A stretch of DNA of 64,000 bases from Arsukibacterium sp. UBA3155 (lineage in GTDB: Bacteria; Pseudomonadota; Gammaproteobacteria; Enterobacterales; Alteromonadaceae): assembly GCA_002364615.1 (NCBI GenBank), contig DEYP01000008.1, positions 40,216 to 104,215 of the forward strand, given 5' to 3'. Each line of letters begins with the position of its first letter. The stretch's first letter is position 1. The notes under the pieces are model-generated. The model made no database searches. It saw nothing but the letters and a program-made list of their open reading frames with translations, and was not told where the DNA came from. Positions 1-64,000 of this stretch are shown one piece after another. A program made the position numbers and the translations under genes.

Positions 1-47
1 ATATGGTAAATGGCAGTTATGGCTTAACTAACGAAAGAGAGGATGCC

Positions 48-1487
48 ATGTTAAAGCAAATATCGTTATGGTTAGCATTAAGTGCGGTGTTAACGGGGCT
101 GGCAAATGCAGCAGATTACGCTGAATTTACCACCCCAGGTCTGGCGAAAGGCCAGATCACCCATGACGATATTGCCCCCCTGATCCGTTATTATCAGCAG
201 CAGGACTGGCTTGAAGTTACTGAGCTGGGCCGCTCGGTAGAGCAGCGGCCTGTTTACCTGTTTAAAATTGGCCAGGGCGAGCGTAAAGTGCTGGCCTGGT
301 CTCAAATGCATGGCGACGAACCCACCGCCACGGCGGCTATTTTTGATTTGCTGGCGGTACTGGATGCGCAGCAGCAAGCACAAGCAGATAAAGATAAAGA
401 TCAAGATAATAGCCTGACAGACTGGCAGCAGCAGATTACCTTGTATTTAATTCCAATGCTAAACCCAGATGGGGCAGCGCGTAACAGCCGCTATAACGCG
501 CTGGGAATTGACGTTAACCGCGATGCGGTAGCGCTGCAAACCCCGGAAGGCCAGATGCTGATGCAGGCGGCAAAGCAAATTAAGCCCCATTATGGTTTTA
601 ATTTGCATGATCAGAACCGTTATCATGGCGCCGGTGACAATAAAAAGCCGGCAACGATTTCTTTGCTGGCACCGGCCTATAACGAGGCACGGGAGATAAA
701 CCCCAGCCGCCATGCTGCTATGCAGTTAATCAGTGCCGTCAAACCGATGCTGGATAAGGCGATACCCCAGCAGCTTGGCCGCTATGATGACGAATACTCC
801 GTGCGCTCTTTCGGCGATACCTTTTCTAAAATGGGCATTAGCACGGTATTGGTGGAGGCAGGGGGCAATTATAATGACCCGTTCCGCCAGCAAGCCCGCC
901 AGTTAAACCTGAAACTGTATTTAAATTGGTTAGCGTTAATTAGCAGCGGCAATTACCGTGATTATGATTTAAGCGGGTATCAGGCTATTCCGATGAATAA
1001 CAGCGGTGGCATGAAAGACTTAATTATTAGCAATATCAGTCTGCCAAAAGCGGATAGCAGTGGCGTGCTGGCCAAGGTTGATTTAGCCTTTAACGCCGGT
1101 GGCAATGGCCGGGGCAGTGTGGTGCTGGATGAGATAGGCGATGCCAGTATTTATGGTGCTTATCACAGCGTAGATGCCAGCGGCTTGCAGTACAGCGCTG
1201 GTAAAGCCTACCCGTTAACCAAACCATTAACCTTAAACACCGCGCGTTATATCCAGTTACTGGCAGAGGGTTACAGTCATTTTAGTGGTAAGCCAGATTT
1301 GCTGACGAATAACTCAGGGTTGCCGGTGGCGATAAATCCGCCAGGCGTGAAAAGCCGCTGGCCGCAGCGCCGTTCCTCTACCACTTTTTTGCTGAGTAAT
1401 GATAATAAGGTCCAGTTGGCCGTGGTACACGGCCGCGTGATCAGGCTGGCAGATGCCAGCCTGTTAGATGCATTTGGTGGCAATTAG
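48..1487 (+). CDS. Secreted M14-family zinc carboxypeptidase
   Basis: Predicted exported metallocarboxypeptidase that trims amino acids from peptides, possibly cell-wall peptides, outside the cytoplasm. The start at 48 follows a GAGAGGA ribosome site and gives a clean signal peptide (residues 1-21, ending LANA). An in-frame start at 3 would place 15 polar residues before it. The zinc site is visible as H88-x2-E91 in MHGDE plus H187 in NLHDQ, and the catalytic glutamate is E270 in VLVEAGG, matching the carboxypeptidase A pattern. NPDGAARNSR and DVNRD are further M14 signatures. The 479-residue length leaves a C-terminal extension of about 180 residues of unknown role. It converges on the reductase downstream. 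The family call is firm; the substrate is unknown. Confidence 0.85.
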   Translation: MLKQISLWLALSAVLTGLANAADYAEFTTPGLAKGQITHDDIAPLIRYYQQQDWLEVTELGRSVEQRPVYLFKIGQGERKVLAWSQMHGDEPTATAAIFDLLAVLDAQQQAQADKDKDQDNSLTDWQQQITLYLIPMLNPDGAARNSRYNALGIDVNRDAVALQTPEGQMLMQAAKQIKPHYGFNLHDQNRYHGAGDNKKPATISLLAPAYNEAREINPSRHAAMQLISAVKPMLDKAIPQQLGRYDDEYSVRSFGDTFSKMGISTVLVEAGGNYNDPFRQQARQLNLKLYLNWLALISSGNYRDYDLSGYQAIPMNNSGGMKDLIISNISLPKADSSGVLAKVDLAFNAGGNGRGSVVLDEIGDASIYGAYHSVDASGLQYSAGKAYPLTKPLTLNTARYIQLLAEGYSHFSGKPDLLTNNSGLPVAINPPGVKSRWPQRRSSTTFLLSNDNKVQLAVVHGRVIRLADASLLDAFGGN

Positions 1488-1489
1488 CG

Positions 1490-2041
1490 TTATTTGCTGC
1501 CATTAAGGCGTTGCTGCCAGCTAAGTAACGCCGCCAGCAGCTTACGCACGTTAGCCTGAATTTTGTCATCGGTTAAATCGCCATCGTTATCAAAAGCACC
1601 GCTAAAAGCATTGGCAAAGACCTCAGGTTGATTCAGCGGATGGAGGTTTAAATACACACATACCTGGCGTAAATGGTACTGAGAACGCGATGACCCCATG
1701 CCGGCGGCTGAGCCCATAATCGCCACCGGTTTTCCGCTTAATAAATGATTGTCAGGCTCGCGCGAGGCCCAGTCTAAGGCGTTTTTCAGGGCCGGTGCTA
1801 AAGAATAGTTATACTCAGGGCAGGCCAGCAGTAAGGCGTCAGCTTCAGCCAGTTGCTGGCATAAAGTTGCTACTGCTGCTGGTTTAGCACCCAGATCTGC
1901 ATTGTAAAAGGGCACTTCCATTAAATCTGCCAGGTGTATTTTCATGCCGTCAGGGCAATTGGCCATGGCATAGCGCACCAGACCCCGGTTAGTTGATTTG
2001 GCCCGCAGGCTGCCACAAATTGCCAGTACATTAATACTCAT
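1490..2041 (-). CDS. NADPH-dependent FMN reductase family protein
   Basis: Cytoplasmic flavodoxin-like oxidoreductase that uses NAD(P)H and FMN to reduce quinones, azo dyes or metals. The 183-residue length is normal. GSLRAKSTNRGL (residues 10-21) is the phosphate-binding loop of the NADPH-dependent FMN reductase family, PEYNYS contacts the flavin ring, and GSAAGMGSSR is the second conserved loop. It is a single gene, convergent with the carboxypeptidase and divergent from the META-domain lipoprotein. The physiological electron acceptor cannot be read from the sequence. Confidence 0.85.
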   Translation of the reverse strand: MSINVLAICGSLRAKSTNRGLVRYAMANCPDGMKIHLADLMEVPFYNADLGAKPAAVATLCQQLAEADALLLACPEYNYSLAPALKNALDWASREPDNHLLSGKPVAIMGSAAGMGSSRSQYHLRQVCVYLNLHPLNQPEVFANAFSGAFDNDGDLTDDKIQANVRKLLAALLSWQQRLNGSK

Positions 2042-2230
2042 CTTCGATCCTGTTTGCCATTAGAAAATAGCTATCAGTGTAGTTCAATGCTGAGCATTTT
2101 CACGGACCGCCGTAAATTCAGCGCCGGTACAGTGCTATGCTGGACAATACACTTTTTCCCGGCAGTTATCAGCCACCGGCGACAATTTAACGGCACCAGC
2201 CTGGCTGGATTGCTCACTAAAGGAATAAAT

Positions 2231-3058
2231 ATGACCTTTTCACCGCAGCTGCTTGGCAGCACCTTATTAACCGCTTTACTGCTGAGTGCTTGTCAGCCGG
2301 AATCTAAACCTGCGAGCTTGCCTGATAGTGCGCCAGCACAGCAGCTGGCGAGCGCCGACAACAGCCGTACTGCAGTGGACTGGCCCGGGAGTTATCAGGG
2401 GGTTATTCCGTGTGCCGATTGCTCCGGGATTAAGCTGACGCTGCAATTGCAGGCTGATCAACAGTACCAGTTGTCGCGCTATTATCAGGAGCGAGCTGAC
2501 GAACCGGAGCAAACCAGTGGCCGCTTTGAATGGAGCGACGATGGCAGCAGTATCCAACTGGACGATGCCGACGGTAGCCGTTTTCTGGTGGGTGAAAACC
2601 GCCTGTTGCTGCTGGACCAGCAGGGGCAGCGAATTGGCGGCGAGCTTGCTGCACAGTACTGGCTGGATAAACAACAGGATGAACCGGATGATTCTGCACC
2701 CGCAGTGGCGGCCGGCTTAACGATTGCTGGCAAATGGCAATTGATTGAATTGATGCAACAAAGCGTGGCTGATGACAATCAGGTGTTTTTACAGTTTGAT
2801 CCCGCTGGCCGGGTATCGGGGTATACCGGTTGTAACAACCTGACCGGTAGCTATAAGTTACAGGACGCCATGCTGAGTTTCGGCCCGCTGGCCACTACCC
2901 GCAAAGCCTGTCGGGAAGATACGCTTGAACCGCAATTTCTGGAGGTACTGGCAAAAGTAGATAACATCAGTATTGCCGGTGAGGTGTTAAGCCTGAACCG
3001 GGCCAGAATGGCGCCGTTAGCCCGCTTTCGCAGGCTGGAGCAGGATCAGGCAGAGTAG
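2231..3058 (+). CDS. NlpE-N / META domain lipoprotein
   Basis: Predicted lipoprotein of 275 residues combining two envelope-stress domains. I chose the start at 2231 because it follows AAAGGAAT and produces a lipoprotein signal ending LLLSAC with the lipidated cysteine at residue 21. The longer frame from 2054 has no plausible signal. Residues about 50-150 resemble the NlpE N-terminal domain (GSYQGVIPCADCSGI), with the CADC pair. Residues about 160-265 are a META/HslJ domain (SGYTGCNNLTGSY, FGPLATTRKAC). NlpE-type proteins sense surface contact and copper stress through Cpx, and META proteins are linked to heat shock and motility. The actual role here is inferred only from those domains. Confidence 0.85.
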   Translation: MTFSPQLLGSTLLTALLLSACQPESKPASLPDSAPAQQLASADNSRTAVDWPGSYQGVIPCADCSGIKLTLQLQADQQYQLSRYYQERADEPEQTSGRFEWSDDGSSIQLDDADGSRFLVGENRLLLLDQQGQRIGGELAAQYWLDKQQDEPDDSAPAVAAGLTIAGKWQLIELMQQSVADDNQVFLQFDPAGRVSGYTGCNNLTGSYKLQDAMLSFGPLATTRKACREDTLEPQFLEVLAKVDNISIAGEVLSLNRARMAPLARFRRLEQDQAE

Positions 3059-3065
3059 TCGCAGC

Positions 3066-4244
3066 TTAACGGTATAGCAGATAGGGTTGGCGCTGCTGGG
3101 CAAACGCCTGTAAGTCGGTTTGCCAGCTGGCCCTGATTTGCTGCTCGGTTAACCCTTGCTCAATCTGCTGTCGTAGTTTGCTGGTGCCGGCCAGTTTATC
3201 CATAAAGCCCGGCGAGTTAAAAAAAGTGGCATTGTTGGCTGCAAACAATTGCTGCCAGTTAATTAAGTAGCTTAAATCTAAGCCACCGGCTGCTACCTGG
3301 CGCAAGTCCTGACCCCGACTGATGGTATTTTTTAATGGTGGGTTCATAGCTGCACCGGGCGTCGCTACCGGGGTAAAGTTAAACTCTCCTAAACTAAATT
3401 TATCATAACCAATCGCCTGAAACGGAAACGGGGTGCCGCGGCCAATACTTAACGGCGTCGCCTCAAAAAAGCCCAGCGACGGATACAGCGCGATGGCCTG
3501 ATCATTCGGTAAGTTAGGGCTGGGCGGTACCGGCAAGCTGTAGGCCATATCACGCTGGTAATTCGCGACCGGGATCACTGTCAGCTCCAGCTTATCGGCG
3601 TCAGTTATCCAGCGCTCGCCCTTAATCATTAGTGCCAGCTCGCCCACCGTCATGCCGTGCAGCAGCGGTATCGGGTGCATACCCACAAAAGATTGATAGG
3701 CTAAATCGAGCACCGGCCCATCCAGATAGCGGCCGTTGGGGTTAGGGCGGTCGAGTACCAGCATTGTCACCTTATGCTCAGCGGCTGCCTGCAGCAGATA
3801 GTGCATAGAGCTGATATAGGTGTAATAGCGAACACCGACATCCTGAATGTCGAAAATTACGATGTCCAACGCCTGCATTTGCGCAGCACTGGGTGCCTTG
3901 TTGGCGCCGTACAGCGATAGCAGCGGAATACCGGTTTTGCTGTCGGTACCCGAGCTGACTTTAGCGCCAGCATCATGATCGCCACGAAAGCCATGCTCTG
4001 GCGCAAATACACTGACAATATTCACCTGATTTTCCAGCAACACATCGACCAGGTGCTGCTGGCCTATCCGCGAGGTTTGGTTAACCAGTAAACCCACTCT
4101 TTTATCTTTAAGCAGCGGCAAATAGGCTGCCAGTTGCTCTGCACCAGGGGTGGCGGGGCTTGCTGCAGTTGACGGTTGCTGACTGCGGCTGTCGCCACAG
4201 GCGGCTAAGCAAATAAGCAGCAGTATACTTAACCAGCGTTTCAT
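3066..4244 (-). CDS. namZ: NamZ-like exo-beta-N-acetylmuramidase (DUF1343) lipoprotein
   Basis: Family DUF1343/COG3876. Characterised members from Bacillus subtilis and Tannerella are exo-N-acetylmuramidases that release MurNAc from the non-reducing ends of peptidoglycan fragments. The 392-residue protein begins with a lipoprotein signal (LLICLAAC, Cys16), so it should act in the periplasm or at the surface. Conserved stretches include [41 protein letters not shown] and [11 protein letters not shown]. It is the last gene of a four-gene minus-strand operon (symporter, kinase, MurQ, NamZ) and its start overlaps the MurQ stop by four bases. The context strongly supports MurNAc release. Enzymatic activity of this member is inferred. 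Confidence 0.85.
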
Positions 4245-5161
4245 GCTTTTGCCTCCAGCGCTTTACCAACAAAGCCCTGGCTTTTGACCAGTGCCTGCTG
4301 ACAGCTGGCCAGATCATCACCGGTTAAAATAAGTAAAATGGCCAGCTTAGCGTTCATATCGGCTTGCTGCAGGGCAGCGCTGGCGGTAACACTATTGCAG
4401 TCGGTCGCCTGCATTACAATACGAACCGCCCGCGCCTGCAGTTTCTCATTACTGGCGTGCAAGTCGACCATCAGATTCTGATAAACCTTTCCGCTGCGCA
4501 CCATGGCCGCGGTGCTTAACATATTAAGCAGCATTTTCTGCGCGGTGCCGGCTTTCATCCGGGTAGAGCCAGTGAGGACTTCCGGGCCTACTTCAGCACA
4601 AATTGCAATGTCGGCTGCCTGCAGTATTGAGCCTGTGCTATTGCAGCTGATGGCAACGGTAGTGGCACCCAGTTTGCGGCCATAGTCCAGACCTCCCAGC
4701 ACATAAGGCGTGCGGCCACTGGCAGCGATACCAACCAGTACGTCGTTTGGCCCGAAGTCAATTGCTGTTAATTCTTCCTCTGCCAGTTGCGGACTGTCTT
4801 CGGCACCTTCTACTGCCCGCTGAATGGCGGTGGTACCGCCGGCAATTAAACCAATAACCTGATTTGCCGGCACACTAAAAGTAGGCGGACACTCGGCGGC
4901 GTCTAAAATACCCAGCCGGCCACTGGTGCCGGCGCCCAGATATATTAGCCGGCCGCCACTGGCAAACGCGGCAACGATAGCATCAACGGCCTGTGCCACT
5001 GCCGGTAAGGTTGCCACTAAGGCCGGTGCAACCGTATGGTCGGCTTGGTTAATCAGCCTGACAATTTCCAGACTGTCGAGGGTATCTAAAGCAGTAGACG
5101 CCGGATTGCGAGCTTCGGTGCTCATACTGGCCAGTTGTTGCAGCAATTCAGTTTGACTCAT
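4241..5161 (-). CDS. murQ: N-acetylmuramic acid 6-phosphate etherase MurQ
   Basis: Cytoplasmic lyase that splits the D-lactyl ether of MurNAc-6-phosphate, giving GlcNAc-6-phosphate and lactate. At 306 residues it is full length. The SIS-fold sugar-phosphate site is clear ([17 protein letters not shown], residues 74-90), with ECPPTFS holding the catalytic glutamate at E90 and VEGAEDSP (E118/E121) the second acidic site. [13 protein letters not shown] is the family signature near the C-terminus. It lies between the sugar kinase (33 bases upstream) and NamZ (4-base overlap), so translation of the pair is probably coupled. The kinase next door would supply the phosphorylated substrate. Confidence 0.96.
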
Positions 5162-5194
5162 CAGCCACTCACTTGGTTAGGGTTTAGTAAAACG

Positions 5195-6100
5195 TTATGC
5201 GCCGGAGCCGCCAGAGTTTTTGTTTGGCCCGGCAACGCCTGAAAACTTTGCCAGCTGCTGCGCAGCTAATATCATGCCTCCGTCCAGTGCATCGCCGCGT
5301 GCGGGTTGCAACAAGCGGTTGATCTCAGGGCTCAGCAACGGCTGACTGCTTGCCGCCAGGCCACCGAGCAATACTACTGGCAATGAACGTTCGCCACGGC
5401 AGCAGCAAATAAGTTCAGCAATGGCAATGGCGTGCTGATGCAGCAGTTGCTGCGCCAGTGGGCAATGCTGATGAGCAAACACCAACGGCACCAACGCTGC
5501 AAAGTCACTGGCACCGGCTTGTTTAAGCCAGGGCAATACCGTTTGGATATCGTTGCCGCACTGTGCAGCCAGGGCTTGCGTTAACGGGCTGGATACACCC
5601 TGGTCGCTATCCAGTTGCCACAATAACTGGCGCACGGCCAGCTTGCCCAGCCAGGCACCACCGCCTTCATCACCAATATTAAAGCCCCAGCCACCGGTTT
5701 GCTGCTCAGTGCCGTCCGCGGATAAGCGCATGGCCACCGAGCCGGTACCCAGCGCTACCATAACAACCGGCTCGCCATTATTGGCGCCGTATAGCGAGGT
5801 GCGTGCATCAGTGGTCAATTGCCAGGCGGCGAAATCAAGTTGCAGTTGCTGGCAAAACGCGCGGTAAAGTTGCGGATTACCGGCACCGGCCAAACCAATA
5901 CAGGCCATAACCTGGGCCAGGCTGATGTCTGCTTGCTGACATAACTGCAAACTTAGTTGACGAACCGTGGCGACAGCCAGTTCCAGATCATTGGATAGCT
6001 GAGCCGGCCCGCCGGCAGCCTGCCATTGCTGACCGCTGATTGTGTGTTGCAGTCTGGCCAGGGTTTTACTGCCGCCACCATCTACCGCCAGTAAATACAT
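5195..6100 (-). CDS. BadF/BadG-type N-acetylhexosamine kinase
   Basis: Sugar kinase of the ASKHA fold, BadF/BadG/BcrA family, which includes eukaryotic-type GlcNAc kinase and the MurK kinases that phosphorylate MurNAc and GlcNAc at O6. The 301-residue protein starts with the phosphate-1 loop DGGGSKT (residues 7-13) and has ALGTGSVAM as phosphate-2 and GGWGFNIGDEGGGAW, a family hallmark. No signal peptide is present, so it is cytoplasmic. It sits one base after the symporter stop and just before MurQ, so MurNAc is the most likely substrate, with GlcNAc also possible. The family call is firm and the MurK-like specificity is inferred from context. Confidence 0.85.
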   Translation of the reverse strand: MYLLAVDGGGSKTLARLQHTISGQQWQAAGGPAQLSNDLELAVATVRQLSLQLCQQADISLAQVMACIGLAGAGNPQLYRAFCQQLQLDFAAWQLTTDARTSLYGANNGEPVVMVALGTGSVAMRLSADGTEQQTGGWGFNIGDEGGGAWLGKLAVRQLLWQLDSDQGVSSPLTQALAAQCGNDIQTVLPWLKQAGASDFAALVPLVFAHQHCPLAQQLLHQHAIAIAELICCCRGERSLPVVLLGGLAASSQPLLSPEINRLLQPARGDALDGGMILAAQQLAKFSGVAGPNKNSGGSGA

Positions 6101-7681
6101 TTAATGCTCCGCTTTATTTGCTGTTGTCAAAAGGGCTGCATGTTGTGGTTTACCTGCCATACAAACCAGACAGGCAATCAGGGTGCCCAGACACAATTGC
6201 CAGGTGAAGCCAAGATCCCAACTGGCCAGGGTCGGACTAATTAATTGCAACAGGTAAGGCTGCAGCAATAATGTGACACTGAAACCGGCTAAAAGCGCGG
6301 CAGTCACGCTGCGGCTGTTGCCCCGCTTGCTGAATAATGCGGTAAAAAATACACCCAGCAAGCCGCTATAAGAAAACACCATAACACTCAGCGCAAACGC
6401 CAGTAGTGGCATATCAGAATATTGCTGCCAGTAAAAACACAGCACAGCCATTGCGGATAGTGCCACCGCAGTGAGCAGCATCGCCCATTGACCGGCGTGA
6501 ACGTAATGCCGCTCGCTGGTTAGGGCCTGGCGGCGTTCGCGCCAGGGTTGGTAGATATCGGCAACCAGCACCGAAGCCATCGAATTTAAGCCTGAGGTAA
6601 TGGTAGATAGCGCTGCGGCAATAACACCCACCACGACCAGGCCCCGCAGGCCCGATGGCATTTCATTTAACACATAATACATAAATACGGTAATTTGTTC
6701 ACCGCCAAAGCTACCGCTATAGCTGGCGCTGTTGGCAAACACATCGGGCCGTTGGTAATAAATATACAGCAGTAAACCAATCACAATAAAGACCAGCATC
6801 ACCGGGATCACCAGCAGTGCCGACGATAACAGGGCTTTTGCGCCCCCGGCTGCGGTTTTGCAGGTCAGCACCCGTTGCGTCATGTCTTGATCGAGGCCAA
6901 ATGCAGCAATATTTAACAGCACGAAACCGGTCAGTGCAGACCAGATAGTGAACACCCCGCTGCTACTGAAATCGGGTCTGAAATCAAAGAGTAATAATTT
7001 AGAGCTGCCATCGGCCAGCGGCTCACTTAGCACCTGATATAAGCTGCTCAGGTCCAGTTGCAAGCTATGATATAAATAGCCAAGCACCACCAGTGCAGCC
7101 GTAACATACACTGCGCACTGCAAGGCATCAGTGTAAATAACCGAACGAATACCACCGGCCATGGTGCAAGCAAGCCCTACCACGGCCAGTAAAATAATAG
7201 CGATCACCACACTGCCGGCGTCGATATTACTGAATAAAAGCATGGCAACCGCCAGCGCGGCCATATACAAGCGGGCACCACTGGCAAACACCCGACCAAA
7301 TAAATACATTTTACCAGCGTGATTTTTGGCGGTCGCGTTAAAGCGGCTTTCCAGTAACTCGTATACGGTAGTGACTTTTAACTGGTAATAGCGTGGGATT
7401 AGCCATTTAATCACTACTAAGGTGGCGATGATGGCACCAATGTTGGTTGCAAGGTAGCTAAGGTTGCCGCGAAACCCCATGTCGGGACCGCCCAGAAACG
7501 TCGCTGCCGACTGCGAAGTGGCCAGAACCGATATCGCCACCAGAAACGGCGGCATGGCGTTGCCCCCGAGGAAGTAGTCACTGCTATTATTCGCTTTACG
7601 CCGGTTTACCCAAATAGCCAGGCTGGCCAGCAGCAGAAAATATCCAAAAAATACCGTCCAGTCTAACAACGTCAGTTGCAT
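6101..7681 (-). CDS. Sodium:solute symporter (SSS family), likely amino-sugar importer
   Basis: Inner-membrane symporter of 526 residues with about 13 hydrophobic segments, consistent with the LeuT-fold SSS family. Recognisable parts are LGGNAMPPFLVAISVLATS near TM1-2, FGRVFASGARLYMAALAV, and AALSTITSGLNSMASVLVADIYQP around TM8, which carries the serine/threonine residues typical of the sodium site. It is the first gene of the operon with the kinase, MurQ and NamZ. It therefore probably imports MurNAc (or a GlcNAc-MurNAc mixture) released in the periplasm, doing the job a PTS permease does elsewhere. Its operon is divergent from nagZ. The substrate is an inference from neighbours. Confidence 0.88.
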   Translation of the reverse strand: MQLTLLDWTVFFGYFLLLASLAIWVNRRKANNSSDYFLGGNAMPPFLVAISVLATSQSAATFLGGPDMGFRGNLSYLATNIGAIIATLVVIKWLIPRYYQLKVTTVYELLESRFNATAKNHAGKMYLFGRVFASGARLYMAALAVAMLLFSNIDAGSVVIAIILLAVVGLACTMAGGIRSVIYTDALQCAVYVTAALVVLGYLYHSLQLDLSSLYQVLSEPLADGSSKLLLFDFRPDFSSSGVFTIWSALTGFVLLNIAAFGLDQDMTQRVLTCKTAAGGAKALLSSALLVIPVMLVFIVIGLLLYIYYQRPDVFANSASYSGSFGGEQITVFMYYVLNEMPSGLRGLVVVGVIAAALSTITSGLNSMASVLVADIYQPWRERRQALTSERHYVHAGQWAMLLTAVALSAMAVLCFYWQQYSDMPLLAFALSVMVFSYSGLLGVFFTALFSKRGNSRSVTAALLAGFSVTLLLQPYLLQLISPTLASWDLGFTWQLCLGTLIACLVCMAGKPQHAALLTTANKAEH

Positions 7682-7709
7682 GGCAGAATTCCCGAGGCCT
7701 GATTTTATT

Positions 7710-7722
7710 ATTAACCGTTAAT
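7710..7722. promoter_or_regulatory. Short palindrome in the symporter/nagZ divergent promoter region
   Basis: ATTAAC-C-GTTAAT is an interrupted palindrome with 6-base arms in the 146-base gap between the two divergent sugar-recycling operons. The position suits an operator serving both promoters. At this length and AT content it could be chance, and no regulator is assigned. Confidence 0.25.
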
Positions 7723-7827
7723 TTTTACTTTTGCCCCCTGCCACTACTGGCGGGCACCGTGTTTTTTTGTTTTACTGCAAGCCCATAGCAGCACAATCGT
7801 TACCTTAACATAAGCGGAGTAAACAGT

Positions 7828-9780
7828 GTGTCGGATCAGCAAAATTGGTGGCAACGGTTACGGTGGGCAAGTTGGATGGTTGTGGGCATGCTATCCGGTG
7901 TGCTGGCAATGAGCAGTCAGGCGCAGCCAACGACGGCCCCTGTAACCACAGCCACGGTCCGGCAGATGCTGGGCCAGAAACTGATGCTCGATTTACGCTA
8001 TTACTGCACTGAACCTGTGGCGGCGGGCAAGTGCCGCACGCCGTTAACCAGCCTGCCACCGGAGCTGGCAGACTTAATCAGCCAGTACGATATTGGCGGC
8101 GTCATCTTATTTGCCGAAAACCTTGAGCACAACGAGCAGATTATTACCCTGAACCGCCAATTGCAGCAGGCGGCGGCCCGCTCTGCTTTAAAACACCCGT
8201 TATTTATTGGTATCGATCAGGAAGGGGGCCGGGTTGCCCGCCTACCGCGCCAGCACTCCAGTGCCTTTAGTGGCAATATGGCCATCGGTGCTACCTATCC
8301 GAAACATGGCAATCATTTTGCTGAACTGACGGGCCGTGTCATTGCGGACGAACTGCTGGCCCTTGGTATTAACGTTAATTTTGCGCCAACAGTTGATGTT
8401 AATGTTAATCCGGATAATCCGGTAATTAATGTGCGGGCCTTTGCAGAAGACCCGGCGGTGGTCGCAGAACTGGGCGGTGCCATGACGGCGGCCATGCAGC
8501 AACGTGGTGTTATTGCCGCCTTGAAACATTTTCCGGGCCATGGCGACACCCATATCGACAGTCATTTGGGTTTACCGCGGGTAGCGCATAGCCGCCAGCA
8601 GATTGATCAGGTCGACTTGCTGCCTTTTGCTAAAATTATTAACCAGCATAACCCCGGTATGATTATGACAGCGCATATTCAGTATCCGGCGCTGGATAGC
8701 AGTACTTTTACTGCCAAAGATGGCCAGCAGATGATAAAACCGGCGACGTTATCACGGGCAATTTTACATGACTTGCTGCGCCAGCAACTGGATTATCAGG
8801 GGCTTATTGTTACCGATGCGCTGGATATGGCGGGTATCAGCCATTTTTTCAGCCCGCACGATGCGGTGATCGCTACCTTTGCTGCCGGTGCCGACATTGC
8901 GCTGATGCCGGTAAAGCTGCAAAGCCCGGCTGAACTGGCCGATTTAGCGGCGTTGCTCAACGCGCTGGAGCAAGCGGTGTTGGCGGGCCAGCTGGAGCGT
9001 ACTGAACTGGACGCCTCCTATCAGCGGATTAGTCGTCTCAAACAGCAGTATCCGTTGATGCCAACCGGTTCTGCAAAGACGCAGCTGCTAGCGGCAAATA
9101 AAGTACTGGGCAGTCCGGCCCACCGGCAGGCTGAGCTGGCACTGGCTCAGGCCGCAGTGACCCGTATTTCTGTAGCTGGCATGGCGGAACAAGCCAGTAT
9201 GCCGACGCTTAACGGCAAACAGGTGTTGCTGATTATGCCAGACAATAACAAAGCGGCAGCGCTCAGTCTGGCGTTACAGCAACAAAGCCCGCAACCGCTT
9301 ACTATCAGTAGCATTAGTTTGTTGCAGCAGGACCTGACAGAGGCCGCTGACCTGCTGAAGCGGGCTGAGGTGGTGATTAGTGGCTTTATCACCCCGATGC
9401 CGTCACTTGCTGAAATTGGAGGCATGGATGATATTAGTGCGCTTGGACCACTGGCAGCCCGTTATCAGCGCCAGCAGCAGGACTTTTTGAGTTTATTACG
9501 CCAGATAAAGCAGCAGCAAAAGCCCCATGTTTATATCAGCCTGCGCGCGCCTTATGATGCCGCCACCTATGGGCCCTATGCTGATCTGGCACTGGCCAGC
9601 TACGCCTACAACAGTGAAGATAAAGCTATTGCAGCGGGCGAGCCTGGCGCTACTTATACGGCGTTGGCAAGAGTTTTACTGGGCCAGGTTAAGCCTACCG
9701 GCGTGCTGCCGGTTACCCTGAAGCCGACGTCCACAGCACCTGCCCAGCAAGCCACGGCAGCGTCACAGGGTAGCAAATAA
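7828..9780 (+). CDS. nagZ: Exported NagZ-type beta-N-acetylglucosaminidase (GH3)
   Basis: Glycoside hydrolase family 3 enzyme that removes GlcNAc from GlcNAc-MurNAc chains. The start is GTG at 7828 with GCGGAG upstream. The NagZ histidine loop KHFPGHGDTHIDSH lies at residues 233-246 and the nucleophile is D330 in VTDALDMAG. At 650 residues it is about twice the length of the usual cytoplasmic Gram-negative NagZ and resembles the long two-domain secreted NagZ of Bacillus subtilis. Residues about 14-32 form a hydrophobic export signal ending AMSSQAQ, so the enzyme should act in the periplasm, as a free or anchored protein. It is two bases upstream of the acetyltransferase and divergent from the symporter-MurQ-NamZ operon. 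Confidence 0.9.
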   Translation: MSDQQNWWQRLRWASWMVVGMLSGVLAMSSQAQPTTAPVTTATVRQMLGQKLMLDLRYYCTEPVAAGKCRTPLTSLPPELADLISQYDIGGVILFAENLEHNEQIITLNRQLQQAAARSALKHPLFIGIDQEGGRVARLPRQHSSAFSGNMAIGATYPKHGNHFAELTGRVIADELLALGINVNFAPTVDVNVNPDNPVINVRAFAEDPAVVAELGGAMTAAMQQRGVIAALKHFPGHGDTHIDSHLGLPRVAHSRQQIDQVDLLPFAKIINQHNPGMIMTAHIQYPALDSSTFTAKDGQQMIKPATLSRAILHDLLRQQLDYQGLIVTDALDMAGISHFFSPHDAVIATFAAGADIALMPVKLQSPAELADLAALLNALEQAVLAGQLERTELDASYQRISRLKQQYPLMPTGSAKTQLLAANKVLGSPAHRQAELALAQAAVTRISVAGMAEQASMPTLNGKQVLLIMPDNNKAAALSLALQQQSPQPLTISSISLLQQDLTEAADLLKRAEVVISGFITPMPSLAEIGGMDDISALGPLAARYQRQQQDFLSLLRQIKQQQKPHVYISLRAPYDAATYGPYADLALASYAYNSEDKAIAAGEPGATYTALARVLLGQVKPTGVLPVTLKPTSTAPAQQATAASQGSK

Positions 9781-9782
9781 TA

Positions 9783-10976
9783 ATGTTAAGCGGCTTAAAG
9801 CAGCATTGTGATGCCATATTGGCTAATGTACCCAGGCAACGGCTGCTGGCACTGGATGCCCTGCGGGGGTTAACCATTACCGGGATGATTCTGGTTAATA
9901 ACCCCGGAAGCTGGAACCATGTTTATGGGCCACTGCGCCATGCAAAGTGGCATGGCTGGACGGTGACCGATCTGATTTTTCCTTTTTTTATTGTGATTGT
10001 CGGCATATCACTGCAATTGCGTCTGCAACGGCAAAGCAGTCAGCCCAAAGGGCTGATTATCCGTCATGCAGCCGTTCGCAGTCTGAAATTGTTTGGCCTG
10101 GGGCTGTTTCTGGCACTGTTTTATTATAATTTTGCTGATCCGGCGTACAGCTACATTGAACAAAAACTGCATACGCTGCGCTGGCTTGGCGTGCTGCAAC
10201 GGATTGGCCTGGTCTATTTTGCGACGGTACTGATTGTGCTGTATTGCGGTACCCGTGGCCGGATCCTCTGGTTAGCCGGGCTTTGCGCAGTCTATCTGTT
10301 GGCAATGTTACATCTGCCGTATCAGGATGCCTACGGCAATCAGTTCAGCGGTTTGCTGTTGTTTGGCAATAGCTTTGCCGCCTGGCTCGACCATACCGTG
10401 CTGGGTGCCCGCCATCTGTATTATGGAAGTGCCACCCCGTTTGCGTTCGACCCTGAAGGCTTATGGTCAACGTTGCCGGCGGTGGCCAGTTGTTTAAGTG
10501 GGGTGTTGCTGGCGCAGTGGCTGCAAACCGAGCGCTCTCTGTCCTGGAAAGTGCGGGGGTTATTGCTTGCCGGAGTTATCTCGGTGTGGCTGGCCGAGTT
10601 ATGGCATTTTGCCTTACCCATTAATAAAAGCTTATGGACCCCCAGTTTTGTAGTGCTTAGCAGCGGTTACTGCGCTATCGCTATGGCGGCATGTATCTGG
10701 TTATGTGATATTAAACGCTGGCGGCGCTGGAGCGCGCCTTTTGTGGTGTTTGGCGCCAATGCGATTTTGTTTTTTATGCTGGCAGGCTTAATGGCGCGTG
10801 CGCTGGTAATGATACCGGTCGGCGACGGTTTGCTTAAAGGCTGGCTATTCAGCCGGCTGTTTCAGCCGCTGTTTGGTGATTTAAACGGCTCACTGATCTT
10901 TGCGCTGGTATTTTTAGGATTTTCTTATTTACTAATGCACTGGTGTTACCGGCTCGGCATTATTTTCAAAGTGTGA
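9783..10976 (+). CDS. COG4299/DUF5009 transmembrane acyltransferase (NagX-like)
   Basis: Integral membrane protein of 397 residues with about ten hydrophobic segments. The N-terminal block LALDALRGLTITGMILVN followed by HAKWHGWTVTDLIFPFF is typical of the COG4299 family, related to human heparan-alpha-glucosaminide N-acetyltransferase and called NagX in bacterial GlcNAc regulons. It may acetylate de-acetylated glucosaminyl sugars across the membrane so that they can enter the GlcNAc pathway. Spacing to nagZ is two bases, so they are almost certainly one transcript. The family is clear; the reaction in bacteria is inferred. Confidence 0.82.
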   Translation: MLSGLKQHCDAILANVPRQRLLALDALRGLTITGMILVNNPGSWNHVYGPLRHAKWHGWTVTDLIFPFFIVIVGISLQLRLQRQSSQPKGLIIRHAAVRSLKLFGLGLFLALFYYNFADPAYSYIEQKLHTLRWLGVLQRIGLVYFATVLIVLYCGTRGRILWLAGLCAVYLLAMLHLPYQDAYGNQFSGLLLFGNSFAAWLDHTVLGARHLYYGSATPFAFDPEGLWSTLPAVASCLSGVLLAQWLQTERSLSWKVRGLLLAGVISVWLAELWHFALPINKSLWTPSFVVLSSGYCAIAMAACIWLCDIKRWRRWSAPFVVFGANAILFFMLAGLMARALVMIPVGDGLLKGWLFSRLFQPLFGDLNGSLIFALVFLGFSYLLMHWCYRLGIIFKV

Positions 10977-11079
10977 CAGTAATGATCGAGGGAGACCGGT
11001 TCCTGTACAAAGACGGTATTTGCAATTTACGCTGCCTGCAGTAAGCTCAATAACAGAATAATAACTAAGTGAAGTATTT

Positions 11080-13662
11080 ATGCGCCGTATTGCCGTGCTG
11101 GCATTGCTCACGTTACTTGTGCCAGTGTTGTTGCCACCCCCGGCAACGGCTGATGACACCAGCCTGGTTCAACACCGTCAACTGGTCGTCGGTATTTACC
11201 AGAATCCGCCGAAGCTTACCGTCAGTGCTGATGGCATGCCCAGCGGTATTTTCGGCGATTTACTGACGCAAATTGCGCTGCAGGAAAAATGGCACTTAAA
11301 GCCGGTGAGCTGCGACTGGGCCTACTGCCTTGAGCTGCTGAAAAGTGGTGATATTGATATTCTGCCTGACGTCGCATTCAGTGAAGCGCGGGCGCAGGTG
11401 ATGAGTTTTCATCAAGTACCGGCGTTATTTAGCTGGTCACGATTATACAGCCTAACGGACAATCAGATTGCAGCGCTAGCTGACCTGGCTGGCCAGCAGG
11501 TCGCGGTGCTGCGTGACAGTTCCCAATACCATTTTTTGTATAACTACAGCCAACAGCATCAGCTGGACATTAAATTGCAAGGGGTTAAATCATTGCAGGC
11601 CGCCTTTAATTTGGTCGCCGCCGGCCAGGCTGATGTCGCGGTAGCAAACCATTTGTTTGGTAATGGCCGGGCTGCTGAATTTGAACTGCAGGCGAACCCG
11701 CTGCGCTTTGATCCGGTTGAACTGTTTTATGCCACAGCTTATGGCCGGAACCTGCCGATATTAGAGGTTATCGATGGTTATCTGCGGCAATGGCAGGCAG
11801 AGCCTCAATCGTATTATTTTCAGACGATCAATCACTGGAGCAAGCCAGGCCTTGCCACGACAGACAATATTTCTATGTTGCTGCTGTGGTCGGTTATCAG
11901 TGGCGTATTAATAGTACTGATTGCTTTAACGTTAATTTGGTATCAACGGCGCAGTATTATTCAGCTAAACCGGCTGCGGCTGAGTCAGGACCGGCTAACC
12001 ACTATTCTCAATAGCGTCGACGCTCATATTTATATTAAAGATAAGCGGTTTCGCTATCAGTATGTCAATCATAAAATCGCTGAATTGTTCGGCCGGCTGC
12101 CGGAGCAGATCGTTGGCCATACCGACAATATGTTTTTTGATGCAAAAACCGTCAGCCAGTTGCAGGTTAACGATGAGCGGGTGCTTAGTGGCGGCGAGCG
12201 CATCGTCGAAGAAGAAATAAATACCACGGTAAAAGATAATGAAGAGCGGATTTTCTTATCAGTAAAGTTACCGCTGCGCCATGCCAATGGTGAAATTTAC
12301 GCCTTGTGCGGTATTTCTACCGATGTGACCGAACATAAACAAAACCAGGCAGCCATTCACCAACTGGCGTTTTATGATGCGTTAACCTCGCTACCTAATA
12401 GGCGTTTATTGCTGGAGCGGCTGGAGCAGGCGTTCAGTCTCGCGGGCCGGGGGGCTACTCAGGGCGCCATACTGTTTATTGATCTGGACCATTTTAAAGA
12501 TTTGAATGATACGCTGGGCCACGCCGTAGGTGATGAATTACTGAGCCAGGTTGCCAGTCGGCTTAGCGATCAGCTTCGTAAAAGCGATACGCTGGCCCGG
12601 TTTGGTGGTGACGAATTTGTGGTGTTGCTGCCGGAGCTGCAGCCCCGGGCTGATTTAGCCGGACAACGGGTAGAATTACTGGCGATGAAACTGATGGATA
12701 TATTAAGCCAGCCGTTTCAGCTGGCAGAACGCACTTACACCATCAGCGCCAGTATTGGCATTGCTATGTTTAGTGATGCAGACAACGTAGACGAGCTGCT
12801 GCAACGGGCAGATCTGGCCATGTACGATGCCAAAAACCGCGGCCGCTGCCGTTACTGTTTTTATAACAGTAAATTGCAAGCCACCGTGCTCGAGCGTTCG
12901 GCGATGCTTAGTGGTTTGCGCCAGGCATTGGCGCAGCAACAGTTTAGTCTGCATTTTCAACCGCAATATCATCTCGATGGCCAGGTGGTGGGTGCCGAAG
13001 TGTTGCTGCGTTGGTCTGATCCTGAGTTGGGTCAGGTATCGCCAGCTGAATTTATTCCACTGGCCGAAGAGTGCGGCTTAATATTGCCAATCGGCGCCTG
13101 GGTATTACAGCAAAGTTGCCTGCAACTGGCCCAGTGGCAACACGATAAGCAGAAGTCAGGCTGGCATCTGGCGGTTAATTTAAGTGTGCGGCAGCTACAT
13201 GACCCAAATTTTGTGGAACTGGTACGCGACACCCTGTATCTCAGTGGTGCTAACCCGGAGAACTTAGTGCTGGAACTTACCGAAACCCAGTTATTACAGG
13301 ATATCGAGGCAGTCATACTGAAGATGCAGCAATTGGGTGAGCTGGGAATACGCTTTTCGCTGGACGATTTTGGTACCGGTTATTCATCCTTAAGTTATTT
13401 AAAACGGCTGCCACTTAACCAGTTAAAAATCGATGGCAGTTTTGTCCGCGATTTACTGGACGATCCCAGTGATGCCGCCATTATCAGAACCATTCTGGCA
13501 TTGGGTAACAGCCTGGAACTGGAGGTGATCGCGGAGGGGGTAGAAACGGTTGCACAATATCAGGCATTAGCAAAATTGGGCTGCCAACAGTTTCAGGGCT
13601 ATTTACTGGGCCGGCCGGCGCCCGTTGCAAAGTTAAGCGCTGACCCGCAAAAGCCAGGCTGA
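11080..13662 (+). CDS. Periplasmic-sensor PAS-GGDEF-EAL protein
   Basis: Inner-membrane c-di-GMP enzyme of 860 residues. Order: signal peptide (1-25), SBP_bac_3-type periplasmic binding domain (about 30-245), transmembrane helix (about 264-288), PAS domain (about 300-420), GGDEF domain with intact GGDEF at 509-513, and EAL domain with DDFGTGYSS at 762-770. The EAL signature itself reads EVL (640-642), a variant found in some active phosphodiesterases. The intact GGDEF predicts cyclase activity or GTP binding. The binding domain probably senses an amino acid or small peptide. It lies 103 bases after the sugar operon but is probably separately transcribed. Its ribosome site is weak. The ligand and the net direction of activity are unknown. 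Confidence 0.93.
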   Translation: MRRIAVLALLTLLVPVLLPPPATADDTSLVQHRQLVVGIYQNPPKLTVSADGMPSGIFGDLLTQIALQEKWHLKPVSCDWAYCLELLKSGDIDILPDVAFSEARAQVMSFHQVPALFSWSRLYSLTDNQIAALADLAGQQVAVLRDSSQYHFLYNYSQQHQLDIKLQGVKSLQAAFNLVAAGQADVAVANHLFGNGRAAEFELQANPLRFDPVELFYATAYGRNLPILEVIDGYLRQWQAEPQSYYFQTINHWSKPGLATTDNISMLLLWSVISGVLIVLIALTLIWYQRRSIIQLNRLRLSQDRLTTILNSVDAHIYIKDKRFRYQYVNHKIAELFGRLPEQIVGHTDNMFFDAKTVSQLQVNDERVLSGGERIVEEEINTTVKDNEERIFLSVKLPLRHANGEIYALCGISTDVTEHKQNQAAIHQLAFYDALTSLPNRRLLLERLEQAFSLAGRGATQGAILFIDLDHFKDLNDTLGHAVGDELLSQVASRLSDQLRKSDTLARFGGDEFVVLLPELQPRADLAGQRVELLAMKLMDILSQPFQLAERTYTISASIGIAMFSDADNVDELLQRADLAMYDAKNRGRCRYCFYNSKLQATVLERSAMLSGLRQALAQQQFSLHFQPQYHLDGQVVGAEVLLRWSDPELGQVSPAEFIPLAEECGLILPIGAWVLQQSCLQLAQWQHDKQKSGWHLAVNLSVRQLHDPNFVELVRDTLYLSGANPENLVLELTETQLLQDIEAVILKMQQLGELGIRFSLDDFGTGYSSLSYLKRLPLNQLKIDGSFVRDLLDDPSDAAIIRTILALGNSLELEVIAEGVETVAQYQALAKLGCQQFQGYLLGRPAPVAKLSADPQKPG

Positions 13663-13684
13663 TAACAACGCCAGGTGTGCGTAG

Positions 13685-14326
13685 TTAAGACCAGAGCGCC
13701 AGTCTGCCAAGAAACAGCTGGCCATGTTGCGACAGCAACCAGATAAGCAAAATGCCGTTACCGACAATAACCAGCAAAAACTCTCGCTGGAATAGAAACT
13801 TACGTTTTTTATGTGACAGTTTTTTCTGTGCCAGCAAGGCGCCTGGCCAGCCACCAATTAAGCTGAATAATTGTAAACTTTGCTCTGGCAGACGCTGACG
13901 CTGCCGGGCTTTGGCTGCGGCTTTATCGGCGCGATACAACCAGTAGGTAAACAGGCTTGCTTCGATATAGAGAATAGGTAGTACGTAGGGTAGGGTACCA
14001 AACAGCAGTGCAATAACCACCAGCACCAGAAACGCACAGCGAAAGTACAATGCTACATCCTGGGTGTAGTCCAGATCGACAATCTCATGTTCTGCCAGGG
14101 GAGAAGCGGATCTGGACCCGCTGATAACCTGCAGCTCAATGGCTAATGGCCGCCCTTGTTTATCCTGACTCAGACTGAATTGCAGGCGACAGCCTTCCGT
14201 CGGACGGATCTTGCTGTCGGTAAAATCACGAATATGAAAAAAAACCTGCTGGGTGTCATTATCAGGTACGACGAAGCCGAAACCTTTATCGTCGCGCCAG
14301 TGCACCACTTTTCCTGTCAGCTGCAT
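13685..14326 (-). CDS. Cold-shock domain fused to DUF1294 membrane protein
   Basis: 213-residue fusion. Residues 1-70 form a CspA-like cold-shock domain (GKVVHWRDDKGFGFVVPDN, VFFHIRDF), an RNA- or single-strand-DNA-binding fold. The rest holds about four hydrophobic segments ending in a DUF1294 domain with the signature LQLFSLIGGWPGALLAQ and the basic KKLSHKKRKFLFQREF. This architecture recurs in gammaproteobacteria but has no established function. The gene is convergent with the GGDEF/EAL gene (22 bases apart). Confidence 0.85.
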   Translation of the reverse strand: MQLTGKVVHWRDDKGFGFVVPDNDTQQVFFHIRDFTDSKIRPTEGCRLQFSLSQDKQGRPLAIELQVISGSRSASPLAEHEIVDLDYTQDVALYFRCAFLVLVVIALLFGTLPYVLPILYIEASLFTYWLYRADKAAAKARQRQRLPEQSLQLFSLIGGWPGALLAQKKLSHKKRKFLFQREFLLVIVGNGILLIWLLSQHGQLFLGRLALWS

Positions 14327-14410
14327 AGGCCGTCACCAAGCTACATGTGTTGCAATTAGCCGAGTGTATCAGAAGTTTACTTAACCGTAGTTTAACTGAC
14401 CGGCAAAGTT

Positions 14411-15857
<1,447 letters not shown>

Positions 15858-15924
15858 TCGCGTGCCTCAACCTTGACAATAGCGCTCTAGCTTAATCACA
15901 GTAAAGGCTAAAGGCAAAATTCTG

Positions 15925-16521
15925 ATGAAAACCGTTGCTCTGCCCGTATGCCCTCCAATGCTTCAACGCCCTTCTGCGCATTTTGATGATAGGCCCCCCG
16001 GCGAGGAAATCAGCTTGCTGGTTATTCACAACATCAGTTTACCCGCCGGAGATTTTGCCACAGCACCACAGCAGGGTTGCCCGGTAGACAGCTTATTTTG
16101 CGGCACCCTTGATTGCAGTCTTCATCCCAGCTTTGTATCGTTGCAGGGGGTAAGGGTGGCGGCTCACTGCGTTATCTGGCGCGATGGCACCATTTTCCAG
16201 TATGTCCCTTTTGCTAACAGAGCCTGGCATGCTGGCAAAAGTGAATTTGCTGGTCGGGCCAACTGTAACGACTTTTCGATAGGGATAGAGTTAGAAGGCT
16301 GCGATAATATGCCGTATACTGAGCAGCAGTACCAAAGCCTGATAGCGCTGAGCCACTATTTACTGGCGCGCTATCAGCAGCTGAAGCCGGAGCGGATTGT
16401 TGGCCATTGTGACATTGCCCCCGGACGCAAAACGGATCCGGGACCGGCGTTTGACTGGTCGTATTATCGGGCCAATATTAAAGCCGTAGTTCAAGCCACA
16501 AGAATGGAGAGCAGGGAATGA
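15925..16521 (+). CDS. ampD: 1,6-anhydro-N-acetylmuramyl-L-alanine amidase AmpD
   Basis: Cytoplasmic zinc amidase that detaches the peptide from anhydro-muropeptides during wall recycling and so keeps AmpR-type beta-lactamase induction low. At 198 residues with no signal peptide it matches AmpD rather than the exported AmpDh enzymes. Zinc ligands are visible at H35 (VIHNIS), H161 and D171 (VGHCDIAPGRKTDPG). The VSLQGVRVAAHCVIWRDG region and FANRAWHAG are also conserved. The stop overlaps the ampE start by four bases, giving the classic ampDE operon divergent from nadC. Confidence 0.96.
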   Translation: MKTVALPVCPPMLQRPSAHFDDRPPGEEISLLVIHNISLPAGDFATAPQQGCPVDSLFCGTLDCSLHPSFVSLQGVRVAAHCVIWRDGTIFQYVPFANRAWHAGKSEFAGRANCNDFSIGIELEGCDNMPYTEQQYQSLIALSHYLLARYQQLKPERIVGHCDIAPGRKTDPGPAFDWSYYRANIKAVVQATRMESRE

Positions 16522-17411
16522 CGTTGATCAGCATGTTGTTGGCACTAATTATTGAGCGCCTCGCGGTGCGCAGCGACGCCTGGCAGGCCCATCGCTACGT
16601 CAGAGCCTATCTAACCTTCAGTCTGAAAACCCCGCTGGCGGGGTTAGCCCGTCATCAACTGGGCCAGTATTTATGGTTGTTGCTGCCGGGTACTATTGTT
16701 GCTTTGCTGCTGGGCTTAATCGATAACCGTCTGCTCAGCCTAATTGTTAATACACTGGTGTTGCTGGTCGGAATTGGTTGCTGGCATTACCGCCAGCTGT
16801 ACAAGCAGTATCTGAATGCGCAAGAGCGGGGCGACGGTGAAGCGGCTTATCTGGTGATGCAGCAAATTCGCACGGAGTCGGGTAGCAGTATTGAGCAAAA
16901 CAGTTATGGCCAAACGCTGATTTGGCTCAATTTTCGTTACTATGCGGCGACGGTGTTCTGGTTTTTATTACTCGGGGTGTTTGGGGTTATCACCTATGTT
17001 TTGGTGCGCCAGTTACAAGAGCCCAGAACCCTGGTTGATAATACCGCAGCAGCAGACAGTGAACAGACCGCTGCAGACTACAGCAAACTGCAAACCGACA
17101 CAGATGGTCCGGACGCCGTGTATTACATGACGTTTTGGGCGCAGTGGTTTCCAACCCGGTTATTTGGTTTAGGCTTTGCCCTGGTGGGCTATTTCTCCCG
17201 GGCATCTAATGCCTTACTCGCTTATTTTATGGATTTTACTACCGATAACGAGCAGGTATTGACCGAAGTGGCTTTGGCTGCCGAACCGCAGGAAGAGGAG
17301 CAGCTGAATACGCTGGATGAAAGCAGTGCCATGGTACAGTTAGGGAAGCGCAATATGCTGTTCTTTCTGGCATTGGCTGCAATATTGACCCTAAGCGGCT
17401 GGTTGTACTGA
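16518..17411 (+). CDS. ampE: AmpE inner-membrane protein
   Basis: Inner-membrane protein of 297 residues, companion of AmpD and a proposed sensor or modulator of beta-lactamase signalling. The start MTLISMLLALIIERL and the later FRYYAATVFWFLLLGVFGV match the family, with about four membrane segments and a hydrophobic C-terminal helix. It overlaps ampD by four bases, and the next gene begins one base after its stop. AmpE's precise biochemical role is not established, so the call rests on family and gene order. Confidence 0.92.
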   Translation: MTLISMLLALIIERLAVRSDAWQAHRYVRAYLTFSLKTPLAGLARHQLGQYLWLLLPGTIVALLLGLIDNRLLSLIVNTLVLLVGIGCWHYRQLYKQYLNAQERGDGEAAYLVMQQIRTESGSSIEQNSYGQTLIWLNFRYYAATVFWFLLLGVFGVITYVLVRQLQEPRTLVDNTAAADSEQTAADYSKLQTDTDGPDAVYYMTFWAQWFPTRLFGLGFALVGYFSRASNALLAYFMDFTTDNEQVLTEVALAAEPQEEEQLNTLDESSAMVQLGKRNMLFFLALAAILTLSGWLY

Positions 17412-17412
17412 G

Positions 17413-17871
17413 ATGGCCCAGTCTGCTGAACAACTGCTACCCTATATCGCCGCGACCTTTGATCAAATGCCGTTTAACCGTTTACTCGGCTTGCAGGTAA
17501 GCCGTTTTGCCGACGATGAAGTCGAGGTGCGTTTTCCCTGGGCGGAGCAATTGGTGGGTAACCCTATCCAACAGATTTTACACGGCGGCGTTATTGCCAC
17601 TGTGCTGGATGTGGCCGGGGGTATGATGGCGGTAGCCAGTGCGCTGGGACGATTCAGCGAAATTGAGCAAGCCGAACTGGTACAACGCTTTGGAAAAATG
17701 AGCACTATTGATATTCGTACCGATTACTTAAGACCCGGCCGCGGGGCGGAGTTCATTGCGACGGCACGGGTTATCCGTGCTGGCAATAAAGTGGCAGTAT
17801 GCCGGATGGAACTGCATAACGAACAAGGCGTGCATATTGCACTGGGTACCGGTACTTATCTGGTTGGCTAA
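17413..17871 (+). CDS. Hotdog-fold thioesterase (PaaI/YigI-like)
   Basis: 152-residue single-domain acyl-CoA thioesterase. HGGVIATVLDVAGGMMAV (residues about 57-74) is the hotdog helix typical of the PaaI superfamily, and IDIRTDYLRPGRGAEFIATA is the conserved strand region. It has no export signal and is probably a soluble oligomer. It begins one base after the ampE stop and may be read through from ampDE, although no functional link is evident. The acyl substrate is unknown. Confidence 0.82.
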   Translation: MAQSAEQLLPYIAATFDQMPFNRLLGLQVSRFADDEVEVRFPWAEQLVGNPIQQILHGGVIATVLDVAGGMMAVASALGRFSEIEQAELVQRFGKMSTIDIRTDYLRPGRGAEFIATARVIRAGNKVAVCRMELHNEQGVHIALGTGTYLVG

Positions 17872-17895
17872 GGGCCGACATTCTGGGGTTATACA

Positions 17896-18810
17896 ATGTC
17901 GTTAAGCAGGGAGCAAAAGCTCGGTGGTGCTTTCGCTGCCAGCGCTTACAGCCTTTGGGGTATTGCCCCACTTTACTTTAAACAAATTGATTTTATAGCT
18001 GCCACGGAAATTCTGGTGCACCGGATTGTCTGGTCCTGCTTGTTATTATTGCTGGTATTGCTGGCCCTGAAACAAGGGGCTCAGCTTATGCGGCTGTTGC
18101 GCCAGCCAACATTGATATTATGGCTGTTGTTTACCGCGCTGATTCTGGGCGTTAACTGGGGTTTGTTTATCTGGGCGGTGAACAGTGATCATATGCTTGA
18201 AGCCAGTCTCGGCTATTATATCAACCCCTTGCTGAACGTATTGCTGGGCATGTTATTTCTGGGCGAAAGATTAAGAGTGTTACAATGGCTGGCGCTGGGT
18301 CTGGCGGCAACCGGCGTGGTCATTCAGGTGGTTATTTTCGGCTCCATTCCCTGGGTGGCGCTGGCACTGGCCGGCTCGTTTGCCGTATATGGCTTATTGC
18401 GTAAAAAGCTGGCGGTAGAAGCAATAACGGGTTTGTTTGTCGAGTCATTATTATTGCTGCCACTGGCGCTGTTGTACTGGTGGCACTATGCCGACAGCAG
18501 CGCGGTTAATATGCTGAATAACTCCACCACGCTTAACCTATTGCTGGTGGCCGCGGCCTTTGTTACCACCATTCCTTTACTGTGCTTTATTGCCGGAGCC
18601 CGTCGCCTGCAATTATCGACCATGGGCTTTTTTCAGTATATTGGCCCAAGTCTGATGTTTGTCTTTGGTGTCTGGCTGTATCATGAGCCATTGCAACCAG
18701 CCAGTTTAATAACCTTTGGTTTTATCTGGCTGGCGTTATGTATTTACAGTATGGATGCCTGGCGGCATCTTCGTTACCAGCGCAAGCTGTTACGCAGTGC
18801 GGTATGTTAA
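17896..18810 (+). CDS. rarD: EamA-family transporter RarD
   Basis: Inner-membrane permease of the drug/metabolite transporter superfamily with ten predicted helices in 304 residues. The N-terminal YSLWGIAPLYFKQI, LGYYINPLLNVLLGMLFLGE and FFQYIGPSLMFVFGVWLYHE blocks are diagnostic of RarD. RarD was named for a chloramphenicol-sensitivity phenotype, but its natural substrate is not established. It follows the thioesterase by 24 bases on the same strand. Confidence 0.9.
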   Translation: MSLSREQKLGGAFAASAYSLWGIAPLYFKQIDFIAATEILVHRIVWSCLLLLLVLLALKQGAQLMRLLRQPTLILWLLFTALILGVNWGLFIWAVNSDHMLEASLGYYINPLLNVLLGMLFLGERLRVLQWLALGLAATGVVIQVVIFGSIPWVALALAGSFAVYGLLRKKLAVEAITGLFVESLLLLPLALLYWWHYADSSAVNMLNNSTTLNLLLVAAAFVTTIPLLCFIAGARRLQLSTMGFFQYIGPSLMFVFGVWLYHEPLQPASLITFGFIWLALCIYSMDAWRHLRYQRKLLRSAVC

Positions 18811-18857
18811 AAAGTCGCGCTGACACGCCATCTTTGGTTTAGTTGCAGGAGCATAAT

Positions 18858-19535
18858 ATGCCAGGCCCGTTAGACTTAATTGCTGTTATCTGGTTTTTTG
18901 TATTGTGGATAGGCTATACCCTTTTTGCTAAACGCAAAGCCAAGAAAGTAAGTTGTTTGTCGTTTGAACTGCGGCGTAAACGTACTGACTGGATGCAGAA
19001 AATGCTGACCCGCGATAACAAAATGGCGGACGTAGGGCTTATTTCTACCCTGGAGCGCAACGTCACCTTTTTCGCATCAAGTTCATTGCTTATTTTGGCG
19101 GGTTTGCTGACCGCCATGTCTTCCGCTGAAAAACTGAGCGTAATGTTGTCAAATCTGGTGCCCTGGGCCAATTACACTGAAGGCTCGGTTCAGCTGAAAT
19201 TATTACTGCTGACCTTTATATTTGTCTTCGCTTTTTTTCAGTTTACCTGGTCATTACGTCAGTACGGTTTTTGTGGCGTGTTAATCGGTGCGGCACCGGA
19301 TGGCCGCAACTTAAATGAAGAGGATCAGGCGCTGTACGCTAACCGGGCTGCTAAAGTCATCGATCAGGCAGGCCATTCTTTTAATTATGGTTTGCGCTCC
19401 ATTTACTTCTCGTTATCTGCACTGTCGTGGTTTATAGACCCGATTTTATTTATGATAAGTTCCGTGGTAGTGATGATTGTCATGAAGCAGCGTGAATTTC
19501 ATTCTAAAGTGTTAAAAGCGCTGCAGGAATGCTAA
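18858..19535 (+). CDS. DUF599 membrane protein
   Basis: 225-residue inner-membrane protein of the DUF599 family, with about four hydrophobic segments and the conserved RTDWMQKMLTRDNKMADVGL and IGAAPDG regions. I place the start at the ATG at 18858, preceded by GCAGGAG; an upstream in-frame TTG (18843) is less likely. No function is known for the family. The gene ends 20 bases before a strong inverted repeat that probably terminates its transcript. Confidence 0.8.
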   Translation: MPGPLDLIAVIWFFVLWIGYTLFAKRKAKKVSCLSFELRRKRTDWMQKMLTRDNKMADVGLISTLERNVTFFASSSLLILAGLLTAMSSAEKLSVMLSNLVPWANYTEGSVQLKLLLLTFIFVFAFFQFTWSLRQYGFCGVLIGAAPDGRNLNEEDQALYANRAAKVIDQAGHSFNYGLRSIYFSLSALSWFIDPILFMISSVVVMIVMKQREFHSKVLKALQEC

Positions 19536-19555
19536 AACCCTGACAGTTGAAACAA

Positions 19556-19598
19556 AAAAAGGGTCAGAGTGAATAAATTATTCACTCTGACCCTTTTT
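19556..19598. terminator. Perfect inverted repeat acting as a bidirectional terminator, built from GGGTCAGAGTGA repeats
   Basis: A 21-base arm beginning AAAAAGGGTCAGAGTGA is followed after one central base by its exact complement, ending in a T run. It lies between the convergent DUF599 and dolP genes, and each strand offers a stem followed by Ts, so it can terminate both. The arm shares its core with the direct repeats at 51238-51309, which suggests it derives from a REP-like mobile repeat. Confidence 0.8.
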
Positions 19599-19612
19599 AT
19601 TTATTTTGAAGG

Positions 19613-20143
19613 TTAACGGCGTTCGAACGCTTTCACTACCCGTGCCACCCCTTCGACATTACGGGCAATATCTACTGCTTTATCGGCTTCAGCGCCACTG
19701 ACCAGTCCCATTAAAAACACTTCGGCGTTTTCAGTAACCACAGTAATGTTCAGGCCGCTGACATCATCATCTGTTAGCAGTTGAGACTTCACTTTAGTCG
19801 TGATCCAACTATCCCGGGTGCGGGTGGATAACGATGTACTATTGCCAAGCCGGATCTGATTATGAATATCCCGCACGCCAGGGGTGTCTTTAACCAACAG
19901 TTCTGCCTGTTGTTTTATGCTATTGCTGTTCACCTGGCCGGTGAGCAAGACAATGCCGTTATAGCTGGTCACACCTATGTTGCTGCTATCGGGTATCATT
20001 TCAGCGGTGCCAATAGCCCGCCGGGCGCGGATCACAATGCTATTGTCATCAATTTGCGACCCCAGGGTGCGCCGGTCGCTGACAACACAACCCTGCAGCA
20101 GCGTAATGGTAACCGCCAGGACGATAAGTTTACTGATATTCAT
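19613..20143 (-). CDS. dolP: BON-domain outer-membrane lipoprotein (DolP/YraP)
   Basis: 176-residue lipoprotein. The chosen start at 20143 follows AGGGAGAA and gives a signal ending TLLQGC with the lipidated cysteine at about residue 19. A longer frame would put 24 unrelated residues in front. Two BON domains (about 45-105 and 115-176) bind phospholipid in the E. coli homologue, which sits at division sites and supports outer-membrane integrity. Its start overlaps the diaA stop in an ATGA arrangement, and the lpoA-yraN-diaA-dolP order is conserved in gammaproteobacteria. Confidence 0.92.
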   Translation of the reverse strand: MNISKLIVLAVTITLLQGCVVSDRRTLGSQIDDNSIVIRARRAIGTAEMIPDSSNIGVTSYNGIVLLTGQVNSNSIKQQAELLVKDTPGVRDIHNQIRLGNSTSLSTRTRDSWITTKVKSQLLTDDDVSGLNITVVTENAEVFLMGLVSGAEADKAVDIARNVEGVARVVKAFERR

Positions 20144-20727
20144 AGTTCTCCCTGCTGTGGAAACAGCGTAGTGTCGATAAGTTCGCAAATACAATGTAGT
20201 AAAAAGGTATAGCATTCGAATACCCTGGCCGGTCGGTGCGCGGGTATTTTTAGCTCAACATCCTGCTGGTTCAGCAGGCCGGCCAGATCACTGTCGTTAT
20301 CAATAGTCAGCGCGATTACTTTCATATCGCTGGTTACTGCTGCTTCGACTGCCTTAATTAAACTTTGTTCGGAACCGGTCAGCGAAATTACCAGCAGCAC
20401 ATCTGCACCGCTGCCGAGTGCCCGCACCTGGCGTGCCAGAAAGTCCTGGTTAATATGGTTATTCGGATGCAGGCTCGAAATATCGTCCTGCAGCGCCAGT
20501 GCCGGCAGACAGGGCCGTTCGGTTTCAAACTGATCCAATAGCAGCTGGGCAAAGTGGCAGGCCAGAGCCTGACTGGCCCCGGCGCCGCAGCATAGCACTT
20601 TGCCACCGTTTATCAGGCTATTGACGATAACCAGCGCACTGTTTTCAATCGGTTCCGCCAGCGCTTCGCTGGTTGCGATCATGGTTTGGATATTTTCACT
20701 GAAAAGTTGTCGGATATGTTCCTGCAT
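20140..20727 (-). CDS. diaA: DnaA initiator-associating protein DiaA (SIS domain)
   Basis: 195-residue SIS-fold protein close in length to E. coli DiaA, which forms tetramers that load several DnaA molecules onto oriC. The sequence is related to phosphoheptose isomerase GmhA, as seen in GGKVLCCGAGASQALACHFAQLLLD and NDSDLAGLLNQQDVELKIP. Gene order (between yraN and dolP) argues for DiaA over GmhA. It overlaps the dolP start by four bases. Confidence 0.9.
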   Translation of the reverse strand: MQEHIRQLFSENIQTMIATSEALAEPIENSALVIVNSLINGGKVLCCGAGASQALACHFAQLLLDQFETERPCLPALALQDDISSLHPNNHINQDFLARQVRALGSGADVLLVISLTGSEQSLIKAVEAAVTSDMKVIALTIDNDSDLAGLLNQQDVELKIPAHRPARVFECYTFLLHCICELIDTTLFPQQGEL

Positions 20728-20739
20728 TACCCTGTCCTT

Positions 20740-21084
20740 TTAACTGAATGCGTTCTGCAACCAGTTGTAATGAAACGGCTCACGCCCCTCAATTGCCAAT
20801 ACATCGATGCGGCATGGCTGACTCTGGCCACCATGCTGCTGTAAATACCAGCGCACGGCCCGCAGCAGCTTCTGCTGCTTGGCCACGGTAACGGCTGCCA
20901 GCGCGCCGCCAAACGCGTTACTGGCGCGGTATTTTACCTCAATAAACACCAGTTGCTGGTTCTGACGCATAACTAAATCTATTTCGCCGGCTTTGCACTG
21001 GAAATTACAGCACACCAGGGTCAGGCCTTGCTGCTGCAAATAGTCGAGCGCCAGTTGCTCGTAGTATTGCCCTTTATTGTTCAT
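20740..21084 (-). CDS. yraN: YraN family protein (UPF0102)
   Basis: 114-residue protein with a predicted restriction-endonuclease-like fold. The nuclease-type residues are visible in AGEIDLVMRQNQQLVFIEVKYR, which holds the conserved D-x(n)-E-x-K pattern. The function of YraN is not established, though involvement in DNA metabolism is plausible. It lies between lpoA (30 bases upstream) and diaA (12 bases downstream) in the conserved order. Confidence 0.92.
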   Translation of the reverse strand: MNNKGQYYEQLALDYLQQQGLTLVCCNFQCKAGEIDLVMRQNQQLVFIEVKYRASNAFGGALAAVTVAKQQKLLRAVRWYLQQHGGQSQPCRIDVLAIEGREPFHYNWLQNAFS

Positions 21085-21114
21085 GACGAGTTTCTCATCA
21101 CCATTTGCTGATGC

Positions 21115-22968
21115 TCAGGGTTCTTGCACGGAAATAAGCCGGTTGTTGCGGTAGCTGGCCCAGCTTAAGCGCCGCACAATACTGCCATGCTGGTCCAGGC
21201 TAAGCTGACCGGTCAGACCGGAAAACACCAGAGCAGGCAAATGTTGTTGTTGTTTTAATCTGGCAATTAGCTGATAGGCGTCATGGCCCATAGCAAACAG
21301 CCGTTGTAATATTTCATCCTGATCGGTAAACAGTTGCTGATATTGCTCGCGTAATTGTACGCTGCTTTGCTCGCCCAGCATCCATGGCATCTCGGTGAAG
21401 GTCAGGCCATTTAAATCGCGCTGCTCGTTGCTATCCAGGCTGGCACTAAAACTACGTGAACTGGCGTACACCGGTAAGCGCGGGGCGGTTTGGTTTACTG
21501 AGACATCGACATAAGGTTTGAATAGCCGGGTTTGCACCGGATCGGCCAGCAGGTAAATGGCGTCGATATCCAGCCGGCTATGCGGCTCGGCTTCCAGTTT
21601 GGTTTTACTGCTCACCAGACTGCTGATACTGCGAATACGGTTCTGGCTGATGTCGGTTTCCAGCAGTTCACTGATAATCGTTTCCAGCTCTGCTTTGGCA
21701 CTAAACTGATAAAGTTCGGGAGCTGAGTGGCCCATTGCCTGCCACTGCGCGGCAAAATGCTGCTGCATCCGCTGGCTGATATTGTTTCTGGCGCTAATCA
21801 CCACCGGGCGCTGATAATTTTTTTGCTGAAAAAGCGCCGCCATCTGGCTGGCTTCATCTTCTAAACTTAGTGCATAAAAGAAATGATCTTCCCGCTTTGG
21901 CTGTACCGGATCACGACTGTTTAAAAACAAGGTGGGCCAGGGCCAGTCAGCCTGCTGGCTGATCATATCAACCTGGTCCCGCAACAAGGGGCCAATTACA
22001 AAATCGACCATCTGTTGTTTTAAGCTTAAGGTTATTTGCTCCGGGCTTTGCTGGCTATCAATAAAGATCAGCTGCGCGGTCGTTTGCTGTGCGCTGGCGG
22101 CGCTGATTAATCCATATTGCAGGGCCTTGGCATGCGCCCGGAAGTTTCCGCTTAATGGCAGCAATATGCCAATCCGGCTGGGTTGATAAGGCGTTAACGT
22201 TAGCAGTTGCTGCAGTGCCTCGGGCAAGGCATCAGGTCCTGGCATCTGAGGGTAGCGCTGATGCCATGCTGCCAGCGCTTGCTGCAATGCCTGTTGCTGA
22301 CCAATATTCTGGCGGCTAAGCTCAGCCAGATTTAGCCAGGCCAGCTGGCGGTTTGTGGCATTGGTGCGCAAAGCGGTAAGGTTTGCCGGGCTTAGCGCGG
22401 TAAGTTGCTGCCACAATATATTCCAGAGCTGGGCATAGTTTTCAGTGCTTTGCTGTTGCTGGTCCAGTTGCAGCAACCAGCGGCTGGCCGCCAGGCTACG
22501 CTGCTGTTTGGCGTAAAACTGCGCGCCCTGCCATAAATAGTCGCTTAAATCTGCTTGTGGTAGCGTATCAAGCGGCGTGTTTTCCAACAGTGCATCGGCG
22601 CGTTCCAGCTCATTATTTGCCAGGTAGGCTTGCAGCAATAGCACGATATTGCGCTGGCGGATAAGAGAGTATTCACTGGTAGCCAATGTATGGGTTATCG
22701 CCAGCGCCAGCGGATACTGTTGTTGTGCCAATGCGGCCCGGGCGGCCCGCAGCAAATGTATTTGCCTGGCTTCACCCTGGTATTCACGTGCTTGCTGATA
22801 TAAATCTGCGGCAGCTTCAGCCTTGGTTGCCGGCACTTCCTGCCCGATAACTGCTGCGGGGCGCTCAACGGTAGTTTGAGGTTGCTGGGCACAGCTGGCT
22901 AACAGGCTGCACAGGCTTAAAAATAGCAGTGGCTTTAATTTGCTGGAATTCACGTTGCACAGTACCAT
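21115..22968 (-). CDS. lpoA: Penicillin-binding protein activator LpoA
   Basis: Outer-membrane lipoprotein of 617 residues that reaches through the periplasm to stimulate the bifunctional peptidoglycan synthase PBP1A. The lipobox LLASC places the lipidated cysteine at residue 26. Residues about 50-250 are helical TPR-like repeats unusually rich in glutamine, and residues about 260-600 resemble a type I periplasmic-binding fold (RIGILLPLSGNFRAHAKALQ, DFVIGPLLRDQVDMI). It is the first gene of the lpoA-yraN-diaA-dolP operon and is divergent from rsmI. Confidence 0.95.
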   Translation of the reverse strand: MVLCNVNSSKLKPLLFLSLCSLLASCAQQPQTTVERPAAVIGQEVPATKAEAAADLYQQAREYQGEARQIHLLRAARAALAQQQYPLALAITHTLATSEYSLIRQRNIVLLLQAYLANNELERADALLENTPLDTLPQADLSDYLWQGAQFYAKQQRSLAASRWLLQLDQQQQSTENYAQLWNILWQQLTALSPANLTALRTNATNRQLAWLNLAELSRQNIGQQQALQQALAAWHQRYPQMPGPDALPEALQQLLTLTPYQPSRIGILLPLSGNFRAHAKALQYGLISAASAQQTTAQLIFIDSQQSPEQITLSLKQQMVDFVIGPLLRDQVDMISQQADWPWPTLFLNSRDPVQPKREDHFFYALSLEDEASQMAALFQQKNYQRPVVISARNNISQRMQQHFAAQWQAMGHSAPELYQFSAKAELETIISELLETDISQNRIRSISSLVSSKTKLEAEPHSRLDIDAIYLLADPVQTRLFKPYVDVSVNQTAPRLPVYASSRSFSASLDSNEQRDLNGLTFTEMPWMLGEQSSVQLREQYQQLFTDQDEILQRLFAMGHDAYQLIARLKQQQHLPALVFSGLTGQLSLDQHGSIVRRLSWASYRNNRLISVQEP

Positions 22969-23029
22969 TAGGCTTTTAATAGGGCTATCTTACTTAGACT
23001 GTCCGCCAAGCTCAATTAAATAGCGAAAT

Positions 23030-23881
23030 ATGACGAAACAAACCGGAATTTTATACGTTGTCGCCACGCCGATAGGCAATTTAGCGGATATCAGCGAGCG
23101 CGCTATCACTACCCTAAAGCAGGTTAGCTGTATCGCCGCTGAAGATACCCGCCATACTGGTAAATTACTGGCGCACTTAGGGGTGCAAACCCGCACTCTG
23201 GCATTGCACGATCATAATGAAAAGCAACGCGCGGCTAGTATTATTGAGCGCTGTCTGGCTGGTGAGGATCTGGCACTGGTATCGGATGCCGGAACCCCAC
23301 TGATCAGCGACCCGGGCTATAACCTAGTGCGGCAGTGTCGGGAAGCCGGAGTCAGGGTAATACCCATACCCGGGCCAAGCGCTGTTATTACTGCACTTTG
23401 CGCGGCAGGGCTGCCGACAGACAAATTTTTATTTATTGGTTTTCTGGCGGCAAAAAGCAGTCAGCGTCAGAGCCAGCTATCAGCATTGCCAGTTGATGTG
23501 GGCACTATTGTTTGTTATGAAACCGCCCGGCGTATTCAGGCCTGTTTAGATGATGTCGCGCTGGTGCTGGGCGCCGACCGTGAATTAGTGCTGGCTAAAG
23601 AATTGACCAAAACCTTTGAAGCCTTTTGTCATGGCACCGCTGCAGAGATCCAGGCCTGGTTAAACGACGACCCGCAGCGCTGTCAGGGTGAAATGGTGCT
23701 GATGATTACCTCAACGCCAGCCAAAGCGGCCAGTGACATTAGTGAGCAGGTGCAGCAAACCTTAAAAATTCTGCTGGCCGAACTGCCGGTGAAACAGGCC
23801 GCAGCGCTTACCGCGCAAATTCATAATGAAAAGAAAAACCCGCTTTATAAGCTGGCATTAGAATGGGCTGGTGCCAGCTGA
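23030..23881 (+). CDS. rsmI: 16S rRNA (cytidine-1402-2'-O)-methyltransferase RsmI
   Basis: 283-residue class III methyltransferase that modifies C1402 in the decoding centre of 16S rRNA. GILYVVATPIGNLADIS at the N-terminus, AEDTRHT, LVSDAGTPLISDPGYNL and PGPSAVITAL are family motifs. Divergence from lpoA, with 61 bases between them, is the standard arrangement. Its 3' end carries the promoter of rnpB. Confidence 0.97.
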   Translation: MTKQTGILYVVATPIGNLADISERAITTLKQVSCIAAEDTRHTGKLLAHLGVQTRTLALHDHNEKQRAASIIERCLAGEDLALVSDAGTPLISDPGYNLVRQCREAGVRVIPIPGPSAVITALCAAGLPTDKFLFIGFLAAKSSQRQSQLSALPVDVGTIVCYETARRIQACLDDVALVLGADRELVLAKELTKTFEAFCHGTAAEIQAWLNDDPQRCQGEMVLMITSTPAKAASDISEQVQQTLKILLAELPVKQAAALTAQIHNEKKNPLYKLALEWAGAS

Positions 23882-23890
23882 TAAAAAGGG

Positions 23891-23896
23891 TATAAT
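23891..23896 (+). promoter_or_regulatory. -10 element of the rnpB promoter
   Basis: A perfect TATAAT lies 7 bases before the predicted RNA start at 23904 and 9 bases after the rsmI stop. No good -35 is visible at the expected distance. Confidence 0.7.
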
Positions 23897-23903
23897 CCGC
23901 GCT

Positions 23904-24268
<365 letters not shown>

Positions 24269-24339
24269 TTTTTTAATTGATTCAGCCTTAATTACCAGCG
24301 TCTTTGCCAGCGTCCAGCGCTGGAGTTAATGGTTAGCGC

Positions 24340-24966
24340 TCAGTAGTCGCTGAACCCTGCCTTGTCTGCCCCTGGCAGATCTTGCTGCACAATATTAAGC
24401 GCCTTGACCAGTTGCTGCTTACCGGTGGTAATACGGATAGCCTGTGCTGGCAGGGTTTCCTGTTGCCAGGGATGCCAGATTTTCATTTCAAATTCCTGCT
24501 GCGGCAGATCCGCAAAGTAAGCCTCACCGTTGGCGTTGGTCATAGCGGTAAATTGACTGCCACTGACATAGAGATAAGCCAGCATATTGTCATGGATATT
24601 GCAGCCAAGCGTCACTACCCCTGCCTGATCAAACATCACCGGCGCTTCCGGTTTGCCGGAATACAGGCGTAGTTCAAATACTTTAGCAGGCGAAAATGAA
24701 TAGACATGATGGCGGGTTTTATCCAGGTTCGGAAATTCGACTAATGCGCCCTGCGACACAATACTGACAAAAGGCTGAAAGTTCAGGTCTTTTTGGATTA
24801 CCTGTGCCGTTGCCGGCGCATTTAGGGCTGGATATTTATCGTTTACCAGCTCAATAACAGCAAATGGCAACGGCTTTTTTGCAGCATCAGTAATGGTGAT
24901 AAAAAGCTCAGCAGCGATGCTTTGCAATGGAACAATAAAGAAAATCAATAAGATGTACTTTGGCAT
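24340..24966 (-). CDS. Cupredoxin-like periplasmic protein (methylamine-utilisation-like)
   Basis: Exported protein of about 208 residues with a blue-copper-like fold. Using the start at 24966 (further upstream in-frame starts exist, up to 25026, and none has a strong ribosome site), a signal peptide covers residues 1-19. Possible copper ligands are H86/H87 (TRHHVYSFSP) and C122-x2-H125-x2-M128 (GCNIHDNM), the full type 1 copper set. A C-terminal Ig-like part follows (NANGEAYFADLPQQEF). Related proteins are often labelled methylamine utilisation protein without evidence. It is divergent from a barrel gene whose start lies only 83 bases away, so the two may work together. Copper binding and any redox role are inferred. 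Confidence 0.75.
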   Translation of the reverse strand: MPKYILLIFFIVPLQSIAAELFITITDAAKKPLPFAVIELVNDKYPALNAPATAQVIQKDLNFQPFVSIVSQGALVEFPNLDKTRHHVYSFSPAKVFELRLYSGKPEAPVMFDQAGVVTLGCNIHDNMLAYLYVSGSQFTAMTNANGEAYFADLPQQEFEMKIWHPWQQETLPAQAIRITTGKQQLVKALNIVQQDLPGADKAGFSDY

Positions 24967-25049
24967 CGTGATGCTCAGTATTAGCAAACAGGCAATTAAC
25001 ATAGTACATTTAAACCAGAATAACATTGAAAATTACTGAGAGGTTGCTG

Positions 25050-26288
25050 ATGACAGCGCAGTTAATTCGCCAGATAGTCGCAGTCACTGGTGCTTTTCTG
25101 GCATTTAGCAGTTCTGCGGTTGAACTTAGCTATAAAGCGAAAGGCGAGTTTTTCCTGTCGCAAACTGAGCCTGCCGACCGGGTGAGTAAAAACTGGCTGA
25201 ACGGCGGTACAGGTCAGTTACATTACTCGGTGCAACCGCTAAGTGCCGGACCGCAATACTTAACTATAGATCTGCTGACTGACTCAGCTTTTTCTGCCAG
25301 GCTTAACAGCCAATGGCATGCCAGCCCGGAAGCGGGTTTCTCTGTTACCGAAGCCTGGTTGGGTTGGTCCCCCTTACCCGTTAACGGCTATCGGATCCGT
25401 GGCCGCCTTGGTTATTTCTACCCGCAATTGTCGCTGGAAAACACCGATATGGCCTGGACATCGCCTTACAGCAGTACTTTTTCTGCCATTAATAGCTGGG
25501 TTGCGGAGGAGGTCCGTACCCGGGGTGGCGAATTGGTTATCAGCCGGCCTGGCCGGTTCTTTCAAACGAATCACAGCTGGAGCGGGGTCATTGGCGCTTT
25601 TCAGGGCAATGATCCTGCTGGCACATTGCTAGCCTGGCGCGGTTTTGCGCTGCATAACCTGCAAACGGGTATAGGGGAACGGGTTAATTTTGCCGATTAT
25701 CCCAGCTTGCAGACAGGCGATTTGTCGTTGCAGAATTCATGGGTTGAGCCCACCAGGGAACTGGACCACCGAAGCGGCTATTACCTTGGGTTGCATTGGG
25801 AATATGGCCAGAAAACCCGGCTGCGGGCTTATTATTACGACAATAATGGCGACCCTTTGCTGTTCAGCCATCAACAGTATGCCTGGCGTACCCGATTCAG
25901 CAGTTTAGCGGCACAGCATAGAATAAATGACAACTGGCAGCTGGTAGCCCAGTGGTTAACCGGTAATACGCTAATGGGCCCGGCGGCGGTAGATGCAGAT
26001 TACTCCGCCTGGTTTTTACTGGCGCACTGGCAGCAAGGAAAGCTGAGCGCCACGTTGCGCTACGATGATTTTAAGGTCGATGACAAAGATTTAACCGAGG
26101 GCGACGATAACAACGGCAATGGCGAAGCCATATTACTGGCACTAGGGTACCAGTTCAATAATCGGCTCAGGCTCAGTGCTGAGCACGTTCGGCTGAACAG
26201 TACACAACTGAACCGCCAACAATGGGATTGGCAGATTAAGCAGCAGCAATCGCTCAGCAAGCTGATACTAAGCTGGCGCTGGCAATAA
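25050..26288 (+). CDS. Predicted outer-membrane beta-barrel protein, unknown function
   Basis: I do not recognise a named family. The start at 25050 follows GAGAGG and gives a signal peptide (about 1-23, ending SSA). The 412-residue mature region alternates hydrophobic and polar residues in many short strands rich in Tyr and Trp (TRLRAYYYDN, ATLRYDDFKVDDKD, RLRLSAEHVRL) and ends LSWRWQ, as expected of a porin-like barrel. An acidic loop EGDDNNGNGE could bind cations. It is divergent from the cupredoxin-like gene, which suggests a shared promoter region and perhaps a metal- or redox-related role. Confidence 0.6.
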   Translation: MTAQLIRQIVAVTGAFLAFSSSAVELSYKAKGEFFLSQTEPADRVSKNWLNGGTGQLHYSVQPLSAGPQYLTIDLLTDSAFSARLNSQWHASPEAGFSVTEAWLGWSPLPVNGYRIRGRLGYFYPQLSLENTDMAWTSPYSSTFSAINSWVAEEVRTRGGELVISRPGRFFQTNHSWSGVIGAFQGNDPAGTLLAWRGFALHNLQTGIGERVNFADYPSLQTGDLSLQNSWVEPTRELDHRSGYYLGLHWEYGQKTRLRAYYYDNNGDPLLFSHQQYAWRTRFSSLAAQHRINDNWQLVAQWLTGNTLMGPAAVDADYSAWFLLAHWQQGKLSATLRYDDFKVDDKDLTEGDDNNGNGEAILLALGYQFNNRLRLSAEHVRLNSTQLNRQQWDWQIKQQQSLSKLILSWRWQ

Positions 26289-26309
26289 AAAAGCCCGCAC
26301 AAGGCGGGC
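26287..26309 (-). terminator. Rho-independent terminator of the TonB-dependent receptor gene
   Basis: Read on the minus strand, GCCCGC and GCGGGC arms (26304-26309 and 26293-26298) enclose a 5-base loop and are followed by TTTTTT. It lies 26 bases past the receptor stop. Confidence 0.85.
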
Positions 26310-26335
26310 GAAAGGTACCAGGAACAACGTGGGAT

Positions 26336-29335
26336 TTAGAAGTCGATACCGACTGACAACTGAATTCTACGTGGCAGGTAGAAACTACGGGCCTCGCCGT
26401 AATTTGCCTGATAATCGTAGGGGTTCACGTTGTAGCCAGTCTGACGGTCGAACAGGTTAAAGATATCAATCTGAAACTTCATATTCAGTTTGTCAGTTAC
26501 TGCAAAGTTCTGGGTGTAGTTTAAATCTACCTGCCAGTGACTTGATGTTCTGCGACTTCCGGCTTTTTCTGCATAAGCGTTGGCAGCATAGTAAGAACTG
26601 GTTGGTGCATGGCCGTAATACTCAGCTGACCAGGTTTCCCATGCCTGGCCTGATTGATACAGGAAGTACGCACCGACATTGGCATCCCAGTCCAGAGTAT
26701 AGTAACCGAACACTTTGAGTAGGTGCGGCTTGTCTGAGCTTAAGGTGCCATCTTTATTATCCCAGGAGAATTTACCCGGTTCGTCATTATAAAATGATGA
26801 GCCGATAAAGGTATTGGCATCATTAGTGGTGGTGGTATTGTCCTGGTCAAAGTTACCGGTGTAACGGCTCCAGACATAAGACGCATTAAGGTAGGTGCGA
26901 TCGCCAATCCATTCTGCTTCAATGCTGGCTTCCCAGTATTTGGTATAGCCACCGTCTACTTCAGCAATAACATAACTTGAACCGCCAATTTCTGAGCGAT
27001 AGTCCGCAAGCTCAGGAATATACAAGCCTTTGGCGGCAATATCCGCTGGTACCTGGCCATTGCCGTAAGTGCCGGATAAACGGCCGGCGTTGGGCACATC
27101 TTCCCAGAAATTAGAGCCTTTACGATGGCGGATATGGCCACGCAAATATAACTGACTGCTCATGGCTTTGGTGGTACCGATGGTAAATTCATCTATCCGG
27201 CGTGGTTTTAAACCATCGGCAAAAAACTTACCTGAAGATGAACCGCGATAGCGTTCTTCAACAAAGTCACCGTCTTCATCAAAGTAGACATCGGTGATCC
27301 GGTTCAGGGTTGACCTATCCCAGGATGCAGCGCGGGCCAGTGAGTTAGCTTCAGGGTGATAGACGGCAACGTTACCAAATACGGTGTTTTCACCGTCATA
27401 ACGCCAGGTTACGCCTAGCCGCGGCTGAATCATATCGTCCCAGTCCATGGTATACATTTTGTATTTGTTGCCGGGGGCCAGTTCATAACCTGACAGGTTA
27501 TTGGCATTTTCCCGCAAGCCCTGACCGTATAACACATCTTTACTGATCAACACACCGATGTTGTACTCGAAATCGCCCGAGGTAATGGTGTCGTTAATTT
27601 CCAGGTTATAGGTTTTAACTGACGACTCCAATACGTTCAGCTCACTGCCGACACTCGGGTCGGCACCAACGATGGTCGCCTGATAGAATGCGCCAGGTAC
27701 GGTAGTGCTTAAGCCACCAAGGAAACCAATGGTACCCCAGCCATTTGAAACACGACTCAGCTCTTCTTTCAGTTCAGAGTATTTCACGCCAATATGGAAG
27801 TTGTGCCAGGCATTGCCCAGCTCCATTTCCCGGTCCAGTGCAATTTCAACGCTCTGGCGCGAGAACTCGGTAATATCAAACTGGTTATAACCGCCTACGC
27901 GGCCACCACCAGCACGGTTACCACTATCATCGATATAGCCATATTGGTTAATAAGCGTTTGTGCTGCTGCATTAAACGCAGCATTTTCCGGGGTATCTGG
28001 TCTTAAAGTCGGCACACTGAACCTGCCCATCTGGTTCAGGTTATTCAAATCGAGGCTCGAGCCAATCGTTGGGTTAACACTGAGAATGGTATCGGGCGTA
28101 CCAGACGATTTCAGTGAAAAATTATTAATGTTAAAGGTCAGCGCGGTGTCACCATCAATCAGCCAGGAGCCATCGAGGGTAAAGATATCCTGCTCTGCTT
28201 TCTCACCTAATGAACCTTCATTACTATCCAGCGTACCAATAGAGGCGCCTACTACTTCACGATCTGAGCTACGCTGGCTGATATTGAATAGCAAGTCGTC
28301 AGCGGCTGCCCAGGTTAACTTGCCAAAAAACTCATCGCGGGTGCTGTTATAACTTTTGACCGGACCGTACGCGGTTTCTTTATTTACCCGGTCAACTTCC
28401 GGCCGGTAATAAGAACCATAAAAATACAACGCATCTTTGATGACCGGCCCGCCAAAACCAGCGGTTATCCAGCTTTGGTCGAGCTCGTATGGCACATCGC
28501 CGGTAATGTCAGATACCATGCTTTTATCTTGCAGCTTGTATTCTACACTGCCTTTATATTCATCAGTACCAGATTTAGATACAGTGTCGATAGCGAAACC
28601 GCCCGAGCGGTTAAAGCCTACAGCTTTGGCACCACCGCGGTCCATCGATACGTGCAACACGTCGTGAGTTGAGGGTTCTGATGCCAGGTTACCAAATAGT
28701 GGTAGTGATACATCAACACCGTCGAAACCATACTTGTTATCAACCCCTGAACCACCCGCTGCAGGGCCAAGAGTGGCATTCTCGGAATACTGGACGCCTG
28801 GAATTAACTTTAGTAAGTCCCGGTAATCCTGGCCGATGGGTAAACTCTCGATGGCGGTGGCACCGAGCGAGTTAGTTAAGCTGGAATTACCTTCCCGGAC
28901 GATAGTGGTGCCAACAATTTCAATGACTTCAATATTGCTGGTACTACCATCCAGCTGGACATCAACATTTGATGTTTGCTCCAGTCGTACTTCTACCTCT
29001 GTGCGGCGCACAGAACCATCGGCGGCAGTAAAGGTTAACTGGTAACGGCCAGGGATCAATAAAGGTAGCGAATAGCTACCATCATCTTTCGTAACCGCGG
29101 TGCGGGTGCCAGGTAACACATTACTGGTGGCGGTAACGGTAACGCCAGCCAGCGAGGTACCTGTTTGCTCGGTAGTGACTTTACCGCGAATGCCACCCAC
29201 CTGTTGTGCGGCAACAGGGGCACAAGTCAGGATACCTGCCAGTACGACAGCGGTGACAGTAGTGGGGGAGCGAAAAGCGAATTGGGTGGCTTGCGCCAAT
29301 CTGTTTTTTATAAATTTAAGCTCGGTATACTTCAT
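26336..29335 (-). CDS. Oar-like TonB-dependent receptor
   Basis: Outer-membrane receptor of 999 residues with a signal peptide of about 43 residues, a carboxypeptidase-regulatory-like domain (about 47-130; GGIRGKVTTEQTGTSLAGV, DDGSYSLPLLIPGRY), a plug domain (about 145-260) and a long barrel ending in IQLSVGIDF with a terminal Phe. This architecture matches the OmpA-related Oar group of Alteromonadales and Xanthomonadales rather than siderophore receptors. Members are thought to import oligosaccharides or peptides or to help export surface proteins. No TonB box was recognised. It is monocistronic with its own terminator and a 242-base AT-rich upstream region. The substrate is unknown; neighbouring wall-peptide genes make muropeptides one possibility. 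Confidence 0.88.
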   Translation of the reverse strand: MKYTELKFIKNRLAQATQFAFRSPTTVTAVVLAGILTCAPVAAQQVGGIRGKVTTEQTGTSLAGVTVTATSNVLPGTRTAVTKDDGSYSLPLLIPGRYQLTFTAADGSVRRTEVEVRLEQTSNVDVQLDGSTSNIEVIEIVGTTIVREGNSSLTNSLGATAIESLPIGQDYRDLLKLIPGVQYSENATLGPAAGGSGVDNKYGFDGVDVSLPLFGNLASEPSTHDVLHVSMDRGGAKAVGFNRSGGFAIDTVSKSGTDEYKGSVEYKLQDKSMVSDITGDVPYELDQSWITAGFGGPVIKDALYFYGSYYRPEVDRVNKETAYGPVKSYNSTRDEFFGKLTWAAADDLLFNISQRSSDREVVGASIGTLDSNEGSLGEKAEQDIFTLDGSWLIDGDTALTFNINNFSLKSSGTPDTILSVNPTIGSSLDLNNLNQMGRFSVPTLRPDTPENAAFNAAAQTLINQYGYIDDSGNRAGGGRVGGYNQFDITEFSRQSVEIALDREMELGNAWHNFHIGVKYSELKEELSRVSNGWGTIGFLGGLSTTVPGAFYQATIVGADPSVGSELNVLESSVKTYNLEINDTITSGDFEYNIGVLISKDVLYGQGLRENANNLSGYELAPGNKYKMYTMDWDDMIQPRLGVTWRYDGENTVFGNVAVYHPEANSLARAASWDRSTLNRITDVYFDEDGDFVEERYRGSSSGKFFADGLKPRRIDEFTIGTTKAMSSQLYLRGHIRHRKGSNFWEDVPNAGRLSGTYGNGQVPADIAAKGLYIPELADYRSEIGGSSYVIAEVDGGYTKYWEASIEAEWIGDRTYLNASYVWSRYTGNFDQDNTTTTNDANTFIGSSFYNDEPGKFSWDNKDGTLSSDKPHLLKVFGYYTLDWDANVGAYFLYQSGQAWETWSAEYYGHAPTSSYYAANAYAEKAGSRRTSSHWQVDLNYTQNFAVTDKLNMKFQIDIFNLFDRQTGYNVNPYDYQANYGEARSFYLPRRIQLSVGIDF

Positions 29336-29491
29336 CAGTATCTCTCCTGGAGTTGCGTATTGTAGCTGTCCGTAACAGGGTTCTGCTTGCCCTTTTTAAT
29401 ACCCGTTTCTATATAAAGTGCGAGGTGTTTATTTTCTGCACAAAATTAACATAGCAATAATTTTTTGGTTTTGAAAATAATTTATGCTAAA

Positions 29492-29505
29492 AATTATTAA
29501 TAATT
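29492..29505. promoter_or_regulatory. Perfect 14-base AT palindrome upstream of the NlpC/P60 operon
   Basis: AATTATTAATAATT is its own reverse complement and lies 72 bases before the NlpC/P60 start, in the gap shared with the TonB receptor. It could be an operator, but the surrounding region is very AT-rich, so chance is a real alternative. Confidence 0.25.
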
Positions 29506-29577
29506 GGAATATTTGATTCTATTTGCAGCTATTATAAAAGTCAGCCGGCATTTTTCCGCTGCTAAAAAGAGGACAAA

Positions 29578-31005
29578 ATGAGACTAGGTTATTGGTTAGT
29601 ATTAGTTTTATGCTTAGGCAGCAACTGTTTTCAGGAAAATGTTTATGCGAACTCAGATATTCCTATGTTAAGTACCAAACACCTCAGTGCCGATTTCTGG
29701 CTGACAAAAGTAGCCGATGCCGATCAGTTATTGTTAACCGAGACGCAAATCAGTGCCAGAAATAGCGATACCTTTGCCAGGCAGTCAGAAATGACCGAGC
29801 TGGCCAGCCTGGCAGATAGCTTAACTGCAGCTGCCCTTAGAGAGCGTATTGAAAAAGCCAGCGCCACACCAGCGCAGCCGCGTTTTTATGCTGATGGTGC
29901 TGTACTTAGTGCCGAGCAATGGCGGGCCTACCAGCATAATCTGAATACTGATGGGGTGCAGGCAGACAACCCAATCCGCTTTGCCCTGGTGGTAAAGCGC
30001 ACAGACCTGCGCAGCATGCCGACCGAAGATCGGGTGCACAATGAACAAATGGCGCTGGATTTAGACCGCTTTCAGGAAACGGCGCTGTTTCCGGGGGAAG
30101 CGATAGCGGTGCTGCACCGCAGCCGGGATAATAATTGGCTGCTGGTACAAAATTATCATTATACCGGTTGGGTGCAGGCAAAGAATGTTGCACTGGGTCA
30201 CCGCCAGCAAGTTCTGGAGTACGCTAAACAGCAACCGTTTCTGGTGGTTACCGGTGCCAGGGTTGTTACCAGTTTTACCCCTGAGATGCCGGCGATATCT
30301 CAGTTGCTGCTGGATATGGGCACCCGCTTACCTTTGTTAAGCACAGAAGACACTGGCCATAATGTGCACGGTCAGAACCCTCATGCCAGTTATATTGTCA
30401 AATTACCACTCAGAACGCCTGATGGTAGCCTGGACTTTACGCCGGCCCTTATTGCCCGTCAGCAAGATGTCAGTGAGGGGTATTTACCCTACACCGCCGC
30501 TAATATTCTGCAGCAGGCTTTTAAGTTTCTGGGCGATCGCTATGGCTGGGGTCATGATTATGACAGTCGCGACTGCACCGGTTTTATTATTGAAATTTAC
30601 CGCAGTTTTGGCTTGCTGATGCCAAGAAACTCCGGCCAGCAAGGCGAGGGGAGCTATGGCAGGAACGTTCGTTTTAGCAGCCAAAGCAGTCACGCAGATA
30701 AACTGGCGGCAATCCGTTCTGCGCAGCCAGGCGACTTAATTTACCGGCCGGGCCACGTGATGTTGTATTTGGGCGAAGACGCTGGTGAGCCTTTTGTGAT
30801 CCATTCCGTGCATGATCTGGCGTACTTTACTTTTAACGATGTTGCTGACGCTGATTCTAATGCGAAAAGCAAGGCTGCAGTAACTCAACCTGCGTTGTAC
30901 CGGGGCATTTTAAATGGGGTGGCGGTAACACCGTTAACCCCGCTGCAGCTGACGACTGACAGCAGTTATCTGGATAAAATATACGCTATTAAATCATTGC
31001 GTTAA
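29578..31005 (+). CDS. Exported SH3 / NlpC-P60 cell-wall peptidase
   Basis: 475-residue cysteine peptidase expected to cut gamma-D-Glu to diamino-acid bonds in murein peptides, like B. subtilis YkfC. The start follows AGAGGACAAA. A signal peptide covers about 1-24. A bacterial SH3 domain lies at about 130-205 (RTDLRSMPTE, LLVQNYHYTGWVQAKNV). The NlpC/P60 domain occupies about 300-440, with the catalytic cysteine in SRDCTGFIIE and histidines in PGHVMLYLGE and FVIHSVHD. It is 11 bases upstream of the dipeptide epimerase, which would act on the L-Ala-D-Glu product. A dedicated importer for that product is not in the window. Confidence 0.9.
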   Translation: MRLGYWLVLVLCLGSNCFQENVYANSDIPMLSTKHLSADFWLTKVADADQLLLTETQISARNSDTFARQSEMTELASLADSLTAAALRERIEKASATPAQPRFYADGAVLSAEQWRAYQHNLNTDGVQADNPIRFALVVKRTDLRSMPTEDRVHNEQMALDLDRFQETALFPGEAIAVLHRSRDNNWLLVQNYHYTGWVQAKNVALGHRQQVLEYAKQQPFLVVTGARVVTSFTPEMPAISQLLLDMGTRLPLLSTEDTGHNVHGQNPHASYIVKLPLRTPDGSLDFTPALIARQQDVSEGYLPYTAANILQQAFKFLGDRYGWGHDYDSRDCTGFIIEIYRSFGLLMPRNSGQQGEGSYGRNVRFSSQSSHADKLAAIRSAQPGDLIYRPGHVMLYLGEDAGEPFVIHSVHDLAYFTFNDVADADSNAKSKAAVTQPALYRGILNGVAVTPLTPLQLTTDSSYLDKIYAIKSLR

Positions 31006-31016
31006 CCGAGGCACCT

Positions 31017-32111
31017 ATGAAAATTACCGATATCCGGCTGGGCATGCTTACTATACCACTGAAGACACCGTTTAAAACGGCGCTGCGCACCGTACAGCAA
31101 ATTGAAGACGTGGTAGTCATGATTGAAACCGATACCGGCCATATTGGCTATGGTTCAGCCCCTGCCACCGCAGTGATTACCGGAGACATTCATGGCTCAA
31201 TTATCGATGCCATTAAAAGTGTGTTAAAGCCTAAGCTGGTTGGGCAACACATTGCCGATTTAAACCATATTATCCGCCTGATCCAGGGCGCGATAATGAA
31301 AAATTACAGCGCGAAAGCGGCGGTAGAAATGGCAGTATATGATTTGTTTGCCCAACTGTATCAGGCACCGTTATATAAAATACTGGGCGGTGGCGTGCCG
31401 AAAATAACCACTGACCTTACCATCAGTGTTGATTACATCGACAAAATGGTTGCCGACTCGTTAAGTGCCATTGACCGTGGCTTTGAAACCCTGAAAGTGA
31501 AAGTAGGCAAAGACATCGGGGTAGATATTGAGCGGGTTAAAGCCATCTACGCCGCCGTGGCCGGCAAAGCGCTGATCCGACTGGATGCCAATCAGGGCTG
31601 GACCGCCAAAGAGGCGGTTTATGCCCTGCGCAAACTGGAAGATGCCGGGGTACGGCTGGAGCTGGTTGAGCAGCCGGTAAAAGCTTACGATTTAGAAGGC
31701 TTAAAATACATTACCGAACGGGTGCATACCCCGGTGATGGCCGATGAAAGTAGTTTTGGTCCGCGCGAAGTGATTGAACTGATTAAAATGCGCGCCGCCG
31801 ATATTATTAATATTAAACTGATGAAAACCGGCGGTATTGCCAACGCCATCAAAATTGCAGACATTTGCTCGTTTTATGATATGCAGTGCATGATAGGCTG
31901 CATGCTGGAAGGCAGTATCAGTGTGGCGGCAGCGGTACACGTGGCGGTGGCTAAATCAGATGTAATCACCAAAATAGACCTGGATGGTCCATCACTGTGT
32001 GCCTTTGATCCGGTGCGCAGCAGTGTCAATTTTAATGACGCCGACATTACCATTGGTAATGCGCCAGGCTTAGGTATTACGGCTATTGAAGGTCTGAAAA
32101 TGCTGCCCTGA
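31017..32111 (+). CDS. L-Ala-D/L-Glu dipeptide epimerase
   Basis: Enolase-superfamily enzyme of 364 residues that interconverts L-Ala-D-Glu and L-Ala-L-Glu so that murein dipeptide can be hydrolysed as a nutrient (YcjG/YkfB type). The base lysine motif K-x-K is in TLKVKVGKD (about 160-168). Metal ligands are in RLDANQGW, LVEQPV and ADESSF, and the second lysine in INIKLMKTGG. It is cytoplasmic with no signal. Position right after an NlpC/P60 peptidase and near a MurR-type regulator agrees with muropeptide catabolism. Specificity within the superfamily is inferred from motifs and context. Confidence 0.9.
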   Translation: MKITDIRLGMLTIPLKTPFKTALRTVQQIEDVVVMIETDTGHIGYGSAPATAVITGDIHGSIIDAIKSVLKPKLVGQHIADLNHIIRLIQGAIMKNYSAKAAVEMAVYDLFAQLYQAPLYKILGGGVPKITTDLTISVDYIDKMVADSLSAIDRGFETLKVKVGKDIGVDIERVKAIYAAVAGKALIRLDANQGWTAKEAVYALRKLEDAGVRLELVEQPVKAYDLEGLKYITERVHTPVMADESSFGPREVIELIKMRAADIINIKLMKTGGIANAIKIADICSFYDMQCMIGCMLEGSISVAAAVHVAVAKSDVITKIDLDGPSLCAFDPVRSSVNFNDADITIGNAPGLGITAIEGLKMLP

Positions 32112-32155
32112 ACACCGGTTGTGATGGCAGTGACAATTACATTAGTAAGCGTTGT

Positions 32156-33001
32156 TCAAGGTTTTTCCAGTAACCCCAGCAGCTCTGTGCTTTCTGTCAG
32201 GGCTAAATCATTGTTCTGCCAGTGGCAAAGCTGCAAATACAGCATATGACATAAATGCTGCTGCGCTAACTGGGTTAGCAGTGGGTTTAAACGAATGTCT
32301 TCCTCTGCGCTGAGGGTAAATAACGTAATATCGGCTGCCAGGCTCTGGGCATTGGTTTTATAGCTGGTTAACGAGATAATTTTCAGCTGGCGGCTTTTGG
32401 CATAGTGCTCCAGTTTCAGCAAATCATTGTTCTGGCCAGAATCGGATATCAGTAACAGCACGCTGGTATCGGTTAAACTGCGGGCCAGTTGCAGGGCTAA
32501 TGCCGGGTCGGCGTGATGTAGCGCCAGCTTACCCAACTGCAATAACCGGAACTGCATATCAGCTACCACAATCGCCGACTTGGCAAAACCGGCCAGCAGT
32601 ATTTTGTCGGCACTTTGTAATAAACGGGCCGCCTGCAACAGGGTTTTTTCGTCATTAATAGTTAATAAGGTGCGCAGGTGTTGTTGCAGGCTAAATTGTA
32701 ATTGCTCGCCAATGCCCAGTAAGCTGCCATCCTCATTGTTTTTATCTGCCTGATCCCGGTTCAGGGTGCTGGCGGTAACCACAGCTTCATTAATGGCCAG
32801 TTTAAGATCGGGGTAGCCTTTGTAACCCAGCTTCTGACAAAACTTGACCACACTGGATTGACTGATCCCAACCGCATCGGCCAGCTGCTGCGAAGAGTAG
32901 TCGCGCAGCATATGGGCATTATCCAGAATAAACTCGGCCAGCTTGCGCTCAATAACCGACATCTGGTCAAGCATGCCACGGATCTTCAGTAAACTCAGCA
33001 T
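32156..33001 (-). CDS. MurR/RpiR family transcriptional regulator
   Basis: 281-residue regulator with an N-terminal RpiR helix-turn-helix (about 1-75; SQQLADAVGISQSSVVKFCQ) and a C-terminal SIS domain (about 125-260) that binds phosphosugars. The E. coli relative MurR represses MurNAc catabolism genes and responds to MurNAc-6-phosphate. Here it is convergent with the epimerase and lies 24 kb from murQ, so it may control the epimerase operon, the sugar operons, or both. An AT-rich palindrome at 33075-33087 in its upstream region might be an autoregulatory site. Target genes are inferred. Confidence 0.88.
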   Translation of the reverse strand: MLSLLKIRGMLDQMSVIERKLAEFILDNAHMLRDYSSQQLADAVGISQSSVVKFCQKLGYKGYPDLKLAINEAVVTASTLNRDQADKNNEDGSLLGIGEQLQFSLQQHLRTLLTINDEKTLLQAARLLQSADKILLAGFAKSAIVVADMQFRLLQLGKLALHHADPALALQLARSLTDTSVLLLISDSGQNNDLLKLEHYAKSRQLKIISLTSYKTNAQSLAADITLFTLSAEEDIRLNPLLTQLAQQHLCHMLYLQLCHWQNNDLALTESTELLGLLEKP

Positions 33002-33074
33002 AGGCGATGGTCTTAGGCTCTGCCGGCAAGGTTACCAGCTATAAAAATAATTATGCGATATGTAAATTTATATT

Positions 33075-33087
33075 GAATAATTTATTC
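33075..33087. promoter_or_regulatory. Palindrome upstream of the MurR/RpiR gene
   Basis: GAATAA-T-TTATTC has 6-base arms about 75 bases before the start of the regulator gene. Autoregulation by a dimeric regulator is possible, but AT-rich composition weakens the case. Confidence 0.3.
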
Positions 33088-33255
33088 GGCAATAGCAAGT
33101 TTTCCTGTAAAAAAGCCGTTAGTGCAGAATAAATTTTCATTTCGCTGTTACTTTACTAAAAACAAGCTCACCACTTTTCCCCACCAAAATCATCAACTTC
33201 AGCCGGGCACCTGTTTTTACTGGATCTATATCGATCGGCAGGCGCTGTTTTTACC

Positions 33256-33285
33256 TTGACATTGGTCAAAGCTGAGCCCTAAACT
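33256..33285 (+). promoter_or_regulatory. Predicted sigma-70 promoter of the dcw cluster (Pmra)
   Basis: TTGACA at 33256-33261 is a perfect -35. TAAACT at 33280-33285 is a four-of-six -10 after 18 bases. It sits just upstream of the MraZ boxes, the arrangement seen at the mraZ promoter in other bacteria. Confidence 0.7.
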
Positions 33286-33294
33286 GTATCGTTG

Positions 33295-33329
33295 TGGGGA
33301 TTTGTGGGTAATTGTGGATCATTTTGGAA
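33295..33329 (+). promoter_or_regulatory. MraZ-binding box array (four TGG repeats, 10-base period)
   Basis: TGGGG, TGGGT, TGGAT and TGGAA start at 33295, 33305, 33315 and 33325, exactly one helical turn apart. MraZ is known to bind TGGGN direct repeats spaced by 5 bases and to repress its own cluster. The first two match the known box exactly, the last two are degenerate. Position just after the promoter fits repression. Confidence 0.85.
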
Positions 33330-33398
33330 TTTTCCAAGCGATTCATGCTGGCGCTGCGCTGAAATTCGCAGCCAGATTAACCAGGCAGATAATAAGTT

Positions 33399-33863
33399 AT
33401 GTTTCGTGGCTCGTTTACACTGACATTGGACGATAAAGGACGGTTAGCGCTACCTGCGCGGTACCGGGAAATCCTGCTGTCTGAAAATCAGGGCCATTTA
33501 ATCTGCACCATCGATTTACACGACCCCTGCTTATTATTGTATCCGCTGGCAGACTGGGAAGAAATAGAAGAAAGACTGAAGTCTTTGTCCAGCCTTAACC
33601 CACAGGAGCGTCGCTTACAGCGTTTATTACTGGGCAATGCCACTGACTGCGATATGGATAAAAATGGCCGTATTTTAGTGCCTGCGCCACTGCGCCAGCA
33701 TGCGGGCCTTAGCAAGAATATCCGCTTGGTAGGCCAGCTAAACAAATTCGAAATCTGGGACGAAGCCGCCTGGCATGATCGCTTAAATGCGGATATTGAG
33801 CTGGAACAAGCGCAGGCAGGCACCGTTGAATTATCTGAACGATTACAGGACTTTGTACTGTAA
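33399..33863 (+). CDS. mraZ: Transcriptional regulator MraZ
   Basis: 154-residue DNA-binding protein that represses the division and cell-wall cluster it heads. Two AbrB-like swapped-hairpin domains are visible, each with a D-x3-R type motif: [15 protein letters not shown] (about 10-24) and [19 protein letters not shown] (about 86-104). The N-terminus [10 protein letters not shown] is diagnostic. Its own binding boxes lie 70-105 bases upstream. rsmH starts directly after its stop codon. Confidence 0.97.
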
Positions 33864-34823
33864 ATGACTAGCCAAACCCATATCTCTGTCTTGCTTGCAG
33901 AAGCAATTGACGGACTCGCGATTAAAGCCGATGGTATATACCTGGACGGCACCTTTGGGCGTGGCGGTCATAGCCGTGAAATTTTAAAATTACTTGGCCA
34001 GAACGGCCGTTTATACGCGATAGACCGCGATCCTTCCGCCATTGCAGCTGCAGCCCCACTGCAAGCCGATGCGCGTTTTCACATCACCCATACCCCCTTT
34101 GCCGCCCTGGCAACCGTAGCTGAGCAACAACAGCTCAGTGGCAAACTCGATGGCATTTTACTGGATTTAGGCGTGTCTTCGCCGCAACTGGATGATGCCG
34201 ACCGAGGCTTTAGCTTTATGCGCGACGGCCCGCTGGACATGCGGATGGACCCCAGCAGCGGTCTGTCTGCGGCCCAGTGGCTGGCCACTGCTGATGTTGA
34301 AGATATTAGTTTTGTGCTGCGCGAATATGGAGAAGAACGCTTTGCCTGGCGCATCGCCCAGGCCATTGTAGCGGCCAGAGTGGAAACGGCTTTTACCCGC
34401 ACCGCACAGCTGGCAAAACTGATTAGCGACACTGTGCCTAAAAGCCATAAAGAGAAAAAGCACCCTGCTACCCGCAGTTTTCAGGCTATTCGTATTTACG
34501 TTAACAGCGAGCTGGAGCAGGTTAACCTGGCCTTGCATGCTGCTATGGCAGTGCTTAAGCCCGGTGGCAGACTGGTGGTGATCAGCTTCCATTCGCTGGA
34601 AGATCGGCTGGTAAAGCAGTTTATGCGCCGTTATTCCAAAGGTGAGCCGGTACCACGTGGCATGCCGTTAACCGATGCCCAGCTCAACAAGGCTATTCCG
34701 CTGAAACTGATTGGCAAAGCCATTATGCCATCTGAGGCTGAACTGACGGCGAACCCGCGGGCCCGCAGTGCGGTGCTGCGTATTGCCGAAAAGCAAGCCA
34801 TAGCAGAGAGGCAGGCGCTATGA
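33864..34823 (+). CDS. rsmH: 16S rRNA (cytosine-1402-N4)-methyltransferase RsmH
   Basis: SAM-dependent methyltransferase of 319 residues that methylates N4 of C1402 in 16S rRNA, the same base whose ribose is modified by RsmI, also in this window. The SAM site includes [15 protein letters not shown] (about 29-43) and [19 protein letters not shown]. The [14 protein letters not shown] and [13 protein letters not shown] blocks are characteristic. It abuts mraZ and overlaps ftsL by four bases. Confidence 0.98.
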
Positions 34824-35128
34824 GCCAAATTCAGCTGGAACGGTTAATCAGCCAGGACTGGCGTCAACATAAGCTGGCAGGGGTGTTGCTGCTGGCTTGC
34901 ATTGCCTCGGCACTGGCTGTGGTGTATCTGGCCCATTTAAATCGTCAGCTGACTATTGCCCAGGATACTTACTACCAGCAGCGGGATCAGCTTGATACCC
35001 AGTGGCGCAACTTGCTGCTTGAACAACGATCGCTGGCCGAACACAGCCGGGTTGAAGATATTGCCAGGCGCCGCCTGAATATGCAGCGGCCCACGGGCGA
35101 GCGAGATATTATGGTGAGGCCGCAATGA
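34820..35128 (+). CDS. ftsL: Cell division protein FtsL
   Basis: Small bitopic divisome protein of 102 residues. It has a short cytoplasmic tail, one membrane helix (about 18-40) and a periplasmic coiled-coil region (about 45-90), with the conserved [16 protein letters not shown] near the end. It forms the FtsQLB complex that activates FtsWI. Identification rests on position between rsmH and ftsI plus this layout, since FtsL sequences vary. It overlaps both neighbours by four bases. Confidence 0.95.
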
Positions 35129-36876
35129 CCGCCAAACCCAGGAAAAGCCAGGCCAAAGCCCGCCAGTATCCGTCAGTGATGAGCTGGCGTTTTGCGTTTG
35201 TCATGGTCATGCTAACCTCAGTGTTTGTTGCATTGCTGGCACGCGCTGCCTGGTTGCAGGTCATCGAGCCTGACATGCTGGTTAGCCAGGGCGATCGCCG
35301 CAGTTTACGGGTAGAGGCCGATACCGTGATGCGCGGCATGGTGTTTGATCGCCATGGCGAAGCGCTGGCGGTCAGTGTGCCGGTTGAGGCTATCTGGGCC
35401 GATCCGAAAATTGTCATCGAGCGCAACGCCCCCGGGGATGAGCGGCGCTGGCACGCCCTGGCCGATATTATGCAAATGACCCCGCAACAGCTGTTAAGCC
35501 GGGTAGGTGATGATCCGAAGCGGCGCTTTGTCTATTTGCAGCGCCAGGTGAATCCGGCGGTGGTGGAGTACGTTAAAAAACTGAAAGTGCCGGGCATTTA
35601 CTTCCGCCAGGAATCAAAACGTTACTATCCTGCTGGCGAAGTGACTGGCCAGCTGATTGGCTTTACCAACGTAGATGACGTTGGGGTGGAAGGCATTGAA
35701 AAGCGCTTTGATGCACTGCTTACCGGTACGGCCGGGCGTAAAGTATTTCGTAAAGACGCTAAAGGCAGGGAAATTGAAGTGCTGGAGCGCCAGGACGCCA
35801 CCGCACCAGCCAATATACAATTGAGTATTGACCAGCGCATTCAGACCGTTGCCTACCGTGAGCTGAAAAAAGCCGTGTTATCGCATGGCGCAACGTCCGG
35901 TTCGGCTGTGGTGGTCGACGTGGCAACGGGCGAAGTGCTGGCTATGGTAAACAGCCCGTCGTTTAACCCGAATAACCGGCGCAATACTCCGGTGCATCGC
36001 TTTCGCAACCGGGCCATTACCGATACGTTTGAACCAGGTTCTACCATGAAGCCGCTGGCGGTACTAAGTGCGCTGGAGTTTGGCACTGCGACGCTGGATA
36101 CCATTGTAGATACGCACCCGGGTACCATGCGCATTGGTGGCAGCTGGGTCCGCGATCCGAATAATTATAAAAATCTGGACTTAACCGGCATTATTCAGAA
36201 ATCCAGCAATATGGGTGTGGCTAAACTGGTATTGGAAATGCCGCATCAACATGTGGTGGGCTTATACAACAATATGGGGCTGGGTGAAGAAACCGGCCTG
36301 GGCCTGGCGGGTGAAAGCAGTGGTATTTTCAGTTACCGGCAGCGCTGGTCCGATTTTGAACGGGCTACTTTCTCCTACGGTTACGGCTTATCCGTTACCG
36401 CAGTGCAACTGGCCCGCGCCTATGCCACGATGGCCAACGGCGGGGTTAACCGGCCGCTGAGTATTATTAAAAATAACGAGCCCGAACCTGGCCAACGGGT
36501 ATTGGCAGAAAAGCACGCCCTGGCAATGTTGGAAATGATGGAAGCCAACATTGGTCCCGGTGGCACGGCAACCCGGGCTCAGGTTCATGGTTACCGGGTT
36601 GGTGGTAAAACAGGCACTGCCCGTAAAGCCATTGCCGGTGGCTACGGCGATGATTACATTGCCTCGTTTGCCGGGGTAGGGCCAATTTCTAACCCAAGCA
36701 TTGTAACGGTGGTGGTAATTAACGAGCCGGCTGGTGATTTCTATCATGGCGGCGAGATTGCGGCACCGGTTTTTGCCAGTATTATGGGCGCCACCTTACA
36801 GCTGTTAAATGTCACACCTGATGCCGACACCGGCCCGGCGCTGATCAGCCGCACTGGAGGTCGAAATGGCAACTAA
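35125..36876 (+). CDS. ftsI: Septal peptidoglycan transpeptidase FtsI (PBP3)
   Basis: Class B penicillin-binding protein of 583 residues that cross-links septal peptidoglycan and is the target of aztreonam-type drugs. It has an N-terminal membrane helix (about 20-42), a pedestal domain and a transpeptidase domain with S306-T-M-K (catalytic serine), S360-S-N and K495-T-G-T. These positions almost match E. coli PBP3. Its stop overlaps the murE start by 11 bases. Confidence 0.98.
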   Translation: MTAKPRKSQAKARQYPSVMSWRFAFVMVMLTSVFVALLARAAWLQVIEPDMLVSQGDRRSLRVEADTVMRGMVFDRHGEALAVSVPVEAIWADPKIVIERNAPGDERRWHALADIMQMTPQQLLSRVGDDPKRRFVYLQRQVNPAVVEYVKKLKVPGIYFRQESKRYYPAGEVTGQLIGFTNVDDVGVEGIEKRFDALLTGTAGRKVFRKDAKGREIEVLERQDATAPANIQLSIDQRIQTVAYRELKKAVLSHGATSGSAVVVDVATGEVLAMVNSPSFNPNNRRNTPVHRFRNRAITDTFEPGSTMKPLAVLSALEFGTATLDTIVDTHPGTMRIGGSWVRDPNNYKNLDLTGIIQKSSNMGVAKLVLEMPHQHVVGLYNNMGLGEETGLGLAGESSGIFSYRQRWSDFERATFSYGYGLSVTAVQLARAYATMANGGVNRPLSIIKNNEPEPGQRVLAEKHALAMLEMMEANIGPGGTATRAQVHGYRVGGKTGTARKAIAGGYGDDYIASFAGVGPISNPSIVTVVVINEPAGDFYHGGEIAAPVFASIMGATLQLLNVTPDADTGPALISRTGGRNGN

Positions 36877-38341
36877 TCAACTTCATTTATGGTTGCCTGA
36901 GTTGGCGTCGCAGTTGGCCGATCGGCCGCTGCGTCAATTACAACTCGATAGCCGCCAGGTGTTAGCAGACGATGTATTTGTGGCGTTGCCCGGCACCCGT
37001 GCCCACGGTAACCAGTATATTGAACAGGCATTAGCACAGGGCGCGGCATTGGTCTTAACCGACACGCTGGATGAGCAGAGTCAACCACTGCAGAATGATC
37101 GCGTTGTTGTACTGGCCGATTTAGTCAGCCGCATGCCACAATTGGCCGCTCGCTTTTATCAGCAGCCACAAAAGCAGTTGCAATTGATTGGCATTACCGG
37201 CACCAATGGTAAGTCGAGTACCAGTTGCTTTGTTAACCAGCTGGCCGAGCAGTGCGATACCCCAGCTGCGGTAATTGGTACCTTAGGCTATGGCCAATGG
37301 CAACAGCTTACACCGCTCTTAAACACCACGCCGCATTACATTGACTTACAACGCATTCTGGCAGAGCTGGTAGCGCAAGAGTGTCAACTGGTTGCCATGG
37401 AAGTATCGTCTCATGCCCTGGTGCAACAGCGGGTAGCGGGTATTCATTTCCAGGTTGCGGTGTTTACTAATTTAAGTCGTGACCATCTGGATTATCACGG
37501 CAGCATGGCAGAGTATGGTCAGGCAAAGAGCCTTTTGTTTCAACCTGATATGAGCCGCTGTGCCGTGCTGAATGTGTCTGATCAGTTAGGCAAAGCGCTG
37601 GCGAGTCGCAACGATATTCCGGTGTGGGTTTATGGTAAAGCGGAAGATTGTCAGGGCCATAGCCGTTTTCTGGGTTATCACCAGCTAAGCGCCACCGAAC
37701 AGGGTTTTCAGTGCCTGTTAAGCAGCCAGGCGGGTGAGCATACCCTGCACTTGCCGCTATTAGGTGAATTCAATATTCAAAACGCGTTAGCCGCTATCAG
37801 CAGCCTGCTGGCGCTGGGCTACGACTTAACAGAATTACTGCATGCGGCCAGCAGCCTGCAACCGCTGGCCGGGCGCATGGAACAATTTACGTTCAGCCAT
37901 GGTGTTACCATGGTAGTCGACTACGCGCATACCCCGGACGCATTGCAACAGGCATTACAGGCATTACGTCTGCACTGTACCGGGCGCTTGTGGTGTGTGT
38001 TTGGTTGTGGTGGCGATCGTGACAAGGGTAAGCGGCCGCTAATGGGCCAGCTGGCTCAGCAGTATGCGGATCACACTATTATTACCTCAGATAACCCACG
38101 CAGCGAGCCACCGTTGCAGATTTGTCAGGACATTGCTGCTGGCATGCAGGATACAGATAATTTCCGGATAGAACCTACCCGTAAGCTGGCGATTAAGCTG
38201 GCGCTGGCCAGCGCTCAGCCGGGTGATGTGATCCTGCTGGCCGGTAAAGGCCACGAAACAACTCAGACAATCGGGCACGAGCAACATCATTATGATGAGC
38301 GTGCTTACGTGCGGCAACTTATGTCGGAGATGGCATTATGA
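36866..38341 (+). CDS. murE: UDP-MurNAc-L-Ala-D-Glu:meso-diaminopimelate ligase MurE
   Basis: Cytoplasmic ATP-dependent ligase of 491 residues adding the third residue of the stem peptide. The ATP loop is GTNGKSS (from residue 112). The substrate-selecting motif DNPR (about residue 408) predicts meso-diaminopimelate rather than lysine, as expected for a Gram-negative. YAHTPDAL and GKGHETTQ are further Mur ligase motifs. It overlaps ftsI and murF. Confidence 0.98.
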   Translation: MATNQLHLWLPELASQLADRPLRQLQLDSRQVLADDVFVALPGTRAHGNQYIEQALAQGAALVLTDTLDEQSQPLQNDRVVVLADLVSRMPQLAARFYQQPQKQLQLIGITGTNGKSSTSCFVNQLAEQCDTPAAVIGTLGYGQWQQLTPLLNTTPHYIDLQRILAELVAQECQLVAMEVSSHALVQQRVAGIHFQVAVFTNLSRDHLDYHGSMAEYGQAKSLLFQPDMSRCAVLNVSDQLGKALASRNDIPVWVYGKAEDCQGHSRFLGYHQLSATEQGFQCLLSSQAGEHTLHLPLLGEFNIQNALAAISSLLALGYDLTELLHAASSLQPLAGRMEQFTFSHGVTMVVDYAHTPDALQQALQALRLHCTGRLWCVFGCGGDRDKGKRPLMGQLAQQYADHTIITSDNPRSEPPLQICQDIAAGMQDTDNFRIEPTRKLAIKLALASAQPGDVILLAGKGHETTQTIGHEQHHYDERAYVRQLMSEMAL

Positions 38342-39756
38342 TAACGCTAAGCTGTGCAGAAATAGCCACCCTGTTACAGGGGCAGTTAATTGGTCAGGAC
38401 CAGCCAATCAGTAATGTCAGCACAGATAGCCGAACGATAAGCGCCGGGGCCTTATTTATTGCGTTAAAAGGGCCGAATTACGACGGCAGTCGTTTTATTG
38501 CTGATGTTATCGAAAAGGGCGCGGCAGCGATTGTGGTTGAGCGGGCTCTGGATTGTGAGCTGACCCAGATTGTAGTCGCTGATACCCGGCTGGCACTGGG
38601 CCAATTGGGTGCGGCCATTAAAGCGCGCATACAGCCCAAAACCATTGCAGTCACCGGCAGCGCGGGTAAAACAACGGTAAAAGAAATGCTGGCGGCAATA
38701 TTAGGCCGCTGTGGTCAGGTACTGGCCACACAGGGCAATTTTAATAACGACATTGGCGTACCGTTAACGTTATTGCGTTTAACACCAGAACATCAGTTTG
38801 CCGTGATGGAACTGGGCGCCAACCATGCCGGCGAAATTGCTTACACTACCTCGCTGACAAAACCTGATGTCGCCATTATTACCAATGCCGCGGCCTCGCA
38901 TCTCGAAGGCTTTGGTGATACCTACGGCGTGGCCCGGGCAAAAGGTGAAATATTCTCCGGCTTGCCCGCGGGGGGTATTGCCATTATGCAACACGACAGT
39001 GAGTTTACCGACTACTGGCGTAACCGTTGTAAAGATTTGAAAATTATCAGTTTTACCAGTAATTTCAAAGCAGATGTTACAGCAGAAAGTGCTGGTTCAG
39101 CACAAGACACTGCAGACATCCGCGCCGGGCAAATCAGCTTAAATGCCCAGGGCTGCGCCCGCTTTACCCTGCACTACGGCAACGAGCAGGTACTGATACA
39201 GCTGAACCTGCCTGGTAAACACAATGTGGCTAATGCTTTGGCTGCTGCTGCGGCTGCCCTGGCAGTAGGTGCAAAGCTGAGCGATGTTCAGCAAGGCCTG
39301 GCACAGATGGCCGGAGTAAAAGGACGTACCAATATCATTGAGCTGAGCAAGCAAATTAAGCTTATCGACGATAGTTACAATGCCAATGTGGAATCGGTAA
39401 AAGCCGCTATTGATTTACTGGCCAGCTATCCGGGCTATCGGGTATTGCTGCTGGGCGATATGGCGGAACTGGGTGCCAACGCCCGTTTATACCATGAAGA
39501 GATTGGTTTATACGCTAAACACGCGGGCATTAATCTGTTATTCACCCTGGGTGTGTTATCACAGAGCGCCAGTGACTTGTTCAATGGACAAGGCGCGCAT
39601 TTCAGCTCGCGGCAGTCGATGTTAGATCGGCTGAACCCGCTAATTACAACCCAGCAAAATGTCACCATACTCGTTAAGGGCTCACGTAGTGCGAAAATGG
39701 AGTTAGTTGTGCAGGACTTGCTAGAACGATGTCAGCAGGAGCGTAGCCCATGCTAG
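38338..39756 (+). CDS. murF: UDP-MurNAc-tripeptide:D-Ala-D-Ala ligase MurF
   Basis: Mur ligase of 472 residues that adds the D-Ala-D-Ala dipeptide made by Ddl. The ATP-binding loop [12 protein letters not shown] (about 106-117) and [18 protein letters not shown] are family hallmarks, and [16 protein letters not shown] is conserved in MurF. It overlaps murE by four bases and mraY by seven. Confidence 0.98.
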
Positions 39757-40832
39757 TTTGGTTAGCCGAATATTTAACCCAGTACATTAGCTTTTTTAAT
39801 GTGTTCAGTTATCTGACCTTCAGGTCAATTCTGGGCGTGTTAACGTCTTTATTTTTGAGCTTATATTTCGGGCCGATCCTGATTGCCCGATTGCAGAAAA
39901 TGCAAATCGGTCAGGTGGTGCGCAATGATGGCCCGGAAAGTCATTTCTCAAAGAAGGGCACCCCTACCATGGGCGGCCTGCTGATTTTAGGCTCTATTCT
40001 GGTCAGCACCTTATTGTGGGCCAATTTAAGCAACAAATATATCTGGGTCGTGCTGTTTGTGCTGGTCAGTTTCGGCGCTATTGGTTTTATTGACGATTAC
40101 CGCAAAGTGATCCGCAAGGACCCGAAAGGCCTGATTGCCCGCTGGAAGTACTTCTGGCAGTCGGTTTTTGCCATTGTGACCGCCTTATTTATCTATATGA
40201 CGGCGGAGCGCCCGGCAGAAACGGCGTTGCTGGTGCCCTTCTTAAAAGATGTGATGCCGCAGCTGGGCCTGCTGTTCCTGGCCCTGAGTTACTTTGTCAT
40301 TGTCGGTACCAGTAATGCGGTGAATTTAACCGACGGCCTGGACGGTCTGGCTATCGTGCCAACCATCATGGTGGCAGGAGCGTTTGCCATTATTGCCTAT
40401 GCCAGCGGTAACGTTAACTTTGCCGGATATCTGAATATTCCTTATTTGCCCTATGCCAGCGAATTGGTGGTGCTGTGCGCCGCGATGATAGGTGCCGGGC
40501 TGGGCTTTTTATGGTTTAACACCTACCCGGCGCAGGTATTTATGGGCGATGTGGGATCCTTGGCGCTGGGCGCGGTATTGGGTGTCATTGCCATTTTAGT
40601 CCGCCAGGAAATTGTACTGTTTATTATGGGCGGTATTTTTGTGATGGAAACGGTGTCGGTAATATTGCAGGTGGGCTCGTATAAATTACGGGGTCAGCGT
40701 ATTTTCCGGATGGCACCTATCCATCACCATTACGAATTAAAAGGCTGGCCAGAGCCACGGGTTATTGTGCGTTTCTGGATCCTATCAATCATTTTTGTAC
40801 TGGTGGGTCTGGCGACCCTGAAACTGAGATAA
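39750..40832 (+). CDS. mraY: Phospho-MurNAc-pentapeptide transferase MraY
   Basis: Inner-membrane enzyme of 360 residues with ten predicted helices. It transfers phospho-MurNAc-pentapeptide to undecaprenyl phosphate, making lipid I. Catalytic aspartates sit in [10 protein letters not shown] and [11 protein letters not shown], and the uridine-contacting histidines in [25 protein letters not shown] near the N-terminus is also diagnostic. It follows murF with a small overlap. Confidence 0.98.
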
Positions 40833-40835
40833 CAG

Positions 40836-42170
40836 ATGCAAACAAACCTTAACGCCAAACGCATAGCGGTAGTGGGGCTGGGCCTGTCGGGTCTGGCCAC
40901 AGTGCGCTTTTTGCTGGCGCATGGGGTTAAACCGGTACTAATGGACAGCCGCAGTAAGCCCGCCGGGCTGGAGCAGATTGCTGCCGATAAAGTGGACGGC
41001 ATTTACCTGGGTGAGTTTGACGCTAACCGCCTGGCACAAATGGATATGATTATTATCAGTCCGGGCCTGGCAACCAGCCACCCTGCTATCCGCTTTGCCA
41101 AAGCCCAGGGCGTGGAAGTACTGGGTGATGTTGAACTGTTTGCCCGTTTTAATCAGAAGCCGGTTATCGCCATTACCGGCTCTAATGGTAAATCGACCGT
41201 TACCACCCTGGTGGCTGAGATGCTGCAGCAAAGTGGTATTAAGGCCGTTGCGGCGGGGAATATTGGCTTGCCAGTGCTGGACGCGATACGCCAGCAGGAT
41301 ACAGAGGTATTTGTACTGGAATTATCCAGCTTTCAGCTCGATAGCACCAATAGTCTGCGCAGCCGCGCCAGCTGCGTGTTGAACGTCAGTGCGGATCATC
41401 TTGATCGTTATGCCGATATGGCGGCTTATACCGCATCAAAACAGCGGGTGTATCAACACACTGAACAGGCCGTTTATAATCAGGCAGATCCGTTAACCTA
41501 CCCGGCAGCCATTGCTGATAATGCTGCGCCACTGGCTATTAGTCTGGATAATACTGATTACGGCATCATTGAACAAAAAGGCCAGTTATGGCTGAACGTT
41601 GCTGGCGAACCTTTATTGCCAGTGAGTCAACTGGGTATTACCGGCAGTCATAATCAGTTTAACGCGCTCGCTGCAGCGGCGCTGGCGCTTAGCGCAGGAG
41701 CCAACCGCGATGCTATTGCCCGCACTCTGCGTCAGTTCAACGGCCTGGCCCATCGTTGCCAGCTGGTACTGGCTCAAAACGGTGTGCGCTGGGTAAATGA
41801 CTCCAAAGCTACCAATATTGGCGCCACACTGGCAGCGATAGCCGGCCTGCGCTCTGATGTTAAAGGCAAGCTTATTCTGATTGCCGGCGGCGATGCCAAA
41901 GGTGCCGATCTGAGCGAGCTGCGCCCGGTACTGACGCGTGACGTTAACCATGTTATTACCCTGGGGCAGGATGGTCCGGCCATTGCCGCACTGCATTCGC
42001 ACGCCACCGAAGTAAAAGACTTAACCGCAGCGGTGAAGCAGGCCGCCAAACTGGCCCAAAGTGGCGACATGGTGCTGTTGTCACCAGCCTGCGCCAGCCT
42101 GGATATGTTTAAAAGTTATGCCGAGCGCGGTGAGTTATTCGCCCGGGCTGTCAGGGAGCTGAAACTATGA
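40836..42170 (+). CDS. murD: UDP-MurNAc-L-alanine:D-glutamate ligase MurD
   Basis: Mur ligase of 444 residues that adds D-glutamate as the second stem-peptide residue. It begins with a Rossmann-like UDP domain (VVGLGLSGLATVRFLL), then the ATP loop ITGSNGKSTVTTL (about 113-125), and the C-terminal domain has LIAGGDAKGADL and LLSPACASLDMFKSY. It overlaps ftsW by four bases. Confidence 0.98.
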   Translation: MQTNLNAKRIAVVGLGLSGLATVRFLLAHGVKPVLMDSRSKPAGLEQIAADKVDGIYLGEFDANRLAQMDMIIISPGLATSHPAIRFAKAQGVEVLGDVELFARFNQKPVIAITGSNGKSTVTTLVAEMLQQSGIKAVAAGNIGLPVLDAIRQQDTEVFVLELSSFQLDSTNSLRSRASCVLNVSADHLDRYADMAAYTASKQRVYQHTEQAVYNQADPLTYPAAIADNAAPLAISLDNTDYGIIEQKGQLWLNVAGEPLLPVSQLGITGSHNQFNALAAAALALSAGANRDAIARTLRQFNGLAHRCQLVLAQNGVRWVNDSKATNIGATLAAIAGLRSDVKGKLILIAGGDAKGADLSELRPVLTRDVNHVITLGQDGPAIAALHSHATEVKDLTAAVKQAAKLAQSGDMVLLSPACASLDMFKSYAERGELFARAVRELKL

Positions 42171-43378
42171 AGCAGCTTACCTTAAGTCCCTGGAAGAGTG
42201 CGTGGCAAAACCCATGGCACGCCGTCAGTGCGCTTTGGCAGCGCGATGACAACGCAGCTTACGACCAACTGTTTTTAACCCTGCTGATGCTTATTCTGGC
42301 AATTGGGGTGGTGATGGTAACCAGCGCCTCAATGCCGGTTGCTGAACGACTGTTTAATAATCCGCTGCATTTTACCATTCGCCATCTGGTGTATCTGGGG
42401 ATCGGCCTGACCATGGCGGTGCTGGTGCTTCGGGTACCGGTAAGCTGGTGGCATCGCGGTAACATGTGGTTGCTGCTACTGGGCATCTTACTGCTGGTCG
42501 CTGTGTTGTTGTTTGGCCGCAATGTCAACGGCAGTACCCGCTGGTTATCATTAGGCCCGATTGGTCTGCAAGCGGCAGAGCCGGCCAAGTTATTCTTTTT
42601 TGTCTATCTGGCCAGCTATCTGGTGCGCCGGCATGAAGAGGTAAGGGATAACCTGAAAGGCTTCCTGAAACCGCTGGCGGTATTATTTTTGTTTGCGGTA
42701 TTGCTGCTGATGCAACCTGACTTAGGCACTGTTATTGTCATGTTCGCCACCGCCGTGGCATTGCTGTTTTTAGCCGGCGCGAAAATTTGGCAGTTTTTGT
42801 GTTTGCTGGCGACCGGCGTGCTGGCCATTGGCGTGCTGATTGTTTACAGCGAATATCGCTGGAAACGGGTAACAGCTTTCCTTGATCCCTGGGCTGACCC
42901 TTTTGGTAGCGGCTACCAGTTAACTCAATCGTTAATGGCGTTTGGCCGTGGCGGCTGGTTTGGTCAGGGGCTGGGTAACAGTATTCAGAAACTGGAATAT
43001 CTGCCAGAAGCCCATACCGACTTTATTCTGGCGGTGATTGCCGAAGAAACCGGTTTTATTGGCGTGGCAGTACTGATGACCCTGATTTTTATCCTGGTTT
43101 ACCGGGCGCTGTGGATAGGTCAGCGTGCCTTATCAAAACAATTAAGCTTTCACGGCTTTATGGCCTACGCCCTGGCAATCTGGATTGGTTTTCAGGCGTC
43201 TGTCAATGTCGGGGTAGCGACCGGCGCGCTGCCAACCAAAGGCTTAACCCTGCCCTTTGTCAGTTCAGGCGGCAGTAGTCTGGTCATAATGTTAATTGCC
43301 ACAGGCTTGCTATTACGCATTGATTTCGAAGTGCGACTTAAAGGCAAACAGGCCCTTAGTGGAGGCAAGCATGGCTAA
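42167..43378 (+). CDS. ftsW: Septal peptidoglycan polymerase FtsW (SEDS)
   Basis: SEDS glycosyltransferase of 403 residues with about ten membrane helices that polymerises lipid II at the septum in complex with FtsI. Signature stretches are NGSTRWLSLGPIGLQAAEPA, YQLTQSLMAFGRGGWFGQGL and PFVSSGGSSLVIMLIATGLL. A cytoplasmic N-terminal extension of about 35 residues precedes the first helix. Its last eight bases overlap murG. Confidence 0.98.
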   Translation: MKQLTLSPWKSAWQNPWHAVSALWQRDDNAAYDQLFLTLLMLILAIGVVMVTSASMPVAERLFNNPLHFTIRHLVYLGIGLTMAVLVLRVPVSWWHRGNMWLLLLGILLLVAVLLFGRNVNGSTRWLSLGPIGLQAAEPAKLFFFVYLASYLVRRHEEVRDNLKGFLKPLAVLFLFAVLLLMQPDLGTVIVMFATAVALLFLAGAKIWQFLCLLATGVLAIGVLIVYSEYRWKRVTAFLDPWADPFGSGYQLTQSLMAFGRGGWFGQGLGNSIQKLEYLPEAHTDFILAVIAEETGFIGVAVLMTLIFILVYRALWIGQRALSKQLSFHGFMAYALAIWIGFQASVNVGVATGALPTKGLTLPFVSSGGSSLVIMLIATGLLLRIDFEVRLKGKQALSGGKHG

Positions 43379-44456
43379 ACCGCTGGCGCTGATTATGGCA
43401 GGTGGCACCGGTGGCCACATTTTTCCGGCACAGGCAGTGGCCAGCGCACTGGCTGCCGACGGCTGGGATATCGCCTGGCTTGGCAGCACCGACCGGATGG
43501 AAGCGCAACTGGTGCCGAAGTTTGGCTGGCCGTTTTACGGCATTAATGTTGCCGGTCTGCGTGGCAAAGGCCTGGCCAGTAAATTACATGCGCCCTGGAT
43601 GGTTGCTAAAGCGCTATGGCAAGCGGCTAAAGTGTGTCGGCAGCTTAAACCGACCATTACCCTGGGCTTCGGCGGTTATGCCAGTGGCCCGGGCGGGCTG
43701 GCCAGCTGGTTACATGGCATACCGGTACTTATTCATGAACAGAATGCCATCGCCGGTAGCACCAACAAGCTATTGGCCAGGTTAGCGAAGCATATTCTGG
43801 TGGCGTTTGACAGCGCCTTTAAAGGCAACACAAAACGAAAATTAGTTGGCAATCCCATACGCTCTGAGTTAGTAGCGTGTCGAGCCAACCGGCCGGCAAG
43901 TGCCAGCCTGAATATTCTGATTGTTGGCGGAAGTCTGGGCGCGCAAGCGTTAAACAACGCCTTGCCGCAGCAATTGGCTGAGCTGGCAAAAACCGGAGCT
44001 GTGGCCGTGCGCCATCAAACCGGCGCTGCCATGTTAGAACACGTAGAGCAGGCATATCAGCCACTTCGTGCCAGCGGCAGTACGGCTGAAGTTAGCGCCT
44101 TCATCGACGATATGGCTGCAGCCTACCGCTGGGCAGATGTATTAATTTGCCGTGCCGGCGCGCTGACGGTAAGCGAAGTGGCCGCCGTAGGCGTAGCCGC
44201 CATTTTTGTGCCGTTACCCGGCGCAATAGACGACCACCAAACGGCTAATGCCAGAGTACTGGCTGACCGCGATGCCGCCGTTTTACTGTCGCAGCAACAA
44301 TTACAACAACAGGGCGTGCAAGATATTTTAATGCCCTGGTTAACCGACAAAACGCCACTGCAGCAGATGGCGCAACGTGCCAGTGCGCTGGCAACCGACG
44401 ATGCGGCAGAGCGAATAGCCGCGCTGTGCCGGCAAGTAACAGGACAAGTAGTATGA
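43371..44456 (+). CDS. murG: Lipid II synthase MurG
   Basis: Peripheral membrane GT28 glycosyltransferase that adds GlcNAc to lipid I. I place the start at 43371 (preceded by GGAGG at about 43361), giving 361 residues and putting AGGTGGH at positions 10-16 as in known MurG proteins. A longer frame from 43296 would read back into fts[32 protein letters not shown]-like and [15 protein letters not shown] motifs define the donor site. Its stop overlaps the murC start in an ATGA junction. Confidence 0.97.
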
Positions 44457-45907
44457 TGACCACCCTGCAAAATAAAAAACAGGCCATGCGCCGGGTAGAG
44501 CGGATCCATTTCGTCGGGATTGGTGGTGCGGGTATGGGCGGTATTGCCGAGGTTCTGCTAAATGAAGGTTACAAAGTAACCGGCTCTGATCTGGCGTCAA
44601 ATCCGGTAGTGGAGCGCCTGGTATCGCTGGGCGCCGGGGTTAAATTCGGCCATCATGCCAGCCAGATAGATGGCGCCAGTGTGGTGGTGGTATCCAGCGC
44701 CATTAAAGCGGCAAACCCTGAAGTAGCAGCGGCACTGGCGCAACGTATTCCTGTGGTGCGCCGTGCTGAAATGCTGGGCGAGCTAATGCGGTTTCGCCAT
44801 GGTATTGCCATTGCCGGCACCCATGGCAAAACCACGACCACCAGCTTACTGGCGTCTATTTTTGCCGAAGCCGGCACCGATCCGACCTTTGTGATTGGTG
44901 GTTTGCTTAATTCAGCTGGCTCGAACGCGCGTTTAGGTGCGGGCCGCTATTTAATTGCTGAAGCCGATGAAAGCGATGCTTCTTTTCTGCATTTACAGCC
45001 TATGGCCACGGTAATCACTAATATTGAAGCCGACCATATGGACACTTACGAAGGTGATTTCGAAAAGTTGAAAGATACCTATCTGGAGTTTTGTCACAAC
45101 CTGCCGTTTTACGGCATGGCAGTAATATGTATCGACGATAAAGTGCTGCGCGGCCTTATTCCGTCAATTGGCCGCACCGTGCTGACCTATGGTTTCAGTG
45201 ACGATGCCGATTATAAAATTACCGAATTCAGCCAGCAGGGCACCCGTAGCTTTTTTGTTATTACCGATCCTGCCGGCAACCAGCGCGAAGTACAGCTGAA
45301 TTTACCGGGTAAACATAATGCCTTAAATGCCACGGCTGCGTTCGCGCTGGCCGCTGATGAAGGGATCAGCGAGCAGGCTATTCTGGCAGCGCTGGGCAAA
45401 TTTGAGGGGATTGGCCGCCGCTTTCAGCAATACGGTGAGTTTGATACCGGTCGCGGCAAAGCCTTATTAATTGATGACTATGGCCATCATCCTACCGAAG
45501 TTGCCGCTACCATCGCTGCCGTGCGCAGTGCCTGGCCTGAGCGGCGCCTGGTAATGGCGTATCAGCCACACCGCTTTAGCCGCACCCGCGATTTGTATGA
45601 AGATTTTACTCAGGTGTTATCCAGTGTTGATAAGTTACTGCTGCTGGAAGTTTACTCGGCTGGCGAAGCACCGATAGCCGGCGCCGACAGTCGTAATTTA
45701 TGTCGCTCAATCCGCGCCCGGGGCCAGCTGGAGCCGGTCTATGTGGCCGAACCGAAAGCCCTGGCTGGCGCGCTGGCCGAAGTGTTGGAAGATGGCGATG
45801 TGGTGCTAACTCAGGGAGCCGGTAATATTGGCTCGCTGGTCAAAGAGCTGGCATTAGCGAAACTCGACATTAACCAATTAAAGCAGTTGTCGGAGGGCGC
45901 AGTATGA
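44453..45907 (+). CDS. murC: UDP-MurNAc:L-alanine ligase MurC
   Basis: Mur ligase of 484 residues adding the first stem-peptide residue. The start at 44453 overlaps the murG stop and follows AGGACA; an ATG three bases later is an equal alternative. The N-terminal [20 protein letters not shown] binds the UDP sugar, the ATP loop is [10 protein letters not shown] (about 122-131), and [10 protein letters not shown] and [10 protein letters not shown] are diagnostic. It overlaps ddl by four bases. Confidence 0.97.
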
Positions 45908-46881
45908 GCAATATCATAAGCAACTTTGGCAAAGTAGCCGTGATGTTTGGCGGCTACTCAGCGGAGCGTGACGTATCGTTGCGTTCAGGCAAAGCGGTGC
46001 TTAGTGCCTTGCAGCAGGCGGGTGTTGATGCCGTGGCCTTTGATCCGGCCGAGCAGCCCTTAACCGCATTAATGAATGACGTGAACGCCGAGCGGGTATT
46101 TATTGTGTTACATGGCCGCGGTGGTGAAGACGGCACTATGCAGGGCGCTTTGCAATTACTGGGGTTACCTTACACTGGCAGCGGCGTCCTGGGCTCAGCG
46201 CTGGCCATGGACAAAATTCGTTGTAAGCGGCTATTTCTGGCGCAGAACCTGCCAACAGCCGCGTTTGCAGTAGTACACGACGACACCACCGATTATGCGC
46301 AGTTATTATCCGATCTGGGTGGCAAGGTAATGGTTAAGCCAGCTAACGAAGGGTCCAGTATTGGCATGAGTGCCGCCAGTAACGCTGCTGAGCTGGAGCA
46401 GGCAATAGCTGCTGCGCTAAAATACGACAGCGAAATTTTAGTGGAACGTTGGATCAATGGCCGGGAATTTACCATCGCCATTCTGGGTGACACGGTGTTA
46501 CCCATTGTCGAAATGCGTACGCCACGGGCGTTCTACGATTACGAAGCAAAATACCAGGCTAACAGCACCGAGTACCTGTGTCCGGCGCCATTAACTGCCG
46601 AGCAAACTGCGGCCATGCAAGCGGATGCTTTGGCGGCGTTTAAAGCAGTAGGTGCAACCGGTTGGGGCCGGGTCGACTTAATGCTGAACCAGCAAGGCGA
46701 GCACTTTTTACTGGAAGTGAACACGGTACCCGGCATGACAGAAAAATCTCTGGTGCCGATGGCAGCAAAAGCGGCTGGCTTAAGTTTTAACGAGCTGGTG
46801 CTGACTATTTTGCAGCAGACTCTTGATGGCAACGCACATACTGGCCAAGTGGCATTAAATACCAAAGCGCAGGACCAATAA
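45904..46881 (+). CDS. ddl: D-alanine:D-alanine ligase
   Basis: ATP-grasp ligase of 325 residues making D-Ala-D-Ala for Mur[18 protein letters not shown] at the N-terminus, [20 protein letters not shown], the [12 protein letters not shown] loop and [13 protein letters not shown] near the C-terminus are characteristic, and its location marks it as the DdlB copy of the dcw cluster. It overlaps murC by four bases and is followed one base later by ftsQ. Confidence 0.97.
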
Positions 46882-46882
46882 C

Positions 46883-47638
46883 ATGAGTTTACGCCAGGTA
46901 TATCAGCAATTAAACCACAGGCCCGGCTTTATCGGCGGCCTGCTGTTTTTTCTGTTGGCCTTGGCATTATTGACCTGGAGTGGTATGCAGGTTCATAGCT
47001 GGCTGCAAAGCCAGCAGGGCGCACCGATTAAACAGGTGCGGTTATACGGTGACTTTCAGCATATTCAGCAGCAGGTTTTACAACAACAGTTGCAACAGGA
47101 ATATGTGGGTAATTTTTTTCGGGTAAACGTTGATCAGGTGCAGCAGTTCCTGCAGCAACAACCCTGGGTGTATCAGGCAGCCGTGCGCAAACAATGGCCA
47201 GATACTCTGGTGGTGGTTGTAACAGAGCAGCAGCCGGTCGCAATCTGGAATCAGCAGCACTTGCTCAATAATAAAGGGGAGTTATTTATCGCCCCACTAA
47301 GCGAGTTGGTTCCGGCCTTGCCAAAGCTTCACGGACCGGACGGCAGCGAGCAGGATGCCCTGACAATGTTCCGCCATATGCAAAATTTGCTGCAGTTGAA
47401 TCAGTTTAGTGCTGAACAACTGTGGTTAACCGAACGGTTTTCCTGGCGTTTGCAACTACAGGGAGGCCTGGCGCTGAAACTGGGGCGGCAGGACACCATG
47501 AAACGGTTACAACGTTTTATTGAATTATACCCGACGATGCAAAATCACCGGGAGCAGGAATTAGCTGAAGTCGATTTGCGCTATGACACCGGCATTGCCG
47601 TGCGTTATGCCAATACGGAGCCAAAGAGAAAAGCATGA
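46883..47638 (+). CDS. ftsQ: Cell division protein FtsQ
   Basis: Bitopic divisome protein of 251 residues: cytoplasmic tail, one membrane helix (about 17-35), a POTRA domain (about 45-115) and a beta domain that binds FtsB and FtsL. VNVDQVQQFLQQQPWVYQAAVRK-like POTRA sequence and EQQPVAIWNQQHLLNNKGELF fit the family. The POTRA region is notably glutamine-rich. It overlaps ftsA by four bases. Confidence 0.95.
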   Translation: MSLRQVYQQLNHRPGFIGGLLFFLLALALLTWSGMQVHSWLQSQQGAPIKQVRLYGDFQHIQQQVLQQQLQQEYVGNFFRVNVDQVQQFLQQQPWVYQAAVRKQWPDTLVVVVTEQQPVAIWNQQHLLNNKGELFIAPLSELVPALPKLHGPDGSEQDALTMFRHMQNLLQLNQFSAEQLWLTERFSWRLQLQGGLALKLGRQDTMKRLQRFIELYPTMQNHREQELAEVDLRYDTGIAVRYANTEPKRKA

Positions 47639-48870
47639 CAAAGTCGATAGAACGAGATCTGATCGTAGGGCTGGATATTGGCACTGCACAGATAAAAGCG
47701 GTAGTAGGCGAAATCACCCCTGACAACCGGCTAAGCATTGTCGGAGTGGGTACTCATGCCTCGCGGGGCATGGATAAGGGTGGCGTTAACGATTTAAACC
47801 TGGTGGTGCAGGCGGTACAGCGGGCCATTAATGAAGCCGAGCTGATGGCAGACTGTCAGATCTCGTCGGTTTACCTAGGTATTACCGGTAAACATATTCG
47901 TTGTCAGAACGAGAGCGGCATGGTGCCGATTAATGATACTGAAGTAACAGCTGATGATGTCGCCAGCGTTATTCATGCAGCAAAATCGGTGCCTATCTCG
48001 GCCGAGCGGCGCATGTTACATGTGCTGCCGCAAGAGTTCTCGGTAGATATGCAAGAGGGTATTAAAAGCCCGGTGGGCATGTCAGGGGTAAGAATGGAGG
48101 CGAAAGCCCATATTATTACCTGTGCCAACGACATGGCAAAAAATATCGAAAAGTGTGTTGAACGCTGTGGCTTACAGGTTGACCAACTTATTTTCTCGTC
48201 ACTGGCGTCAAGCTACGCGGTATTAACCGACGATGAAAAAGAGCTGGGTGTCTGTGTGGTCGATATGGGCGGTGGCACCATCGATTTATCTATTTATACC
48301 AATGGTGCGCTGCGCCATACCGCGGTTATTCCGGTAGCCGGTAATCAGGTGACCAGCGATATTGCCAAAATTTTCCGCACACCGATAAGCCACGCGGAAG
48401 ATATTAAAGTGCAATATGCCTGTGCCCTGCGCAGCATGGTAGGCAAAGAAGAAAGTATTGAAGTGCCAAGTGTGGGCGGGCGGCCGGCGCGATCAATGTC
48501 GCGTCATACCCTGGCCGAAGTTATCGAGCCCCGCTATCACGAACTGTTCGAGCTGGTGCTGGAAGAAATTCGCAGTTCTGGCCTGGAAGAACAAATTGCC
48601 GCCGGTTTAGTGCTTACCGGGGGAACTGCCAAGATGGAAGGGGCAGTGGAATTTGCCGAAGACGTGTTTCAGATGCCGGTGCGGGTTGGCCAGCCGATGC
48701 ATGTCAGCGGCTTAAAAGAGTATGTACAAGACCCGGCCTACGCCAGCGTAGTCGGGCTATTGCTGTACGGCAAGGATGTTCGGGCCCAGCAAAAAAGCGC
48801 GGCGCAAAACCGCGATCCAGTTAGCAGCTTGCTGAAAAAAATCAGCAGCTGGTTCAAAGGTGAGTTTTAA
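47635..48870 (+). CDS. ftsA: Cell division protein FtsA
   Basis: Actin-like ATPase of 411 residues that tethers FtsZ to the membrane and signals to the late divisome. VGLDIGTAQIKAVVGE is the phosphate-1 loop, DMGGGTIDLSIYTNGAL phosphate-2, and VLTGGTAKMEG the adenosine motif. The C-terminal LLKKISSWFKGEF is the amphipathic membrane-targeting helix. It is followed by ftsZ after a 25-base gap. Confidence 0.98.
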   Translation: MTKSIERDLIVGLDIGTAQIKAVVGEITPDNRLSIVGVGTHASRGMDKGGVNDLNLVVQAVQRAINEAELMADCQISSVYLGITGKHIRCQNESGMVPINDTEVTADDVASVIHAAKSVPISAERRMLHVLPQEFSVDMQEGIKSPVGMSGVRMEAKAHIITCANDMAKNIEKCVERCGLQVDQLIFSSLASSYAVLTDDEKELGVCVVDMGGGTIDLSIYTNGALRHTAVIPVAGNQVTSDIAKIFRTPISHAEDIKVQYACALRSMVGKEESIEVPSVGGRPARSMSRHTLAEVIEPRYHELFELVLEEIRSSGLEEQIAAGLVLTGGTAKMEGAVEFAEDVFQMPVRVGQPMHVSGLKEYVQDPAYASVVGLLLYGKDVRAQQKSAAQNRDPVSSLLKKISSWFKGEF

Positions 48871-48895
48871 AGAGCGTAAAAACGGAGAGAGAGCT

Positions 48896-50056
48896 ATGTT
48901 TGAGTTAATGGAAAACCACAGCCAAGAAGCTGTAATTAAAGTAATAGGTGTTGGCGGCGGCGGCGGTAATGCTGTCGAATATATGGTTGCCAGCAATATC
49001 GAGGGTGTTGAATTTGTGGCGGCCAATACTGACGCCCAGGCCCTGCGTAATTCATCTGCTAATGTCACCCTGCAGTTAGGTGCCGGTGTGACCAAAGGCT
49101 TAGGTGCTGGCGCTAACCCGGAAATCGGTCGCCGTTCGGCCGAGGAAGACCGCGAAACCATCAAGAAAACTCTGCAAGGCGCAGATATGATCTTTATCGC
49201 TGCCGGTATGGGCGGTGGTACCGGTACCGGTGCTGCGCCTATCGTAGCGGAAGTCGCACGCGAGCTGGGTATTTTAACGGTAGCGGTAGTAACCAAGCCA
49301 TTCCCGTTCGAAGGAAAAAAACGCACTGCTTATGCTGATGAAGGTATTCTGGAGCTGAGCAAATACGTTGATTCACTGATCACTATCCCGAACGATAAAC
49401 TGTTAAAAGTACTGGGCAAAGGCACCAGTTTGCTGGATGCGTTTAAAGCCGCGAACAACGTGCTACTGGGTGCAGTACAGGGTATTGCTGAATTAATTAC
49501 CCGTCCGGGTTTGATCAACGTCGACTTTGCCGACGTACGTACTGTAATGTCTGAAATGGGCACTGCCATGATGGGTACCGGTCGCGCGTCAGGTCCTGAT
49601 CGTGCTGAGGAAGCTGCCGAGCAGGCGATTTCAAGCCCATTGTTAGAAGATATCGATTTATCAGGTGCTAAGGGTATTCTGGTTAATATCACTGCCGGCC
49701 TGGATATCAGCATCGAAGAGTTTGAGATTGTTGGTAATGCCGTGAAAGCGTTCGCCTCTGAAAATGCTACTGTGGTAGTGGGTGCCGTTATTGACCCGGA
49801 AATGCACGACGAATTACGGGTAACCGTAGTAGCGACCGGCATTGGTGCTGACCGCCGGCCGGATATAAGCCTGGTTCCAAGCCACCGTGCAGAGCCAGCT
49901 CAGGCCTATGTTCAGCAGGGCAACACTATGCGTCATGCAGCCCCGGCAGCAAACCCGCATAAAGAAGAAGCGGCGCAAACAAAAACGCAGCCAGAAAGCA
50001 AAGGTGGTATCGATATCTTTGATATTCCGGCATTCTTGCGTAAGCAGGCAGATTAA
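48896..50056 (+). CDS. ftsZ: Cell division GTPase FtsZ
   Basis: Tubulin-like GTPase of 386 residues that forms the Z-ring. The start at 48896 follows GGAGAGAGA and gives the usual MFELMENHS beginning; a longer frame overlapping ftsA is unlikely. The GTP loop GGGTGTG lies at 106-112, GVGGGGGNAV near the N-terminus and TRPGLINVDFADV at about 205-217. The C-terminal peptide DIPAFLRKQAD is the docking tail for FtsA, ZipA and ZapD, the last also encoded here. Confidence 0.98.
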   Translation: MFELMENHSQEAVIKVIGVGGGGGNAVEYMVASNIEGVEFVAANTDAQALRNSSANVTLQLGAGVTKGLGAGANPEIGRRSAEEDRETIKKTLQGADMIFIAAGMGGGTGTGAAPIVAEVARELGILTVAVVTKPFPFEGKKRTAYADEGILELSKYVDSLITIPNDKLLKVLGKGTSLLDAFKAANNVLLGAVQGIAELITRPGLINVDFADVRTVMSEMGTAMMGTGRASGPDRAEEAAEQAISSPLLEDIDLSGAKGILVNITAGLDISIEEFEIVGNAVKAFASENATVVVGAVIDPEMHDELRVTVVATGIGADRRPDISLVPSHRAEPAQAYVQQGNTMRHAAPAANPHKEEAAQTKTQPESKGGIDIFDIPAFLRKQAD

Positions 50057-50266
50057 ACTGCCTGCAGTGACCGGTTGTAACAGGCCTGGCGCACCGTTGG
50101 TGCAACAGAAATAATATTAGTAACAGTTGAAGTTAAGCCACTGTTCAGCTGATATTGGCCAACATAACGGGTAGTTGAATACGCCATTACATTGGTAATG
50201 TTAACGAAGTTATGCTAAGCTTCGCCGCCATTTTGTGATTGCTTAAAAATTGAGCAGGAATAAATT
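50057..50266 (+). promoter_or_regulatory. ftsZ-lpxC intergenic region with small hairpins
   Basis: This 210-base gap holds three short inverted repeats: GCACC/GGTGC, CATTAC-ATTG-GTAATG at 50185-50200, and CGAAG/CTTCG at 50205-50224. None carries a T run, so they are not obvious terminators. A separate lpxC promoter is likely in this space but no convincing -35/-10 pair was found. Confidence 0.4.
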
Positions 50267-51178
50267 ATGATTAAACAACGTACCGTCGCTAAAACAGTCA
50301 GTACTATTGGTGTTGGGTTACACAAGGGTGAAAAGGTTACGCTCACTCTCCGGCCTGCACCTGATAACACGGGCATTATGTTCCGTCGTGTTGACCTGGA
50401 TCCGATAGTAGACTTTAAAGTTTCCCCCGAGATGGTGGGCGACACGGTAATGTGTACGTGTTTAATTAATGAACAGGGCGTGCGCCTGTCTACTACCGAG
50501 CATTTAATGGCCGCTATCGCCGGTCTGGGTATTGATAACCTGATCATTGAAGTCGATTCAGCTGAAATTCCAATTATGGACGGCAGCGCCAATCCATTTG
50601 TTTACTTGCTGCTGGAAGCTGGCATCAATGAACAGAAACTGGCCAAGAAATTCATCCGGATCAAACGCACTGTGCGGGTGGAAGATGGTGATAAATGGGC
50701 GGAAATTCGCCCTCATAACGGCTTTAAAATCGATTTTGCCATCGATTTCGACCACCCGGTTATTGCCGAAACCACCCAGCGTATGCAAATGGACTTCTCG
50801 GCTGCTGGTTTTATCAAAGACATCAGCCGGGCCCGTACCTTCGGCTTCCTGCATGACATTGAATACCTGCGGGCGAATAACCTGGCTTTGGGCGGTAGTT
50901 TTGACAATGCGGTAGTGCTTGACGAGTTCCGGGTATTAAACCAGGATGGCCTGCGTTACGAAGACGAATTTATCAAGCATAAAATTCTGGATGCGATTGG
51001 CGATTTATATATGGCGGGTTACAGCGTACTGGGCGAGTTTATCTCGTATAAAACCGGTCACGCTTTAAATAACCAGCTATTATGCGCCGTATTAGCCGAA
51101 CAGGAAAACTGGGAATTTGTCACATTTGAAGACAAAGCCCATATGCCCATCTCATACCTGGCACCGCAACTGGCTTAA
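50267..51178 (+). CDS. lpxC: UDP-3-O-acyl-N-acetylglucosamine deacetylase LpxC
   Basis: Zinc amidase of 303 residues catalysing the committed step of lipid A synthesis. Zinc ligands H79 ([13 protein letters not shown]), H238 and D242 ([15 protein letters not shown]) fall at the same positions as in E. coli. The N-terminal [20 protein letters not shown] is diagnostic. It lies after ftsZ as in enterobacteria and is followed by a strong terminator. Confidence 0.98.
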
Positions 51179-51194
51179 TTACTATCCTCATTAT

Positions 51195-51222
51195 AAAAGG
51201 CCGACTTTATGTCGGCTTTTTT
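51195..51222 (+). terminator. Rho-independent terminator after lpxC
   Basis: AAAGGCCGAC and GTCGGCTTTT arms enclose a TTTAT loop and are followed by further Ts, starting 17 bases past the lpxC stop. It closes the dcw-lpxC transcription unit. Confidence 0.9.
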
Positions 51223-51237
51223 GTTCCCAAAATAGTA

Positions 51238-51309
51238 GAAAAAGGGTCAGAGTGATTTAATTTACCTCAACTTGTCCCCAAAAAAATGGAAAAAGGGTCA
51301 GAGTGATTT
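51238..51309 (+). repeat. Two direct copies of the GAAAAAGGGTCAGAGTGATT repeat
   Basis: Identical copies of about 21 bases start at 51238 and 51289, 51 bases apart, between the convergent lpxC and dciA genes. The GGGTCAGAGTGA core also forms the inverted repeat at 19556-19598. Sequences of this type often accompany REP-associated tyrosine transposases, although no transposase is present here. Confidence 0.75.
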
Positions 51310-51313
51310 TAGT

Positions 51314-51775
51314 TTACTTTGCCAATAGTCTGGCCAGCGCTTGTTTTACCTTGTCGTCGCTGTGTTTCAGGGTTTCAGTAAGTGCACTGCGGGCAGCGTC
51401 TGATAGCCCTTTTGCCGGCGGTGTCGCCGCGGTTTTGGCCTCTGCTTGCACTTGCTGCCGGGGCAGCTGACCGTGGGGCGACACTTCAATATCAATTCCG
51501 GCTAAATCAGGCAAGATTTTTTGTCGGAAATTGTCTAGAATGGCATCGCGCTGCATCTTTAACCGGTTTGCCCAGCCTGGCGATTGACATAAAATAACCG
51601 CCCGCCCGGCATTAATGCTCGACACCTGACAAAAACTCAGGTGTTCCAGCTGTAAAATAAGGCATAACTCGGCGTTTAATTTGCGAACAAGTTCATACTG
51701 TTGCTGCATCGATGCCAGAGAGCTCTGGCCAAACAGCTTAGTTAAATCTTCGGGTTTATGACTATAGCGTTTCAT
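51314..51775 (-). CDS. dciA: DciA-type helicase-loading protein (DUF721)
   Basis: 153-residue protein of the DUF721/DciA family, the ancestral loader of the replicative helicase DnaB in bacteria that lack DnaC. The central LEHLSFCQVSSINAGRAVIL and SPGWANRLKMQRDAIL regions form the KH-like fold. The C-terminal 50 residues are Ala/Lys-rich and probably flexible. Location beside secA is usual in gammaproteobacteria. No dnaC is in the window. The family is clear, the loading role is known only for homologues. Confidence 0.87.
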   Translation of the reverse strand: MKRYSHKPEDLTKLFGQSSLASMQQQYELVRKLNAELCLILQLEHLSFCQVSSINAGRAVILCQSPGWANRLKMQRDAILDNFRQKILPDLAGIDIEVSPHGQLPRQQVQAEAKTAATPPAKGLSDAARSALTETLKHSDDKVKQALARLLAK

Positions 51776-51988
51776 TAACAGCGTACTTATTTGGACTGAA
51801 CAGCGGGCCGGATAAGTGTAACAGGTTTTATCGGTGCTGCTACTGTTGGCCAGACTTGAAACTTATCGTGGCTGGCACCATATCCTGCCAATAGCCGTTT
51901 TTGCCGGCAGGCAGTAACTTACAACGACAATAAATAACTGGCCTGGCCAGGGCTGCAAAGCAGTTTTAACTTAAATGGTATCTGGATA

Positions 51989-54733
51989 ATGTTTGGAAAA
52001 CTTTTCGCCAAATTAGTTGGCAGCCGTAACGACCGCTTTTTGAAAAAACAACAGAAACAGGTGCAGCAGATCAACGCGCTTGAAGCCGAATATCAGGCAT
52101 TAAGCGACGAGGCGTTAAAGCAAAAAACGGCCGAGTTTAAACAGCGGATCGAACAAGGTGCCAGTTTAGAAGATATTCTGCCCGAAGCGTTTGCCACGGT
52201 GCGTGAAGCCAGTACCCGTGTGTTTAAAATGCGCCATTTCGATGTGCAGTTGCTGGGCGGTATTGTGCTGCACCAGGGGCGTATTTCTGAAATGCGTACC
52301 GGTGAGGGTAAAACCCTGACCGCAACCTTGCCAGCATACTTAAACGCATTAAGCGGCAAAAGCGTGCACGTTATTACCGTGAACGATTACCTGGCGCGGC
52401 GGGATGCGGAAACCAACGAGCCGCTGTTCAGCTTTTTAGGTTTGACTGTAGGTGTAAACGTGCCAGGTTTGGCGCATCAGGCTAAGCAGCAGGCGTATCA
52501 GGCAGATATCACCTATGGTACCAACAACGAATTTGGTTTTGATTACCTGCGCGACAATATGGCGTTTTCACCGCAAGACCGCGTGCAGCGCGACTTAGCG
52601 TTTGCCATTATCGATGAAGTTGACTCAATATTAATTGATGAAGCGCGCACGCCGCTTATTATCTCCGGTCCGGCAGAAGACAGCTCAGAGCTGTATAAGA
52701 AAATTAATACGCTGGTTCCGCAGCTGGAAAAGCAGGAAAAAGAAGACGAAGAAGGTAACCATGGTGACGGCCACTTTACCGTGGACGAAAAAGCCCGTCA
52801 GGTTTACCTAACTGAACAAGGCCAGATAAAAGTAGAAGACATGCTGCGTGAAGCCGGCATGATCGAGCAGGACGATACCTTATTCTCTGCTGCCAATATC
52901 ACTCTGTTACACCATGTATATGCGGCGCTACGTGCGCACCAGTTGTTTAAGCGCGACGTTGACTACGTGGTCAAAGACGGTGAAATCGTTATTGTTGACG
53001 AGCATACCGGCCGCACCATGGAAGGCCGGCGCTGGTCAGAAGGCTTGCACCAGGCGGTGGAAGCTAAAGAAGGCGTACGAATTCAGAACGAAAACCAAAC
53101 CCTGGCCTCTATTACATTCCAGAACTACTTCCGGTTATACAATAAACTGGCCGGCATGACCGGTACCGCCGACACTGAAGCGTTTGAATTTCAGCAAATT
53201 TACGGTCTGGAAACTATTGTTGTGCCTACCAACCGGCCTATGGTACGCAACGATATGGCCGATCTGGTGTATTTAACCGCCGAAGATAAGTATAACGCCA
53301 TTATCGAAGATATTATTAAAGCCCGTGACGCTAAGCGCCCGGTGTTGGTGGGTACCGCCTCTATTGAGAGTTCTGAGTATCTGTCTGGTTTACTGAATAA
53401 AGCTAAAATTAAGCATCAGGTATTAAACGCCAAGTTCCACGCAAATGAAGCGCAAATTATTGCTGATGCCGGCCGCCCGGGTACGGTAACTATTGCTACT
53501 AACATGGCAGGTCGGGGTACCGATATTGTGCTGGGTGGTAGTTTACAATCTGAACTGGCGGCACTTAGCGAGAAAACCGACGACTCAGTGACTAAGATCA
53601 CGACCGACTGGCAACAGCGGCACGACGAGGTTATTGCCTCGGGTGGTTTACACATTATAGGTACTGAGCGGCACGAATCACGCCGCATCGATAATCAGCT
53701 GCGTGGCCGTTCGGGTCGGCAAGGTGACCCGGGTTCATCACGCTTTTACCTGTCGCTGGACGACACCTTAATGCGTATTTTCGCTTCTGATCGGATGGCT
53801 GGCATGATGCGCCGCCTGGGTATGGAAAAAGGTGAAGCTATTGAACACCCGTGGGTAAGCCGCGCTATTGAAAATGCTCAGCGCAAGGTAGAAGCCCGCA
53901 ACTTCGATATCCGTAAGCAATTATTAGAATTTGACGACGTAGCCAATGATCAGCGTAAAGTGGTTTACGAGCAACGTAACGAGCTACTGGATGCTACTGA
54001 CATCAGCGAGACCGTCAGCGCTATTCGCGAAGACGTGGTCGATTCCGTGGTCAGTCAGTATATTCCGCCGCAGTCACTGGACGAAATGTGGGATATTCCT
54101 GGCCTGGAGCAGCGTTTAAAAGCTGACTTCGCACTGGATTTACCTGTAAGCCAGTGGCTGTCCGATGATAAAAAGCTGTTTGAAGAAAAACTTCGCGATA
54201 AAATTCAGCAGGAATTTAGTGAAGGGTATAAACATAAAGAGCAGATGGTTGGGGTAGAAGTCCTGCGCCAATTTGAAAAAGCGATTATGTTACAAAGCCT
54301 GGACACACACTGGAAAGAGCACCTGGCGGCGATGGATCATCTACGTCAGGGTATTAACCTGCGCGGCTACGCCCAGAAAAATCCGAAACAGGAATACAAG
54401 CGCGAAGCGTTTGAACTGTTCTCAAATATGCTGGATGAGCTGAAAGTTGACGTCATTGGTGTATTAAGCCGGGTACAGGTTAAAGCTGCAGAAGATGTTG
54501 AGGCAGTGGAAGAGCAACGCCGTAAGGCCGATGCCGTACCGCACAATTATCAGCATGCAGACGCAGGCCAGATGGGCACTGACGTACCGGCCGATGTTTC
54601 ACAAGCACGCGCTACCCCCGGCGGCGCCATGCCAACGCCAGTAGTACGTGACGGTGACAAAGTGGGCCGCAACGACCCGTGTCCGTGTGGCTCGGGCAAA
54701 AAATACAAACAGTGTCATGGCAAACTTAGTTAA
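51989..54733 (+). CDS. secA: Protein translocase ATPase SecA
   Basis: Motor of the Sec export pathway, 914 residues. Walker A GEGKT is at 105-109, the DEVD box about residue 210 in [18 protein letters not shown], and NMAGRGTDI and [16 protein letters not shown] mark the second helicase domain. The C-terminal zinc tail [13 protein letters not shown] is intact and would bind SecB. No secM-like regulatory gene is visible in the 213 bases upstream. mutT follows 13 bases later. Confidence 0.98.
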
Positions 54734-54746
54734 GGCAGCAAGTGCA

Positions 54747-55202
54747 ATGACCAGTGGTCAAAGCCAGCAACAATCTCTACCGCAGCTGCATGTAGCGGTA
54801 GGGGTTATTTTTAAGCAACAAGAGCAGCGGCAACATCAGCACCAGCAGCAGGTATTGTTGGCGCTGCGCAATGCCAAGCAACATCAGGGTGACAAATGGG
54901 AGTTTCCCGGCGGAAAGGTTGAAGCGGGTGAAACCGTTGCAGCAGCGTTGGCCCGTGAGCTTGAAGAAGAGTTGGCCATTACGGTCACCCAGGCCGAACC
55001 TTTTATGGTATTGCAGCATGCTTATCCGGAGCGGCAGGTTACTCTGGATATCTGGTTAGTGACCGAATTTAGCGGCGTACCCAGGGGGATGGAGGGGCAG
55101 CCGCTACAGTGGGTAAATATCGCCGATTTAACCACTATTACCTTGCCAGCCGCCAACCAACCCATAGTTGAGCGGTTACAACAGCGCAACGCTAACGTTT
55201 AG
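54747..55202 (+). CDS. mutT: 8-oxo-dGTP diphosphatase MutT
   Basis: Nudix hydrolase that removes oxidised dGTP from the nucleotide pool. The Nudix box is GGKVEAGETVAAALAREL followed by EEE, with alanine where the late glycine usually sits. The start at 54747 gives 151 residues and lies after secA; an ATG at 54717 inside the end of secA would add ten residues. A Gln/His-rich stretch (EQRQHQHQQQ) extends the first strand region. The secA-mutT order matches E. coli. Confidence 0.92.
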   Translation: MTSGQSQQQSLPQLHVAVGVIFKQQEQRQHQHQQQVLLALRNAKQHQGDKWEFPGGKVEAGETVAAALARELEEELAITVTQAEPFMVLQHAYPERQVTLDIWLVTEFSGVPRGMEGQPLQWVNIADLTTITLPAANQPIVERLQQRNANV

Positions 55203-55235
55203 TGCTGCGGCGTCAGCGCTGGTAGACCTTAGTCG

Positions 55236-55769
55236 TTAATCATCATTCTTAGTGGGTAAACTGGCCAGTGCCTCAGTAAAGCCCCGCAGCGAAAACTTCA
55301 GCTGGCGCGGTGTTTGTTCAGTAACAAACAACTTAACCGTATAGGCGGCATTCTCTTGCAGTTGCTTAATAATTTGCGGGCTTAATACCAGCAACACTTT
55401 ACAGCCTTGTGGCAAGCAAACGGTAACCGGTGCTCTGTGCTTATTATCACCAATATCAATTGCCACACCCGGTGGCAGATATATTCCCAGTGGTAAATTA
55501 AGCTGCAACACCGGATCACTGCTGCCTGTAACATAAGCCACCTGGCTGGAATAGATGATATCAGGGTTTTCAGGGTTCTGCAGGCCCTGGGCAATAACGC
55601 ATTGTTCATTACAAACACTGCGCCAGTCTCCATATGCCTCAACGGTTGCTTTACTGGTATCAGCGCTAACGGTTTGGCTAAGCACGCTGCTTAACAGGGC
55701 TAAACCTGCCAGTTTTACTAGCTGCAACTTACCTTTTAGCAGTGGGCGCTGAAATTTTAACGTGGCCAT
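55236..55769 (-). CDS. Invasion-associated locus B (IalB) family protein
   Basis: 177-residue exported protein with an N-terminal hydrophobic segment (about 17-37), then the IalB-type domain: YGDWRSVCNEQCVIAQG, LPLGIYLPPGVAIDIGD and CLPQGCKVLLVLS. Named after a Bartonella protein linked to red-cell entry, but the family is widespread in free-living bacteria with unknown function. Two cysteine pairs suggest disulfides in the periplasm. It is convergent with mutT and lies downstream of the PEP-CTERM-like gene. Confidence 0.8.
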   Translation of the reverse strand: MATLKFQRPLLKGKLQLVKLAGLALLSSVLSQTVSADTSKATVEAYGDWRSVCNEQCVIAQGLQNPENPDIIYSSQVAYVTGSSDPVLQLNLPLGIYLPPGVAIDIGDNKHRAPVTVCLPQGCKVLLVLSPQIIKQLQENAAYTVKLFVTEQTPRQLKFSLRGFTEALASLPTKNDD

Positions 55770-55835
55770 GTTTTATTCCTTTAAACATTTATTAGCTGGG
55801 AGTATTACGGTTAAACATTTTATACCGCTAAAAAC

Positions 55836-55863
55836 ATAAAGCCTTGCAATAGCAAGGCTTTAT
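55836..55863. terminator. Stem-loop terminator between the PEP-CTERM-like and IalB genes
   Basis: A perfect 12-base stem (ATAAAGCCTTGC and its complement) with an AATA loop lies 22 bases after the PEP-CTERM-like stop on the minus strand, followed there by a T-rich stretch. Confidence 0.75.
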
Positions 55864-55884
55864 AATTTATGCAATTAACAATGC

Positions 55885-56889
55885 TTACAGCTTAGCATAG
55901 CGCTTGCGACGCGCAAACAGTGCCAGAAAACCCGTTGCAAACAGCAGCAGGCTGGCAGGTGCTGGCACGTCTACCGGGTCATCAGGATCGATAATTACCG
56001 TACCACCTACACCAGAAAAGCCAAAAATATAAGTAGGGGTGATGGCACCGTCATCATCAGCAAAGCCATCCTGATTAACATCTGAACCAGACCAGCCGAA
56101 TGAATAGACTTCAGCACCTACGCTAGCTAACGCGCTTAACGCTGCATTGCGGTTTGCAGCGCCACCGTAAAATATCTCAAAGCTGAAGCTCTCACCAGTC
56201 AGTAAGGCTCCAAAATCAAAATCAAAGTTAGAGCCAATATCATCCGGGCCAGCTGCGGTAAAGTCACCGCTATTGCCCAGCTGAGGTGAGCAGCTCTCTA
56301 ACGGGTTAGAGCTACAAAAACCATTGTCGTTCGCACCTAGCACCGCACTTGCACCGGCTGTACCGCCTATAGTGACAAACTCATCAAATGGTGTTGGTGA
56401 TGCATCCCAGTCGAAGGTGCGACGATATAACAAATTGGCAATATCGGCGCCGCTAATGTTTTCGATGGTTACGGCCACCCGGAACAGGTTGTCGGTTTCG
56501 GTTGCCAGGGCAAAGTCATGCGTTATCTGCAGCAGGCCACCCATGCTGGTTACAGACGTTGCAGTAGTGGCAGTACTGTCAAAACTCACCAGGCTTAGGC
56601 CTGCCGTGCCAACGGCATTATTGGCATAGCCTGAAGTACCGCCAGTTGCTACGCCCCATCCTTCGCATTCACAACCATGGAAAGTCGATTCATACTCAAC
56701 GCCTTCACTGATATAACGCAAACCAACACCTGTGGTGCCCGCCACGTCTGCATTACCACCTTCGACATTAAGCTGGCCCAGATCACCAACACCCAAAGCA
56801 ACATTACCGTCGGTAATAATCATTAAGGCCTGGCTTGCTCCGGCCATACCCAGCAATGCAATAGCTGAGGCTATCTTTAAAAATTTCAT
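55885..56889 (-). CDS. PEP-CTERM-like surface protein
   Basis: Secreted protein of 334 residues using the start at 56889, which follows AGGATG; an ATG three codons upstream is the alternative. A signal peptide (about 1-22, ending ASQA) leads a Gly/Asp/Thr-rich beta domain with a cysteine pair CECEGW and an acidic DVNQDGFADDDGAI loop that resembles a calcium site. The C-terminus has VPAPASLLLFATGFLALFARRKRYAKL-like order: a Pro-Ala-Pro in place of PEP, a hydrophobic helix and a basic tail. Such tails are recognised by exosortases in EPS-producing bacteria. No exosortase is in this window. A tandem-repeat array lies in its upstream region. Function is unknown. Confidence 0.78.
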   Translation of the reverse strand: MKFLKIASAIALLGMAGASQALMIITDGNVALGVGDLGQLNVEGGNADVAGTTGVGLRYISEGVEYESTFHGCECEGWGVATGGTSGYANNAVGTAGLSLVSFDSTATTATSVTSMGGLLQITHDFALATETDNLFRVAVTIENISGADIANLLYRRTFDWDASPTPFDEFVTIGGTAGASAVLGANDNGFCSSNPLESCSPQLGNSGDFTAAGPDDIGSNFDFDFGALLTGESFSFEIFYGGAANRNAALSALASVGAEVYSFGWSGSDVNQDGFADDDGAITPTYIFGFSGVGGTVIIDPDDPVDVPAPASLLLFATGFLALFARRKRYAKL

Positions 56890-56924
56890 AGGTTTCATCC
56901 TGAAAGTTATTCAACACAATTTCT

Positions 56925-57072
56925 GTACAGCGACGTTCAATGTACAAAGGCACTCTTGTACTAAGACGTTTTTGCACCAAGACGCTTTTGTACCACGGCG
57001 GTTTTGTACAAAGACACTTTCGTACAGCGCTACTTTTGTACAATAAACGCTATTTTGCACAAAACATGCCAC
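56925..57072. repeat. Tandem array of nine diverged 16-base repeats
   Basis: Units begin with GTAC or GCAC at 56925, 56942, 56958, 56974, 56990, 57006, 57022, 57038 and 57057. Spacing is exactly 16 across six consecutive steps (56942 to 57038), 17 at the first and 19 at the last. The approximate consensus is GTACMAAGACGCTTTT. The period is not a multiple of three and no coding frame is conserved. It occupies the upstream region of the PEP-CTERM-like gene, 36 to about 180 bases before its start. Confidence 0.9.
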
Positions 57073-57172
57073 TCTCTAACGTTTTGATATATCAGGCTAA
57101 AACCCTGTACCCATTACCAAAATGTAAAGAATTGTGACGAGGTAAAGTTAAATAAAATCAGAATGCAATAGC

Positions 57173-57406
57173 TTAATTCTTGAAAAACTGATTATCCTGA
57201 GCGATAAACTCCTGCTCCAGTTCTTCCAGATACTGCTCTGATAAATCAGCATCTATTGGTGCTTTATCCGGGATGCGATGGTTTTCCGCAGCCCAGTCAC
57301 CTAAATCAATTAATTTGCAGCGCTCTGAACAAAAAGGGCGGAAAGCGGAACTGGCGTCCCAGACAACGGCGGTACTGCAAGTGGGACATTTAACGGTAGT
57401 TGGCAT
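57173..57406 (-). CDS. yacG: DNA gyrase inhibitor YacG
   Basis: Small zinc-ribbon protein of 77 residues that binds GyrB and blocks gyrase in E. coli. The four zinc cysteines are C7, C10, C26 and C30 (VKCPTC and FCSERC), followed by the conserved [15 protein letters not shown]. The gene precedes zapD and coaE as in enterobacteria, although a gap of 235 bases separates it from zapD. Confidence 0.95.
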
Positions 57407-57469
57407 AGCTTAACTCTGATTCAAACTTTAAATCCGGCGTTTAGTATAACAGCTTCGCTTTGGTAGCGC

Positions 57470-57605
57470 AGGTAGGAGTTCAGCAGAACGTATTGAAGCC
57501 GACATCGGTTTACCCTAAGCCGACCGTTGAAGCCCTGGACGGGCGGAAACGAGACCCCATGGATGGGTTTACGGCGTGTCGGCGTGGGTGAATCGGTGTC
57601 TGCTT
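57470..57605. repeat. Possible dispersed non-coding repeat between yacG and zapD
   Basis: This GC-rich, non-coding stretch contains the interrupted palindrome CCCATGGATGGG followed by TTTACGGCGTGTCGG, and several GCCGAC/GTCGGC motifs. It resembles short dispersed repeats I associate with Alteromonadales intergenic regions, but only one copy is in the window, so the call is tentative. Confidence 0.4.
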
Positions 57606-57641
57606 TTTACGCCATACTCGACTAAACGTTTATATGCAGTG

Positions 57642-58421
57642 CTAACAACAAGCCAGTTGAAATTGCTGTGATTTGGCGGCAGCGCTGCGGGCACTGTCGG
57701 CATCCAGCTGCATAAAGCGAATGGCATAGCGGTATTTGTTGCCGCTTACGGTAGGATAAGTGCCTTCGCCAGCCGGGTATTTAATTCGCAATAATTCAAA
57801 TTGCTCGGCATTTTGCTGGTAAAAACCATTTTCGGCGACCACATTCTGATAATGGCTGCGCTCCCGGATAAAACTTAGTACATAACGAATAGCCTGCTCA
57901 GCCAGGGCAACCTGGTTAAGCCAGTCTTCGGCTTGGGCCTGACGCTCACTCAGCGGCAAGCTAAACCAGTATTGCAGTTGCGGCATATCAAAGTAGCAGC
58001 AACCGCCGGGTATGCTGAAACGCTGGCGTAACGGCGCTAAAAAGTTGTCGTCTTTTAGTGCACCAAGCAATTTGCCACTGCGTAATAGCTCAGATTGCAT
58101 GCGTACTGCTGCCTGCAGCATGGTTTGTAATTTCGAATCTGACACCGAAGGATGTTGCGACCACATTACCAGCTGGCTTTCACAGCGCTCGATATCTTTA
58201 ATTAAGTCGGGCCGAACGTCGTTGCGATCCATCACCTCAATTAAGGCAAACAGATTGGTAAAAAAGCTTTGCTGCTGGTTTTCATCGGCCAGAGCCAGTT
58301 GACTGTGCACCTGCTGAAATAAAAACTCCAGACGCAAATAAGTACGAATTTTCTCATTGAGTGGGTGTTCGTAAATAATCTCGGCTGTATCGGTCATACT
58401 GTCCGTCATATTGTCGGTCAT
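57642..58421 (-). CDS. zapD: Z-ring-associated protein ZapD
   Basis: 259-residue cytoplasmic protein that bundles FtsZ filaments by binding the FtsZ C-terminal peptide. IIYEHPLNEKIRTYLRLEFLF at the N-terminus and the later FFTNLFALIEVMDRNDVRPDLIKD and IPGGCCYFDMPQLQYW match the family. Three in-frame ATGs 12 bases apart (58421, 58409, 58397) create an MTDN-MTDS-MTDT start. The last one gives the usual family N-terminus, so the true protein may be 251 residues. Confidence 0.95.
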   Translation of the reverse strand: MTDNMTDSMTDTAEIIYEHPLNEKIRTYLRLEFLFQQVHSQLALADENQQQSFFTNLFALIEVMDRNDVRPDLIKDIERCESQLVMWSQHPSVSDSKLQTMLQAAVRMQSELLRSGKLLGALKDDNFLAPLRQRFSIPGGCCYFDMPQLQYWFSLPLSERQAQAEDWLNQVALAEQAIRYVLSFIRERSHYQNVVAENGFYQQNAEQFELLRIKYPAGEGTYPTVSGNKYRYAIRFMQLDADSARSAAAKSQQFQLACC

Positions 58422-58440
58422 AGTAAATTGTGGCCTGTTA

Positions 58441-59121
58441 TTAAACTTTTGCTGCCAGTGTTATATAGCGTTGATGTAACAGCTTAACCTGCTGCTGCAG
58501 CGTCGCGGCGCTACTGTCGTGTTCAATACCCGCGTTTGTAATTTCAGTATTGTTATCAATAACATCATCAGCCAGTGCCAAACGTTCGGGCCGGCTGATC
58601 TGACTGGCAATAATGGCCTGCACTTGTTCAGCATTAGCACCGGAACTCACTGCATCCCGGCTTAGAGTGCGCGCCAGCTGGTTTTGTTCCGTTATATCGA
58701 CTACCAGCACCCGGTTTACCAAAGTCTGCAGTTTGTTTTCCAGCAGCAGCGGCGCAATTAACAGCACGTAAGGCGCTGGCGGCAAATTCGCTAATTGGCT
58801 TAGCATTGCCGCCCGAATCGCCGGATGCATCAGGTTATCGAGCCATTTTTTTGCTGACGCATCGCTAAAAATAAGCTGGCGTAATAATGCCCGGTTTAAG
58901 CTGTTATCGGCCAGTAATAGCTCTGGCCCGAACTGCGCGGCTATTTTTGCCAGTACCGGGCTGCCAGGGGCAACCACTTCGCGCGCTACAATGTCCGCAT
59001 CTACTGAGGGTATGCCTAGCTGCTTAAATAAATTAGCAACGGTAGATTTACCACTGCCAATACCGCCGGTTAAACCAACAATAAAACGGCCTTTATCGGT
59101 AACCAAAGTATCAGGCACCAA
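58441..59121 (-). CDS. coaE: Dephospho-CoA kinase
   Basis: P-loop kinase catalysing the last step of coenzyme A synthesis, 226 residues or slightly fewer. The Walker A is GLTGGIGSGKST (about residues 16-27). DADIVAREVV, HPAIRAAM and LLIAPLLLENKL are conserved. There is no ATG near the expected N-terminus: the start is a TTG at 59121 or the GTG next to it at 59118, both overlapping the end of pilD. It lies between pilD and zapD in the conserved order. Confidence 0.95.
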   Translation of the reverse strand: MVPDTLVTDKGRFIVGLTGGIGSGKSTVANLFKQLGIPSVDADIVAREVVAPGSPVLAKIAAQFGPELLLADNSLNRALLRQLIFSDASAKKWLDNLMHPAIRAAMLSQLANLPPAPYVLLIAPLLLENKLQTLVNRVLVVDITEQNQLARTLSRDAVSSGANAEQVQAIIASQISRPERLALADDVIDNNTEITNAGIEHDSSAATLQQQVKLLHQRYITLAAKV

Positions 59122-60049
59122 GATAACTCAGGTAGGCGTTGGTAAGTTGCTCACCCCATAACAAGGCAATAAAGCCAGCGGCAGCAATATAGGGGCCAAA
59201 CGGAATAGGCGTAGCCTTATCACGGCCCTGAATCGCCAGCATGCTGGCGCCAATAACCGCGCCCACCAAAGATGATAATAAAATAATTAGTGGTAGTTGT
59301 TGCCAGCCGAGCAGGGCACCAAATATCGCCAGTAATTTAAAATCACCATAGCCCATGCCTTCCTTGCCGGTTAGCAGTTTAAAGCCCCAATACACCAGCC
59401 ATAACGTCAGGTAACCTGCAGCGGCGCCAATAATGGCCTGGCCAGGGTTAACTAAGGCTGAATCAGTTAAGCTAAATACTAAGGCCAGCCATAACAGTGG
59501 CAGGGTAAGGCTGTCGGGCAACAGCATAGTGTCAATATCAATAAAACTGAGCGCTATTAAGCCCCAGGTGACAAAAATCAGCACCAGGGCCAGCGTACCA
59601 AAGCCATACTGCCAGGCTACAAGGCCCGACATTACTGCCGTTAGCGCTTCTACCGCCGGGTAACGACTGCTTATCGGCGCTTTGCAATGGCGGCAACGGC
59701 CTTTTAATAGTAACCAGCTTAGTACAGGTATATTATCGCGTGCCGCAATCGGCGTATGACACTTCGGGCAGGCCGAGCGCGGCACTGCCAGGTTAAAGCG
59801 CTCAGGCGTACCTAAAGCTGAGGCATTGACTTTGTTGGCAGCGCCCGCGGCTTTGCCACTGTCAGTGGCGCTAACAACAGCATCAGCCTGAAAATAGGCC
59901 TGATATTCCTGCTGCCACTCCCGCTCCATCATCTTAGGCAGCCGGTACACCAGTACGTTTAAAAAGCTGCCGATTAGTAAACTAACAACCGCTACAAGCG
60001 CAATAAAAAGCCAGCTATGCTGGCTTAACAAACTTACAAATTCACTCAT
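59111..60049 (-). CDS. pilD: Type IV prepilin peptidase PilD
   Basis: Inner-membrane aspartic peptidase and N-methyltransferase of 312 residues that cleaves prepilins such as PilA after the leader glycine. The cytoplasmic zinc loop has C94-x2-C97 and C119-x2-C122. Catalytic aspartates are in FIDIDTMLLPD (about 170-180) and GMGYGDFKLLA (about 230). An Ala/Ser-rich stretch (about residues 55-82) lengthens the loop before the zinc site. The pilC stop overlaps its start by one base. Confidence 0.97.
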   Translation of the reverse strand: MSEFVSLLSQHSWLFIALVAVVSLLIGSFLNVLVYRLPKMMEREWQQEYQAYFQADAVVSATDSGKAAGAANKVNASALGTPERFNLAVPRSACPKCHTPIAARDNIPVLSWLLLKGRCRHCKAPISSRYPAVEALTAVMSGLVAWQYGFGTLALVLIFVTWGLIALSFIDIDTMLLPDSLTLPLLWLALVFSLTDSALVNPGQAIIGAAAGYLTLWLVYWGFKLLTGKEGMGYGDFKLLAIFGALLGWQQLPLIILLSSLVGAVIGASMLAIQGRDKATPIPFGPYIAAAGFIALLWGEQLTNAYLSYLGA

Positions 60050-61278
60050 CAGATAATCGAACCCATCTTGAATATAGGTAAGTACATAGCAATAATTAAG
60101 CCGCCGATAACCACGCCTAATACCGCCATTATCATCGGTTCTAACAGTGCGGTTAAGCCATCCACCGCATCATCTACTTCCTGCTCATAAATATTGGCCA
60201 CTTTATCCAGCATGCCATCCAGTGCGCCGGATTCTTCACCAATCGATACCATTTGAATCACCATTTCCGGAAACTGGTCGGTTTGTTTCATGGCTAAATA
60301 CATCTGGGTACCGGATGACACTTCTTCCCGGATATGCATAATGGCATTGCGGTACACTTCATTGCCGGAGGCACCGGCGGCCGAATCTAAAGCTTCTATT
60401 AATGGCACACCGGCAGCAAAAGTAGTAGACAGGGTGCGGGCAAAGCGGGCCACCGCCGCCTTATTTAAAATATTACCGATCACCGGGGCTTTGAGAATCC
60501 AGCCATCGGCCATAGTGCGAAACTTTAGGTTATTGGCATAAGTTTTCTTTACTACATAACCAAAAGCGATAATGCCAAATAATACTACCCACCAGTATGC
60601 CTGCATCATTTCGGAAATACCCAGTACAAACAAAGTAAAGGCAGGTAATTCGGCACCAAAGCCGGCAAAAATCTCAGCGAATTGCGGCACCACAAAAATA
60701 AGTAATATTGAGGTAACGATGCCTGCTATCACTAATACTGCAGCCGGATAAAACATGGCTTTTTTAATTTTCGATTTAAGCGCTTCCGCTTTCTCTTTAT
60801 AAATCGCTATGCGGTCAAATATCCGATCCAGAGCGCCGGACTGCTCACCCGATTTTACTAAGTCGCAATACAGTTCATCAAAATATTTGGGGTGCTCCCG
60901 CAGGACCTCTGATAATGGCAGACCAGACTGAATTTTCACCGATATTTTCTGCATTAGTACTCTAAGGCCTTTGTTATCGGCACCATTGGCAATTAAATCG
61001 ACACTTTGTACCAGCGGTACACCAGCACCGAGCATCGTAGCAATCTGCCGGGTAACCACTGCAATATCAGCTGGTGTGATTTTCTTGTCGCCGCCAAAGA
61101 GTGATTTTGGCTTGCGTTTAACTTTCGAGGGGGTGATACCCTGTTGGCGTAACAGCGCTTTGACTTCGGCAATGCTATTGCCTTTCAGTTCACCATCGGC
61201 TTTTTTACCGCGACGGTTTACCCCTTTATATTGATAAATTTCCAGCTCTTTAATTTTAAATTTTTGTGCCTGAGCCAT
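60049..61278 (-). CDS. pilC: Type IV pilus inner-membrane platform protein PilC
   Basis: Platform protein of 409 residues with two GspF domains (about 75-200 and 280-400), each ending in membrane helices. It couples the PilB motor to pilin assembly. ARQIATMLGAGVPLVQSVDL-like and FARTLSTTFAAGVPLIEAL are the repeated domain starts, and the C-terminus IIAMYLPIFKMGSII is typical. It follows pilB by about 108 bases. Confidence 0.97.
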   Translation of the reverse strand: MAQAQKFKIKELEIYQYKGVNRRGKKADGELKGNSIAEVKALLRQQGITPSKVKRKPKSLFGGDKKITPADIAVVTRQIATMLGAGVPLVQSVDLIANGADNKGLRVLMQKISVKIQSGLPLSEVLREHPKYFDELYCDLVKSGEQSGALDRIFDRIAIYKEKAEALKSKIKKAMFYPAAVLVIAGIVTSILLIFVVPQFAEIFAGFGAELPAFTLFVLGISEMMQAYWWVVLFGIIAFGYVVKKTYANNLKFRTMADGWILKAPVIGNILNKAAVARFARTLSTTFAAGVPLIEALDSAAGASGNEVYRNAIMHIREEVSSGTQMYLAMKQTDQFPEMVIQMVSIGEESGALDGMLDKVANIYEQEVDDAVDGLTALLEPMIMAVLGVVIGGLIIAMYLPIFKMGSII

Positions 61279-61386
61279 GTCGTGTGTCCTGTTGCTGCGC
61301 TAGGGCGCTGGATTTAATAGTAATTGCTAACTGTCAATTTTTGCTTTTTTGTTAATTATCATTTTTTTTCATATGTCTGGTGCCTG

Positions 61387-63078
61387 CTAGCCTTTGGTAA
61401 CCCGGTTTACTTCCGCCAGACTGGTTACTCCAGCTGCAGCCTTAATTAAGCCCGACTGGCGTAAGCTGTTAATACCTTCTTTTGCTGCCTGCTGGGCAAT
61501 ATCCAGCGAGTTACCGTCAGCCATAATAATATCGGCCATTTTACCGCTTATTGGCATCACTTCATAAATACCAACCCGGCCTTTATAGCCATTAGTGCAG
61601 TTTTCACAGCCGACCGGTTTAAAAATAGTAATATTTCCCAGCTGCTCCTGGGTAAAGCCCTGGCGTAATAATTCCGCTTCTGGTAATTGCTCCGGTGCCT
61701 TGCATTTTGGGCAAAGCCGACGGGCCAACCTCTGCGCAATAATTAAACTGACCGAGCTGGCCACGTTGTAGGCTGGTACGCCCATATTCAGCAGTCGGGT
61801 TAAGGTTTCGGGGGCCGAGTTGGTGTGCAGAGTTGATAATACTAAGTGACCTGTCTGGGCCGCTTTAATGGCAATTTCGGCGGTTTCTAAATCACGGACC
61901 TCACCGACCATCACCACATCCGGGTCTTGTCGTAAAAACGATTTAAGCGCCGTGGCAAAGGTTAAGCCGGCACGTGGGTTTACCTGGACCTGGTTAATGC
62001 CGGTTAAGTTAATCTCCACCGGATCTTCGGCGGTAGAAATATTAGTCTCGCTGGTATTAAGAATAGCCAGGCCGGTATAAAGTGATACTGTCTTTCCGCT
62101 ACCGGTAGGGCCGGTCACTAAAATCATGCCCTGCGGCTGCGCTAAAGCGGCTAAATAGCGCTGTTTCTGAATATCTTCATAGCCTAAAACATCAATTCCC
62201 AGCATGGCGCTGTCGGAATCAAGTATCCGCATTACAATTTTCTCGCCCCAAAGAGTAGGCAAGCTGCTTACCCGAAAATCGATAGATTTTTTAGCGGAGA
62301 GTTTAAGTTTAATACGGCCATCCTGTGGTACCCGTTTTTCAGCAATATCGAGGCGGGACATAACCTTTAACCGCGCCGACAACCTGCTGGCCAGCGCCAC
62401 CGGCGGGTTGGCTACTTCGTTTAATATACCGTCAATCCGAAAGCGAATACGGTACAGTTTTTCATAGGGCTCAAAGTGTAAGTCGGAAGCGCCCTTACGA
62501 ATGGCATCCAGCAGCATTTTATTAATAAAGGCAATAATTGGTTGGTCTTCTTTATCGGCGCTGACTCCTTCGTCCTCTTCTTCCTCAACAATACCGAGTG
62601 AGCCTAAATCCCAGTCGGCGGCATCGCCCGCCAGGTTAAAGCTGCTATCAAATAACTTTTCAATCAGCTTTTGTAACTTATCAAATTCAACTACCACCAC
62701 TTCAGCATTGAGGCCGGTGTTAAATTCAAAGTCTTCAATCGCTGCAATATTGGTAGGGTCAATGACTGCTAAATACATATTGCGGCCGCGCTTAGCCAGC
62801 GGCAGCATATCGTTTTTACGAATGAGTTTTTCGTTGCGTAAGTCTTCCGGTACCGACACCAGGTCGTAGTAATCCAGGTCAATACTCAGCGCATGGCTCA
62901 CCTGGGTAGCCATTTCTGCCAGCCGGGCTGAGCCAATTAATTTTTCATTGATTAACAGTTCCGGCAGGGTTCGGTAATTGCCGCTTTTTTCACTAATGGC
63001 TTTAGTGGCTTTATCGCTATCAATAATGCCTTGCTGTAATAAGCGCTTTAATAAAGTGGAGTTTGCATTTACCGCCAT
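61387..63078 (-). CDS. pilB: Type IV pilus extension ATPase PilB
   Basis: Hexameric secretion ATPase of 563 residues that powers pilus extension. An N-terminal MshEN-type domain (about 30-150), which in some homologues binds c-di-GMP, precedes the motor. Walker A is GPTGSGKT (about 320-328), Walker B region [18 protein letters not shown], and the tetracysteine CPKC and CENC zinc site is at about 455-500. An acidic linker [14 protein letters not shown] joins the domains. It is transcribed between pilA and pilC. Confidence 0.97.
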
Positions 63079-63213
63079 ACAGCGTTGGTATCCTGATGAT
63101 GGATTAAATATTCGTGAATGGTTTGATTATGCCAGCATTTAGCGGTTATTCAAGTTTATAGTGTATTAGCGGGGGCATAGTCGTATAAATATGTTTTTAG
63201 CATTAAACCCAAT

Positions 63214-63240
63214 AAAAAAGCCAGCTAAATGAGCTGGCTT
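63214..63240 (-). terminator. Rho-independent terminator after pilA
   Basis: On the minus strand AAGCCAGCT and AGCTGGCTT arms surround a 5-base loop and run into TTTTTT, 21 bases past the pilA stop. It should make pilA mRNA more abundant than pilB downstream. Confidence 0.9.
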
Positions 63241-63260
63241 CTAAATTCATTCAGGTTAGC

Positions 63261-63671
63261 TTACGGCGCTGTTACAGTTAGACCGGCACCTTTTTGGCAT
63301 TGTTGTGTGGTGGCTTTCGGAGCAACCCCTGTTGTTGAATAGGCCAAGGCACCATCAGCACCCATAACAGCAGTTAATATGCAGCCTTCATTTGTCCAAG
63401 TCAACGTAACAGCTGTAGCTTCAGCAGGTGTAACATTTGTTAATTTGGTTTCATTGGTTATTTCGGTTGCTAATGTGGCACAACCAATACCGGTCTGCAC
63501 ACAGGCCTGAGTTTTGGTTACGTATGCGGAAGCTCCTTTCATAGCCTGGCCGCCGTATGAGGTGGCTACATATTCACGATAAGCTGGCAGTGCTACTGCA
63601 GCTAAAATACCGATGATCGCTACAACGATCATTAATTCAATTAAGGTAAAACCTTGTTGTGTACGTTTCAT
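63261..63671 (-). CDS. pilA: Type IV major pilin PilA
   Basis: Type IVa prepilin of 136 residues. The short leader MKRTQQG is cleaved by PilD before F8, with the conserved E at position 5 of the mature protein ([20 protein letters not shown]). Four cysteines ([15 protein letters not shown] and QQCQKG) may form two disulfides, one of them the C-terminal D-region loop. A strong AGGAGA ribosome site precedes the ATG. It is followed by its own terminator. Confidence 0.97.
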
Positions 63672-64000
63672 TTTTACATCTCCTGAGGATTTAATTAGCC
63701 TTGGGGGCTGACGTCTATTTTGGTGATTTTTCAGGCCAGCGCAAGCTGTTTGTTAATAAATGAACGAAAAAAACCTAACTTAATGGTTTTTTTATAAAAA
63801 TAGTTTTTTAATGCTGTTTTATCGGCAATTTAATATAGTACAAAGGTATTAGTTTATAATTTTATTTTCGCGTTGCAGGGATGTTTTGATCGCAAAATCC
63901 TGTGGTTTGATCGCTGCGGATCGAAAAAGTGCATCATAAATCCGTTGTTATCTTATACAAGTTCTGACGCTTACCAAATTGGGGTCAGATACTGAGGTAT
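63672..64000. other. Upstream region of pilA to window end
   Basis: About 330 AT-rich bases with no recognisable gene. The pilA promoter should lie here, but I found no convincing sigma-54 GG/GC pair or sigma-70 hexamers. At 63981 GGGGTCAGA resembles the core of the dispersed repeat seen at 19.6 and 51.2 kb, and may begin another element outside the window. Confidence 0.5.

Follow-up and report, generated by a model that had tools for sequence, protein, structure and literature searches.

Gene clusters for the salvage or recycling of peptidoglycan sugars have been described in several bacteria, and two of them come equally close to the locus studied here. In Bacillus subtilis the murQ-murR-murP-amiE-nagZ-ybbC cluster is reported to salvage wall sugars (PMC5061867), and in Tannerella forsythia ampG-ybbC-murT-murK-murQ is described as one transcription unit (PMC5388701, PMC5790795), its MurT (Tanf_08375) being a sodium symporter according to PMC5790795 and distantly related to NagX according to PMC9007349. 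General recycling, DAP use and the MurQ-based prediction of MurNAc use are treated in PMC9602339, PMC13046382 and PMC5507952, and a proposal exists that peptidoglycan is a significant nutrient in the deep sea (PMC11044484). Among the papers listed by our literature searches, we found no work on dedicated peptidoglycan-uptake loci in Alteromonadales.

The Arsukibacterium locus shares a secreted two-domain NagZ, YbbC, MurQ and a MurR-type regulator with B. subtilis (PMC5061867), a parallel that the preliminary description of this DNA had drawn correctly, and it resembles T. forsythia in combining YbbC and MurQ with a transporter that is independent of a PTS and with a sugar kinase, which is a MurNAc kinase in T. 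forsythia (PMC5388701, PMC5790795) and probably one in Arsukibacterium. However, uptake in B. subtilis is by a PTS (MurP), whereas Arsukibacterium has a symporter and an ATP-type kinase, is Gram-negative, carries AmpG and AnmK in its genome, and in some of its relatives the module is linked to NlpC/P60, epimerase and receptor-like genes. Unlike in T. forsythia, ampG lies outside the Arsukibacterium operon, and NagZ and an RpiR regulator are part of the set. With the E. coli-type AmpG-AmpD-NagZ-AnmK-MurQ recycling pathway the genome has AmpG, AmpD, AnmK and MurQ in common, but a short cytoplasmic NagZ was not found in it. In this last respect it is like Rhodothermus marinus, also Gram-negative, whose RmNag3 is reported to be a NagZ with a signal peptide in a species with no intracellular NagZ orthologue, although R. 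marinus is reported to have neither AmpG nor AmpD (PMC6987092) and the Arsukibacterium genome has both.

A conserved block of six genes

The DNA that was analysed, here called the window, is a stretch of 64 kb. Its first gene block (3066..10976) had been described as two divergent operons of six genes, and all six were found with those coordinates and strands, five of them with domain matches:

3066..4244, minus strand: NamZ-like exo-beta-N-acetylmuramidase, predicted lipoprotein (PF07075 and PF20732 above cut-off)
4241..5161, minus strand: MurQ, MurNAc-6-phosphate etherase (TIGR00274, 400.7 against a cut-off of 302)
5195..6100, minus strand: sugar kinase of the BadF type, probably for MurNAc, perhaps for both MurNAc and GlcNAc (PF01869)
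6101..7681, minus strand: sodium:solute symporter that probably takes up the freed sugars (PF00474)
7682..7827, no strand: promoter region between the two divergent operons (RpiR-type palindrome absent; matrix score at best -1.8)
7828..9780, plus strand: Bacillus-type NagZ of 650 aa, exported, with two domains (matches to 3bmx and 4gyj; signal-like N-terminus)
9783..10976, plus strand: NagX/COG4299-like membrane protein, acetyltransferase or transporter (NagX_SO_3504 below cut-off)

One operon thus runs symporter-kinase-MurQ-NamZ and the other consists of the NagZ and NagX-like genes. Packing is tight, with a 4-base overlap between NamZ and MurQ, abutting kinase and symporter genes, and 2 bases between NagZ and the NagX-like gene. 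We consider the block conserved and not a chance assembly because the same genes recur in the same order in four loci (L002-L005) out of 79 with NamZ in the searched collection, in two congeners (L114, L117), and, as a version in which kinase and MurQ are fused, in L116 from another genome of the family.

The NamZ-like protein is the sole NamZ match in the genome and exceeded both domain cut-offs (NamZ_N, 265.6 bits against 26.9; NamZ_C, 93 bits against 25); its closest solved relative is 4jja (E = 1.2e-116), and a predicted lipobox (LAAC, Cys16) agrees with its earlier description as a lipoprotein. The family was also matched in the B. subtilis control genome, whose YbbC we take to be NamZ. 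The NagZ likewise appears to be the exported long form that had been claimed: it has a GH3 domain (Glyco_hydro_3, 287.4 bits against 27) and aligns in both domains and over almost its full length with 3bmx and 4gyj (YbbD; E about 1e-104; query 37-639 to 3bmx 37-624), and its length (650 aa, against about 640 aa for the secreted Bacillus-type enzyme) and predicted export signal, called like the others by a simple hydropathy and lipobox rule and not by a dedicated predictor, agree with that type. Against the E. coli-type NagZ model PRK05337 it scored 200.1 and 202.4, below the cut-off of 207.

The earlier labels for MurQ, the kinase and the symporter were also upheld by matches above cut-off. 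The MurQ is the only one above cut-off in the genome; the symporter reached 106.6 bits with SSF (cut-off 22.8) and has 5nv9, a putative sodium:solute symporter, as its closest solved relative (3.9e-37). The kinase, with 64.5 bits for BcrAD_BadFG (cut-off 31.5), is the sole PF01869 match in the genome. In three relatives (L116, L131, L136) kinase and MurQ form a single protein. MurNAc specificity is not readable from the kinase sequence, because G-G-W stands there in place of the S133-P134-L135 of T. forsythia MurK, which give room for the lactyl group (positions counted by hand), and G-G-W is also found in the MurNAc/GlcNAc kinase 8zo3 (4.8e-12 to the window kinase). The equivalent of T94 of the T. 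forsythia enzyme was no firm guide, being T in the window kinase and T, N and S in the fused orthologues. Of the proposed COG4299 acetyltransferase the gene is present and the enzymatic label is uncertain: no Pfam family was matched, and the sole NCBIfam match, NagX_SO_3504, reached 161.5 bits, far under its cut-off of 480.

A second cluster and a candidate operator

The module is larger than the preliminary description had seen, since a second cluster of the window (26336-33001) forms one locus with the first in some relatives and belongs to the same system. The two clusters lie in a single run in L120 and L133; in two congeners they are on different contigs.

26336..29335, minus strand: large outer-membrane receptor-like protein, Oar-like, with carboxypeptidase-regulatory-like domain (PF13620)
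29472..29522, no strand: a pair of candidate operators of the RpiR type, scoring 14.3 and 19.5 with the matrix (29475 and 29507 match with 2 mismatches)
29578..31005, plus strand: exported SH3/NlpC-P60 peptidase, probable gamma-D-Glu-diamino-acid endopeptidase (SH3_6 and NLPC_P60)
31017..32111, plus strand: probable L-Ala-D/L-Glu epimerase (nearest solved protein 1jpm, an L-Ala-D/L-Glu epimerase, 8.7e-98)
32156..33001, minus strand: MurR/RpiR-family regulator (HTH_6 and SIS)
33075..33087, no strand: perfect copy of the palindrome GAATAATTTATTC, 74 bases upstream of the gene for the regulator, conserved in L185 and L186

The receptor-like protein, in which no Pfam TonB match was found, may form a TonB-dependent barrel. 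The peptidase has a signal-like N-terminus and matches 3m1u, a putative gamma-D-glutamyl-L-diamino acid endopeptidase (1e-22). The epimerase scored 245.4 with NCBIfam model NF041118 (cut-off 500), and its orthologues (at least 46% identity) occur in 14 of 35 NamZ-positive against 0 of 13 NamZ-negative genomes searched, the latter being genomes of the same family and not a random sample of the 358 negatives. The regulator matched HTH_6 and SIS and stayed below the cut-off of the E. coli MurR model PRK15482 (97.7 against 408).

Does the palindrome mark the promoters of the module? In the 40 loci that remained after removal of the four used for its discovery, 29 of 35 sites lay at module-gene promoters (p = 1.5e-26); over all loci, 33 of the 42 sites with no more than one mismatch fell between -300 and +30 relative to module genes (p = 8e-29), a zone that makes up 69,015 of 878,285 bases. 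Of 29 control palindromes matched in half-site composition, none had more than 3 sites near module genes. The palindrome stands at a module gene in only 22 of 44 NamZ stretches, and in the window it precedes the second cluster and not the first: a shared operator was sought in the window's own NagZ/symporter promoter and was absent, and the core of the palindrome is present in this region of the congeners L005, L114 and L117. The window has 7 matches with up to 2 mismatches against 1.70 expected (two palindromes being counted on both strands), a number reached by 1 of 100 shuffles. With scores of 17.2 at 33072 and 14.3 at 29472, these two sites do not reach significance by score alone, because 3 of 20 shuffled windows contained a site scoring at least 15, one of them 17.7. 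The top matrix score of the window (20.8, at 19568/19571) belongs to an inverted repeat between convergent genes that is likelier a terminator.

Variation among NamZ loci

Across 44 NamZ stretches, which include the window and exclude L003 and L004 (near copies of its cluster) and L144 (the stretch of G152, whose NamZ fell below cut-off and which is also excluded from the 48-genome comparisons), we found the MurQ/kinase group in 35, NagZ in 33, the symporter in 26, RpiR in 26, the amidase group in 14 (the window's own AmpD counted), and NlpC, the epimerase and the NagX-like protein in 8 each, with the receptor in 7; such counts favour the window, as the other stretches are at most 21 kb long. 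The gene set is not fixed, since 18 of the 44 have no symporter relative, 18 have no RpiR relative, and only 14 hold a kinase with 37% identity or more. The 68 Bacteroidota NamZ loci (L011-L080 without L074 and L075), whose NamZ is 43-55% identical, were rejected as carriers of the same operon: they gave no MurQ or kinase match, and a distant symporter (25%) adjoins NamZ only in L025 and L033. Several of these stretches stop at contig ends, so that whole-operon transfer from Bacteroidota may still have occurred.

Recycling genes and the missing short NagZ

The window also encodes a classical recycling enzyme:

15925..16521, plus strand: AmpD, cytoplasmic anhydro-muropeptide amidase (PRK11789, 249.1 against a cut-off of 143; N-terminus with no evident signal peptide or lipobox)

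The preliminary description had proposed a second route in parallel with ampDE and a search for ampG, anmK and a short nagZ. The first two are present, and NagA is above cut-off elsewhere in the genome; in a search of the genome the exported NagZ was the only one found. A parallel route is not what emerges, because the only MurQ and the only NagZ of the genome sit in this module and the two routes therefore share parts or the old one has been altered. A hidden cytoplasmic NagZ was also sought in the GH3 and GH20 families: no GH20 was found in the genome, and the sole other GH3 is a 941-aa frame with 35.3 bits for the NagZ model. The short form was not found in two congeners either, which have a TetR-FadE-like gene pair without the nagZ that follows this pair in two relatives. 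In the family sample short NagZ is missing from 9 of 22 NamZ-carrying against 1 of 13 NamZ-less genomes. The bacterium seems to have lost cytoplasmic NagZ, a form kept by many relatives.

Proposed function and its alternatives

We conclude, with a probability of roughly 0.78, that the first gene block makes up half of a system for peptidoglycan utilisation. Homology and context support a MurNAc/GlcNAc route well, through the predicted export of NamZ and NagZ, the symporter, a kinase fused to MurQ in relatives, MurQ itself and NagA, and the route is known in kind from B. subtilis and T. forsythia. Peptidases such as the NlpC/P60 protein would trim wall fragments outside the cytoplasm, where NagZ would release GlcNAc, and NamZ MurNAc, from non-reducing ends. 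The symporter would import the free sugar or sugars, and the BadF-type kinase would form MurNAc-6-P (probably GlcNAc-6-P too), which MurQ would convert into GlcNAc-6-P and D-lactate ahead of NagA, while the L-Ala-D/L-Glu epimerase would convert peptide pieces. A MurR/RpiR-type repressor, bound at GAATAATTTATTC and answering to an effector, may control such systems across many genomes in the order; the Arsukibacterium genome has its candidate sites ahead of the second cluster alone.

It is improbable that the module serves chiefly for uptake of GlcNAc (and GlcN), with MurNAc as a side product and the NagX-like protein acetylating glucosamine, as has been proposed for NagX (PMC9007349). The nearest PDB relative of the kinase is indeed a probable GlcNAc kinase (1zc6, 4.6e-36), its single NCBIfam match is NagK_SO3507, and a search confined to the BadF family found no second kinase in the genome, so that this one may have to serve GlcNAc. 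However, the NagK score of 118.5 bits is far below the cut-off of 370, the NagX score is likewise far below its own, the genome is without GH20, and it is MurQ and NamZ that share the operon, MurQ and kinase even being fused in three relatives. Somewhat less unlikely is a role, possibly an additional one, in self-recycling, in which exported NagZ and NamZ, acting on the cell's own periplasmic turnover products, replaced cytoplasmic NagZ and feeding on foreign walls is secondary. The genome and two congeners keep AmpG, AmpD and AnmK with no short NagZ found, the bare TetR-FadE-like pair of the congeners fits this explanation, and long NagZ is carried by 15 of the 16 genomes without the short one (Fisher p = 0.018, 48 genomes, uncorrected for kinship). 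Yet 19 of the 48 hold both forms, the wider locus has a regulator, a receptor-like protein and peptidases that resemble those of a nutrient system, and an exported NagZ would destroy the GlcNAc-anhMurNAc disaccharide that E. coli AmpG is reported to require (PMC7670621).

A tentative possibility, to which we give somewhat better odds than to self-recycling while still holding it doubtful, is that the NagZ step of recycling moved outside the cytoplasm in the genus and several related lineages, leaving the exported enzyme of a wall-degrading locus as their sole NagZ beside AmpG, AmpD and AnmK. AmpG would then import GlcNAc-free anhydro-muropeptides, which would contradict the E. coli rule, or feeding and self-recycling would have merged into one MurQ-centred route, recycling being mainly periplasmic sugar release followed by symporter and kinase. 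The peptidoglycan-utilisation system that we favour offers a candidate locus that is complete, has a candidate operator of its own and is findable through one DNA motif, and the apparent loss of cytoplasmic NagZ with AmpG retained is a natural test of what AmpG truly needs in its substrate.

The six-gene module

All six genes assigned to a sugar-scavenging module in the preliminary description are in place in the window, and Pfam and NCBIfam support the assignments of NamZ (both domains), MurQ, a BadF-type kinase, an SSF symporter and a two-domain GH3 protein; by the same databases the sixth protein is only a distant relative of NagX. The source genome (3.89 Mb in 30 contigs) is 99.79% complete, and the nearest named relatives by NamZ identity are three Arsukibacterium records (82-85%), followed by Rheinheimera maricola (76%).

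NamZ aligns over residues 32-392 with the solved protein 4jja (E 1.2e-116) and, by a simple rule, has an N-terminal lipobox. B. subtilis NagZ/YbbD (3bmx) comes nearest to the GH3 protein (E 1.5e-104 over query residues 37-639), and the two line up in the GDT-x-x-DSH and VTDAL stretches, which we take to hold the catalytic residues. A simple rule also gives the GH3 protein a signal-like N-terminus, and 32 of the 33 frames longer than 600 aa in its group have a hydrophobic stretch within the first 60 residues, by a simple rule (mean hydropathy of at least 1.8 over 12 residues) whose limit we set on reading. The printed N-termini of many relatives of this long, Bacillus-type NagZ share a cysteine pair, which would fit an exported protein. 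For the kinase the nearest solved relative is 1zc6, a probable GlcNAc kinase, and the next is 8zo3, a MurNAc/GlcNAc kinase; for the symporter it is 5nv9, a putative sodium:solute symporter.

The family of the NagX-like protein is proposed (PMC9007349) to acetylate glucosamine and is there described as distantly related to TfMurT, a sodium symporter according to PMC5790795. The protein of the window may either acetylate or transport. The gene after it (11080-13662) encodes a GGDEF/EAL protein with a solute-binding domain, and its place is kept in four compared stretches, L002-L005.

Composition of NamZ loci

Our comparison took in 44 NamZ loci, made up of the window, 34 of 35 stretches fetched from genomes of the order (L144 was dropped) and nine named ones, with no pair of NamZ proteins at least 95% identical.

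Gene families in the 44 NamZ loci, window included in each count
MurQ/kinase group: 35
NagZ: 33
Symporter: 26
RpiR regulator: 26
Na+/H+-antiporter-family protein: 17
Amidase group, which takes in the window's own AmpD: 14
Alanine racemase: 11
FAD/iron-sulphur dehydrogenase, GlcD/YdiJ kind: 10 (L113:12203-15043 adjoins RpiR there)
M14 peptidase: 8 (in the window 3-1487, adjoining the module; it matches murein tripeptide amidase MpaA weakly, under the cut-off)
NlpC/P60: 8
Epimerase: 8
NagX-like: 8
Large receptor: 7

In three loci (L116, L131 and L136) the kinase is followed by MurQ in a single open frame of 615-626 aa, and this fusion of neighbouring route genes lends good if indirect support to the view that the kinase makes the substrate of MurQ. 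The dehydrogenase could oxidize the D-lactate that MurQ makes.

Three further observations concern individual loci. In L133 (8993-9726; genome G384) murQ is in pieces with a stop, which could be an assembly error in a draft genome. A VanX/DdpX-like D-Ala-D-Ala dipeptidase (L002:18980-19735), below curated cut-offs, belongs to a family found in 5 of the 44 loci, and one protein at L121:2-2200, whose family recurs in NamZ loci, combines Amidase_2, peptidoglycan-binding and beta-lactamase-family domains.

A second cluster and a candidate shared operator

26336-33001: receptor-like protein, NlpC/P60 peptidase, epimerase-like enzyme and RpiR regulator, directly upstream of mraZ/dcw

In L120 and L133 receptor, NlpC, epimerase, RpiR, NamZ, MurQ, kinase, symporter and NagZ form one run. 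In the window this set is divided between 3066-10976 and 26336-33001, and two congeners have the halves on different contigs; there the second half keeps its gene order and adjoins mraZ (L185, which includes the receptor, and L186, which has NlpC, epimerase and RpiR, with no receptor match within the stretch). The receptor-like protein may be a carrier of wall fragments. Orthologues of the epimerase (identity 46% or higher) are present in 14 of the 35 genomes with NamZ and in none of the 13 without, and in 9 of the 14 they lie at most 30 kb from NamZ on the same contig.

Comparison of upstream regions within the genus revealed the palindrome GAATAATTTATTC upstream of the RpiR gene; in L005, L114 and L117 its core precedes the symporter/NagZ pair. 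Allowing one mismatch, there are 42 sites over the 44 loci, 33 of them in the zone from -300 to +30 of module genes (69,015 of 878,285 bases; p 8e-29); 29 controls with matching half-site composition reached no more than 3. Without the four discovery loci the proportion is 29 of 35 (p 1.5e-26), and of these 40 loci 18 have the palindrome in the zone and 22 do not. A matrix built from 25 sites, all outside the window, gave four window sites scoring above 14.

Matrix sites in the window
29504: score 19.5, between receptor and NlpC
29472: score 14.3, between receptor and NlpC
33072: score 17.2, before RpiR
19568 (19568-19586): score 20.8, highest of the RpiR-type palindromes in the window; an inverted repeat flanked by two convergent genes

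We rejected the last as an operator, since an inverted repeat so placed is probably a terminator. Because 3 of 20 shuffled windows contain a site scoring at least 15 (top 17.7), the two weaker sites (33072 and 29472) say little by themselves, and what carries weight is where the candidate sites stand. There is no matrix site at the window's first operon pair, nor, judged by alignment, the palindrome at that of L002-L004. By analogy with E. coli MurR, whose effector is MurNAc-6-P (PMC5061867), the RpiR protein may respond to the same compound.

Relation to classical recycling

The source genome encodes AmpG (523 bits in a profile search), AmpD, a protein we take to be AmpE from gene position, AnmK (486 bits), NagA (282 bits) and a single MurQ over cut-off. 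Two GH3 proteins are encoded, the NagZ of the window and a frame of 941 aa that does not resemble NagZ (35.3 bits); no GH20 protein was found in the genome. Thus, of the genes proposed for a genome check, ampG and anmK were found and a short, cytoplasmic-type nagZ was not.

Short NagZ, defined as a frame under 450 aa scoring over 207 bits, is missing in 16 of 48 genomes (15 of 35 with NamZ, 1 of 13 without) and, within the family, where all genomes are 99-100% complete, in 9 of 22 and 1 of 13, respectively. AnmK is present in all nine of those family genomes with NamZ, and AmpG passes its cut-off in eight; in the ninth, G121, the match is just 152 bits. Fifteen of the 16 encode a long NagZ, the exception being G358 (92% complete, 380 contigs); having a long NagZ goes with loss of the short form at a Fisher p of 0.018, uncorrected for kinship. 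Of seven relatives whose short nagZ was inspected, five have a TetR-like gene beside it, two of them (G172 and G348) with a FadE-like gene between; in the source genome and two congeners the pair is present, though no nagZ follows it.

The new route had been proposed to run parallel to AmpG recycling. AmpG, AmpD and AnmK do coexist with it, but the two are not simply parallel, because MurQ is common to both and NagZ is only outside. R. marinus, as described in PMC6987092, is a precedent for exported-only NagZ, although it is without AmpG and AmpD, unlike the source genome. E. coli AmpG is reported to require the disaccharide GlcNAc-anhMurNAc (PMC7670621), and if the same rule holds here, NagZ must part the two sugars after import. 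Either AmpG differs in this organism, or the cell makes little use of its branch, or an unknown enzyme takes over the step. For the module itself, the proposed route for MurNAc and GlcNAc, predicted from homology and gene context, is still the best explanation, joining secreted enzymes like those of B. subtilis to a kinase and an uptake step independent of a PTS, both of which T. forsythia has too.
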